From NCBI GenBank assembly GCA_016212965.1, contig JACRDA010000123.1, positions 1 through 41,298 of the forward strand: a stretch of DNA of 41,298 nt. Direction: 5' to 3'. Made by a program: the position numbers and the translations under genes. This DNA comes from Myxococcales bacterium. GTDB taxonomy: Bacteria > Myxococcota_A > Polyangia > Polyangiales > Polyangiaceae. Of this stretch, positions 1-41,298 are shown piece by piece. The notes under the pieces are model-generated. The model did no database searches. It saw only the letters and a program-made list of their open reading frames with translations, and was not told the origin of the DNA. Each line of letters begins with the position of its first letter. Positions within the stretch are counted from its first letter, which is position 1.

Positions 1-1450
1 CCGCGCCGGCCGCGAGCGCGAAGCGCGCGTCGCCGAGCGCGAGCAGCAGATCGACCGGCGTGGCGGCGCGCGCCCGCGGCGGTGCGGGCGCGGCAGCCGC
101 GCTCGACGCCGCGGAGGCGACGGGCGGGCGCTCGGGTCGGTCGTCCGGCTCGCGCGGTGCGAGCCGCACCCGCTCGACGTCGAGGGGCACGTTCGCGACG
201 CGCGTGCGCCGGTGCGCGAAGCCGAGCCCCCGGGGTGCGAGCCAGCCGTCGAGCAGCTTGCGATCGGCGAGCGCGAGGAGCGCCTCGAGACCGCGGCGCG
301 CGCGGTCGGCCGCGGCGAGATCGCCCGTGGCGAGCGCCGTGAGCCCCATCCCGGTGCAGCGCACGCCGATGGCAGCGTGATCGCCGCGCCCCGCGGCCAC
401 GAGCTCGAGCGCCTCCTGCAGGGCCACGCGGTCGCGTTCGCCTAGCGCCGAGCCGAGCCCGCCCGCGAGCTGCGCCGCGCTCCGCGCCGCCATCTGCGTG
501 CGCGCGAGTAGGGGCTCGCCCCACGCGGCGGCGAGCAGGCTGTCGGCCGGCATGGCGAGCAAGTCGGTCGCGACGGCATCGGGCCCGGCGTCGAAGACGC
601 TCCCCGCGAGCTCGGCTCCGACCCGCAGGCGACCCCCCGCGAGCCCGGCCGTGATGCGCACGGCCGTGAGCCCGTCGAGCAGGCCGCGCACGGCCGCGGT
701 CGCCGCCTCGAGGTCGACGAACCCCGCGACGGGCGTCGCCTCCAGCCGCGCGCGCAGCGCCCCGAGCGTGCGCTCCACGAGCTCCCGCGCGCCGGCACGG
801 AGAGCGATAGGCGCGAGCGTCGCGACGAGCGGCTCGGCCGGCGGCGCCGCGCGCGCGAGGGTGCGCGCGAGGTACGGGCCGTACGCGGCGAGCGCCGGCT
901 CGCTCGGCGCGAGCACGACGTGGTCGTCGACGACGCCGAGCGCGGGCACGAGATCGCCGAGCGGCGCACGCCGCGGGCGGAGCAGGGTCACGCTCGCCTC
1001 GACCACGGCCTCGTAGCTCGAGTCGCGCCCGAGGGTGAACTCCCGCACGAGCGCCTCGCCGCTCCTCACCCGCGCGGCGAGCGCGCCCGTGAGCGCGCCC
1101 TCCGACACGCCGAACGCTGCGACCATCGGTCGGGAGCCGTCGAGCCCCGCAGCCACCGCGAGCGGCAGCGCGAAGCTCGCCGCGGCGACGTTGCCGAGGC
1201 TCTTCGGCAAGGACGCCCCGCCCGTTCCGAGCGCGGTCCGGAGCTCGTCCCAGAGGGCCTGGGGCGCGCGCACCACGACCTCGCCGAGCAGGCCGTCGGG
1301 CGCGGGCGCGGGCGCCGGGGCCGTGGTCGTCGGCCGCGCGCTCGGCGCCGTGCGCTGCTCGCCTCCGCCGCCGCAGGCCGCCGCCGCCCCGAGCGCGACC
1401 CCGAGCACGAGCGGGCGGAGCGCGGTGCGCGCTCTCGAACGCAGAGACAT
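1..1450 (-). CDS. putative lipoprotein, incomplete (C-terminus beyond window)
   Basis: The reading frame is open on the minus strand from an ATG at 1450 to the window edge, about 483 codons, with no stop seen. The first 25 residues form a lipoprotein signal: basic start (MSLRSRARTALRP), a hydrophobic stretch, then a lipobox ending AAAC at about Cys25, followed by a Gly run and an Ala/Pro/Thr-rich linker. This predicts export and lipid anchoring. The rest is Ala/Leu/Arg-rich with no catalytic motif I recognise. It diverges from the TPR lipoprotein gene starting at 1543, leaving 92 bases for both promoters. The frame is supported by a credible signal peptide and by continuous openness. I cannot name a family. 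The true end and the function are unknown. Confidence 0.6.
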   Translation of the reverse strand, partial: MSLRSRARTALRPLVLGVALGAAAACGGGGEQRTAPSARPTTTAPAPAPAPDGLLGEVVVRAPQALWDELRTALGTGGASLPKSLGNVAAASFALPLAVAAGLDGSRPMVAAFGVSEGALTGALAARVRSGEALVREFTLGRDSSYEAVVEASVTLLRPRRAPLGDLVPALGVVDDHVVLAPSEPALAAYGPYLARTLARAAPPAEPLVATLAPIALRAGARELVERTLGALRARLEATPVAGFVDLEAATAAVRGLLDGLTAVRITAGLAGGRLRVGAELAGSVFDAGPDAVATDLLAMPADSLLAAAWGEPLLARTQMAARSAAQLAGGLGSALGERDRVALQEALELVAAGRGDHAAIGVRCTGMGLTALATGDLAAADRARRGLEALLALADRKLLDGWLAPRGLGFAHRRTRVANVPLDVERVRLAPREPDDRPERPPVASAASSAAAAPAPPRARAATPVDLLLALGDARFALAAGA

Positions 1451-1542
1451 CGGTGCCGAGCGTAGCAGCGACGCGCGTCCGAGGCGCGCCGCCATTCGGA
1501 GCCCCTTGCTCCTCGCGCCTCGTCCCTGTACCCCAAGCGCCC

Positions 1543-2349
1543 ATGGGGTGGAGCCCGAGAGTCACCGCCGCGCCGGGAGCGCTCGTGCTCGCGCTCGCGC
1601 TCGCCGGCTGCGTCTCGGAGCCCACCGAGCGGCGCGTACGCGCGAACGCCTACCTGCGCGCCGGCGACGCGGCGGCCGCGCTCGCGGAGTGCGAGCTCGG
1701 TCTCGGCGCGAGCCCGCGCGAGCCGGGCCTGCTCGTCTTGCGCGGCGACGCGCTCGTCGAGCTCGAGCGCCCGGACGAGGCGCGCGCGACCTACGAGAAC
1801 GCCCTCCGCGCCGCGGTCGGCCGCGAGCCCGAGGCGCTGTACCGGGCCCAGCACGGCCTCGCGATCCTCGCCGCACGCCGCGCGGACTGGCCCGAGGCGC
1901 GGCAGCGCTTCGAGGCGCTCCTGCGCCAGCAACCCGACGACCCGACGGCGCGCGTGAACCTCGCGCGCGCGTGCCTCGCGCTCGGCGATCTCCCGTGCGC
2001 CGTCGCCGAGGCCGAGCGCGCCGGCCACGGCCGCGGCGACGCCGAGGACGTGCTCTTCACCCTCGGGCGCATCTACACGGTCGCGGGCGACCTCGACGCG
2101 GCGGAGCGCACCTTCGAGCACATCTGCGCGGTCGTGCCCGGCGCGGCGAGCTGCCCCTACGGCGTCGCGCTCGTCGCCGCGCAGCGCGGTGACAAGGCCC
2201 GCGCGCTCGACAGGCTCGCCGAGGCCGTCCGGCGCAAGCTCCCGCACCCCGAGCAGCTCGCGCGGGACAGCCTGCTCGCCCCGCTCGCGGCCGAGCCCGA
2301 GTTCCAGGCGCTCGTCGCGTCGGCGGCGACCCGTGCGGCTCCGCCCTGA
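1543..2349 (+). CDS. TPR-repeat lipoprotein
   Basis: 268 residues. The frame is open further upstream, but I chose the ATG at 1543 because it puts a classical lipoprotein signal at the very N-terminus: MGWSPRV, a hydrophobic LVLALALAG core and Cys23 in an LAGC lipobox. The mature part is a chain of helical TPR-like repeats (AYLRAGDAAAALAECELGL; GDALVELERPDEARATYENA; ARADWPEARQRFEALL; GRIYTVAGDLDAAERTFEHI), the usual signature of a protein-protein scaffold. It probably sits in the inner or outer membrane facing the periplasm. No enzyme motif is visible. It precedes the radical SAM gene by 57 bases on the same strand, but no functional link can be shown. Family call is secure; specific role unknown. 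Confidence 0.75.
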   Translation: MGWSPRVTAAPGALVLALALAGCVSEPTERRVRANAYLRAGDAAAALAECELGLGASPREPGLLVLRGDALVELERPDEARATYENALRAAVGREPEALYRAQHGLAILAARRADWPEARQRFEALLRQQPDDPTARVNLARACLALGDLPCAVAEAERAGHGRGDAEDVLFTLGRIYTVAGDLDAAERTFEHICAVVPGAASCPYGVALVAAQRGDKARALDRLAEAVRRKLPHPEQLARDSLLAPLAAEPEFQALVASAATRAAPP

Positions 2350-2406
2350 CACAACCGTGATGAAGCGCTGACCACGACTTGACGGACCGGGGACCAGGAT
2401 GAAGGG

Positions 2407-4125
2407 GTGAAGATCCTCCTCGTCCACGCCAGGTTCCCGATGACTTACTGGGGCTTCCAGCACGCGATGCCCATCGCGGGCGCCGAGGCGAGCCTCGCGC
2501 CGCTCGGGCTCGTGACCGTGGCCGCCCTGCTCCCGAAGAGCTTCGAGCTCCGCCTCGTCGACCTCAACGTCGAGCCGCTGACGGACGAGGCGTTGCGGGC
2601 CGCGGACGCCGTACTCGTCGGGGGCATGCTGGTCCAGGCCCCGTCGATGCTCGAGGTCGTCGCACGGGCCCGCGCGCTCGGCCGACCGACGGTCGTCGGG
2701 GGTCCCGCCGTCGGCGCGACCCCGGAGCGCTTCCACGGGGCCGACGTCGTGTTCGTGGGCGAGGCCGAGGGCCGCGCCGAGGAGCTCCTGCAGGCGATCG
2801 AGCGCGTGCGCGCGCGTCCGCCGGGCGCCGAAGCCGGCCCCCTCGTGCTCGAGCCCACGGGCGCGCGACCCGCCATCACGAGCTCGCCGGTGCCGCGCTT
2901 CGACCTCTTGCGTCGCGACAAGTACGTGTCCGTATGCGTGCAGTTCTCGCGCGGCTGCCCGTACGCCTGCGAGTTCTGCGACGTCACGACCCAGTTCGGC
3001 CGAACGCCGCGCGTGAAGACGCCCGCGCAGATCGTGGCCGAGCTCGAGGCCCTCCACGCGCTCGGCTACCGCGGCTCGATCTTCCTCGTCGACGACAACT
3101 TCATCGGCAACAAGCGCGCCGTGCGCGCGCTCTTGCCCGAGCTCCGCACCTTCCAGCGCCGGCACGGCCGGCCCTTCGACTTCTACACCGAGGCAACCGT
3201 CACCCTCGCCACCGACCCGGCCCTCGTCGCCGCCATGGTCGAGGCCGGCTTCGGCGCGGTCTTCCTCGGCATCGAGACCCCGTCCAAGGTGTCGCTCGCC
3301 GGGGCGAGCAAGAACCAGAACCTGCACCTCGACCTCTCGGCCGCCGTCGAGAGCCTCACGAAGGCCGGCCTCGAGGTGATGGGCGGCTTCATCGTCGGCT
3401 TCGACGGCGACGACCCGTCGATCTTCGAGGAGCAACGCGCCTTCATCGCGAGCCTCCCCATCCCGATGGCGATGGTGGGCGTGCTCGGCGCGCTCCCGGG
3501 CACGCCGCTCTGGCACCGGCTCCTCGGCGAGGGGCGCCTGCGCTCGAGCGCGGACGGCGACGCCTTCGCCCGGCCGAACTTCGAGCCCGCGATGGACGAG
3601 CGCACGCTGCTCGTCGGCTACGCCGAGCTCCTCGCCTCGCTCTACAGCCCCGAGGCCTACTACGCCCGCTGCCGGAGCTACCTCGCGCAGGCGGCCGGGG
3701 CCGCGATCCCGGGGCGCGGGATCACCCGGCGCGAGCTCCGCGCGGCCGTGCGCGCCTTCTGGCACCTCGGCGTGAAGAGCCCGCGGCGCGGCCACTTCTG
3801 GCGCCTCGTCGGCTCCGCGCTCCGCGTCGCGCCGAGCCGCGTCTCGCGCGCCGTCGTGCAGGCGATCCGCGGCGAGCACCTCATCCGCTACACCGAGGAG
3901 GAGGTCCTGCCGCGCATCGCGGCCTCGCTCGTCGAGCTCGACGAGGAGCGGCGTGTCGCCGCGGCCCAGCCCGCCGCGGGCGCCCGGCGCGTGCCCGTGC
4001 GTCCCGCGCTGCCGGCGAGCGCGGTGCGCGCGCCCGGCCTCGCGAAGAGCCTGCGCCCCGAGGTCCCCCTCGTGGCCCTGCGCGCGCGTCCCGCGAACGC
4101 GCAGGCCGTCCGGCCGAGCGCCTAG
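2407..4125 (+). CDS. B12-binding domain radical SAM protein
   Basis: 572 residues starting at GTG 2407, preceded by AGGATGAAGG-like purine-rich sequence. Residues 1-140 resemble a cobalamin-binding fold (opening MKILLVHARFPMTYWGF, then Gly-rich VVGGPAVG). The radical SAM core follows with Cys184, Cys188 and Cys191 in CPYACEFC, which ligate the [4Fe-4S] cluster that cleaves S-adenosylmethionine. The layout resembles the large family of B12-binding radical SAM proteins with a C-terminal DUF4070-type region, which includes the hopanoid methylases. That family is broad and I cannot assign a substrate. The C-terminal 60 residues are Ala/Pro/Arg-rich and probably disordered. Its TAG stop overlaps the stop of the convergent sigma-54 activator gene in the four bases CTAG. 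Enzyme class secure; reaction unknown. Confidence 0.8.
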   Translation: MKILLVHARFPMTYWGFQHAMPIAGAEASLAPLGLVTVAALLPKSFELRLVDLNVEPLTDEALRAADAVLVGGMLVQAPSMLEVVARARALGRPTVVGGPAVGATPERFHGADVVFVGEAEGRAEELLQAIERVRARPPGAEAGPLVLEPTGARPAITSSPVPRFDLLRRDKYVSVCVQFSRGCPYACEFCDVTTQFGRTPRVKTPAQIVAELEALHALGYRGSIFLVDDNFIGNKRAVRALLPELRTFQRRHGRPFDFYTEATVTLATDPALVAAMVEAGFGAVFLGIETPSKVSLAGASKNQNLHLDLSAAVESLTKAGLEVMGGFIVGFDGDDPSIFEEQRAFIASLPIPMAMVGVLGALPGTPLWHRLLGEGRLRSSADGDAFARPNFEPAMDERTLLVGYAELLASLYSPEAYYARCRSYLAQAAGAAIPGRGITRRELRAAVRAFWHLGVKSPRRGHFWRLVGSALRVAPSRVSRAVVQAIRGEHLIRYTEEEVLPRIAASLVELDEERRVAAAQPAAGARRVPVRPALPASAVRAPGLAKSLRPEVPLVALRARPANAQAVRPSA

Positions 4126-5633
4126 CCGCCCTTCGGCCCCTTGATGCCGTAGCGCGACATCAGCCGCTGCAGGTGGCGGCGGTCGACCCCCGCGTCGCGC
4201 GCGGCGTGAGAGACGTTGCCCTCGCAGCGCTCGAGCGCGGCCGACACGTAGGCGCGCTCGAAGCGCTCGACCCAGGCCTCCTTCGCCTCGTGGTAGGGCA
4301 GCGTCAGCAGGGCCTCGTCGGCGCTGGCGCGGTGCTCGCCCGTGGACGAGCGCACCGTGGGCTCGCCCGGGCCGACGCTCGTGCCGAGCACGTTCCAGCG
4401 CTCGACGAGGTTGCGGAGCTCGCGCACGTTGCCCGGGAAATCGTAGCGCTTGAGCATCGCGAGCGCGTTCGGATCGAGCGGGGCGAGCGGCGGCAGGCCC
4501 GAGGCGGCGCGCCTCCGCCCGAGCTCCTCCTGGATGTGCGCGACGAGCAGCGGCAGATCCTGCATGCGCGTGCGGAGCGGCGGGATCTTCACGACCACGA
4601 CCGCCAGCCGGTAGTAGAGATCCTGCCGGAACGTGCCGGCCTCCACCTCGCGCGCAAGCGAACGGTTGGTCGCGGCCACGACGCGCACGTCGACCGTGCG
4701 GCTCCGGTCGGAGCCCACGGGCTTGACCTCGTGGCGCTCGAGCACGCGCAGGGCCTTGGCCTGCATGTCGATGGGCAGCTCGCCCACCTCGTCGAGGAAG
4801 AGCGTCCCCCCGTCGGCCGCGACGAAGGCGCCCGGCCGGTCGCGGACGGCGCCGGTGAACGCGCCGGCGACGTGGCCCATGAGCTCGCTCTCGATGAGCT
4901 CGCGCGGGATGGCGCCGCAGTTCAGGGTGACGAAGGGCCCACTGCGGCCGCTCGCCTCGTGCAGGCCCTCGGCGGCGAGCTCCTTGCCCGTGCCGGTCTC
5001 GCCCTCGACGAGCACGGTGAGCTCGCTCTGCGCCACCTTCTCGAGCACGGCGAACATCTCGCGCATCGGCGGGCTCTCGCCGAGCATGCGGCCGAAGCGC
5101 GACGTGTGGCTGATCTCGTGCTCGACGTGCTCGGCGAGCGGCTCGAGACGCAGCACCGTGTCGCCGAGCCGCAGCGTGAGCGCGTCCGAGACGACCACCT
5201 GTCGCAGGCGCATCGTCCCGACGAAGGTGCCGTTCTTCGAGCCGCGGTCGGTGACGACGAAGCCCTCTTCCGACAGGCGCACCGCCAGGTGGTCGCGCGA
5301 CACCTTGGGGTCGGTGAGCACGACGTCCATGGCGGGGCTCGAGCCGACGCGCACCTCGTCCTGCGCGAACGAGTAGCTCTTCGTCTCGGCCTTGGGATCG
5401 GGCTGGGACACGAGCGTGACGCGGAGCTTGCGGATGCGCCGCACTTCACCGCTCGGCATGCTGAGCTCGGTCACGCGCCGGAGCGAGGGCGCGCCCGCGA
5501 CGGGCGGGTCGTGCGGGGACGAGCCGGCGGGCGGCGCCGGCAGGACGAGGACCTCGCCCGGCGGGCGCGGCACGATCGTCGGAGCCGCGTCCTTCTCGGT
5601 CGCGTCGGTGGGCGCTCTAGGCTTGATGCTCAT
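4122..5633 (-). CDS. FHA-domain sigma-54-dependent transcriptional activator
   Basis: 503 residues, ATG at 5633. An N-terminal Pro-rich segment (1-55) leads to an FHA domain at about 90-165 (RVGSSP, SRDHL, DRGSKNGTFVG), which binds phosphothreonine peptides. The AAA+ sigma-54 interaction domain follows: Walker A GETGTGKE at 211-218, GAFTGA at 257-262 (the loop that contacts sigma-54), GGTLFLDEVGELP (Walker B), and PGNVRELRNL. A Fis-type helix-turn-helix ends the protein (NVSHAARDAGVDRRHLQRL). All key motifs look intact, so it should remodel sigma-54 RNA polymerase at target promoters. It lies 31 bases downstream of a same-strand Ser/Thr kinase gene, so the likely input is threonine phosphorylation read by the FHA domain. 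Targets are unknown. Confidence 0.9.
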   Translation of the reverse strand: MSIKPRAPTDATEKDAAPTIVPRPPGEVLVLPAPPAGSSPHDPPVAGAPSLRRVTELSMPSGEVRRIRKLRVTLVSQPDPKAETKSYSFAQDEVRVGSSPAMDVVLTDPKVSRDHLAVRLSEEGFVVTDRGSKNGTFVGTMRLRQVVVSDALTLRLGDTVLRLEPLAEHVEHEISHTSRFGRMLGESPPMREMFAVLEKVAQSELTVLVEGETGTGKELAAEGLHEASGRSGPFVTLNCGAIPRELIESELMGHVAGAFTGAVRDRPGAFVAADGGTLFLDEVGELPIDMQAKALRVLERHEVKPVGSDRSRTVDVRVVAATNRSLAREVEAGTFRQDLYYRLAVVVVKIPPLRTRMQDLPLLVAHIQEELGRRRAASGLPPLAPLDPNALAMLKRYDFPGNVRELRNLVERWNVLGTSVGPGEPTVRSSTGEHRASADEALLTLPYHEAKEAWVERFERAYVSAALERCEGNVSHAARDAGVDRRHLQRLMSRYGIKGPKGG

Positions 5634-5664
5634 GCGGGGAGCGGGGGCACACCGAGCCGGCGCA

Positions 5665-7179
<1,515 letters not shown>

Positions 7180-7300
7180 GAGACGAGACTAGCACCAACC
7201 CTTCGGGAGCGGCCAGTCGGGCACCTCGGCCGGTACCGCACTCGGTCGGCGACGCCGCCGCGACCGGACTTCGCGTCGCGCCGGGCGCACGGTACACTCA

Positions 7301-7320
7301 CGCGCGGCGCGTGCCGCGCG
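7301..7320 (+). promoter_or_regulatory. 8-bp perfect hairpin in leader of the small membrane protein gene
   Basis: CGCGCGGC and GCCGCGCG pair perfectly around a GCGT loop. It lies 35 bases before the GTG at 7355 and just after TACACT (7292-7297), which could be a -10 element. It may be a leader-RNA structure. GC-rich inverted repeats arise often by chance at this base composition, so support is weak. Confidence 0.25.
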
Positions 7321-7354
7321 GGCCCTGCCGAGACGGCACGCGCGGCTGGAGCTC

Positions 7355-7618
7355 GTGTTCGTCTACTGGCCTCTTCTCGCCCTGCCGCCATTGCTCACGC
7401 TGGTCGCGCTCGTCGCGACGGTCGTGCTCGCCCCGGCCGTGCGCCGCGGGAAGTACGAGTGGACGCCGATTGCGCTCGGAACGGTGGCGCTCCTGGTCGG
7501 CTGCATGGTGGCGATCCCGGTCCCGCCGAAGGCGCTGCTCTACCCTCTCGTGAACGTCGGAGTAGCGCTTCTCACGCTCGTCGCTGCGATCTTGCTCGCC
7601 GTCGCCCGCCGGCGCTGA
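7355..7618 (+). CDS. small integral membrane protein, function unknown
   Basis: 87 residues from a GTG at 7355. Almost the whole protein is three hydrophobic helices: about residues 3-27 (WPLLALPPLLTLVALVATVV), 38-54 (PIALGTVALLVGCMVAI) and 60-83 (LLYPLVNVGVALLTLVAAIL), with short charged turns (RRGKYEW) and a basic ARRR end. That pattern is unlikely by chance, which supports a real gene. It stands alone: the kinase gene is divergent upstream and the HicB-like gene is convergent downstream. I do not recognise the family. The start is uncertain because the ribosome-binding site is weak (GGAG three bases upstream). Confidence 0.5.
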   Translation: MFVYWPLLALPPLLTLVALVATVVLAPAVRRGKYEWTPIALGTVALLVGCMVAIPVPPKALLYPLVNVGVALLTLVAAILLAVARRR

Positions 7619-7716
7619 AGGGCGGGTCTCCGGCAGGCGGGGCTCGGAGCGGGCTGGCGGCCCGCCCGCGTGCGCTCGAATGCGCGCCGCGCGTCCTCCC
7701 CGAGACGACGGGCAGC

Positions 7717-7926
7717 TCAGGCAACCGCCACCTCGACCTCGGCGGTGCGGACCGTGAGGGGTAGGCCCTGCTCGGCCCGCACTTCGAGGCAACCGACGAT
7801 GGCGTCGCGGATGTTCGCCAGCGCCTCTTGTTCGGTCTGGCCCTGGCTCACGCAGCCCGGGATCGCGGGACACTCTGCCACGATGACGCCGGTTTCATCG
7901 CGCTGCAGGGCCACGAGCAGTTTCAT
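7717..7926 (-). CDS. HicB-family antitoxin-like protein (no HicA partner seen)
   Basis: 69 residues from ATG 7926 to TGA 7717. The sequence follows the HicB antitoxin / UPF0150 fold: a short beta strand (MKLLVALQRDETG), then VIVAECPAIPGC, the turn SQGQT, and helix EQEALANIRDAIVGCLE. HicB proteins normally neutralise a HicA mRNA interferase encoded beside them. I translated the flanking 98 bases downstream and about 160 upstream on this strand and found no HicA-like frame. The C-terminal strand is short and there is no added DNA-binding domain. It may be a stand-alone HicB-like protein, whose roles are largely unknown, or a remnant of a lost toxin-antitoxin pair. Family call is good; antitoxin activity is uncertain. 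Confidence 0.75.
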   Translation of the reverse strand: MKLLVALQRDETGVIVAECPAIPGCVSQGQTEQEALANIRDAIVGCLEVRAEQGLPLTVRTAEVEVAVA

Positions 7927-8090
7927 GACCCTACGGTAGCATCGGTGCGGCTCCGAGCGAGCGGGCAGGCGCGCGCACCGGCGCCGATCTGCCGTCCCCA
8001 CGGCGCTCGAGATGTCCACGCGAAGGCGCCCTTCGAGCCCCGTGCTAGGGTCGAGCACGCCGCGCCTCGCGGGCGCCCGGTCCCTCGCCC

Positions 8091-9338
8091 ATGACGCCCC
8101 TCGAAGAGCCCGGAGATCCGGCCGCCGGCGCGCCGCCCGGCGCCGCGCCCGCCCCGAGCCCGGCCGAGCCGGAGGCCCCGGACGCGGGCAGCGCCCATGT
8201 CACGGTGCTCGAGCTCGGCGCGCGCCGCGTCCACGTCGTCGGGACAGCCCACGTGTCGCGCCACTCCGTCGCCGAGGTCGAGGCCATCATCGAGCGGCTG
8301 CGCCCCGACACGGTGTGCGTCGAGCTCTGTCCGCTGCGCTACGCGGCGCTGGCGAGCGAGGGGCGGACGCAGGCGCTCGATCTGCGCGCGCTCGTGCGGC
8401 GCGGTGACGCGCCCTTCGTGCTCGCGAGCCTGGTCTTGCAGGGCTACCAGCGCCGGCTCGGCAAGAAGCTCGGCGTCGTGCCCGGGGCGGAGCTGCTCGC
8501 CGCGGCGAAGAAGGCCCGCGAGGTCGGCGCGGAGCTCGTGCTCGCGGACCGCGACGTGCGCGCGACCCTGCGCCGCGTGTGGCACAACCTGCCGTTTCGG
8601 AGCCGCGTCATGGTGGGCCTCGGGCTCGTGGCCACGCTCGTCGACACGCAGGAGGTGAGCGAGGCCGACGTGGAGCAGCTGAAGAAGCGCGAGCACGTCA
8701 AGGACGTGATGGCCGAGCTCGCGCGCCTCGTGCCGGGCCTGAAGGCCCCGCTCATCGACGAGCGCGACCGCTACCTCATGAGCGCCATCGAGGACGCGCC
8801 CGGGGCACGCGTCGTCGCCGTCGTGGGCGCCGGCCACGTGGCGGGCATGATCCAGGCGCAGGGCCAGCGCGCCGATCGGGCCGCGCTCTCGGCCATCCCG
8901 TCGCGCCGGCTCGCGGCCGAGCTCCGCCGCTGGCTCCTGCCGGCCCTGTGCGCCGGTGCCGTCGCGCTCGCGCTCGCGCGCGGCGTGCCGGTCGTGAGCC
9001 TGCTCGTGCCGTGGCTCGTCGCGACGGCCGCGGCGGCGTTCGTCGTCACCGCCTACGCGCGGCCCAAACCGGGCTCGCTCCTCGCGGCCACGCTGCTCGC
9101 ACCCCTCGCGGCGCTCCTGCCCCCGATCGACCCGACCGTCGTCGTGGGGAGCGTCGAGGCCCGGCTCCGACCCTTCGGCGAGGCCGACCGCCAGCGCCTG
9201 GCCGACGACACCACGAGCTTCCGGGGGCTGCGAGGGAACCCCGTGTCCCGCGTCCTCTTGGTCGCAGTGCTCGCGCGGCTCGGGGCGCGGCTCGGGGCCT
9301 TCGTCGGGGCGATCTTGCTGTGGATCCGGGCCCTTTGA
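8091..9338 (+). CDS. TraB/PrgY family membrane protein
   Basis: 415 residues, ATG at 8091. After a Pro/Ala-rich head (about 1-35), the TraB core begins with VHVVGTAHVSRHSV and continues with RPDTVCVELCPLRY, GYQRRLGKKLG, LVLADRDVRATL and IDERDRYLMSAI, ending in VVAVVGAGHVAGM. These are the conserved GTAHVS, E-C, DRD, ERD and GAGH elements of the family, which has been compared with Tiki/EreA-type metalloproteases. The C-terminal 120 residues carry several hydrophobic segments (about 284-310, 320-345 and 397-415), so it is membrane-anchored. PrgY in Enterococcus limits pheromone activity, but bacterial chromosomal members are mostly uncharacterised. Family secure; role unknown. Confidence 0.85.
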   Translation: MTPLEEPGDPAAGAPPGAAPAPSPAEPEAPDAGSAHVTVLELGARRVHVVGTAHVSRHSVAEVEAIIERLRPDTVCVELCPLRYAALASEGRTQALDLRALVRRGDAPFVLASLVLQGYQRRLGKKLGVVPGAELLAAAKKAREVGAELVLADRDVRATLRRVWHNLPFRSRVMVGLGLVATLVDTQEVSEADVEQLKKREHVKDVMAELARLVPGLKAPLIDERDRYLMSAIEDAPGARVVAVVGAGHVAGMIQAQGQRADRAALSAIPSRRLAAELRRWLLPALCAGAVALALARGVPVVSLLVPWLVATAAAAFVVTAYARPKPGSLLAATLLAPLAALLPPIDPTVVVGSVEARLRPFGEADRQRLADDTTSFRGLRGNPVSRVLLVAVLARLGARLGAFVGAILLWIRAL

Positions 9339-9360
9339 GCGGCGGGGCGCGCCGCGCGCC

Positions 9361-9385
9361 CGGCGCCGTTAACGCCGGGGCGCCG
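9361..9385 (+). other. inverted repeat between the TraB-family and sigma-factor genes
   Basis: CGGCGCC (9361-9367) and GGCGCCG (9379-9385) pair around an 11-base loop containing GTTAAC. It lies 22 bases after the TraB-family stop and before the sigma factor. It has no T-tract, so it could end or attenuate upstream transcription, or be chance. Confidence 0.2.
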
Positions 9386-9438
9386 GGCGGCATGACCGGA
9401 TGCAGATGCCGCTCGCCCTCGCCCTTCCCTGCGCGATC

Positions 9439-10005
9439 ATGAGCGCGCCCTCCGAGCCGGCGCGGGCCGAGAGGGCCCTGCTCGAGGCGGCCCTCGCGGG
9501 CGACGGCGCCGCCTTCCGCCGACTCGTCGAGCCGCACCTCGCCATGCTGTTCCGCCTTGCGGCGCGCGTGAGCGACTTCCACGCCGACGACGCCGTGCAG
9601 GAGACCCTCACCCTCGCCTTCGAGCGGCTCGATCGCTACCGCGCGGGCACCTCGCTCCGCGCCTACCTTGCGGGCATCGCCGTCAAGCAGGCCCACACGC
9701 TCGCGCGCACCGAGCGCCGCCGGCTGGCGCGCGAGCTGGCCTCGGCCCGGCCCGAGGGCGCCGGCACGCCGGAGGAGCACCTCGCGGCGGCGACCCTCGC
9801 GCGGCGGGTGCGCGCCGCCCTCGCCGCGATGCCGAAGAAGCGCCGCGAGGCGGCGATGCTGCGCCTCGACGCGGGCCTTTCGCACCAGGAGATCGCGCGC
9901 GCCCTCGACACGACCGAGGGCTCGGCACGCGTGCTCGTGCACCTGGCCGTCAAGGAGCTGCGCGCGGCGCTCGCGGACCTCGTGACACCGGAGGATGGAC
10001 CATGA
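9439..10005 (+). CDS. ECF-type RNA polymerase sigma factor
   Basis: 188 residues from ATG 9439; an in-frame ATG at 9400 would add 13 hydrophobic residues that look like non-coding extension. Region 2 covers about 25-90 (RRLVEPHLAMLFRLA, DDAVQETLTLAFERLDRY). Region 4 covers about 120-180 and contains the helix-turn-helix (LSHQEIARALDTTEGSARVLVHLAVKEL) that reads the -35 element. No region 3 is present, as expected of the ECF class. The stop overlaps the next gene's start in ATGA (10002-10005), so it is translationally coupled to the anti-sigma-like protein, a standard ECF arrangement. Autoregulation is likely but I could not identify a promoter. Confidence 0.85.
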   Translation: MSAPSEPARAERALLEAALAGDGAAFRRLVEPHLAMLFRLAARVSDFHADDAVQETLTLAFERLDRYRAGTSLRAYLAGIAVKQAHTLARTERRRLARELASARPEGAGTPEEHLAAATLARRVRAALAAMPKKRREAAMLRLDAGLSHQEIARALDTTEGSARVLVHLAVKELRAALADLVTPEDGP

Positions 10006-10535
10006 GCGGCAGGCGCGAAGAGGACGAGCTCGGGCGGGCGGAGCGCGAGCTCGCAGCGCTGTTCGACGCCTCGGCCGCGGAGCCGACGGACGCGGAGCTC
10101 GCGCGTGCGGCCCGTGCAGCCGCAGCGATCCCCGGCGGTCGGCGGCGCCGGCGCGGGCTCTGGCACTGGCTGCGACGGCCGGGCGCGCTCGGGCTCGCAG
10201 CAGCGCTCGGTGCTGCCGCGGCGGCGGGCGCGGTGTGGCTCGCGACCCGCGCGCCCGAGCCCGGCCCGGCCGAGCCCGCGCTCGCGAGCGTCGACGAGGA
10301 CGACGACGGCGACCTCGAGGGCCTGCTCGACGAGCTCGACGACGCCGAGCTCGCGGGCGACGAGGCCGCGGACGGGCTCGCGCTCGACGCGCTCGGGCTC
10401 GACGACCCGCTGGCCGCGCTCGTCGGGGTGAACGACGGCCCGACGGGCGCCATCGATCTGCTCTTCGGCCCGCCCGAGGGCGTGGACCTCGAGGCGTGGG
10501 CCGCGGCCTACGACGCCCTGCTCGACGAGGGATGA
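10002..10535 (+). CDS. membrane protein, probable anti-sigma factor
   Basis: 177 residues. The N-terminal 50 residues are charged and helical (ELGRAERELAALFDASA), suited to binding a sigma factor in the cytoplasm. After an Arg-rich stretch (RRRRRGLWHWLRR) comes one transmembrane helix at about 61-82. The C-terminal part is strongly acidic (DEDDDGDLEGLLDELDDAEL) and would face the periplasm. No zinc-binding HXXXCXXC motif is present. The anti-sigma role is inferred from gene order: it overlaps the sigma gene by ATGA and its own TGA overlaps an ATG at 10532. The periplasmic sensing mode is unknown. Confidence 0.6.
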   Translation: MSGRREEDELGRAERELAALFDASAAEPTDAELARAARAAAAIPGGRRRRRGLWHWLRRPGALGLAAALGAAAAAGAVWLATRAPEPGPAEPALASVDEDDDGDLEGLLDELDDAELAGDEAADGLALDALGLDDPLAALVGVNDGPTGAIDLLFGPPEGVDLEAWAAAYDALLDEG

Positions 10536-10573
10536 AGGACGAGGACGTGCCGTCCGTGAGAAGGGACACCACC

Positions 10574-11056
10574 ATGCGCAAGCTCCGAATGCTGCTCGCC
10601 GCGCTCGCCATCGCGAGCCTGAGCGTCCCCGCGCTCGCCCAGGACGCGGGCGCACCGCCGACCGAGGTGAGCGCGCGCGTCAAGCGCATGCGCGCGCGCG
10701 TCCTGCGCGACAAGGTGGGCCTCGACGAGGCGCGCGCCGAGAAGGTCGGCAAGATCCTCGACGGCTTCGACGCCGAGCGGCAGAAGGCGCAGAAGGAGCA
10801 GCGCGCGGCGCGCCGGGCGCTCGTCGAGGTCGTGCGCGCCAAGGGCGAGGATCAGAAGGCCTACGCCGACGCGGTGCAGCGCTTCCGGGACGCGCAGAAG
10901 GCGCTCGTCGAGCTCCGCAACCGGCAGTTCGACGCCGTCGGCAAGGAGCTCACGCCGCGCGAGCAGGCGACCATGCTGGTCACGCTGGGCAAGCTCCAGG
11001 GCAAGGCGAAGCAGAAGGCCCGGCGGCCGGCGGGACGGCCCGAGCGCAGGCGCTGA
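10574..11056 (+). CDS. exported Spy/CpxP-like small protein
   Basis: 160 residues starting at ATG 10574. An in-frame ATG at 10532 overlaps the previous stop, but 10574 has an AGAAGG ribosome site and places a clean Sec signal at the N-terminus (MRKLRMLLAALAIASLSVPA, cleavage after ALA). The mature protein is highly charged, all-helical and Lys/Arg-rich (RKARVLRDKVGLDE-like heptads, QKAQKEQRAARRALVEV) and contains LTPREQATML, close to the LTPEQ motif of the Spy/CpxP/ZraP periplasmic proteins. Third in the sigma/anti-sigma set, it may be an envelope-stress chaperone or a sensor that modulates the anti-sigma factor. The family link is by pattern only. Confidence 0.6.
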   Translation: MRKLRMLLAALAIASLSVPALAQDAGAPPTEVSARVKRMRARVLRDKVGLDEARAEKVGKILDGFDAERQKAQKEQRAARRALVEVVRAKGEDQKAYADAVQRFRDAQKALVELRNRQFDAVGKELTPREQATMLVTLGKLQGKAKQKARRPAGRPERRR

Positions 11057-11068
11057 CGGCAGAGCGGC

Positions 11069-12739
11069 TCAGTGCGCACCGGCCGGCGCGCGCGCCAGCA
11101 TCTCGCGCCGCTGCTTGACGAGCTCCTGGCGGAGGGGCACCACGAACTCCATGCTCACCGTGCGCTTCTGGCCGCGCAGGGCGCGCAAGGTGTGCCACTT
11201 GGCGAGCCCGAGACGCGAGCCGGCCTGGATGAAGCGCCGCCCCGCCGCACCGCGCCAGGAGAAGGACGACTGCAGCCGGCCGAAGGGCGAGCAGATGAGA
11301 TCGAGCTCCTGCTGCGAGATGGTCCCGATGGCGACCTCGTCGCGCAGGCACGAGCGGATGTTCTTGCCCTTGCGCCACACGAGCACGAGGAGCAAGGCGA
11401 TGAACGCCAGCACCATGAGGATGCCGACGACGAGGTTGAGGGCCTGCGTCGACTGGGCGACCTCGGCGAACTCCGCCTGGCTGCGCGGATTCGACAGGAG
11501 CGCGGCGAAGAACGGCATGCCGTTCCACCACGCGTGCAGGAGGACGGCCACGCCGTAGCCGGCGAGCGGGAAGACGACCTTCGCCCAGCGGGCGCCGTGC
11601 TCGCGCGCGTAGCCGAAGCCGACGCCGGTCATCGACGTGAACAGCGGGTGCAGCCACGGCGTGAGGATGCCGCGCTGGTAGAAGATGTCCCCCATGCCCT
11701 TGTCGCCGAAGGCGCCGACGGCGCCGCGCAGGTAGTAGATGACGTTCTCGGTGGCCGCGAAGCCGATGGCGACGAAGATGGCGTAGATGACGCCGTCGAC
11801 GACGCCGTCGAACTCGCGCCGCAGGAAGATGACCATCCCGAGGATGCCGAGCCCCTTCGTGAGCTCCTCGAAGACGGGCGCGCTCACGGCCGCGGTGAGC
11901 TGCTCGCCGAGCACCTCCTTCAGCTGCGGGTTGTGGAACAGACCCGCGAACTGCTCGCCCATCCAGCCGTTGGCGACGAGCGACACGCCGGTCGCGAAGC
12001 AGGCGCCCCAGAGAAAAATGCCGAGCAAGGCCCACCAGGGCTCCGGATCGAAGCGGTCGAGCAGCCGCGGCACGAGCAGGTAGAGCGCGACCGGCAGGTA
12101 GGCGACGACGGCGGCGATGTAGAACGTGCTCTCCTGGCCGAAGCGGCGCATCTGTCCGAGCGCCGGCGCCACGAGGTGGACGACGTTGAGGTAGAGGCCG
12201 AAGCCGATGCCGATGACGAGCAGCGTGAGCCCCATGAAGAAGCGCACGCGCTCGCGCCGCAGGGCCGAGTTGTCGGCTCCCCCCTGCACCTGGCGCGCGA
12301 AGAGCGCGGCGTAGTGGGCGTGGGTCGCCGCCGCGCCACCGCCGAAGGGATGCGGCTGGCCGAACTGGGCCGGCGGCTGCGCCTGCGCGGCCCCGCCGTA
12401 GGCGGGCAACGGCTGCGGCTGCTGGGGAGGGTGCGCACCGTACGCTCCCGGCGCAGGCTGCTGCTGACCGTACGCGCCCGGCGCAGGCTGCTGCTGACCG
12501 TACGCGCCCGGCGCGGGCTGCTGCTGACGATACGCGCCCGGCGCAGGCTGCTGCGCACCGTACGCGCCCGGCGCGGGCTGCTGCGGACCATACGCGCCCG
12601 GCGCGGGCTGCTGCGGACCATACGCTCCCGGCGCGGGCTGCCCGTATCCCTGGGGCTGCCCCGGCTGGGGCCCCTGCTGCGCCGGGCGGTAGCCGTGGGG
12701 CGGCCCGCCGGCGCCACCACCGAACGGGGGATTCGCCAC
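11069..12739 (-). CDS. PrsW-family intramembrane metalloprotease with repetitive N-terminal tail
   Basis: 556 residues, ATG at 12739. Residues 1-115 are a Gln/Pro/Ala/Gly/Tyr-rich tail with seven copies of a 10-residue unit (QQPAPGAYG plus one variable residue). The membrane core follows with about eight hydrophobic helices. It carries PrsW hallmarks: VFEELTKGLG, GFAATENVIYYL, HPLFTSMTGVGFGY and LHAWWNG, whose Glu and His residues are the expected zinc site. In Bacillus PrsW starts degradation of an anti-sigma factor. An ECF sigma/anti-sigma pair ends 13 bases away on the other strand, convergent, so a functional connection is possible but unproven. The C-terminal 110 residues are soluble and contain FSWRGAAGRRFIQAG. 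Family call is firm. Confidence 0.85.
   Translation of the reverse strand: MANPPFGGGAGGPPHGYRPAQQGPQPGQPQGYGQPAPGAYGPQQPAPGAYGPQQPAPGAYGAQQPAPGAYRQQQPAPGAYGQQQPAPGAYGQQQPAPGAYGAHPPQQPQPLPAYGGAAQAQPPAQFGQPHPFGGGAAATHAHYAALFARQVQGGADNSALRRERVRFFMGLTLLVIGIGFGLYLNVVHLVAPALGQMRRFGQESTFYIAAVVAYLPVALYLLVPRLLDRFDPEPWWALLGIFLWGACFATGVSLVANGWMGEQFAGLFHNPQLKEVLGEQLTAAVSAPVFEELTKGLGILGMVIFLRREFDGVVDGVIYAIFVAIGFAATENVIYYLRGAVGAFGDKGMGDIFYQRGILTPWLHPLFTSMTGVGFGYAREHGARWAKVVFPLAGYGVAVLLHAWWNGMPFFAALLSNPRSQAEFAEVAQSTQALNLVVGILMVLAFIALLLVLVWRKGKNIRSCLRDEVAIGTISQQELDLICSPFGRLQSSFSWRGAAGRRFIQAGSRLGLAKWHTLRALRGQKRTVSMEFVVPLRQELVKQRREMLARAPAGAH
12441..12640. repeat. 30-bp tandem repeat, about 6.7 copies, inside the PrsW-family gene
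   Basis: The unit begins TACGCGCCCGGCGC and repeats exactly every 30 bases from 12441, 12471, 12501, 12531, 12561 and 12591, with a partial copy from 12621. Copies differ at two or three positions (A/G after GGCGC; the last four bases). It is in frame and encodes the Q-Q-P-A-P-G-A-Y-G-x decapeptides. Copy number could vary by slippage. Confidence 0.95.
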
Positions 12740-12826
12740 CCGGCCATCCTAGCCGAAGCCGGGGCTGCGTGCCGCGGTCCCTCGACGGCGACCGGCGGCG
12801 CGCGTAGGTTGTGCTCCCTCGCAGCC

Positions 12827-13885
12827 ATGTCGACCTCCACGCCGAGCCCCGACGACGGACGCGACACCGACCGGCTGGACAGCCACAGCCCGGTCGGCCG
12901 GCGCGTCCTCGTGTGGACGACGCTGATCCTCGTCGCGGCCGCCCTGTTCGTGTTCGTGCCCTTCTGGGCGCCGCTCTTGCTCGCAGCGTGGGTTGCCGCC
13001 ATCACGCGACCTCTGCTCGACCGGCTGGCCCGCGTCTTCCGCGGCAGGCGGCGCGCCGCCGGCGCGCTCACGGCGTTCCTCGTGGTCGCGGCGCTCGTCC
13101 CCGTCACCGCGGTGGCCATCGCCCTCGCCACCGAAGCCGTGAACCTGGTCGAGCGCGTCGCCGCGTCGGAGGACGCCCTGGCCGCCCTGCGCTCGGTGGT
13201 GTCCGGTGACGACGGCGCCAGGTCGTTCGACCTCGGTCAGCTCGTCGCGCTCGTGGAGCAGCACGGCGAGCGCGCCTGGATGGTGCTGAAGAGCATGGCC
13301 GGCGCCGCGGCGAGCGTCGCCGTCGGCCTCTTCGTCTTCGTGCTCGGGGTGTACACCGTGCTCGTGGACGGGCCGGCCTTCTACGCCTGGGCCGTCGACC
13401 ACGGCCCGCTGCCACGAAAGCACGCCGAGCGCCTCGCCGCCGCCTTCACCGAGACCGGCCGTGGGCTGTTCATCGGCATCGGCCTCACCGCCCTGGCGCA
13501 GGGCATCCTGGCCACCATCGGCTACGTGGTGCTCGGGATCCCGCAGGCCCTGGTGCTCGGCGCGCTCACCGTGCTCGCGGCGCTCATCCCGACGGTCGGG
13601 ACGGGCCTCGTGTGGGTCCCGGTGGCGGTGGCGCTCGCCCTCGACGGCCGCACCGGCGCGGCGATCGCCATGGGCGTCATCGGTCTCGTCGTGTCCACCG
13701 TGGACAACTTCCTGCGGCCGGCACTGTCGCGCTACGGCAAGCTGAAGCTGCCGTCGTTCGTACTGCTGCTCGCGATGCTCGGAGGCCTCGCCGCGTTCGG
13801 ACCCTGGGGCGTCGTGCTCGGGCCGCTCGTCGTCCGCCTGGCGGTCGAGGTCCTCGAAATCGCGCGCGCGGCGCGGGCCGGGTGA
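12827..13885 (+). CDS. AI-2E family transporter (PerM-like permease)
   Basis: 352 residues, ATG at 12827. The protein has the AI-2E/PerM layout: two hydrophobic helices (VLVWTTLILVAAALFVFVPF; LLLAAWVAAITRPLLDRLA), a third (LTAFLVVAALVPVTAVAIAL), a soluble segment around 110-150, then five more helices containing GVYTVLVDG, GLTALAQGILATIGYVVLGIP, ALIPTVGTGLVWVPVA, and the conserved VSTVDNFLRPAL near the end. Members move varied substrates including AI-2 or Na+/H+; the name does not prove AI-2 transport. The gene stands alone, with the methyltransferase 54 bases downstream. The PrsW-family gene is divergent, 87 bases away. Confidence 0.85.
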   Translation: MSTSTPSPDDGRDTDRLDSHSPVGRRVLVWTTLILVAAALFVFVPFWAPLLLAAWVAAITRPLLDRLARVFRGRRRAAGALTAFLVVAALVPVTAVAIALATEAVNLVERVAASEDALAALRSVVSGDDGARSFDLGQLVALVEQHGERAWMVLKSMAGAAASVAVGLFVFVLGVYTVLVDGPAFYAWAVDHGPLPRKHAERLAAAFTETGRGLFIGIGLTALAQGILATIGYVVLGIPQALVLGALTVLAALIPTVGTGLVWVPVAVALALDGRTGAAIAMGVIGLVVSTVDNFLRPALSRYGKLKLPSFVLLLAMLGGLAAFGPWGVVLGPLVVRLAVEVLEIARAARAG

Positions 13886-13939
13886 GGGCACTCCGGCCGG
13901 GGCCTCGCGATCGGCCGAGCGCGTGCTAACCCGTGGGCC

Positions 13940-14542
13940 ATGACGCGAAGCCGCGAAGAGTGGGAACGGCGCTACCTCGAGGGGGATCTCCCGTGGGACA
14001 CGGGCCACCCGGACCGCGAGCTCGAGCGCGTGCTCGCGGCGCGGGCCGTCGCGCCCGGCCGAGCGCTCGAGGTTGGCTGCGGCACGGGCACGAACGCCAT
14101 CTGGCTCGCGGAGCGCGGCTTCGAGGTGGTGGCCACCGACCTCGCACCGACCGCCATCGCGCGGGCGCGTGCCAAGGCGGAGCGCGCGGGCGTGCGGGTC
14201 CGCTTCGAGGTCGGCTCGTTCCCGGCGGGCGAGCCCCCCTTCGACCTCGCGTACGACCGCGGCTGCTTCCACGTGCACGACGAGCCGGTCGAGCGCGCGG
14301 CGTTCGCCGCCTCGGTCGCGGCGGCGCTCGCACCCACCGGCCTGTGGTTGAGCCTCATCGGCTCCTCGAACGGCCCGCCGCGCGAGGTCGGCCCACCGCG
14401 CCGCTCGGCGCGCGACGTGGCCGAGGCGCTCGAGCCGCACTTCGAGATCCTGCTGCTCGAGGACACGACCTTCGAGGCCGATCTGCCGAGCGTGCCGCGC
14501 GCCTGGCTGTGCCTCGCGCGGCGGCGCGCGAGCGCCGGCTGA
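13940..14542 (+). CDS. class I SAM-dependent methyltransferase
   Basis: 200 residues, ATG at 13940. Motif I is LEVGCGTGTNAIWLAERG (43-60), the S-adenosylmethionine binding loop; acidic VVATDLA follows as motif II and FDLAYDRGCFHVH as motif IV. The opening REEWERRYLEGDLPWDTG, with its W-D pair, resembles the thiopurine/tellurite methyltransferase-like branch (TPMT/TehB), in which small thiols, selenium or tellurium compounds may be substrates. The substrate here is unknown. It is convergent with the ferredoxin gene that ends the hydrogenase cluster (16 bases apart), so it is probably not part of that cluster. Confidence 0.8.
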   Translation: MTRSREEWERRYLEGDLPWDTGHPDRELERVLAARAVAPGRALEVGCGTGTNAIWLAERGFEVVATDLAPTAIARARAKAERAGVRVRFEVGSFPAGEPPFDLAYDRGCFHVHDEPVERAAFAASVAAALAPTGLWLSLIGSSNGPPREVGPPRRSARDVAEALEPHFEILLLEDTTFEADLPSVPRAWLCLARRRASAG

Positions 14543-14558
14543 GCGTCTGGCTGGCCCC

Positions 14559-15275
14559 TCAGGCGCCGCGCAGCTCGAGCTCCACCAGGCACTCCTTGCC
14601 CGCCTGCGGCACCTTGTAGGAGAACGAGCGGCCCACGAAGGCGCCGACGAGGCCGGCCCAGTACTCGTGGAACAGCTTGCACAGCACCGCGTCGCCCACC
14701 TTCTCGCCCTTGTCCTCCACCACCTTGCAGAGCGCGCACGGGTGGAAGCGCAGCGCCACCCGGGGGCCCTCCACCCGGTGGTCGAAGGTGAACGAGTGCG
14801 CGAAGTCGCGCTGCATGCGCGCGAGCACCGCCTCGAGCGAGTCCTCGCCGTGGATCTCGGGCAGGTGGGTCGCCGCGAGCGTCCCCGCGCGCCGACCGAT
14901 CGAGGCGAAGCCCGTCCCGAAGACGTCCATGACCGCAGCCGCGAGGGCGTGAAGGCGCCCCGCCACGTCGAGCTCGGCCTCGGCGCAGGCGGCCGGACCG
15001 AGCGTGCTCGCGGCGGTCGCTGCCCCGAGGAGCTTCTCGGCGAGAGCGGCGTGCTTCTCGATGCGGTGAAAGGGGCGCAACACCTCGATGTCGGTCACGC
15101 TCACGGCCTGCGAGGGGCACACGTAGAAGCAGGACAGGCAGCCGATGCAGTCCTCCGGGCGCACGACCGCCGCCTTGTGCACCTCCTCTTGCGCCTCGAA
15201 GACGCTCACGGGGCACAGGTCTACGCACATGGTGCAGCCGCGACAGCCGCGCTCTTCGATCTTCACCTGGGCCAT
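14559..15275 (-). CDS. 2x[4Fe-4S] ferredoxin fused to a hydrogenase-cluster V4R-like domain
   Basis: 238 residues, ATG at 15275, the last gene of the cluster. Two cluster-binding motifs are intact: CRGCTMCVDLCP (Cys 11, 14, 17, 21) and CIGCLSCFYVCP (Cys 43, 46, 49, 53). Residues about 70-238 are not ferredoxin. They align by eye with the stand-alone 165-residue protein encoded at 17662-18159: VFGTGFASIGRRAG matches LLGSGAPSITFRAG, VALRFHPC matches LQLVFRHC, AVLCKLFHEYWAG matches LSLCHMNHGLFCG, and both end G-x-x-C before a short strand. The gene starts 4 bases after the hydrogenase large subunit, so it is very probably the redox partner of the hydrogenase. The role of the C-terminal domain is unknown; a ligand or cluster site is possible given its conserved Cys. 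Confidence 0.8.
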   Translation of the reverse strand: MAQVKIEERGCRGCTMCVDLCPVSVFEAQEEVHKAAVVRPEDCIGCLSCFYVCPSQAVSVTDIEVLRPFHRIEKHAALAEKLLGAATAASTLGPAACAEAELDVAGRLHALAAAVMDVFGTGFASIGRRAGTLAATHLPEIHGEDSLEAVLARMQRDFAHSFTFDHRVEGPRVALRFHPCALCKVVEDKGEKVGDAVLCKLFHEYWAGLVGAFVGRSFSYKVPQAGKECLVELELRGA

Positions 15276-15279
15276 GCCA

Positions 15280-16683
15280 TCACCTCCGCGCTCGCCGCAC
15301 TTCGCTGCCGCCTCGACGCACGACGACCTCGAGCCTCATCTCCCCGACGCGGTGCGTGGCGCAGGACAGGCACGGGTCGTAGCAGCGGACACCGAACTCG
15401 ATGCCGTTCAAGAGCACCCCGTCGGGCTGGTCGATGAGCCGCTCGACCGACAGGCCGATGGTCCGGTCGATCGCTGCCAGGTTCTGCTGCGTCGCCACGA
15501 GCAGGTTGCAGCGGGTCACGATGCCGTTCGCGTCGACCTCGTAGTCGTGGATGAGCGTGCCGCGCGGCGCCTCGACGTGGGCCGTGGCGCTGCGGGGTGT
15601 GCCGAGGCTGGTGGTGCGCACGTCGTCGGAGCGGATCTCGTCGTCGGCGACGATCTCGGCGAGCCGCTCCGAGGCGTAGAGCAGCTCGACGAGCCGTGCA
15701 TAGTGGTAGAGCACGGTCTCGTGACAGGGCAGCCCGCCGAGCTCGCGGAAGGCCTCGAGCTCGGCGCTCGCGAGCGGCGTGTCGATGCGGTCGCACACGT
15801 TGAGCCGGGCGAGCGCTCCGACCCGGTAGCTCTGGCCTTCGCCCGTGGCGTTGCAGAGCACCCGCTTCGCGTACCCGCCCGGCGCGACCTCCTCGTAGAT
15901 GTGCGCGGCCCAGTCGTCCTCCGACATGTCCACCGTGCGCGCGCCGTCCGCAGAGCGGAAGCGAAGCGCGCCGGCGTAGAGGTCGAGCGCCCCGCCGGCG
16001 CCGACGGTGCCGAGGTAGTTGGTCTCGAGCGGCAGGAGCGACAAGAGCTCGCGCCTGCCGAGCAGCGCAGCGCGCGCGAAGTCGACCAGCTCCCGCGCCA
16101 GCGGCGAGCACTCCGCGGCGATGCGCCGCAGACCGTCGAGGCGCGGCGCGCCGAGGGGCGCCGCCAGTCCGCCGGCGACGCACGAGACCGGATGGGTGCT
16201 GCGACCGCCGATGAGCTCCGTCGCCCTGGCGCCGAGGGTGCGCAAGCGCAGCGCCTTCTTGGCGACCTCGGGCGCCGCCGAGAGCAGGCCCACGATGCTG
16301 CGCTGCGAGGCGTCGGCGTCGAGGCCGAGGATGAGGTCCGGACCCGCGAGCGCGAAGAAGTGGATCGCGTGCGAGTGGATGATGCCGGCCAGCCCGAGCG
16401 CCTGTCGCAGCAGCGTCGCGGCGCGCGGTGGCGTGACGCCGAACACCTTGTCCACGGTGCGCGCCGAGGCCAGGTGGTGCGTCTGCGGACAGGTGCCGCA
16501 GATCCGCGGCGTGATGGTCGGCATCATCTCGACCTGCATGCCGCAGAGGAAGGTCTCGAACCCGCGGAAGTCGAGCACCCTGAACATCGAGGTCACGACC
16601 TTGCCGGCGTCGTCGAGCTCGATCTCGACCCGGGCGTGACCCTCGATGCGCGTGAGCGGGTCGATGGTGATGGTACGACTCAT
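15280..16683 (-). CDS. [NiFe]-hydrogenase large subunit
   Basis: 467 residues, ATG at 16683. It binds the Ni-Fe site that splits or forms H2. The N-terminal motif RICGTCPQTHH supplies Cys62 and Cys65; the C-terminal motif DPCLSCATH supplies Cys438 and Cys441 with His444. The 23 residues after His444 (RVGEMRLEVVVRRGG and on) are the expected extension removed by a maturation protease, and a candidate protease is encoded in the same operon. The opening ITIDPLTRIEGHARVEI is typical. Together with its small subunit it looks like group 3 (cytoplasmic, Mvh/Hox-like): the small subunit lacks a Tat signal and no membrane anchor is encoded here. Subgroup assignment needs a tree. All ligands look intact. 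Confidence 0.93.
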   Translation of the reverse strand: MSRTITIDPLTRIEGHARVEIELDDAGKVVTSMFRVLDFRGFETFLCGMQVEMMPTITPRICGTCPQTHHLASARTVDKVFGVTPPRAATLLRQALGLAGIIHSHAIHFFALAGPDLILGLDADASQRSIVGLLSAAPEVAKKALRLRTLGARATELIGGRSTHPVSCVAGGLAAPLGAPRLDGLRRIAAECSPLARELVDFARAALLGRRELLSLLPLETNYLGTVGAGGALDLYAGALRFRSADGARTVDMSEDDWAAHIYEEVAPGGYAKRVLCNATGEGQSYRVGALARLNVCDRIDTPLASAELEAFRELGGLPCHETVLYHYARLVELLYASERLAEIVADDEIRSDDVRTTSLGTPRSATAHVEAPRGTLIHDYEVDANGIVTRCNLLVATQQNLAAIDRTIGLSVERLIDQPDGVLLNGIEFGVRCYDPCLSCATHRVGEMRLEVVVRRGGSEVRRARR

Positions 16684-16705
16684 GGGCGGAGCTCCTCGCG
16701 CGCTG

Positions 16706-17650
16706 TCAGGACTTCTTCGCGGCAGGGGCCGGGGCTCGGTCGCCGCGCACCCACTTGCGCAACAGGAAGGTCGGCTTCTGCCGGAACACCGGCGACGCCA
16801 TGGCGTAGGCGAAGTGCGTCTTGGCCTGCGCCTCGATCTCGTGCATCACGTCGGCGCGCTCGATCTTGGTGAGGTGCGCCATGCGCTCCGCCACCTCGCT
16901 CCGCACATCCTTTTGCGGCTCCTGCATGATGCTCTCGGAGGGCCCGCCACAGGAGAAGCAGGGGACGCCGACCTTCATGCACGGTGCCAGGCAGCGGTCG
17001 AGCGTCACCGAGCCGAAGCACAGGCAGCCCTGGGACAGGAAGCACTGCGTCGGGTCGTAGCTCCGCTCGTGGGCGCGCCGCACCTGCGTGACGTCGGTCT
17101 TCACCATGGTCCTGTCGCAGTTGAAGCACACGTTGTGCCGCCCGAACGCGGGAGATCGCTGCTCGAGCAGCGCCGACAGCCCGTCGAAGATGAAGGCGGG
17201 ATGCGGCGGGCAGCCCGGCAGGTAAAGGTCGACCGCGATCTCCGCGTCCAGTGGCACGTTGGCCTCGAGCAGCGGCGGGACGCCCGTCGGAGCGTCGGTG
17301 GTGCGGGTCGTCGGGTTCCGGCAGAAGGAGCCGTCGATGAGCTCGGCCTTCGTGTGGGCGTAGCCCGCGCTCTGCGGACCGCCATAAACGGGGCAGGTCC
17401 CGAACGCCATGATCGCCTGGCAGGAGGCGCGCATCTTCCGGGCCGCGGAGATGTCGTGCTCGCTGCGAATCGACCCCGTGATGATGCCGATGTCGGCCTC
17501 GGGGTAGTTCTTCTCGTCCATGAGAATGGGCAAGCGGACGATGTCGAGGCCCGCGAGCACCGCGAGCAGCTTCTCGTGCAGATCGACGATGCCGAGCTCG
17601 CAGCCCGAGCACCCCGACAACCACTCGATGCTGACCCTGGCCTTGGTCAT
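16706..17650 (-). CDS. [NiFe]-hydrogenase small subunit (group 3, MvhG-like)
   Basis: 314 residues, ATG at 17650. The proximal [4Fe-4S] cluster ligands are Cys14 and Cys17 (LSGCSGCELG), Cys86 (GTCPVYGG) and Cys147 (PGCPPHPAF). The C-terminal third has many more Cys (175, 178, 203, 209, 211, 220, 224, 231, 234; for example QGCLCFGSVTLDRC and VPCFSCGGPSES), enough for two further clusters. There is no Tat signal peptide, so the enzyme is cytoplasmic. The opening VSIEWLSGCSGCELGIVDLH, the full length near 310 and the QG-x-C-x-G-x-V-T pattern match the small subunits of Mvh-type and related group 3 enzymes rather than the shorter HoxY. It lies 22 bases upstream of the large subunit. Electrons probably pass to the ferredoxin encoded downstream. 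Confidence 0.9.
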   Translation of the reverse strand: MTKARVSIEWLSGCSGCELGIVDLHEKLLAVLAGLDIVRLPILMDEKNYPEADIGIITGSIRSEHDISAARKMRASCQAIMAFGTCPVYGGPQSAGYAHTKAELIDGSFCRNPTTRTTDAPTGVPPLLEANVPLDAEIAVDLYLPGCPPHPAFIFDGLSALLEQRSPAFGRHNVCFNCDRTMVKTDVTQVRRAHERSYDPTQCFLSQGCLCFGSVTLDRCLAPCMKVGVPCFSCGGPSESIMQEPQKDVRSEVAERMAHLTKIERADVMHEIEAQAKTHFAYAMASPVFRQKPTFLLRKWVRGDRAPAPAAKKS

Positions 17651-17661
17651 GGCGTTCCTCC

Positions 17662-18159
17662 TCAGGCCTTCTGTTCGAGCGTGAGCGTCTTGATGCAGGC
17701 GTTCTCGCCCGCGTGGTCGATGTCGAGGCGGCAGCGCTGGCCGCAGATCTTCTCGAGCAGCCCGCAGAACAGGCCGTGGTTCATGTGGCACAGGCTGAGC
17801 CGCTGCGGGTGTCCGTAGCGAAAGAGCGCCGAGCGCACCATGCAATGCCGGAAGACCAGCTGCAGCCGGAGCTCGCCGGCCTGGTTGGTGGTCCAGTGGG
17901 CCGCGGCGGCGTGCTTCTTGTACGGCTCGAACGCCCAGCGGATGCCGAGCTTCGCCATCTCGTTCCAGACGAGCGGCAGCGCCTTGTCGACGTCGCGCTC
18001 GGGCGGGGCGTCGCGGGCCGCTTTGAGGCCCGCGCTGCGGCCGGCGCGGAACGTGATGCTCGGCGCCCCCGACCCGAGCAAGTTCTCGAGTCCGTTCGCG
18101 GCGGACGCGAGGAAGATCATCAGCCCTTGCACGCGCTCCAGCTCTACGTTCTCGGCCAC
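17662..18159 (-). CDS. Cys-rich V4R-like protein of the hydrogenase cluster, unknown function
   Basis: 165 residues from GTG 18159, chosen because GGGAGG lies five to six bases upstream and longer starts would run into the protease gene. It has no signal peptide or transmembrane helix. The C-terminal half holds six Cys (106, 124, 132, 139, 143, 155) in a pattern like V4R (4-vinyl reductase-type) small-molecule-binding domains: long helices, then a G-x-x-x-C turn before a last strand (HAGENACIKTLTL). The same fold appears fused to the ferredoxin at 14559-15275. It sits 11 bases before the hydrogenase small subunit. Possible roles are an assembly factor, a redox or metal adaptor, or a sensor of ligand state; none is proven. 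The V4R relationship is my inference from pattern. Confidence 0.65.
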   Translation of the reverse strand: MAENVELERVQGLMIFLASAANGLENLLGSGAPSITFRAGRSAGLKAARDAPPERDVDKALPLVWNEMAKLGIRWAFEPYKKHAAAAHWTTNQAGELRLQLVFRHCMVRSALFRYGHPQRLSLCHMNHGLFCGLLEKICGQRCRLDIDHAGENACIKTLTLEQKA

Positions 18160-18217
18160 GGCAACCTCCCGGGGTCCTGACGCGGGCCGGCGCCCGCAAG
18201 ATGCGCGCAGAGCGCGG

Positions 18218-18766
18218 TCACGGCGGCCCCGCCGCGCCGGCGCGCGCCAGAGGGAGCGCGCGGACCTCGCGCTCCACGATCGCTGCGACCTCGGCGCAGG
18301 CGCGCGCCTCGGTCGCGTCGTCGATGCCCTCGGTCTCGACCAGCACGAGCAGGGTGCGCTCGGGCAGGAGCTCGGGGCACACGTGACGCGCCACGTACAG
18401 CGCCTCGAGCGGGCCGATCTGGTGCACGCTCGTGCTCGGCGGCGGCGGGACCGCAATGTCGGGCACGAGCTCGCGCACCGTGCCAGGCGCGCCCCCGAAG
18501 AGGCAGGCGTCGACGACGACGAGCAGCGCCTGCCGGTGCAGGTGGTCGAGGAGCGCGAGGCCGCTCGTGCCGAGCTCGCACAGCTCGACATCCGGGCCGA
18601 AGCGCCCCGCCAGCAACCCGAGCGCCTGCGGACCCACACGGTCGTGGGCGAGGACCGAATGGCCGGCGCCGACCACGGTCACGGCCGCCAGCGACGCCAC
18701 GGCATCGGCGGCGCTGCCGTCCGTGCGTGGCGGCGTCGCGGGCAGCTCGGCTGGAATGGGGCGCAT
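18218..18766 (-). CDS. hydrogenase maturation protease (HyaD/HycI family)
   Basis: 182 residues, ATG at 18766. These endopeptidases sense nickel and cut the C-terminal extension of the hydrogenase large subunit. Nickel-ligand positions can be matched: Asp42 (in HDRVG, where family members have D/E-x-x-G), Asp86 (VVVDACLFGGAPGTV) and His115 (SVHQIGPLEAL). The normally conserved GxGN near the start reads GAGH (33-36), and the first Asp of the usual DD pair is His41. A 25-residue Ala/Pro-rich head precedes the fold. Its neighbour 58 bases downstream is the V4R-like gene, and the substrate is presumably the large subunit made from the same operon. Family call is good; the motif changes are notable. 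Confidence 0.8.
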   Translation of the reverse strand: MRPIPAELPATPPRTDGSAADAVASLAAVTVVGAGHSVLAHDRVGPQALGLLAGRFGPDVELCELGTSGLALLDHLHRQALLVVVDACLFGGAPGTVRELVPDIAVPPPPSTSVHQIGPLEALYVARHVCPELLPERTLLVLVETEGIDDATEARACAEVAAIVEREVRALPLARAGAAGPP

Positions 18767-18787
18767 CGCGTGGTGACTCCCTCTGGC

Positions 18788-19792
18788 TCAGCCGGTGTGC
18801 AGCCGCTCCAGTCGTCGCAGGTTGAGCTCGAGGGCACGGTTGCCCGGGTCGAGCGCGAGCGCGCGCTGCCAGATCGCACGCGCCGCGTCGTAGTCGCGGC
18901 GGCGCAGGGCCTCGAAGCCGCGGTCGACGAGCTCCGCGACCTCGGTGGCGCTGCCGCCCGAAGCGTCGCCGGTGGGGCTCTCGAGCTCGGGGCCGGCGCT
19001 GCCGGCGTCGTCGCGCGGTGCGATGACCGAGCGCGGGACCGCGACGCGGGCGATCTCGCCCGCGAGCGCGCTCGCGTCCGGCAGCCACGAGACGCGCGTG
19101 ACGCCGGCGTACGCCTCGTCGTGGAGCCGCGCGCCCTCGAGCAAGAGGTGCTGCCAGGGCGCGTGCACGCTCCGCGGTCCGTCCTTGGGCAGCGGCAGCG
19201 TGTCGAAGCGACCGTGCTTGGACGCCAGGATGCGGTAGACGGCGGCCTCGCCCGTGCGCCCGTCGCAGCGCGCGTGCACGATCTCGCCGCGCTCGATGTG
19301 GAGGACGCCCATCATGGGGCCGTCGACCACCCGCACGGCGGTGCTGCGCTGCGTGAGACACAACATCTGGATGACGTCCGAGGGCGCCATGGTGTCGAGC
19401 GTGCCGGTGAGGCTGTCGCGCCGCTCGAGGGTCTCGACGACGAGCTCGTGCATCGCGTCGAGCTCGAAGGGCTTCGCCACGATCTCGAGGCAGCCGTGGC
19501 GAAAGGCCGTATCGCGGACCTCGTCGAGGTCGTACCCGGTCATCACGATGACGCGCGTGCCAGGCGACTCGTCCGCGGCCCAGCGCAAGAGCTCGATGCC
19601 GCTCCTGCCGGGGAGGCGGACGTCCGTGACCATCACGTCGACGTCGTTCTCCATGAGGATGCGCTGGGCGATCTCGGCGCTCGCGGCGACGAGCACGTCG
19701 TAGCGCTCGTTGTCCTGGTACAGGGTCCGCCACAGGGCGACCACGGTGGCCTGGTCGTCGTCGACGATGAGCACCCGGCGGCGCGTGCGCAT
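18788..19792 (-). CDS. response regulator with DUF4388 and TPR output
   Basis: 334 residues, ATG at 19792. The receiver domain (1-120) is complete: Asp11/Asp12, phosphorylated Asp57 (VMVTDVRLPG), Thr85 (VIVMTGYD) and Lys107 (VAKPFEL). Residues about 128-235 are a DUF4388 (PatA-like) domain (LTGTLDTMAPSDVIQML; MGVLHIERGEIVHARCDG; GEAAVYRIL), found in many myxobacterial and cyanobacterial signalling proteins. A low-complexity linker leads to one or two TPR motifs at about 285-330 (GFEALRRRDYDAARAIWQRA). It has no DNA-binding domain, so output is by protein contact. No histidine kinase is encoded nearby, so its phosphodonor is elsewhere. Its start overlaps the previous gene's stop by one base (TGATG). 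Confidence 0.87.
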   Translation of the reverse strand: MRTRRRVLIVDDDQATVVALWRTLYQDNERYDVLVAASAEIAQRILMENDVDVMVTDVRLPGRSGIELLRWAADESPGTRVIVMTGYDLDEVRDTAFRHGCLEIVAKPFELDAMHELVVETLERRDSLTGTLDTMAPSDVIQMLCLTQRSTAVRVVDGPMMGVLHIERGEIVHARCDGRTGEAAVYRILASKHGRFDTLPLPKDGPRSVHAPWQHLLLEGARLHDEAYAGVTRVSWLPDASALAGEIARVAVPRSVIAPRDDAGSAGPELESPTGDASGGSATEVAELVDRGFEALRRRDYDAARAIWQRALALDPGNRALELNLRRLERLHTG

Positions 19793-20268
19793 CAGAGCTC
19801 CTCCCCGGCGGCAAAGTGCACGAGGTCGTCGGTCGCGCCCGCGCGCAGGCGTGCGAGCGAGGCGTCGACGCGAGGGTCGTCCGCCCCGAGTGCCTCGAGC
19901 GCCTCGAGCACGAGCAGCGCCGTGCCGGACTCGCCCGCGGCGTACGCCTCGACCGCCTTCACGAACAGCAGCGCCACCGCGCTCGGACCCGCGCCCGGTG
20001 CGCGCCGCGAGCCGAGCGACGTCATCGTCTGGCGCACGCTCTCTTCGAGCCTGCCGTGCTGTGTCGCGACGAGCTCGTCGAGATCGCCCGCGGCGGCCTC
20101 GCCCTCGAGCGGGAGATCGATGCGCCGGATCACCCGACCCCGGTAGACCGCGATCGAGCGCACGCGCGCGGGGTCGGCGCAGAGCTCCGTCTGGAGGCTG
20201 ATCCCGCCGCCCCCGATGTCGAGCAGCGAGGTCTTCCCCGGGCCCCGGTCGCGGCGCGCGCGCATCAT
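19792..20268 (-). CDS. conserved-looking protein with TPR-like C-terminus, unknown function
   Basis: 158 residues; two ATG codons lie in tandem at 20268 and 20265. The first overlaps the previous gene's TGA (ATGA), so it is the likely start. Residues about 22-75 form a strand-rich unit, ISLQTELCADPARVRSIAV then YRGRVIRRIDLPLEG, followed by a helix with AATQHGRLEESVRQ-like spacing. I have the impression that this QTE...G-x-V module also occurs in other deltaproteobacterial signalling proteins, but I cannot name it. The C-terminus (AVEAYAAGESGTALLVLEAL; DDPRVDASLARLRAGA) is TPR-like, echoing its two DUF4388 neighbours. It probably acts as a protein-interaction partner within the cluster. No enzymatic motif is visible. 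Confidence 0.65.
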   Translation of the reverse strand: MMRARRDRGPGKTSLLDIGGGGISLQTELCADPARVRSIAVYRGRVIRRIDLPLEGEAAAGDLDELVATQHGRLEESVRQTMTSLGSRRAPGAGPSAVALLFVKAVEAYAAGESGTALLVLEALEALGADDPRVDASLARLRAGATDDLVHFAAGEEL

Positions 20269-20597
20269 GTCGCCGCCTCCGCCTCGCCGCAGCACTCCGC
20301 CAGCAGCCGCGCGAGGGCGCGCGCGCGCGCCGCTCGCGCCTCGGGTGCCACGAGGTAGCTCACGCGAATCTCCACGCGCGCCGTGCGCGGGACCACGACG
20401 AGCACGTCCTCGTCCGGCCCCACCATCGAGCGCACGAGCAGGCCGGCGGTCGACTCCGCGAAGCCGCGCCGCGCGAGCGCCTCGAGGACGGCCGGCACGT
20501 GCGCCACGACCGGCAGATCGCAGCGCCACAGGAGATCGCGCACGCAGCGCGCCTCGCGGCTGAGTGCGAGGGGAGGCGTCCCGGCGATGGGGTCCAC
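20265..20597 (-). CDS. 110-residue protein of the hydrogenase cluster, unknown function
   Basis: Starts at GTG 20597, six bases after GGAG; the preceding gene's TGA is at 20608, so the spacing is tight. Its own stop overlaps the next gene's ATG (ATGA). The sequence looks globular alpha/beta: helices REARCVRDLLWRCDLPVVAHV and AVLEALARRGFAESTAGLLV, a strand-rich middle DEDVLVVVPRTARVEIRVSYLV, and a long C-terminal helix with CC. It has no signal, transmembrane helix or catalytic motif. I do not recognise it. The precise translational coupling on both sides argues that it is a real gene acting with its neighbours. Confidence 0.6.
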   Translation of the reverse strand: MDPIAGTPPLALSREARCVRDLLWRCDLPVVAHVPAVLEALARRGFAESTAGLLVRSMVGPDEDVLVVVPRTARVEIRVSYLVAPEARAARARALARLLAECCGEAEAAT

Positions 20598-20607
20598 GAC
20601 TTGCTCC

Positions 20608-21870
20608 TCACACGGGGGTGACCTTGACCTCGCAGTGGGCGTCGCCCTTCGCCACGCAGCTCGTCTCCTCGACCTTCCAGGGGACGCCGGCGGCGAAGAG
20701 CTTCCGGTAGAACTCCTGCGTGAGCCCGGGGCGATCCTTCCAGGGCACGCGGTGCGCGAGCTGCATGATGGCGAGCGCCGCGCCCTGGAAGAAATAGCAG
20801 CGCGGTCGGTCCGAGCGCTCCTCGCGCGCGCGCCAGTACGGCCCCTCGTAGGTGCACGGCGCGCGCAGGACGAGCTCGCGCCCGGGCTCGAGGCGTACGA
20901 CGGACCAGGCACCGAAGCCGAGCGCGCGGGCGATCGCACAGCAGCCGACGACCACCTCCGCGACGCCGCCCTCGAGCGTGCCCACCATCCCTTCCCACTC
21001 GGGCGAGAGCAGGATGCCGCCGAAGGTGTTGAACACGCACACGTGCCCCGACTCGCGCAGCAGAGCCTCCATCACGGCCGCCCCGGCCTGGGACTGGTGC
21101 TCGACGTGCTTCAGGCCCTCGTAAGAGATGCGGTTGTAGTAGGTCGCGGCGTGGAGCGTCACGAACACGCCGAAGGCCTGGACCAGCCCGCGCGCGTCAC
21201 CGGCGACCCCGGCCGTGACCTGCCGCAGCCCGTCGGCGATCGTCGCCACCCGGGCCTCGTCGAGGCCGGCGAAGCCCGAGCCCGCGGCCGCGAGGCTCTC
21301 GGCCTTGCCCACGTGCGGGCGCGGCGCCTCGGGCGGCTGGCCGGGAACGAGCTTGAACTCGCAGCGGGGTGCGCGCAGCGCCACGCACGCCGACTCGGTG
21401 GCGGCGACACTGCGGGGCGGCAGGCCCAGCGCCAGCTCGGCGGCCGCCGCCGCGTAGCCCGCGGCCACGGCGTCCGCCGGGCGCCGGCGCCGCACCGCGT
21501 CGCCGTACTTGTCGAGCCACGTGAATCCGTAGTGCAGGTGCTCGCCCGTGGCGCCGCCCCCGCCGCGCTCCATCGCGATGTCGAGCTTGCCGTGCCCCGC
21601 GGCCGCGAACAGCGCGCGGGCGAGCTCGAGCCGCTCCGGAGGCGTGGTGAGGTCGGCGCGCGCCGAGAGCCGCGTGAGCAGCTCGCCGAAGGCCTCGCGC
21701 GCCGCCGCCGTGCGCAAGGCGTTGCCCGCGTCACCACCGAGCGCGTCATCGATGGTCTGGTCGAGGAACAGGTTGAAGTGGTGGCAGTGATAGAGCACCG
21801 GGCAGTCGGCGATGAAGGCCAGGGATTGCTCCGCGAGGAGCTCACGTTGGGAGGCGATCTTGTCGAGCAT
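20608..21870 (-). CDS. tandem V4R-like (small-molecule-binding) protein
   Basis: 420 residues, ATG at 21870 with GAGG six bases upstream. Two halves can be recognised. The first (about 1-195) contains CPVLYHCHHFNLFLDQTID, a helical stretch, HYGFTWLDKYG and the ending ESACVALRAPRCEFKLV. The second (about 240-420) contains an equivalent start (HAATYYNRISYEGL), GVAEVVVGCCAIARALGFG, CYFFQGAALAIM and the ending ETSCVAKGDAHCEVKV. Each half ends in C-x6-8-C followed by a strand, the hallmark of V4R/4-vinyl-reductase-type domains that bind hydrocarbons, tetrapyrroles or metals. There is no effector domain, so it may sense a ligand and pass the signal by contact. It lies 16 bases after the Roadblock-like gene. 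Domain call is by motif, not by search. Confidence 0.6.
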   Translation of the reverse strand: MLDKIASQRELLAEQSLAFIADCPVLYHCHHFNLFLDQTIDDALGGDAGNALRTAAAREAFGELLTRLSARADLTTPPERLELARALFAAAGHGKLDIAMERGGGGATGEHLHYGFTWLDKYGDAVRRRRPADAVAAGYAAAAAELALGLPPRSVAATESACVALRAPRCEFKLVPGQPPEAPRPHVGKAESLAAAGSGFAGLDEARVATIADGLRQVTAGVAGDARGLVQAFGVFVTLHAATYYNRISYEGLKHVEHQSQAGAAVMEALLRESGHVCVFNTFGGILLSPEWEGMVGTLEGGVAEVVVGCCAIARALGFGAWSVVRLEPGRELVLRAPCTYEGPYWRAREERSDRPRCYFFQGAALAIMQLAHRVPWKDRPGLTQEFYRKLFAAGVPWKVEETSCVAKGDAHCEVKVTPV

Positions 21871-21886
21871 GGTTACCTCGCCGGGT

Positions 21887-22468
21887 TCACAGATGCAGCT
21901 CGTCGATCCCGAGGATGTCGGCGATGGACCGCTCGACGGCCGCGAGCTGCTCGGCGGCGAGCGCCTCGGGGCGCGCGAGAGTCTCGAGCGGGACGCCCGT
22001 CTGGAGCGACACGCGCAGCAGCGAGGCGTGCGGATCGGGCGCGTAGCGCTGCAGGAACTCGAGCACGCGCACGGCGCGCGGGCGCTCCTGCACCTGGAAC
22101 GCGGGCAGCTGCGCCTGCAGGCGATCGGTCATGCGCTTGATGTGGAGCCGGACCATGCCGAGCGGCGTCTCGCGCGAGAACACGAAGCCCGCGACGAAGT
22201 CGCCCTCCAGCTCGCGCAGAATGATGAGCACGTCGGCCGACTCGATCGTGACCTGCATGAGCGCCGACCACGAGCCGAGCGCCTTCAGGCCCTCGCGGTT
22301 CGCGCGGATGAGGTCGCCGAAGTAGGCCGCGACGTCCTCGGGGTGCCACGTCTCTCCTTCCCGGACCCACGATCCGAACAGCAGGCAGTCGGGCATGGCG
22401 GTGATGAACAGGCCCCTCAGCTGTGGGACGTCGGCAACCGTGCTAGCTACGTCGATGCGGGCCATCAT
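21887..22468 (-). CDS. Roadblock/LC7-like protein with C-terminal extension
   Basis: 193 residues; tandem ATG codons at 22468 and 22465, the first overlapping the upstream TGA (ATGA), with AGAGG just upstream. Residues 1-110 are compatible with a Roadblock/LC7 fold: PQLRGLFITAMPDCLLFGSW in the position of the first helix and strand, WSALMQVTIESADVLIILREL in the central strands, and GDFVAGFVFSRETPLGMVRL toward the last helix. The C-terminal 70 residues are an extra helical region (AVRVLEFLQRYAPDPHASLL; AALAAEQLAAVERSIADIL). Such proteins typically act as regulators or platforms for small GTPases or ATPases. It is coupled to another Roadblock gene and close to a ParA-like ATPase gene. Fold assignment is tentative. 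Confidence 0.55.
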   Translation of the reverse strand: MMARIDVASTVADVPQLRGLFITAMPDCLLFGSWVREGETWHPEDVAAYFGDLIRANREGLKALGSWSALMQVTIESADVLIILRELEGDFVAGFVFSRETPLGMVRLHIKRMTDRLQAQLPAFQVQERPRAVRVLEFLQRYAPDPHASLLRVSLQTGVPLETLARPEALAAEQLAAVERSIADILGIDELHL

Positions 22469-23112
22469 GTACCTCTCTCGTTGGTGACGCACACGGCGTG
22501 CAGGGTGGCGCGGATGGTGGCCGCGGCGCTGCGCGCGAGCGATTCGGTCATGACGACGCCGAGGGCGAGGCGTCCCGAGGGCGTCGAGACCCACAGCACC
22601 TCGAGCAGGCTGGCGCCGTCGAGCTCGATGACCACCGCGAGCTGCGGCTCACCCGCGAGCAACCTGCGGACCGGGAACATGGCCCCGTCGAGCGCGGCGC
22701 TCACGGCGACGTGCTCCTCGGCGACGTGGCGCGACACGAGCGGCAGGCCGTCCTCGTCCGCCACGAAGGCCGCCGAGGCGCCCGTCGCCGCCAGCAGCCA
22801 GTCGACGAAGGTCTCGAGCCGCTCGAACAGCGGGGCGCTGCCGTCGACCGCGGCCGGCGCGAGCAGGTGGCGCGGCGCCGGCCCCGTAGCCGCGCTGCGC
22901 GCAGTGCCGGGCACCCGGTGCAGTGGGGGCGGCGCCTCGGTCCCGCGCGCCCGGGGCGCGGGCGGCGCCTCGCGCGACGACCCCTGCTCGGGGAAATGCA
23001 CGCGCTCGGGATCGCGCGCGCGCGGCTCGTCCGCGCGCTTCGACTCGACCCCGGCGCGGCGCAGGAGGTCGGTGAGTGCGGTGCGATCAATCGACCAGGG
23101 CGACTGGGCCAT
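22465..23112 (-). CDS. Roadblock/LC7 domain protein with disordered N-terminal region
   Basis: 215 residues, ATG at 23112, overlapping the end of the ParA-like gene by 26 bases. The first 90 residues start with a short amphipathic segment (WSIDRTALTDLLRRAGV) and continue as Pro/Ala/Arg-rich, probably unstructured, linker. A Roadblock/LC7 domain covers about 95-213: LFERLETFVDWLLAATGA (helix 1), SAAFVADEDGLPLVSRH (strand 1 with the typical D-x-x-G-L turn), PQLAVVIELDGASLLEVLWV (central strands), GRLALGVVMTESLARSAAAT (final strand and helix). The N-terminal motif could bind the ParA-like ATPase, as short N-terminal tags do for other ParA partners; that is inference from overlap and layout. Confidence 0.7.
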   Translation of the reverse strand: MAQSPWSIDRTALTDLLRRAGVESKRADEPRARDPERVHFPEQGSSREAPPAPRARGTEAPPPLHRVPGTARSAATGPAPRHLLAPAAVDGSAPLFERLETFVDWLLAATGASAAFVADEDGLPLVSRHVAEEHVAVSAALDGAMFPVRRLLAGEPQLAVVIELDGASLLEVLWVSTPSGRLALGVVMTESLARSAAATIRATLHAVCVTNERGT

Positions 23113-23893
23113 CGTCCGGCTCCTTTTCCGTGAGCCGCATGCGTTGCTCGAGCTCCGCGGCGAGCTTGTCGAAGACCATGGCGACGGGCGGCGGCCTGCG
23201 GCTCAGCAGGCCCACCGGCACACCGGCGCTCGAAGCCGCCAGGAACGCGGGATCGCGCGGCACGGCCGGCTCGAGCACCAGCTCCTCGGGGAATCCCCCC
23301 CAGACGGTCTCGGCGGCCTCGAGCGAGTCCTTCTCGCGCAGCTGCAGCATCGTGAGCAAGAGGCCGACCGGCTCCACGGCCACCTCGTTGTCGCGCAACC
23401 ACGCGAGCACCTCGAAGACCTGGGTCACGCTGCGGGACGCCAGCGGCTCGGCCTGCACGGGACAGAGCACGTGGGTGGCGGCGCGGAGGGCGCCCACGGT
23501 CGCGCCGCCGAAGCCGCTCGGCGTGTCGAAGATGACCAGGTGGTAGGCGGCCGCCGCCTCCTCGACCAGGCGCCCGAGGGCAGCGCCGTCGGCGAGCGCG
23601 GCGTGGAAGCCGGGGGTGTCCTGGATGGCGATGTGCCCGATGGGCAGAATCGCCAGGTTCTCGAGCCTCGTCGCGATGACCACCTCACCGAGAGGGCGCC
23701 GGTGCGCGACGTACTCGGCGAGGCCGCGCGCGTCGGCCACGCGGCGCGTGAGCGACAGACCGACGGCGCCCTGCGGATCCGTGTCGACGAGCAGGGTGCT
23801 CCAGCCGCGGCGCGCGAAGGCAAGTGACAGGTTGAGCGCGACGGTGGTCTTGCCGCACCCTCCCTTGGGGCTGACGATGGCTAGGACGGTCAT
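23087..23893 (-). CDS. ParA/MinD-family ATPase
   Basis: 268 residues, ATG at 23893. Deviant Walker A PKGGCGKTTVALNLS (9-23) with the signature lysine; TLLVDTDPQGAVG is the A' motif; LVIFDTPSGFGG is Walker B. These dimer-forming ATPases position plasmids, chromosomes or protein clusters by binding DNA or membrane. No ParB gene or parS-like repeat is present. There is no amphipathic MinD-type C-terminal helix, and the end is acidic (EKEPDDGPVALVD). Its ATG overlaps the DUF4388 gene stop (ATGA) and its 3' end overlaps the Roadblock gene by 26 bases, so stoichiometric production is likely. Here it may position the cluster's own proteins rather than DNA. Confidence 0.88.
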   Translation of the reverse strand: MTVLAIVSPKGGCGKTTVALNLSLAFARRGWSTLLVDTDPQGAVGLSLTRRVADARGLAEYVAHRRPLGEVVIATRLENLAILPIGHIAIQDTPGFHAALADGAALGRLVEEAAAAYHLVIFDTPSGFGGATVGALRAATHVLCPVQAEPLASRSVTQVFEVLAWLRDNEVAVEPVGLLLTMLQLREKDSLEAAETVWGGFPEELVLEPAVPRDPAFLAASSAGVPVGLLSRRPPPVAMVFDKLAAELEQRMRLTEKEPDDGPVALVD

Positions 23894-24831
23894 TTCGTGC
23901 CTATCCGTTGGCGAAGCCGTTGAATGTTGTGACGGACATTGGGGTCATCCGGGCGCAGGGCCGCGCACCGCTCGAAGCCCTGCAGCGCCGCTTCGTAGTC
24001 GCGCCGCACGTAGGCGAGCGTCGCCTCCTGGAACAGTGCCTCGAAGGGGTCGCCGGCGCTGCCCGAGGTCGCGGCGCGCGGTGCCGGCTCGTTCGAGGGG
24101 GCGCCCAAGCTGCGGGTCGTTTCCGGGACCTCGGCGTCGAGCGGCGGGCGCGCCGTCTCGGGCAGGCCGGGCAGGCGCTCGCGCGGCGCGGGTGTTGGCG
24201 ACCCGGACGGCGGCGTCATGCGCGGCTCGGCCGCGCGCACGGGGACCGCGACGGGAACGCCGAGGGGCGTGTGACGCCGCTGCCGAGCCGGGCTGCGCGG
24301 CGCGGCGGCGGCTGCGGGTGCCTCCCCGAAATCCGGTGGCGGCGCGGTGTCCGCATCGCTCGGCGCGGGGCGCCGCGGCGTCGGCGTGGTGATGCCCGTG
24401 CGGCGCGCCGTCGGCGCCGGCAGGGGCGTCGGGTCGGAGACCCCGGCACGCGGGGCCGAGACCGTCGAGGCGGCGGGCCCCGCCGCGACGATGCTCGCCT
24501 GGCCGGACGCGAAGGCGGCCTCGAGCGCACGTCGCTGTTCCGGGGACGGCGCCACCGGCGGGAAGTGGCTGCGCCAGGGCCGCGACAGCGAGGGCGGCGC
24601 CAGGCGGTCGGCGTCGAGGAACACGAGGCGCACGTCGGCACGTGGCAGACGGGCGAGGAGCGCGAGCGCCTGATCGCCCTGCGCGCCAGGCATCTCGGCG
24701 TGCACCACCTCGCCGCGCCGGACATCCACGTGCCCGATGGCGAGCACGCCGAGCGACAGCTCGAGCCGCACGGTGAGCTTCCGCTCCTCGGCGTGGGCGA
24801 GGAGCTCGGCGCAAGTCAGCTGGGTGTCCAT
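23890..24831 (-). CDS. DUF4388-like protein with Pro-rich linker and TPR tail
   Basis: 313 residues, ATG at 24831. Residues 1-75 look like a shortened DUF4388 (PatA-like) unit (LTVRLELSLGVLAIGHVDV; RRGEVVHAEMPGAQGDQAL). Residues about 100-250 are a long Ala/Pro/Thr/Arg-rich linker. The end (about 262-310) is a TPR motif pair: ALFQEATLAYVRRDYEAAL and LRPDDPNVRHNIQRLRQR. This tail resembles that of the response regulator at 18788-19792 (VRRDYEAALQGFERCAALRPD against LRRRDYDAARAIWQRALALD), so the two may dock on a shared partner. It ends on ATGA with the ParA-like gene. A scaffold or adaptor role is inferred; no enzymatic motif. Confidence 0.7.
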   Translation of the reverse strand: MDTQLTCAELLAHAEERKLTVRLELSLGVLAIGHVDVRRGEVVHAEMPGAQGDQALALLARLPRADVRLVFLDADRLAPPSLSRPWRSHFPPVAPSPEQRRALEAAFASGQASIVAAGPAASTVSAPRAGVSDPTPLPAPTARRTGITTPTPRRPAPSDADTAPPPDFGEAPAAAAAPRSPARQRRHTPLGVPVAVPVRAAEPRMTPPSGSPTPAPRERLPGLPETARPPLDAEVPETTRSLGAPSNEPAPRAATSGSAGDPFEALFQEATLAYVRRDYEAALQGFERCAALRPDDPNVRHNIQRLRQRIGTK

Positions 24832-24986
24832 GCTCTGCGGGTGGGGCGCGGGCTGGAGGCGCCCGCGATGGCGAGATTCTGTCGGCGGTGGCTCGGTTCG
24901 ACGCGCTGCGGTGCACCGCCTGCGGGCTCAGCGCCCGGGGACCGCGCCGGACGGCCCGGGCAGGGCCTTCCGGTGGCGCGCTACGG

Positions 24987-25355
24987 TCACAGCGCCTGCA
25001 CGAGCTCCGCGACGCGGCGCTTGATGTCGAGGAAGACGAGCCCGAGCTTCGCCTCCGCGGTCGTCAGGACGATGAGGATCGACTCGGCCCCGACGGCGTT
25101 CAGGATCACGTAGCCCTTCTCGCTGCGCACGTAGGTCTGATCGGGCGCCGCACCCATCAGCTCGCTCGAGATGCGCTGGCTCACGCCGAGCATCGCGGCG
25201 GCCATGGCCGAGACCACTTCCTCGTCGATCTGGCTCGGCAGCAGCGAGGCGATGATGAACCCCTCGGTGCTCACCACGGCAGAGCCGATGATGTCCGGCG
25301 ACGCCGTGCGCAGGCTGCGCAGGACTTCCTGGATCTTCTCGGTGCGTGTTGCCAT
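24987..25355 (-). CDS. Roadblock/LC7 domain protein (MglB-like fold)
   Basis: 122 residues, ATG at 25355, with GGAGGA 11 or more bases upstream. It is nearly all Roadblock/LC7: TEKIQEVLRSLRTASPDIIG (helix 1), SAVVSTEGFIIASLL (strand with the S-x-x-G turn), EVVSAMAAAMLGVSQRISSEL (helix 2), YVRSEKGYVILNAVGAESIL (strands), LGLVFLDIKRRVAELVQAL (final helix). It resembles bacterial MglB-type or stand-alone Roadblock proteins that regulate Ras-like GTPases. No MglA-like GTPase is encoded in the window. It is the most upstream gene of the minus-strand cluster, 155 bases before the DUF4388 gene, and may share or precede the operon promoter. Confidence 0.85.
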   Translation of the reverse strand: MATRTEKIQEVLRSLRTASPDIIGSAVVSTEGFIIASLLPSQIDEEVVSAMAAAMLGVSQRISSELMGAAPDQTYVRSEKGYVILNAVGAESILIVLTTAEAKLGLVFLDIKRRVAELVQAL

Positions 25356-25721
25356 GAAACGACGCTCCTCCGCCCCCGGGAGTACCAAGCGCGTGGCAGC
25401 CGTCCGCGCACGACCGCGCGGCGAGCGCGGCAGCGGACGTGGCGGCCCTACGCGTGGGCCGCTGCCCGTGACCTCATGCTGTCCCCGCCCTCGAACGCAG
25501 TGACGCAGTGTGAGCCGCAGATTACCGCAAGGAGAAGTGCGCGCGCGTTGCGCGCCGTCAAGCCGCCGTCGCTTTTTTTTCGACGGGCGAGGCCGGCCCC
25601 GCCGCACGGCTCCGCCCGGCACGCCGCACTCGGGGGTTGGCGGGCTCGACGGGTCGTGAAAGGCTCTTTCGTCCGGCGGCGCGGAGGACGCGCCGCCGTG
25701 TGCCGTGGGAGAGGCACCAGC
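25356..25721. other. divergent intergenic region between the hydrogenase cluster and the amidase gene
   Basis: 366 bases with no convincing gene. They must carry the promoters for the minus-strand cluster and for the plus-strand amidase. On the minus strand TTGCGG (from the sequence CCGCAA near 25526-25531) could be a -35 element, but no clear -10 follows. The AT-rich spots GATTACCGCAA (25520-25530) and the T-run at 25573-25580 stand out from the GC-rich surroundings. I found no sigma-54 promoter consensus. Confidence 0.5.
25566..25586 (+). promoter_or_regulatory. hairpin with an eight-T loop
   Basis: CCGTCG (25566-25571) and CGACGG (25581-25586) pair around the loop CTTTTTTTT. A run of eight T is rare in DNA of this composition. 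The T-run is in the loop rather than after the stem, so this is not a standard terminator. It could be a protein- or RNA-binding site upstream of the amidase gene; function unknown. Confidence 0.3.
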
Positions 25722-26591
25722 ATGACCAGACTCGTTCGCGTCGGTCTCATTCAGGCTTCGGATGCCGCCAACGATCCGGCCCTGCCCATCGCCACCATCC
25801 AGAAGATGGCGCTCGACAAGCACGTCGCCATGATCGCGGAGGCCGCCGGCAAAGGCGTCCAGATCCTCGGCCTCCAGGAGATCTTCAACGGTCCGTACTT
25901 CTGCCCGAGCCAGGACGCGCGCTGGTACGACGCGGCCGAGCCCATCCCCGGTCCGACGACCGAGGTGATGCAGGAGCTCGCGCGCCAATACCAGATGGCG
26001 CTCGTCGTGCCGCTCTACGAGCGCGAGAAGGCGGGCGTCTACTACAACAGCGCTGCCGTCCTCGACGCCGACGGCAGCTACCTCGGGAAATACCGAAAGC
26101 AGCACATCCCCCACACGAGCGGGTTCTGGGAGAAGTACTTCTTCAAGCCCGGCAACATGGGCTACCCGGTGTTCCAGACGCGCTTCGCCAAGGTGGGCGT
26201 GTACATCTGCTACGACCGGCACTTCCCCGAGGGCGCGCGGGCGCTCGGCCTCAACGGCGCCGAGATCGTCTTCAACCCGTCGGCGACGGTGGCGGGTCTG
26301 TCGCAGTACCTCTGGAAGCTGGAGCAACCGGCGCACGCGGTCGCGAACGGCTACTTCGTCGCCGCCTCGAACCGCGTCGGCACCGAGAAGCCCTGGAACC
26401 TCGGGCGCTTCTACGGCTCGAGCTACGTGGTCGACCCGCGCGGCAACTTCCTGTCCGTCGGCAGCGAAGACAAGGACGAGATCGTCGTGGCCGACTGCGA
26501 CCTCGAGATGATCGAGGAGGTGCGGCGGGTGTGGCAGTTCTACCGCGACCGCCGGCCCGAAACCTACGGCGACCTCACCGAGCTCAAGTAG
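25722..26591 (+). CDS. carbon-nitrogen hydrolase (nitrilase superfamily amidase)
   Basis: 289 residues, ATG at 25722 with GGGAGAGG eight bases upstream. The catalytic triad is in place: Glu53 (LGLQEIFNGPYF), Lys126 (KYRKQHIPH) and Cys163 (VYICYDRHFPEGAR). Length and motifs match the branch with beta-ureidopropionase and N-carbamoylputrescine amidase, which release CO2 and NH3 from N-carbamoyl compounds in pyrimidine or polyamine breakdown. The HIPHTSGFWEKYFF stretch is typical of this branch. No agmatine deiminase, dihydropyrimidinase or other pathway gene is beside it, so the exact substrate is unsettled. It is divergent from the hydrogenase cluster and followed by the heptamer arrays. Confidence 0.88.
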   Translation: MTRLVRVGLIQASDAANDPALPIATIQKMALDKHVAMIAEAAGKGVQILGLQEIFNGPYFCPSQDARWYDAAEPIPGPTTEVMQELARQYQMALVVPLYEREKAGVYYNSAAVLDADGSYLGKYRKQHIPHTSGFWEKYFFKPGNMGYPVFQTRFAKVGVYICYDRHFPEGARALGLNGAEIVFNPSATVAGLSQYLWKLEQPAHAVANGYFVAASNRVGTEKPWNLGRFYGSSYVVDPRGNFLSVGSEDKDEIVVADCDLEMIEEVRRVWQFYRDRRPETYGDLTELK

Positions 26592-26594
26592 AGG

Positions 26595-26622
26595 TCATCA
26601 GTGATCAGTCATCAGTCGTCAG
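26595..26622 (+). repeat. heptamer array, 4 copies of TNNTCAG (left arm)
   Basis: Four exact heptamers in a row, TCATCAG, TGATCAG, TCATCAG and TCGTCAG, begin three bases after the amidase stop. The same consensus on the opposite strand forms the array at 26689-26723, so the two are inverted relative to each other. Confidence 0.9.
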
Positions 26623-26649
26623 CCCCGGAGCGGCCCTCTGGGCCGACCC

Positions 26650-26672
26650 GGGCGCGCAGCGCGAGCGCGCCC
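26650..26672 (+). terminator. 8-bp GC hairpin between the heptamer arrays
   Basis: GGGCGCGC (26650-26657) pairs perfectly with GCGCGCCC (26665-26672) around AGCGCGA. It lies in the centre of the region bounded by the heptamer arrays and downstream of the amidase gene. No T-tract follows. It could stop transcription from the amidase gene or be the core of a repeat element. Confidence 0.3.
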
Positions 26673-26688
26673 GCGGGCTGAAGAGACC

Positions 26689-26723
26689 GACAACTGACAA
26701 CTGACAACTGACAACTGACAACT
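26689..26723 (-). repeat. heptamer array, 5 copies of GACAACT (right arm)
   Basis: Five perfect tandem copies of GACAACT end ten bases before the ABC transporter start codon. Read on the minus strand the unit is TTGTCAG in a shifted register, which fits the TNNTCAG consensus of the left array. The AT content is far above the surroundings. It overlaps the leader of the ABC gene and could affect its expression. Confidence 0.95.
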
Positions 26724-26733
26724 AGGATGGCGC

Positions 26734-28583
<1,850 letters not shown>

Positions 28584-28593
<10 letters not shown>

Positions 28594-29390
28594 GCGGCGC
28601 GCGCCGTGCCGGCGCCACGCCGCGCCGCGAAGAGCGCCGCGAGCCCGCCCGGCGCGTCGCTCATGATGCCGTCGGCGCCGTGGTCGAGGAGGCGCGCGGC
28701 CTCGTCGGGCGCGTCCACGGTCCAGAAGTCGACCGCCACCCCGAAGGCGTGGCACTTGTCGATGAAGGCGCGGCTGCCGAGATCGAGCGGGCCGACGCGC
28801 ACCGGGATCTGCGCGCGGCGCCGCGCGGGGCGTACCAGGCGCGCCGCGGCGGCGGGCGCGAGCACGAGCGCCACGACCTCGTGGTGCACGAGGGCCGTCG
28901 GGCCGCGGAAGCCGAGCGTCCGGGCCAGGTGCACCATGCGCCCGGAGAAGCTCGCGAGCGTGGTCGTCTCCTCGCGGCCGAGCCGCCGCAGGAGCGCGCA
29001 CAGGGCGCGCACCACGTGCCGCTCGTGCTGCTTCACGTCGAGGTTGAGGCGCGTGCCGGGAAAGGCCTCGCACAGCTCGAGCACGGTCGGGATGCGAAAC
29101 CCGCGCCCCGCGAAGGGGCGCGAGCCGTCGGGCGCCACGAAGCCGCGGCCGACGTCCCAGCTCCGCACCTCCGCGAGGCTCGCCGCCGCGATGCGCCCGG
29201 GCACGCCGGCCTGCCGCAGACCGCTCGCGTCGTGGCTGACGACGAGCACGCCGTCCGCGGTCATGTGCACGTCCGTCTCGAGCGCGTCGGCGCCGAGCTC
29301 GAGCGCGCGCTCGAAGGCGGGCAGGGTGTTCTCGGGTAGCTCGCTCGAGGCGCCGCGGTGCGCGTAGAGGATGGGCGGGGCGGACGGCAT
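28584..29390 (-). CDS. glycerophosphodiester phosphodiesterase
   Basis: 268 residues, ATG at 29390, which puts ILYAHRGASSELPENTLPAF near the N-terminus as in most members; in-frame ATG codons at 29402 and 29408 are possible alternatives. The catalytic and metal-binding residues are visible: HRG and ENT, then LETDVHMTADGVLVVSHD (Glu, Asp and the second His). Later family motifs also appear: LNLDVKQ, and VDFWTVDAPDEAARLLDHGADGIMSDAP near the C-terminus. It hydrolyses glycerophosphodiesters to glycerol-3-phosphate and an alcohol. No signal peptide is seen, so it is cytoplasmic. It overlaps the ABC transporter gene tail to tail. Confidence 0.9.
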
Positions 29391-29444
29391 CGAGCCGAGC
29401 ATACGCATTCGCCGCCCCACGGCAGCTGCTAGAGTGAGCCCCGG

Positions 29445-30065
29445 ATGGCCGCGCCCGCGAACAAGAGCCCGCTCCGCCTCGCCGAGGAGGATGGCAAGCC
29501 GGTCGTCGTCGGCTGGCTCGCCGCGGCCCTGCGCGCCCTCGCGGCGCCCGACGACGCGCTCACCGCGGCCGCGCTCGCCACGAACTTCGCCTGGGAGCGC
29601 GCCAGCCCGGACGCGCGCGCCCACGGGCTCGCCCGCATCGCCGAGGTGTACCGGGCCGTGCGCGGCATCGTGCTCGGGAGCCACAAGCACTTCGCCGCCA
29701 CGACGCGCCCCGCGTGCGAGGCGCTGTTCCGCACGCGCGACATCCCGCCCGCCTACGCCATCTACGGGGACCGCGTCTACTTCACGCCGGCGTTCGCGCC
29801 CTTCGACCCCGCGACGGGGCGCGGCTTCGGGCCGCTGTGCCGCGCCGCGATGGTGCTGCACGAGGCCGTGCACCTCGTCGACCCGCGCTCGGGCGAGGAG
29901 GCCGTCCACGTCTCGGAGTGGGACGAGCCGCGCTTCTCGAGCCTCGATCCGGCGGCGCAGCTGTCGAACCCGTCGGCGTACGCGAGCTTCGCGGCCCAGG
30001 TCCACGAGCGGGCACTCGTGTGGCCGCGCGAGGCGCGCTTCGGCGCGGGCAACCCCGCGCGCTGA
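29445..30065 (+). CDS. putative zinc metallopeptidase-like protein (HEXXH)
   Basis: 206 residues, ATG at 29445. The helical N-terminal half is of unknown fold. The motif VLHEAVHLVD (HEAVH at 139-143) is a zinc-peptidase signature, and NPSAYASFAAQVHE follows 32 residues later. HEXXH followed by N-x-x-x-Y-x-x-F is the pattern of M35-type (aspzincin/peptidyl-Lys) peptidases, in which a downstream Asp completes the site; Asp160 or Asp168 might serve. There is no signal peptide, unlike secreted M35 enzymes, so it may act inside the cell or be exported otherwise. It precedes the Hsp70-family gene by 57 bases and could be co-transcribed with it. Activity not certain. Confidence 0.6.
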   Translation: MAAPANKSPLRLAEEDGKPVVVGWLAAALRALAAPDDALTAAALATNFAWERASPDARAHGLARIAEVYRAVRGIVLGSHKHFAATTRPACEALFRTRDIPPAYAIYGDRVYFTPAFAPFDPATGRGFGPLCRAAMVLHEAVHLVDPRSGEEAVHVSEWDEPRFSSLDPAAQLSNPSAYASFAAQVHERALVWPREARFGAGNPAR

Positions 30066-30122
30066 CGGACCAGCACCACTTTGGCGGCAAGGGGCCCGCC
30101 CGCGTGGTAAGTAGCCCGCGTC

Positions 30123-31730
30123 ATGCGGCTCGGCATCGATCTCGGCACGACGCGCACCGTCGTCGCCGCGCACGACCGGGGCAACTACCCGGTCGTCGGC
30201 TTCACGTCGGACAACGGCGATCTCTTGCTGCACTACCCGACGGTGAGCGCCGACGTCGGCGGGCGACTCGTGCACGGCCTCGAGGCCGAGGCGGCCGAGC
30301 GACGCGGGGCGCCGGCGCTGCGCTCGTGGAAGCGCCTGCTCGCCGCGGCCGGGCAACGCGGCCGGATCCGCGTGGGCTCGATCGAGGTGACGCCCGTCGA
30401 GCTCTGCACCGGGTTCCTCACGGCCCTGCGCCGCGATCTGCTGACGGCCTCCAACGCGCCGGTCGGCAAGGGCGCGCGCAAGGGCGCGCGCGACGGGACG
30501 ATCGAGGCCGTGGTCTCGGTGCCCGCGAACGCGCACTCGACCCAGCGCTTCGTGACCCTCGAGGGGTTCCGCCGGGCCGGGTTCCAGGTGCGCGCCGTGG
30601 TGAACGAGCCGAGCGCCGCGGGCATCGAGTACGCGCACCGGCACGAGCGCACCTTGTCGGCGCGGCGCGAGCACGTGGTCGTCTACGACCTCGGCGGCGG
30701 CACCTTCGACGTGGCGCTCGTGCACGTGGCGCCCGGACACCACGACGTCGTGACGACCGGGGGCGTCGGGCGCCTCGGGGGCGACGATTTCGACGAGGTG
30801 CTGGTCGATCTCGCGCTCGCCGAGGCGGGCATCGGCGAGGTCGAGCCCGACACGCGCGCGCTGCTCCGCCGCGAGGCCCAGGTGGTCAAGGAGTCGATCA
30901 ACCCGAACTCGCGCCGCATCGTGCTCGACCTCGCGGCCCTCGGCCCGAGGGCCCCCGGCAAGCCGGTCGTGATCCCCATCGCCCGTTTCTTCGAGGCCGT
31001 CCGGCCGCTCGTCGAGCAGACGCTCGCGGCGCTCGATCCGGTGCTCGGCGTGCTCGGCAGCTCGTGGGCGCGTGGCGGCGACGGTGGCGACGCCGGCGAC
31101 GACGAGGGCGAGGCCGACGGCGAGACCACCGGCGAGACCACCACGGGGGGCGACATCGCGGGCATCTACATGGTCGGCGGTGCGAGCGGCCTGCCCATCG
31201 TGCCGCGCGTCGTGCGCGAGCGCTTCGGGCGGCGCGTGCACCGCTCGCCGCACCCGTCGGCCGCCACGGCCATCGGCTGCGCCATCGTGGCCGCCGAGGA
31301 GGCCGCCCCCACGCTCGCGGAGCGCTTCACGCGCCACTTCGGGGTCTTCCGGGAGGCCGAGGCCGGCCACGAGGTGACCTTCGACGGCATCTTCCGCAAG
31401 GACACGCCGATGCCCCGGCCGGGCGAGGCGCCGCTCGTGGCCACGCGCAGCTACCGCGCCGCCCACAACCTCGGCCACTACCGCTTCGTCGAGTCGGGCC
31501 TGCTCGACGACGCGGGTGCGCCCACCGGCGACATCACGCCCCACGGCGACGTGCTGTTCCCCTTCGCCCCCGAGCTCGTCGGGCGCGAGGAGCTCGCCGC
31601 CGAGCCCGTGAGCCGCCTCGGCGGCCCGGGGCCGCGCGTCGAGGAGCGCTACGAGGTCGACGCCTCGGGCGTCATCGCGGTCACCATCACGGACCTCGAC
31701 CGCGGCCGCCGCGCACGCTTCGTGCTCTGA
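30123..31730 (+). CDS. Hsp70-family (DnaK-like) protein, divergent
   Basis: 535 residues, ATG at 30123. The actin-like ATPase core is clear: GIDLGTTRTVVA (phosphate 1), VVSVPANAHSTQR, VVNEPSAAGIEYA, VVYDLGGGTFDVALV (phosphate 2) and YMVGGASGLPIVPRVV (adenosine site). An unusual acidic Gly/Asp/Glu/Thr insert of about 30 residues sits at roughly 318-347 just before the adenosine motif. After the core, about 130 residues form a beta-rich region ending VDASGVIAVTITDLDRG, like a substrate-binding beta domain. The helical lid and EEVD-type tail of DnaK are absent. It is therefore a specialised Hsp70, not the housekeeping chaperone. No DnaJ or GrpE gene is beside it. Confidence 0.85.
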   Translation: MRLGIDLGTTRTVVAAHDRGNYPVVGFTSDNGDLLLHYPTVSADVGGRLVHGLEAEAAERRGAPALRSWKRLLAAAGQRGRIRVGSIEVTPVELCTGFLTALRRDLLTASNAPVGKGARKGARDGTIEAVVSVPANAHSTQRFVTLEGFRRAGFQVRAVVNEPSAAGIEYAHRHERTLSARREHVVVYDLGGGTFDVALVHVAPGHHDVVTTGGVGRLGGDDFDEVLVDLALAEAGIGEVEPDTRALLRREAQVVKESINPNSRRIVLDLAALGPRAPGKPVVIPIARFFEAVRPLVEQTLAALDPVLGVLGSSWARGGDGGDAGDDEGEADGETTGETTTGGDIAGIYMVGGASGLPIVPRVVRERFGRRVHRSPHPSAATAIGCAIVAAEEAAPTLAERFTRHFGVFREAEAGHEVTFDGIFRKDTPMPRPGEAPLVATRSYRAAHNLGHYRFVESGLLDDAGAPTGDITPHGDVLFPFAPELVGREELAAEPVSRLGGPGPRVEERYEVDASGVIAVTITDLDRGRRARFVL

Positions 31731-31885
31731 GTCGGCTCCAACTTCCGCTGGCGACCACGGGAGCGGGCGGATACCATTCCACCCTGGGTGTGCGGGCGGC
31801 AGCGGCACGCCGAGGCTACCGATTCGATCGCGCCGCGCGCCTGCGCGCGCCGCGACGGCCCCTGGGGGGGACACGCAGCAGCTCG

Positions 31886-34702
31886 ATGTCCCTCACCCTC
31901 GCGAAACCCCGTGTCGAAGCGGCGCCCGCCTCGTGGCGTGACCGGCTCCGCGACTGGGGTGTGTGGGCCATCGGCGGCGCGGCGCTGTGGGTCCTGGCCT
32001 ACGGGGTGTGGATCTTCGCTCCCGTCGGGGAGCCGGAGCTCCAGGTCGTGGTGGGCGATCTCGCCGACCTGCCGGTGGTCGCGGCGGCGTCCGTGCTCGC
32101 ATGGCGGGCGAGCCGCCTTCCGACCCTACCGAAGCGCCTGCAGCGCGGTTGGCGCTGGCTCGCCACGGCGTACGCGTTGCTGCTCGTCGCCCACGCCACC
32201 TACGCGGCGCTCGAGCTCGTCGCCAAGGTCGATCCGTTCCCGTCCATCGCAGACGTGCTGTTCCTGTCGTTCTACCCCATCGCCCTGCAGGGCTTGCTGT
32301 GCTTCGCGGGCCGCCCGGCGAGCCGCGCCGAGGGCCTGAAGCGCCTGCTCGACATCGGCACCACGCTGGTCGGGGCCGGCGCGTTCCTGAGCTACTTCCT
32401 GATCTTTCCCGCGGCGACCGAGCAGGGCCGCGACCTCGGCCACGCGCTCGTGGCCGCCGCCTACCCCGTCGGCGACCTCGTGCTCCTGCTCGGCATCCTG
32501 TCGATCCTCTTCCAGGGGGATCTCGGCGGCAACAGCCGGCCCCTGCGCGTCCTCGCGTTCGGGCTGCTCGTGCTCTTCGCCGCCGACCTCGGCTTCGCCT
32601 ACCTCAACGTGCGCAAGAGCTACCAGGCGACCCACGTCACCGATGCGCTCTGGAACGTCTCCTACCTCGTCGTGATGGTGGCCGCGCAGGTGCAGCGCGG
32701 CGTGGTCGTGGCGCCCGAGCCGCAGGCCCCGCGGCGCCTGCGCGCGGTCGACCTCGTCCCCTACCTGTCGGTGCTCGGCGTGCTCGCCCTGCTCGTCGTG
32801 GCCTCGGCGCGCCACTACGCGACGCCGCTCGGCGTGGTGGTCCTCGCGGTGATCGCGCTCGTCGCGCTCGCGGTGGCGCGCCAGGTCGTGACGGCCCGCG
32901 ACAACGAGCGGCTGCTGCGCGCGCAGGCCGCGCGCGCCAGCGAGGCGCGCTTCGCCGCGCTCGTGGAGAAGTCCTCGGACGTCATCTGCATCCTCGACGC
33001 CGAGGCGCGCATCGCCTTCGTGAGCCCCTCGCTCGGCAAGGTGCTCGGCCACCGGCCCGAGCGCCTCGCCGGACACCCCTTCCTCGAGCTCGTCCACCCG
33101 GACGACCAGGACCTCGGGCGGGCGTACCTGTCGGACCTCGAGCTGCGCCAGGGTGCGACGACGCCGCTCGGCTGGCGCCTGCGCCACGCCGACGGCCGCT
33201 ACCTGCACATCGAGACGGTGGGCACCAACCTGAAGGACGACCCCCAAGTGCAGGGCGTGGTGCTCAACTCGCGCGACATCACCGAGCGCACGCAGCTCGA
33301 GCAGCGCTTGACGCACCTCGCCTTCCACGACCCGCTGACGCAGCTCGCCAACCGCGCCCTGTTCCACGACCGACTGGCGCACGCCCTCGCGCGGCTGTCC
33401 TTGCGCCCCGAGCGCAAGCTCGCGGTGATGATCGTCGACCTCGACAACTTCAAGACCATCAACGACAGCCTCGGCCACGGCGAGGGGGACCGGCTGCTCG
33501 TCGAGGCCGCCGCGCGGCTGCGGGCGCGCGTGCGCTCCGGCGACACCGTCGCGCGCCTCGGCGGCGACGAGTTCGGTGTGCTGCTCGAGGACATCGAGGA
33601 CAGCGAGCTCGTGCACGCCACGGCCCGCGCGGTCGTGGAGGCCTTCAAGGCGCCCTTCCAGCTCGACGGCCACGAGGCGATCGTGAGCGTGAGCGTGGGG
33701 GTGGCCCACGCCGCCGCGCGCGAGACCGCGGACGACGTGCTGCGCAACGCGGACCTCACGCTCTACGTCGCCAAGGGGCGCGGCAAGGCCCGCATCGAGG
33801 TGTTCGAGCAGGAGATGCACGCGGCCGTCCTGCGGCGCCTGCAGCTCGAGACCGATCTCCGACAGGCGCTCGAGCGGGACGAGCTGTTCCTGCTCTACCA
33901 GCCCGTCATCGAGCTGCGCACGGGTCGGATCAAGGGCGTCGAGGCGCTCATGCGCTGGGCGCACCCGTCGCAGGGCACGCTCTCGCCGACGCTCTTCATT
34001 CCGGTCGCCGAGGAGACGGGCCTCATCATGCCGCTCGGCCGCGTCGCGCTGCAGAAGGCCTGCGCGCAGGCGCGGCGCTGGCAGGACGAGCTCGGCCTCG
34101 ACCGACCGCTCAGCATGGCGGTCAACCTCTCCGGCAAGCAGCTCATCGAGGGCTCCATCGTCGCCGACGTCGCCGACGCCCTCGGCGCGTCCGGGCTGCC
34201 GAGCGAACAGCTCGTGCTCGAGATCACCGAGAGCGTGATGATGGGCGACGCGCCCGAGGTGACCCGGCGCCTCGAGGAGCTGCGCGCCCTCGGGGTACGC
34301 ATCGCGATCGACGACTTCGGCACCGGCTACTCGTCGCTCGCGACCCTCGATCGCTTCCCCGTGGACGTGCTCAAGATCGATCGCTCCTTCGTGTCGCGCG
34401 TCGACGGGCCGGGCGACGGGGCCGCGCTCGCGCGCGCCGTGCTCAGCGTGGGCACGGCCCTGCGCCTCGAGACGGTGGCCGAGGGTATCGAGCGGCCCGA
34501 GCAGCTCGCCGCCCTGCGTGGTCTCGGCTGCGAGCTCGGGCAGGGCTTCCTGGTCGCGCGACCCGAGCCGCCCGAGGCCATCCTCGCGCGTTGCTGGGCG
34601 CTCGCGACGACCACGCCCGTCGGCGAGGGCGGACGCGGCGGGCGGCGCGTGGGCACGGGCACGAGTCCAGGTGCGGGCCGGCGGCGCGAAGACGGCGCGT
34701 GA
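31886..34702 (+). CDS. membrane PAS-GGDEF-EAL protein (cyclic-di-GMP synthesis and breakdown)
   Basis: 938 residues, ATG at 31886. Up to about residue 330 there are eight or so hydrophobic helices, a membrane sensor of unknown type. A PAS domain follows (about 350-470; FAALVEKSSDVICILD). The GGDEF domain has the intact motif RLGGDEFGV (about 558) and an RSGD inhibitory site five residues before it, so it can in principle make cyclic-di-GMP and be product-inhibited. The EAL domain has VEALMRWAHP (about 685), ITESVMM, DDFGTGYSSL, KIDRSF and QGFLVARP, all consistent with an active phosphodiesterase. Which activity dominates cannot be read from the sequence. No neighbour indicates the regulated process. 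Confidence 0.92.
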   Translation: MSLTLAKPRVEAAPASWRDRLRDWGVWAIGGAALWVLAYGVWIFAPVGEPELQVVVGDLADLPVVAAASVLAWRASRLPTLPKRLQRGWRWLATAYALLLVAHATYAALELVAKVDPFPSIADVLFLSFYPIALQGLLCFAGRPASRAEGLKRLLDIGTTLVGAGAFLSYFLIFPAATEQGRDLGHALVAAAYPVGDLVLLLGILSILFQGDLGGNSRPLRVLAFGLLVLFAADLGFAYLNVRKSYQATHVTDALWNVSYLVVMVAAQVQRGVVVAPEPQAPRRLRAVDLVPYLSVLGVLALLVVASARHYATPLGVVVLAVIALVALAVARQVVTARDNERLLRAQAARASEARFAALVEKSSDVICILDAEARIAFVSPSLGKVLGHRPERLAGHPFLELVHPDDQDLGRAYLSDLELRQGATTPLGWRLRHADGRYLHIETVGTNLKDDPQVQGVVLNSRDITERTQLEQRLTHLAFHDPLTQLANRALFHDRLAHALARLSLRPERKLAVMIVDLDNFKTINDSLGHGEGDRLLVEAAARLRARVRSGDTVARLGGDEFGVLLEDIEDSELVHATARAVVEAFKAPFQLDGHEAIVSVSVGVAHAAARETADDVLRNADLTLYVAKGRGKARIEVFEQEMHAAVLRRLQLETDLRQALERDELFLLYQPVIELRTGRIKGVEALMRWAHPSQGTLSPTLFIPVAEETGLIMPLGRVALQKACAQARRWQDELGLDRPLSMAVNLSGKQLIEGSIVADVADALGASGLPSEQLVLEITESVMMGDAPEVTRRLEELRALGVRIAIDDFGTGYSSLATLDRFPVDVLKIDRSFVSRVDGPGDGAALARAVLSVGTALRLETVAEGIERPEQLAALRGLGCELGQGFLVARPEPPEAILARCWALATTTPVGEGGRGGRRVGTGTSPGAGRRREDGA

Positions 34703-34759
34703 CGGCGCATGACGGCGCGCGGCGCTATGCTCGGCGCGGGACGAGGAAGAGGTGACGCC

Positions 34760-35389
34760 ATGCGGTCGGCTGTGTTGCTCGCCATCGCGGTGCTCGGAGG
34801 CTGTGGGCGCGACCGACCGGAGCGGCTCGTCGGGCGCTTCGAGCTCGCCGCGGCGCGGGCCTTCGCGACGCTCGCGTCCCACCCCCGGCCGGCGGCGGGC
34901 GATCCGGCCGCGGCTGCGCCGGCCGGCGAGGTGCCGCAGGGTTACGTGCGCATGCACGTCAAGGCCCAGACCGGCCCGGAGCACGGCCAGGCGCTGCTCC
35001 TGTGCGACGCCGAGGAGCAGTGGGTCATCCCCATCTACGTGGGCGGCACCGAGGCGCTCAGCATCGGCCTGCGGCTCGCGCGGGCGAAGTACCCACGGCC
35101 GCTGACGCACGATCTGCTCGACGCCACGCTGCACGCCCTCGCCGCCGGCGTCGATCACGTGCAGGTGGACGCGCTGCGCGACGGCACCTTCATCGGCAGC
35201 ATCGCGCTGCGCACCGCCGGAGGGCTCGTGACGCTCGACGCGCGCCCGTCGGACGCCATCGCGCTCGCCGTCGGCAACGAGCGGCCGATCTACGTCGCCG
35301 AGCCGGTCATGCGCGAGGCAGCGGTCCGGGTGGAGGACCTCGACCGGGACGGACCGCGCAGGAAGCCCGCGGAGCCGACCGCGCTGTGA
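34760..35389 (+). CDS. lipoprotein with bifunctional nuclease (DUF151) domain
   Basis: 209 residues from ATG 34760 (GAAGAGG upstream). An in-frame ATG at 34709 would bury the signal. The N-terminus is a short lipoprotein signal with Cys15 in LGGC. Residues about 70-190 are a bifunctional-nuclease/DUF151 domain: VRMHVKAQTG, WVIPIYVGGTEALSIGLRL, RPLTHDLLDATLHAL, GTFIGSIAL, LDARPSDAIALAV and RPIYVAEPVM. Family members from plants act in defence and have RNase and DNase activity; bacterial ones are mostly uncharacterised. Most bacterial copies I know of lack an export signal, so a lipid-anchored version is unusual. It overlaps the following lipoprotein gene by GTGA. Confidence 0.85.
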   Translation: MRSAVLLAIAVLGGCGRDRPERLVGRFELAAARAFATLASHPRPAAGDPAAAAPAGEVPQGYVRMHVKAQTGPEHGQALLLCDAEEQWVIPIYVGGTEALSIGLRLARAKYPRPLTHDLLDATLHALAAGVDHVQVDALRDGTFIGSIALRTAGGLVTLDARPSDAIALAVGNERPIYVAEPVMREAAVRVEDLDRDGPRRKPAEPTAL

Positions 35390-36792
35390 GGCTCGCGCGC
35401 GCACCCTTCGGCCTCGCGGCGGCCCTGGCCGCGTGCAGCACCGCCGCGCCACCCCCGGCGCCGCCCGGTCCGCCGACGACGACCGCCGCACCGCTCGCGG
35501 CCACCGCCAAGCTCGCACCGGTGACGACCGCCGCCGCGTCCACCCCGGCCGCCGCGACCGCGACGCCCTCCACGACCACGAGTGCCCGCTGCGAGCCGCT
35601 CCGCCCCGAGCTCCCGTCCATCGCGAGCGGCCCCGACGAGCCCCCGCCCGAGCCGCTGCAGGACTTCGGCACGGGCACGCTCGACCCCTTCTACGAGCAC
35701 GTGGCCGCCGTCCTGCGCGGCACCGCCGAGGACCACGTCCGGATCGGCGTCTACGGCGACTCCAACATGACGATGGACTTCATCACCGGCCGCATGCGGC
35801 GGGTGCTGCAAGTGCGCCACGGCGACGCCGGCCACGGCTTCGTGGCCGCGGGCCAGCCCTGGAGCCACTACCGGCACATGGACGTCCTGCACGGCACGCG
35901 CGGCGGCGTGCAGCCCTACGCCTGCTCCACCGATCCGACCGGTGACCGCTCGTACGGCCTCGGCTGCATCGTCGTCGAGGCGGGCTCGGGCGGGCGCAGC
36001 TTCTTCGCCACCGCCGAGGCGAGCGCCCCCATCGGCCAGGCGGTCAGCCGCTTCGACGTCTTCTACGTCAAGCGCAAGGGCTACGGGCGCTTCGAGGCGC
36101 GCGTGGACGGCGTGACGCGCGCCACCGTCGACACCGCGGCCGCCGAGGACGAGCTCGGCTTCGAGCGCATCGAGGTCGACGACGGCCCGCACCGGCTCGA
36201 GCTCGTGGCGACCACGGCGGCGCGGGTGCGCCTCGTCGGCGCGGCGCTCGAGCGCACGGGCAAGCCGAGCTTCGTCGTGGACTCCTTCGGCGTCGGCTCG
36301 CTCAACACCCAGGCCCAGTCGCGGCGCTCGCCCGAGCTCAACCGCCAGATGTACGCCCGCCGGCCCTACGACCTCTTGATCTACATGACGGGCGCGAACG
36401 ACCTCTTCACGCTCGACGTCACGCCGAGCCTGCTCGGCGAGATGATCGCCGCCGACCGCCGCGCCCTGCCCCACGTCGCGGTCCTGCTCGTGACGCCGGC
36501 CGATCGCGGCGCCGGCGTGAGCTTTCCGAAGACGCTCGAGGCCGTGAAGCAGCGCCGCGAGCTCGCGCGGGCGAACGCGACCGCGCTCTGGGACATGTGG
36601 CAGGCGATGGGCGGCATGAGCTCGATGTCGCGCTTCCGCTTGCGGGACCTGTCGATCGAGGACGCGACCCACTTCAACGAGAAGGGCGGCGCGTGGATCG
36701 CCGATCGCCTGGTGTACGCGCTCTGGCAGGGCCTGGCGCGCTACCTCGAGGCCCACCCGCGCGCGGGCTGCGAGCGTGCGGACGCGCCCTGA
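35386..36792 (+). CDS. SGNH/GDSL-family hydrolase lipoprotein
   Basis: 468 residues from GTG 35386, whose GTGA overlaps the previous stop. Signal with lipobox LAAC at Cys17, then a Pro/Thr/Ala-rich spacer to about residue 75. The SGNH catalytic blocks are recognisable: GVYGDSNMTMD near 123 (Ser nucleophile), YMTGANDLF near 336 (Asn) and DATHFNEKGG near 425 (Asp and His). A beta-rich insertion lies between the first and second blocks (residues about 180-280). Such enzymes are esterases or acetyl-group hydrolases, often acting on cell-surface polysaccharides. Coupling with the nuclease-domain lipoprotein suggests a joint role at the cell surface, which remains inference. Substrate unknown. Confidence 0.82.
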   Translation: MRLARAPFGLAAALAACSTAAPPPAPPGPPTTTAAPLAATAKLAPVTTAAASTPAAATATPSTTTSARCEPLRPELPSIASGPDEPPPEPLQDFGTGTLDPFYEHVAAVLRGTAEDHVRIGVYGDSNMTMDFITGRMRRVLQVRHGDAGHGFVAAGQPWSHYRHMDVLHGTRGGVQPYACSTDPTGDRSYGLGCIVVEAGSGGRSFFATAEASAPIGQAVSRFDVFYVKRKGYGRFEARVDGVTRATVDTAAAEDELGFERIEVDDGPHRLELVATTAARVRLVGAALERTGKPSFVVDSFGVGSLNTQAQSRRSPELNRQMYARRPYDLLIYMTGANDLFTLDVTPSLLGEMIAADRRALPHVAVLLVTPADRGAGVSFPKTLEAVKQRRELARANATALWDMWQAMGGMSSMSRFRLRDLSIEDATHFNEKGGAWIADRLVYALWQGLARYLEAHPRAGCERADAP

Positions 36793-36841
36793 GGCCCGCG
36801 CGCTGCGAAATCCGCGACGCTCGCACACGAAAACGAGCACA

Positions 36842-38095
36842 ATGGCGGCCGTGGCGGAGCGCGATTTCCAGCCGGGCACCGTCCTCGGCGGCTACCGCAT
36901 CGTCGGCTACCTGGGGCAGGGCGGGTGCGCGACGGTGTTCGAGGCGGAGCGGGCCGACGGGCTGCGCGTCGCGCTGAAGCGCATGCACGCCTTCGACCCC
37001 GGCGACGTCGCACCGCACCGCTTCGCGCGCGAGATCGCCCTGCTCACGCGGCTGCGGCACCCGAACGTCGTGCCGCTGCTCGACTACGGGCAGGGCGAGG
37101 ACGAGGTGCCGTTCCTGGTGCTCGAGCTGCTCGCGGGCGTCTCGCTGAAAGAGGCGATCCGCGCCGAGGGTCCCTTCGACGTTGCGCGCACCGGGCGCGT
37201 CGCCCTGCAGGTCCTCGACGCGCTCGCCGCGGCGCACGCGATCGGCATCGTGCACCGCGACATCAAGCCCGCGAACATCTTCGTGTGCCGCGCGCCCGAC
37301 GGGAGCGACCTCGTGCGGGTGCTCGACTTCGGACTCGGCAAGGCGCTCATCGGCGATGCCCCCGACCTGCAGACGCTCACGCGCACCGGCTTTCGCGTCG
37401 GCACCCCACGCTACATGTCGCCCGAGATGGCGCGCGGCCAGCGCGCCGCCGAGCCGGGCGACCTCTACGGGCTCGCGCTCGTCATCGCGGAGATGCTGCA
37501 CGGCAAGCCGCTCGTGACCGCGCGCGCGAGCATCGAGGTCATGCTGGCGCACTCGTCGCCCGAGCCGCTGCCGCTGCCCGAGTCGGTGACGCGCTCGCCG
37601 CTCCACCGCGTCATCGCGCGCGGCCTCGCGAAGCCGCTCGACATCCGCTACCGCACGGCGCTGCAGATGCGCGCCGACCTCGAGGCGTGCCTCGGCGCGT
37701 CCCGGGAGCCGCCGTCCCACGCCGAGCGGGACGACGACGAGGCGCCGCCCCCCAGTCAGGGCGCGAGCTTCGACCTCGTGCCGACGGCCCTGTTCCGCCC
37801 GCCCGAGATCCCGAGCGCGGGCGCGCCGGACGGCTCGCTCGCGTTCGCGGCGACCGTGGCCGACGTGGTGAGCCCCCTCAGCGGCCCAGGCGGTCGCGCG
37901 GCCGGAGCGGGCGGAGTGACCGGAACGGCCGGGGCCGCGCCGGGCGCGCCCCCGCCCTCGGCGCTCGTGGATCCGACGCTCGTCGAGGTGCCGCCACCGG
38001 CAGCCGCGCGCGGCCCGGCGTGGTGGTGGCTCGCGGTCGCGCTCGTGCCGCTCGCGGCCCTGGCGGCGGCGCTCGTCTACCTCCTGCGTGACTGA
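36842..38095 (+). CDS. Ser/Thr protein kinase with C-terminal transmembrane helix
   Basis: 417 residues, ATG at 36842. Kinase domain about 18-290: Gly-rich loop GQGGCATVFEA, Lys46 (VALKRMH), HRDIKPAN with HRD at 138-140, DFG at 162-164 and SPE at 193-195. All essential residues are there. A linker rich in Pro/Ala/Gly (about 300-390) leads to one transmembrane helix at the extreme C-terminus (WWWLAVALVPLAALAAALVY) with almost nothing outside the membrane, so it senses from the cytoplasmic side or through partners. It is followed 30 bases later by a glycosyltransferase gene, possibly co-transcribed. Substrates unknown. Confidence 0.9.
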   Translation: MAAVAERDFQPGTVLGGYRIVGYLGQGGCATVFEAERADGLRVALKRMHAFDPGDVAPHRFAREIALLTRLRHPNVVPLLDYGQGEDEVPFLVLELLAGVSLKEAIRAEGPFDVARTGRVALQVLDALAAAHAIGIVHRDIKPANIFVCRAPDGSDLVRVLDFGLGKALIGDAPDLQTLTRTGFRVGTPRYMSPEMARGQRAAEPGDLYGLALVIAEMLHGKPLVTARASIEVMLAHSSPEPLPLPESVTRSPLHRVIARGLAKPLDIRYRTALQMRADLEACLGASREPPSHAERDDDEAPPPSQGASFDLVPTALFRPPEIPSAGAPDGSLAFAATVADVVSPLSGPGGRAAGAGGVTGTAGAAPGAPPPSALVDPTLVEVPPPAAARGPAWWWLAVALVPLAALAAALVYLLRD

Positions 38096-38125
38096 CGCCC
38101 CGACCGAGCGGGAAGACTGGACCCC

Positions 38126-39355
38126 TTGCCTTTCGCGAGACGCAGCAGCCGACGCGGCGACGCCCAGGCGCTCGCCGATGTCCTGTTCGACCTCACGATC
38201 CTGGCGACCTCGACGCGCGTCCGCGGCATCGGTCGCTACCTCGTCGAGCTCGCGCCGGCGCTGCAGCGCGCGGCCGAGCGCTCGGGCCGCGTGCGCCTGT
38301 CCTTCCTCGAGCGGAGCGCGTGGGTCGGGGGCGGCCGCGTGAGCGACGATGCGCGCGCCAGCATCGAGCGGCTGCTCGGCACGCCCGAGCCCGAGCCGCG
38401 CATGGCCTGGGCGTACCGCCAGCGCGTCGGCCTGGCGCGCGCGACACGCCTCCGAGGCGCGCGCCTGCTGCACCTCGGCTACCCCAACGTGACGCCGCTC
38501 GGCGCTGCCGGCTGCCCGCGCGTGCTCACCTGCCACGACCTCATCCCCCAGAAGTTCCCACGGCAGTACCGCGCTTGGCAGGACGGCTACTCGACCGGAC
38601 GGCGCGCACTCGACGCGCGGCGCTACGGGGGCGCGCGCCACGTCATCGCCATCAGCCGGGCCACGGCGGACGATCTCATGGCGCTCGTCGGCGTCCCGGC
38701 CGAGCGCATCAGCGTCGTCCCCAACGGGGTGAGCCTCGAGCGCTGGAGCGCCGAGGTGACGCCGGCGGACGAGGCGCTGCGCACCCGCTACGGGCTCGGC
38801 GCGCGTCGGCTGCTCGTGTACGCCGGCGACGGGGACTACCGCAAGAACGCGGACGGGATGCTCGCCGCGCTCGCGCTCGTGCGACGGCGCCGACCGTCGA
38901 GCGACTTCACGCTCGTGTGGCTCGGCACGCTCGGCGCCGAGACGCGGCGCCGGATCCTGCGCCAGGCCACCGACACCGGCGTGCGAGACGCGGTGCGGCT
39001 CGTCGGCTGGGTGCCGGACGAGATGCTGGCCGGTTTCTACCGCATCGCGCACGCCACCTTGTTCGTGTCGCGCGCCGAGGGCTTCGGCTACCCGGTGCTC
39101 GAGGCCATGGCGACCGGCAGCGCGGTCGTCACCAGCAACACCTCGAGCCTGGTGGAGCTCGCCGGGGACGTGGCGCTCACGGTCGATCCGGAGAGCCCCG
39201 CCGCCCTCGCCGAGGCGGTGCTGTCCGTCGCGACGGGGGACCCCGCGCGGCGGGCGCGCGTGGAGGCGGGCCGGCGCTGGGTCTCCTCGTTCTCGGTGGA
39301 GCGACAGGCCGAGGGTACGCTCGACGTGTACGAGCGCGTGCTCCGCGCGAGCTGA
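38126..39355 (+). CDS. glycosyltransferase, GT4-like family
   Basis: 409 residues. The best start is TTG at 38126; GGAAGA lies about ten bases upstream, and no ATG or GTG gives a full N-terminus. The protein has the GT-B layout: N-terminal FDLTILATSTRVRGIGRYL, linker GCPRVLTCHDLIPQKFP, GARHVIAISRATADDL, VVPNGVSLERW, and the nucleotide-sugar motif RAEGFGYPVLEAMATGSAVV with SNTSSLVE. This is typical of the mannosyl/glucosyl transferases that use NDP-sugars. Its gene lies between a kinase and a second glycosyltransferase, 15 bases before the latter, so a polysaccharide or glycolipid pathway is likely. Acceptor unknown. Confidence 0.87.
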   Translation: MPFARRSSRRGDAQALADVLFDLTILATSTRVRGIGRYLVELAPALQRAAERSGRVRLSFLERSAWVGGGRVSDDARASIERLLGTPEPEPRMAWAYRQRVGLARATRLRGARLLHLGYPNVTPLGAAGCPRVLTCHDLIPQKFPRQYRAWQDGYSTGRRALDARRYGGARHVIAISRATADDLMALVGVPAERISVVPNGVSLERWSAEVTPADEALRTRYGLGARRLLVYAGDGDYRKNADGMLAALALVRRRRPSSDFTLVWLGTLGAETRRRILRQATDTGVRDAVRLVGWVPDEMLAGFYRIAHATLFVSRAEGFGYPVLEAMATGSAVVTSNTSSLVELAGDVALTVDPESPAALAEAVLSVATGDPARRARVEAGRRWVSSFSVERQAEGTLDVYERVLRAS

Positions 39356-39370
39356 GGTACGCTCGGAGCC

Positions 39371-40606
<1,236 letters not shown>

Positions 40607-40700
40607 GGGCGCGCGGGCTCCGCCGGGGCCGTGCGGCCGGGCTCGCGCCCTGCTCAACGTCCGGGCGGCGGCCGGCGGCGTGCGTCCGGGAGCGACTGGG

Positions 40701-40916
40701 TCACTTCGGAAACGCCACGATGCCGGTGCAGTCCTCGAAGTAGAGGTTGTCGGCGTCGACGGCGAGCGGCGTGTACCAGCCACAGCCCTTGCCCTGGTTC
40801 TGATCGACGACCGTCTCGACGGGGCCCCCGGACAGCGGCGCGCGCCGGATCACGGGGTCCTCGTCGGGGTTGGAGCTCCCGTGCGGCCGCCACGGGCCGC
40901 ATGAGCGCGGTGGCGT
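40701..40916 (-). pseudogene. C-terminal remnant of a repeat/beta-propeller-type protein
   Basis: On the minus strand a frame ends with TGA at 40703-40701 and reads back as convincing protein: PVIRRAPLSGGPVETVV, then CGWYTPLAVDADNLYFED and CTGIVAFPK. This resembles the last blade of myxobacterial proteins with repeated D-x-x-N-V/L-Y-F-x-D units (NHL/Kelch-like propellers). About 70 codons upstream an in-frame TAA (40917-40919) closes the frame, and no ATG or plausible start gives a whole protein. Codon use is normal, so decay seems recent. It may be a gene whose 5' part was deleted; the repeats at 41071-41132 lie just beyond. Not expected to be functional. Confidence 0.55.
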
Positions 40917-41070
40917 TTACAGGTCCCGCTAGCGGCCAAGGCAGACTACGAGCGGCCAACGCGTGCGCGTGCGGAGCGCGGCGATGGCGGCCTTGAGCGA
41001 TGCGTTGCCCGTCGGGCGGCACGCCTGCGGCGCTTGCTGTGCTCGAGCTCGAACGGCGGGTCCGCCGGCG

Positions 41071-41132
41071 CGGACACGGGCACGGACACGGACACGGACA
41101 CGAAACGCGGGCTCGGGCTCAGGCTCGGGCTC
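41071..41132. repeat. two short hexamer tandem arrays
   Basis: Five hexamers CGGACA (one copy CGGGCA) run from 41071 to 41100, then eight bases later four copies of GGGCTC (one AGGCTC) from 41109 to 41132. They may vary by replication slippage. No coding role. Confidence 0.85.
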
Positions 41133-41159
41133 GACCGGGCCCGTCTTTCCCCGCCATCT

Positions 41160-41171
41160 CAGATCAGGTGG
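41160..41171 (+). repeat. 12-bp direct repeat, copy 1
   Basis: CAGATCAGGTGG recurs exactly at 41267-41278, 107 bases apart. It could belong to the end of a mobile element or be part of a longer repeat running past the window. Confidence 0.5.
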
Positions 41172-41266
41172 TCACCGAAGGTGGCTCGACTCGCGTCGGA
41201 TGAAACTCGGGTAGCGTGGTCGGGTGCCGGCGCCGAGATCGGTCGCTTCTTGGTGCTGCGAGCCCG

Positions 41267-41278
41267 CAGATCAGGTGG
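41267..41278 (+). repeat. 12-bp direct repeat, copy 2
   Basis: Second exact copy of CAGATCAGGTGG; see the copy at 41160-41171. The sequences around the two copies differ. Confidence 0.5.
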
Positions 41279-41298
41279 ATCCGGAGCCCCACGAGTAC

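What the first reader, a model, noticed from the sequence alone, without database searches (positions are those of the whole stretch)
14559..25355. [NiFe] hydrogenase embedded in a Roadblock/ParA/DUF4388 signalling module
Fourteen consecutive same-strand genes combine a complete [NiFe] hydrogenase core (small and large subunits, ferredoxin, protease) with three Roadblock/LC7-type proteins, a ParA/MinD ATPase, a phosphoreceiver-DUF4388-TPR protein, a second DUF4388-TPR protein, a tandem V4R-like protein and two unknowns. Genes overlap by ATGA or TGATG at most junctions of the regulatory half, so they are probably translated together. Known hydrogenase operons carry Hyp, diaphorase, Hdr or membrane subunits; I know of none with this set. 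Hypothesis: H2 oxidation or production is spatially or allosterically controlled by a polarity-type switch, or H2 is sensed and relayed to motility or development.
Basis: partly seen in the sequence, partly recalled or inferred. Interest (0 to 1): 0.92.

Follow-up and report, generated by a model that had tools for sequence, protein, structure and literature searches.

The report
Hydrogen sensor wired to polarity proteins
A hydrogen-splitting enzyme is encoded together with switch proteins related to those that position machines inside cells, a pairing that recurs in distant bacteria and in archaea, so these microbes likely use hydrogen as a signal and not only as food.

Summary
The 14 same-strand genes at 14559-25355 are real, but composite. 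A core of V4R-fold protein K, hydrogenase small and large subunits (L, M), ferredoxin N and a Roadblock protein recurs in Myxococcota and a few other bacteria, and as Fd-K-S-L-Roadblock-Roadblock in 25 of 30 archaeal loci read. A Roadblock gene lies in 41 of 47 such loci but in 1 of 35 loci of other [NiFe] hydrogenases from genomes that hold the module; a ParA/MinD gene in 26 of 47 against 0 of 35. No complete Hdr, Frh, Hox or Hyd electron-acceptor partner was found on their strand. K is predicted to have the PoxR/MopR sensor fold; one relative fuses the hydrogenase protease to a chemoreceptor signalling domain. Best reading (0.5): an H2-responsive signalling hydrogenase acting through V4R and Roadblock proteins on ParA/MinD, kinase or response-regulator outputs. 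Main rival: a ferredoxin-linked metabolic hydrogenase whose place or activity is regulated. Text searches found no description; every functional step is untested.

The parts
24987..25355 (-). A: Roadblock/LC7 protein, 122 aa
   Evidence: Pfam Robl_LC7 52.7 bits; 49-74% identical to Roadblocks of 8 other bacterial module loci aligned; 155 nt before B
23890..24831 (-). B: 313 aa, TPR-like C-terminus, second cassette
   Evidence: weak TPR only; matches a B-like protein before ParA in L149
23087..23893 (-). C: ParA-type ATPase, 268 aa
   Evidence: Pfam AAA_31 85.6 bits; 55% identical in hydrogenase-free L149, 42% in module locus L013
22465..23112 (-). D: 215 aa, possible Roadblock-like C-terminal half
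   Evidence: Pfam 13 bits, below cut-off; hhalign 38%
21887..22465 (-). E: 192 aa, predicted Roadblock/MglB fold plus helical tail
   Evidence: model pLDDT 87.6; best PDB match MglB, E 8.5e-7
20608..21870 (-). F: V4R-domain protein, 420 aa
   Evidence: Pfam V4R 41.9 bits, one stretch at 395-419
20265..20597 (-). G: 110 aa, unknown
   Evidence: no Pfam; homologues in L148 and L151
19792..20268 (-). H: 158 aa, unknown
   Evidence: no Pfam; homologues in L148 and L150
18788..19792 (-). I: receiver-DUF4388-TPR protein, 334 aa
   Evidence: Pfam receiver 75.8, DUF4388 61.3 bits; homologue upstream of K in L009, L010, L011, L021
18218..18766 (-). J: hydrogenase maturation protease
   Evidence: Pfam HycI 37.4 bits; TIGR00072 over cut-off
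17662..18159 (-). K: 165-aa protein of the V4R fold, module marker
   Evidence: model pLDDT 87.2; MopR/PoxR sensor domains best match, E 1.5e-5; no Pfam hit
16706..17650 (-). L: [NiFe] hydrogenase small subunit
   Evidence: Pfam Oxidored_q6 87.8 bits; best NCBIfam VhuG, 182 bits, cut-off 450
15280..16683 (-). M: [NiFe] hydrogenase large subunit, Ni-Fe motifs intact
   Evidence: Pfam 92.1 bits; best NCBIfam VhuA, 333 bits, cut-off 800; motifs and tail
14559..15275 (-). N: 2x[4Fe-4S] ferredoxin with K-related C-terminal domain
   Evidence: Pfam Fer4; hhalign with K 97.4%

Best explanation
The cluster likely encodes an H2-responsive signalling hydrogenase: a group-3-like [NiFe] enzyme whose redox state would be read by V4R-fold proteins and would be passed through Roadblock platforms to a ParA/MinD-type ATPase, a kinase or a response regulator. 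Shown: the gene sets, their recurrence in bacteria and archaea, the intact Ni-Fe motifs, the lack of classical electron-acceptor subunits in the loci read, and a relative in which the hydrogenase protease is fused to HAMP and chemoreceptor signalling domains. Inferred: H2 reduces the enzyme; electrons reach the clusters of N; the Cys-rich V4R-type domains of K and N change state; Roadblock A binds them and sets the output. In the window the output would be receiver-DUF4388 protein I and, through the joined second cassette B-H, the ParA ATPase; in archaea a MinD, in some lineages beside type IV pilus assembly genes. Expected effect: H2 changes where or whether a cell-surface or polarity machine works.
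For: Roadblock in 13 of 17 bacterial and 28 of 30 archaeal module loci, 1 of 35 control hydrogenase loci; ParA/MinD 2 of 17, 24 of 30, 0 of 35. Archaeal order Fd-K-S-L-Roadblock-Roadblock in 25 of 30; large subunit to Roadblock gap 60 nt or less in 24 of 25, MinD on the same strand within 3.3 kb in all 24 loci that have it. K has the fold of ligand-sensor domains and N carries a related domain. Receiver-DUF4388, Ser/Thr kinases and a HycI-HAMP-MCP fusion keep company with the module. No complete HdrA/MvhD, FrhB, Hox or HydBG match in the 46 loci tested, except HdrB-like genes on the opposite strand in three. The same kinase-Roadblock-OmpA-coiled coil-V4R set occurs with c-type cytochrome genes instead of a hydrogenase in L192 and L193.
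Against: No function is tested. The Ni-Fe motifs and a processed-type tail are kept, so the enzyme may simply turn over H2, and a ferredoxin lies in the operon as possible electron carrier. The Gln signature of known H2 sensors is absent and no histidine kinase is among the 14 genes. Genes B-H occur without hydrogenase. ParA lies by only 2 of 17 bacterial module loci. The Roadblock and ParA profiles were built partly from module loci, and loci within a clade are not independent. L030 and L084 hold the hydrogenase genes without a Roadblock match. The MCP fusion rests on one draft genome.
Confidence: 0.5

Rival explanations
1. A metabolic hydrogenase that exchanges electrons with ferredoxin N, while K, the Roadblock and ParA/MinD proteins place or gate the enzyme in the cell. 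In Methanomicrobiales it would be the Mvh-like source of electrons for heterodisulfide reductase.
For: Ni-Fe motifs intact; the dedicated ferredoxin is conserved; nearest solved relatives include MvhA; Anderson 2009 lists Memar_1007-1008 as F420-non-reducing hydrogenase (PMC2686161, passages), probably this enzyme (L076; identity partly recalled); how H2 electrons reach Hdr in Methanomicrobiales is an open question (PMC6019823, passages).
Against: No MvhD/HdrA beside it; the large subunits form clades apart from the Mvh references (reference labels from neighbours, partly checked); kinase, receiver and chemoreceptor company.
Confidence: 0.32
2. The signalling genes are accidental neighbours: a mobile Roadblock/ParA cassette landed beside a hydrogenase.
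For: B-H occur alone in G027 and G094 and partly in G250; Roadblock genes are common in Myxococcota.
Against: For A, K and the hydrogenase the same neighbours recur in two domains, with 41 of 47 against 1 of 35 in controls. It may hold for B-H alone.
Confidence: 0.1
3. K and the Roadblock protein are assembly factors for this hydrogenase, not signal carriers.
For: K is adjacent to the small subunit in all 30 archaeal loci (gap 16 nt or less) and in the bacterial loci read; a protease is nearby in several loci.
Against: K's best structural matches are ligand sensors; kinases, a receiver and a chemoreceptor domain accompany the module.
Confidence: 0.08

Closest known systems
Regulatory H2-sensing hydrogenase, group 2b (Ralstonia RH, HoxBC with a histidine kinase)
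   Same: [NiFe] heterodimer proposed to act as an H2 signal input
   Different: Group-3-like sequence, His kept where RH has Gln, tail and protease present, Roadblock/V4R/ParA partners and no histidine kinase among the 14 genes (PMC5665086 sections 4 and 28 read)
Mvh/Vhu hydrogenase, group 3c (MvhAGD-HdrABC)
   Same: Closest NCBIfam models VhuA and VhuG, though far below cut-off; MvhA among nearest solved relatives
   Different: No MvhD or HdrA; own clades in the tree
MglA/MglB polarity module (Roadblock as regulator of a Ras-like GTPase)
   Same: Roadblock proteins, E with the MglB fold
   Different: No Pfam GTPase match among the 14 genes; ParA ATPase and hydrogenase instead
Archaeal type IV pilus loci with Roadblock and FleN/MinD
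   Same: Roadblock and MinD beside T2SSE/T2SSF genes (PMC4858521, passages)
   Different: A hydrogenase is embedded, and the Roadblock pair stays where no pilus gene follows
V4R sensor domains (PoxR, MopR) and TRAPP Bet3
   Same: Predicted fold of K; Roadblock/longin plus Bet3 folds are also the core of eukaryotic TRAPP (PMC10933270, passages)
   Different: K matches no Pfam family; its ligand is unknown and its genomic partner is a hydrogenase

Membership tests
Regulatory H2-sensing hydrogenase (group 2b) | Gln in place of a conserved His near the active site | tested here: not met
   The His that closes motif RxCGxCxxxH is kept in M and in all 40 module sequences; that this is the RH position is recalled, the Gln itself is from PMC5665086 section 28
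Regulatory H2-sensing hydrogenase (group 2b) | Histidine kinase partner | tested here: not met
   No histidine kinase domain in Pfam scans of the 14 genes
Regulatory H2-sensing hydrogenase (group 2b) | No C-terminal extension or protease (recalled) | tested here: not met
   23-residue tail after DPCLSCATH and protease J
Regulatory H2-sensing hydrogenase (group 2b) | Slow turnover, Ni-C accumulation | not testable with these tools
   needs purified enzyme
Mvh/Vhu hydrogenase (group 3c) | MvhD and HdrA partner | tested here: not met
   No complete match in 46 module loci; the own-genome control L034 has FlpD/MvhD, 139 bits
Mvh/Vhu hydrogenase (group 3c) | Large subunit groups with Mvh | tested here: inconclusive
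   Separate clades, each 100/99, but relations between clades unresolved; VhuA 333 bits against cut-off 800
MglA/MglB polarity module | Roadblock protein of MglB fold | tested here: met
   A by Pfam, E by fold
MglA/MglB polarity module | Cognate Ras-like GTPase | tested here: not met
   No Pfam GTPase match among the 14 genes; one encoded elsewhere is not excluded
V4R superfamily (K) | V4R/Bet3 fold | tested here: met
   Predicted model, Foldseek E 1.5e-5 to MopR, Bet3 next
V4R superfamily (K) | Pfam V4R sequence match | tested here: not met
   No Pfam family for K
V4R superfamily (K) | Bound ligand or Zn | not testable with these tools
   Three Cys and one His are invariant in 25 sequences, which would allow metal binding

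The most novel reading that the evidence does not exclude
A new kind of H2 signal transduction, independent of histidine-kinase H2 sensors and shared by bacteria and archaea: a group-3-derived [NiFe] hydrogenase is the input head of a V4R-Roadblock relay that drives ParA/MinD, kinase or chemoreceptor outputs and so steers surface machines (pili, gliding, polarity) by H2. The relay takes other redox heads too (c-type cytochromes in L192 and L193), and its pairing of Bet3-fold and Roadblock proteins is a prokaryotic parallel to the TRAPP core.
Probability: 0.35. Interest if true: 0.93.

Novelty: new variant of a known kind. Interest (0 to 1): 0.82.

Why it matters
If true, microbes that live by H2, including archaea near the methanogens, carry a dedicated H2-signalling hydrogenase that has been read as a metabolic Mvh. 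It would make H2-guided attachment or movement directly testable, and would give a role to the unexplained pairing of Roadblock, V4R and ParA/MinD proteins.

Tried and rejected
Rejected: one hydrogenase-specific set of 14 genes, because genes of B-H occur in the same order in genomes without a PF00374 match. Caution on that: L149 ends inside F, L148 begins at E, G250's E is only 24% identical, and G179, which has K and the start of the small subunit, also shows no PF00374 match because its contig ends, so absence in drafts is not proof. Rejected: type IV pili as the general output; pilus ATPase genes follow in 10 of 30 archaeal loci with the module order, plus L084, and not in L071-L083. Rejected: ParA as a fixed bacterial partner (2 of 17). 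Not confirmed: DUF4388 in B. Archaeal 'u224' proteins are only suggestively DUF4388-like (hhalign 71.5); the N-terminus of the long archaeal Roadblock protein is not (2.3). Led nowhere: promoter/terminator scan, plasmid search with N (no match), tRNA scan (none), sequence search of solved structures with K (no useful match), paper searches for a description of the module.

An earlier count said 27 of 30 archaeal loci; recounted it is 25 of 30. My script labels 'HdrA_MvhD', 'HoxEF', 'HydB' and the like were given by eye; one search checked eight of those proteins with Pfam and showed that in L034 MvhD (FlpD) is a gene of its own beside the FAD/ferredoxin protein.
Full report
WHAT IS THERE. The window's minus strand carries fourteen open genes from 25355 down to 14559, called A to N here in transcription order. 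Pfam finds Roadblock/LC7 in A, a ParA-type ATPase (C), V4R in F, receiver + DUF4388 in I, a hydrogenase maturation protease (J), [NiFe] small and large subunits (L, M) and a two-cluster ferredoxin (N). B has a weak TPR, D a sub-threshold Roadblock match; E, G, H and K match no family convincingly. Junctions run from a 26-nt overlap to a 58-nt gap, except 155 nt between A and B.

THE UNKNOWNS. K, aligned with 24 relatives, gives a confident model (pLDDT 87.2, pTM 0.81). Its nearest solved folds are the phenol-sensing domains of MopR, PoxR and DmpR, then TRAPP Bet3: the V4R superfamily. Among the 120 homologues listed (of 411 found) one source names many 'predicted hydrocarbon binding protein'. 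Three Cys and one His are invariant in the 25 sequences. Profile comparison puts the C-terminal half of N in the same family (97.4); in L030 and L031 that half is a separate gene. E is predicted to have the MglB fold. G and H remain unknown.

THE CORE MODULE IN BACTERIA. A scan of genome contigs with M gave 17 loci. K, small subunit, large subunit and ferredoxin recur in records of Myxococcota, Chitinivibrionales, Thiomargarita and, cut, Magnetococcales. The Roadblock gene A follows the ferredoxin on the same strand in L008-L015, L021 and L029; in L007 it lies 4 kb upstream on the other strand; in L031 a Roadblock gene precedes K. The short Thiomargarita contig shows J-K-L-M-N and, on the other strand, a Roadblock match below cut-off (17.3 bits). 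A protease lies directly upstream of K in L005, L006 and L033. A profile of K finds 4 of 377 Myxococcota genomes: rare there.

ARCHAEA. The same profile finds 35 of 294 genomes of the phylum of L016, 30 of them strongly. I read 26 of these loci plus L016, L017, L018 and L020, that is 27 of the 35 genomes; 8 were not read. Twenty-five of 30 loci have the order ferredoxin - K - small - large - Roadblock - second protein with a C-terminal Roadblock. Exceptions: L018 (contig ends), L084 (pilus-type ATPase gene follows directly, no Roadblock match), L085-L087 (order K-S-Fd-L, Roadblock nearby). A MinD/ParA gene lies on the same strand within 3.3 kb of the large subunit in 24 of 30, upstream in some lineages, downstream in others. 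T2SSE/T2SSF genes (Pfam on L020; other loci by best BLAST match) follow in 10 loci with the module order. Roadblock and MinD genes are known companions of archaeal pili (PMC4858521, passages). In L071-L083 the Roadblock pair stays although no pilus gene follows, and MinD stays except in L073 and L075. So the pilus link is a lineage matter; the Roadblock link is general.

CONTROL. Profiles of Roadblock, K, ParA/MinD and receiver-DUF4388 were run on 17 bacterial and 30 archaeal module loci and on 35 loci of other [NiFe] hydrogenases, all from genomes that hold the module. Roadblock: 13 of 17, 28 of 30, 1 of 35 (an MglB-like gene near the Hox genes of the window's own genome). ParA/MinD: 2 of 17, 24 of 30, 0 of 35. 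Receiver-DUF4388: 6 of 17, 0 of 30, 0 of 35. Limits: the Roadblock and ParA profiles were built in part from module loci, which favours them; loci within a clade are not independent; stretches differ in length; K was the bait for many loci. Bacterial misses: L005 and L033 are cut by a contig end, L006 has the sub-threshold match, L030 has none. Gene A at 55% identity or more occurs in 3 of 266 phylum genomes: the window's, G061 (module) and G125.

SIGNALLING COMPANY. Receiver-DUF4388 protein I precedes K in L009, L010, L011 and L021. Ser/Thr kinases stand upstream in L007, L008, L013, L029 and L033. OmpA-type and coiled-coil proteins follow A in several loci. In L030 the protease is fused to HAMP and MCP signalling domains in one open frame (HycI 56.1, HAMP_2 121.7, MCPsignal 95.5 bits); this is one draft genome. 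In L192 (G125) and L193 (G085) the set kinase - Roadblock A - OmpA - coiled coil - V4R stands with tetraheme-type cytochrome genes (and a Tll0287-like one in L192), without hydrogenase genes in the stretch; I did not search those two genomes for hydrogenases elsewhere.

NO CLASSICAL PARTNER. Reference Hdr, MvhD, FrhB, Hox and HydBG proteins from control loci (identities given by eye, eight checked by Pfam) found no complete partner in 46 module loci, apart from HdrB-like genes in L082, L090 and L091, each on the strand opposite to the module. Short ferredoxin-type matches occur in L012, L031, L071, L082, L090 and L091. The other two group-3-like hydrogenases of the window's own genome do have partners: FlpD/MvhD with an FAD/ferredoxin protein (L034) and Hox diaphorase (L035).

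TREE AND ACTIVE SITE. In a tree of 61 large subunits the 15 bacterial and the 25 archaeal module sequences each form one group (100/99), apart from the Mvh, Frh and Hox references; whether the two are sisters is unresolved, so one origin of the module is not shown. The bacterial ParA and archaeal MinD are only 20-24% identical, so these partners may have been recruited apart. All 40 module sequences keep both Ni-Fe motifs and a C-terminal tail. The Gln of known regulatory hydrogenases (PMC5665086, sections 4 and 28 read) is absent.

THE SECOND CASSETTE. E has clear homologues (54-57%) in G027 and G094 (9 of 282 genomes in all, most of them weak). L149 (G027) reads TPR protein - ParA (55%) - D - E - F up to the contig end; L148 (G094) E - F - G - H, then a convergent gene; L151 (G250) a distant E - F - G; L150 (G221) B-like, E-like and H-like genes. 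G027, G094 and G250 have no PF00374 match, though drafts can miss genes: G179 has K and the start of the small subunit and also shows none. Thus B-H is a ParA-Roadblock-V4R cassette of its own, joined in the window to the hydrogenase module. L013 shows another ParA and D-like pair beside the hydrogenase.

READING. I take the module as an H2-responsive signalling hydrogenase, at about even odds. Shown: anatomy, recurrence, control. Inferred: electron path, change in the V4R domains, Roadblock relay, output. The main rival is a ferredoxin-linked metabolic enzyme. In Methanomicrobiales, how H2 electrons reach Hdr is open (PMC6019823 and PMC3087415, passages), and Anderson 2009 lists Memar_1007-1008 as F420-non-reducing hydrogenase (PMC2686161, passages), probably this enzyme (L076; genome identity partly recalled).

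NOVELTY. Searches that combine hydrogenase with Roadblock, MglB, V4R, DUF4388, MinD, Methanomicrobiales or pili and the Memar tags listed no paper that I recognised as describing this module; I saw listings, and passages of PMC2686161, PMC9012536, PMC11291895, PMC12727194, PMC2614490 and PMC2253512. The library is open-licence only. H2-sensing hydrogenases are a known kind, hence 'new variant'.

Noticed in passing
L192 5228-11548; L193 6559-12797: Kinase, Roadblock A (58% and 48%), OmpA, coiled-coil and V4R genes beside tetraheme-type cytochrome genes: the same relay with another redox head.
   Followed up: partly
L030 5079-7115: Hydrogenase maturation protease fused to HAMP and MCP signalling domains in one open frame.
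   Followed up: partly
L085, L086, L087: Archaeal variants with order K-S-Fd-L and large subunits of 390-405 aa that end at the second Ni-Fe motif with no tail, as recalled for H2 sensors.
   Followed up: no
L084 854-6332: Fd-K-S-L followed directly by T2SSE- and T2SSF-like genes with no Roadblock match between.
   Followed up: no
L032 9592-10749: A 385-aa protein with weak coiled-coil matches and a K-like region (26.5% identical).
   Followed up: no
L035 3314-4404: An MglB-like Roadblock gene and, by eye, an MglA-like GTPase about 4 kb from the Hox-type hydrogenase genes of the window's own genome, on the other strand.
   Followed up: no
window 4122-7179: By eye, an FHA-domain sigma-54-type activator next to a Ser/Thr kinase; not tested with profiles.
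   Followed up: no
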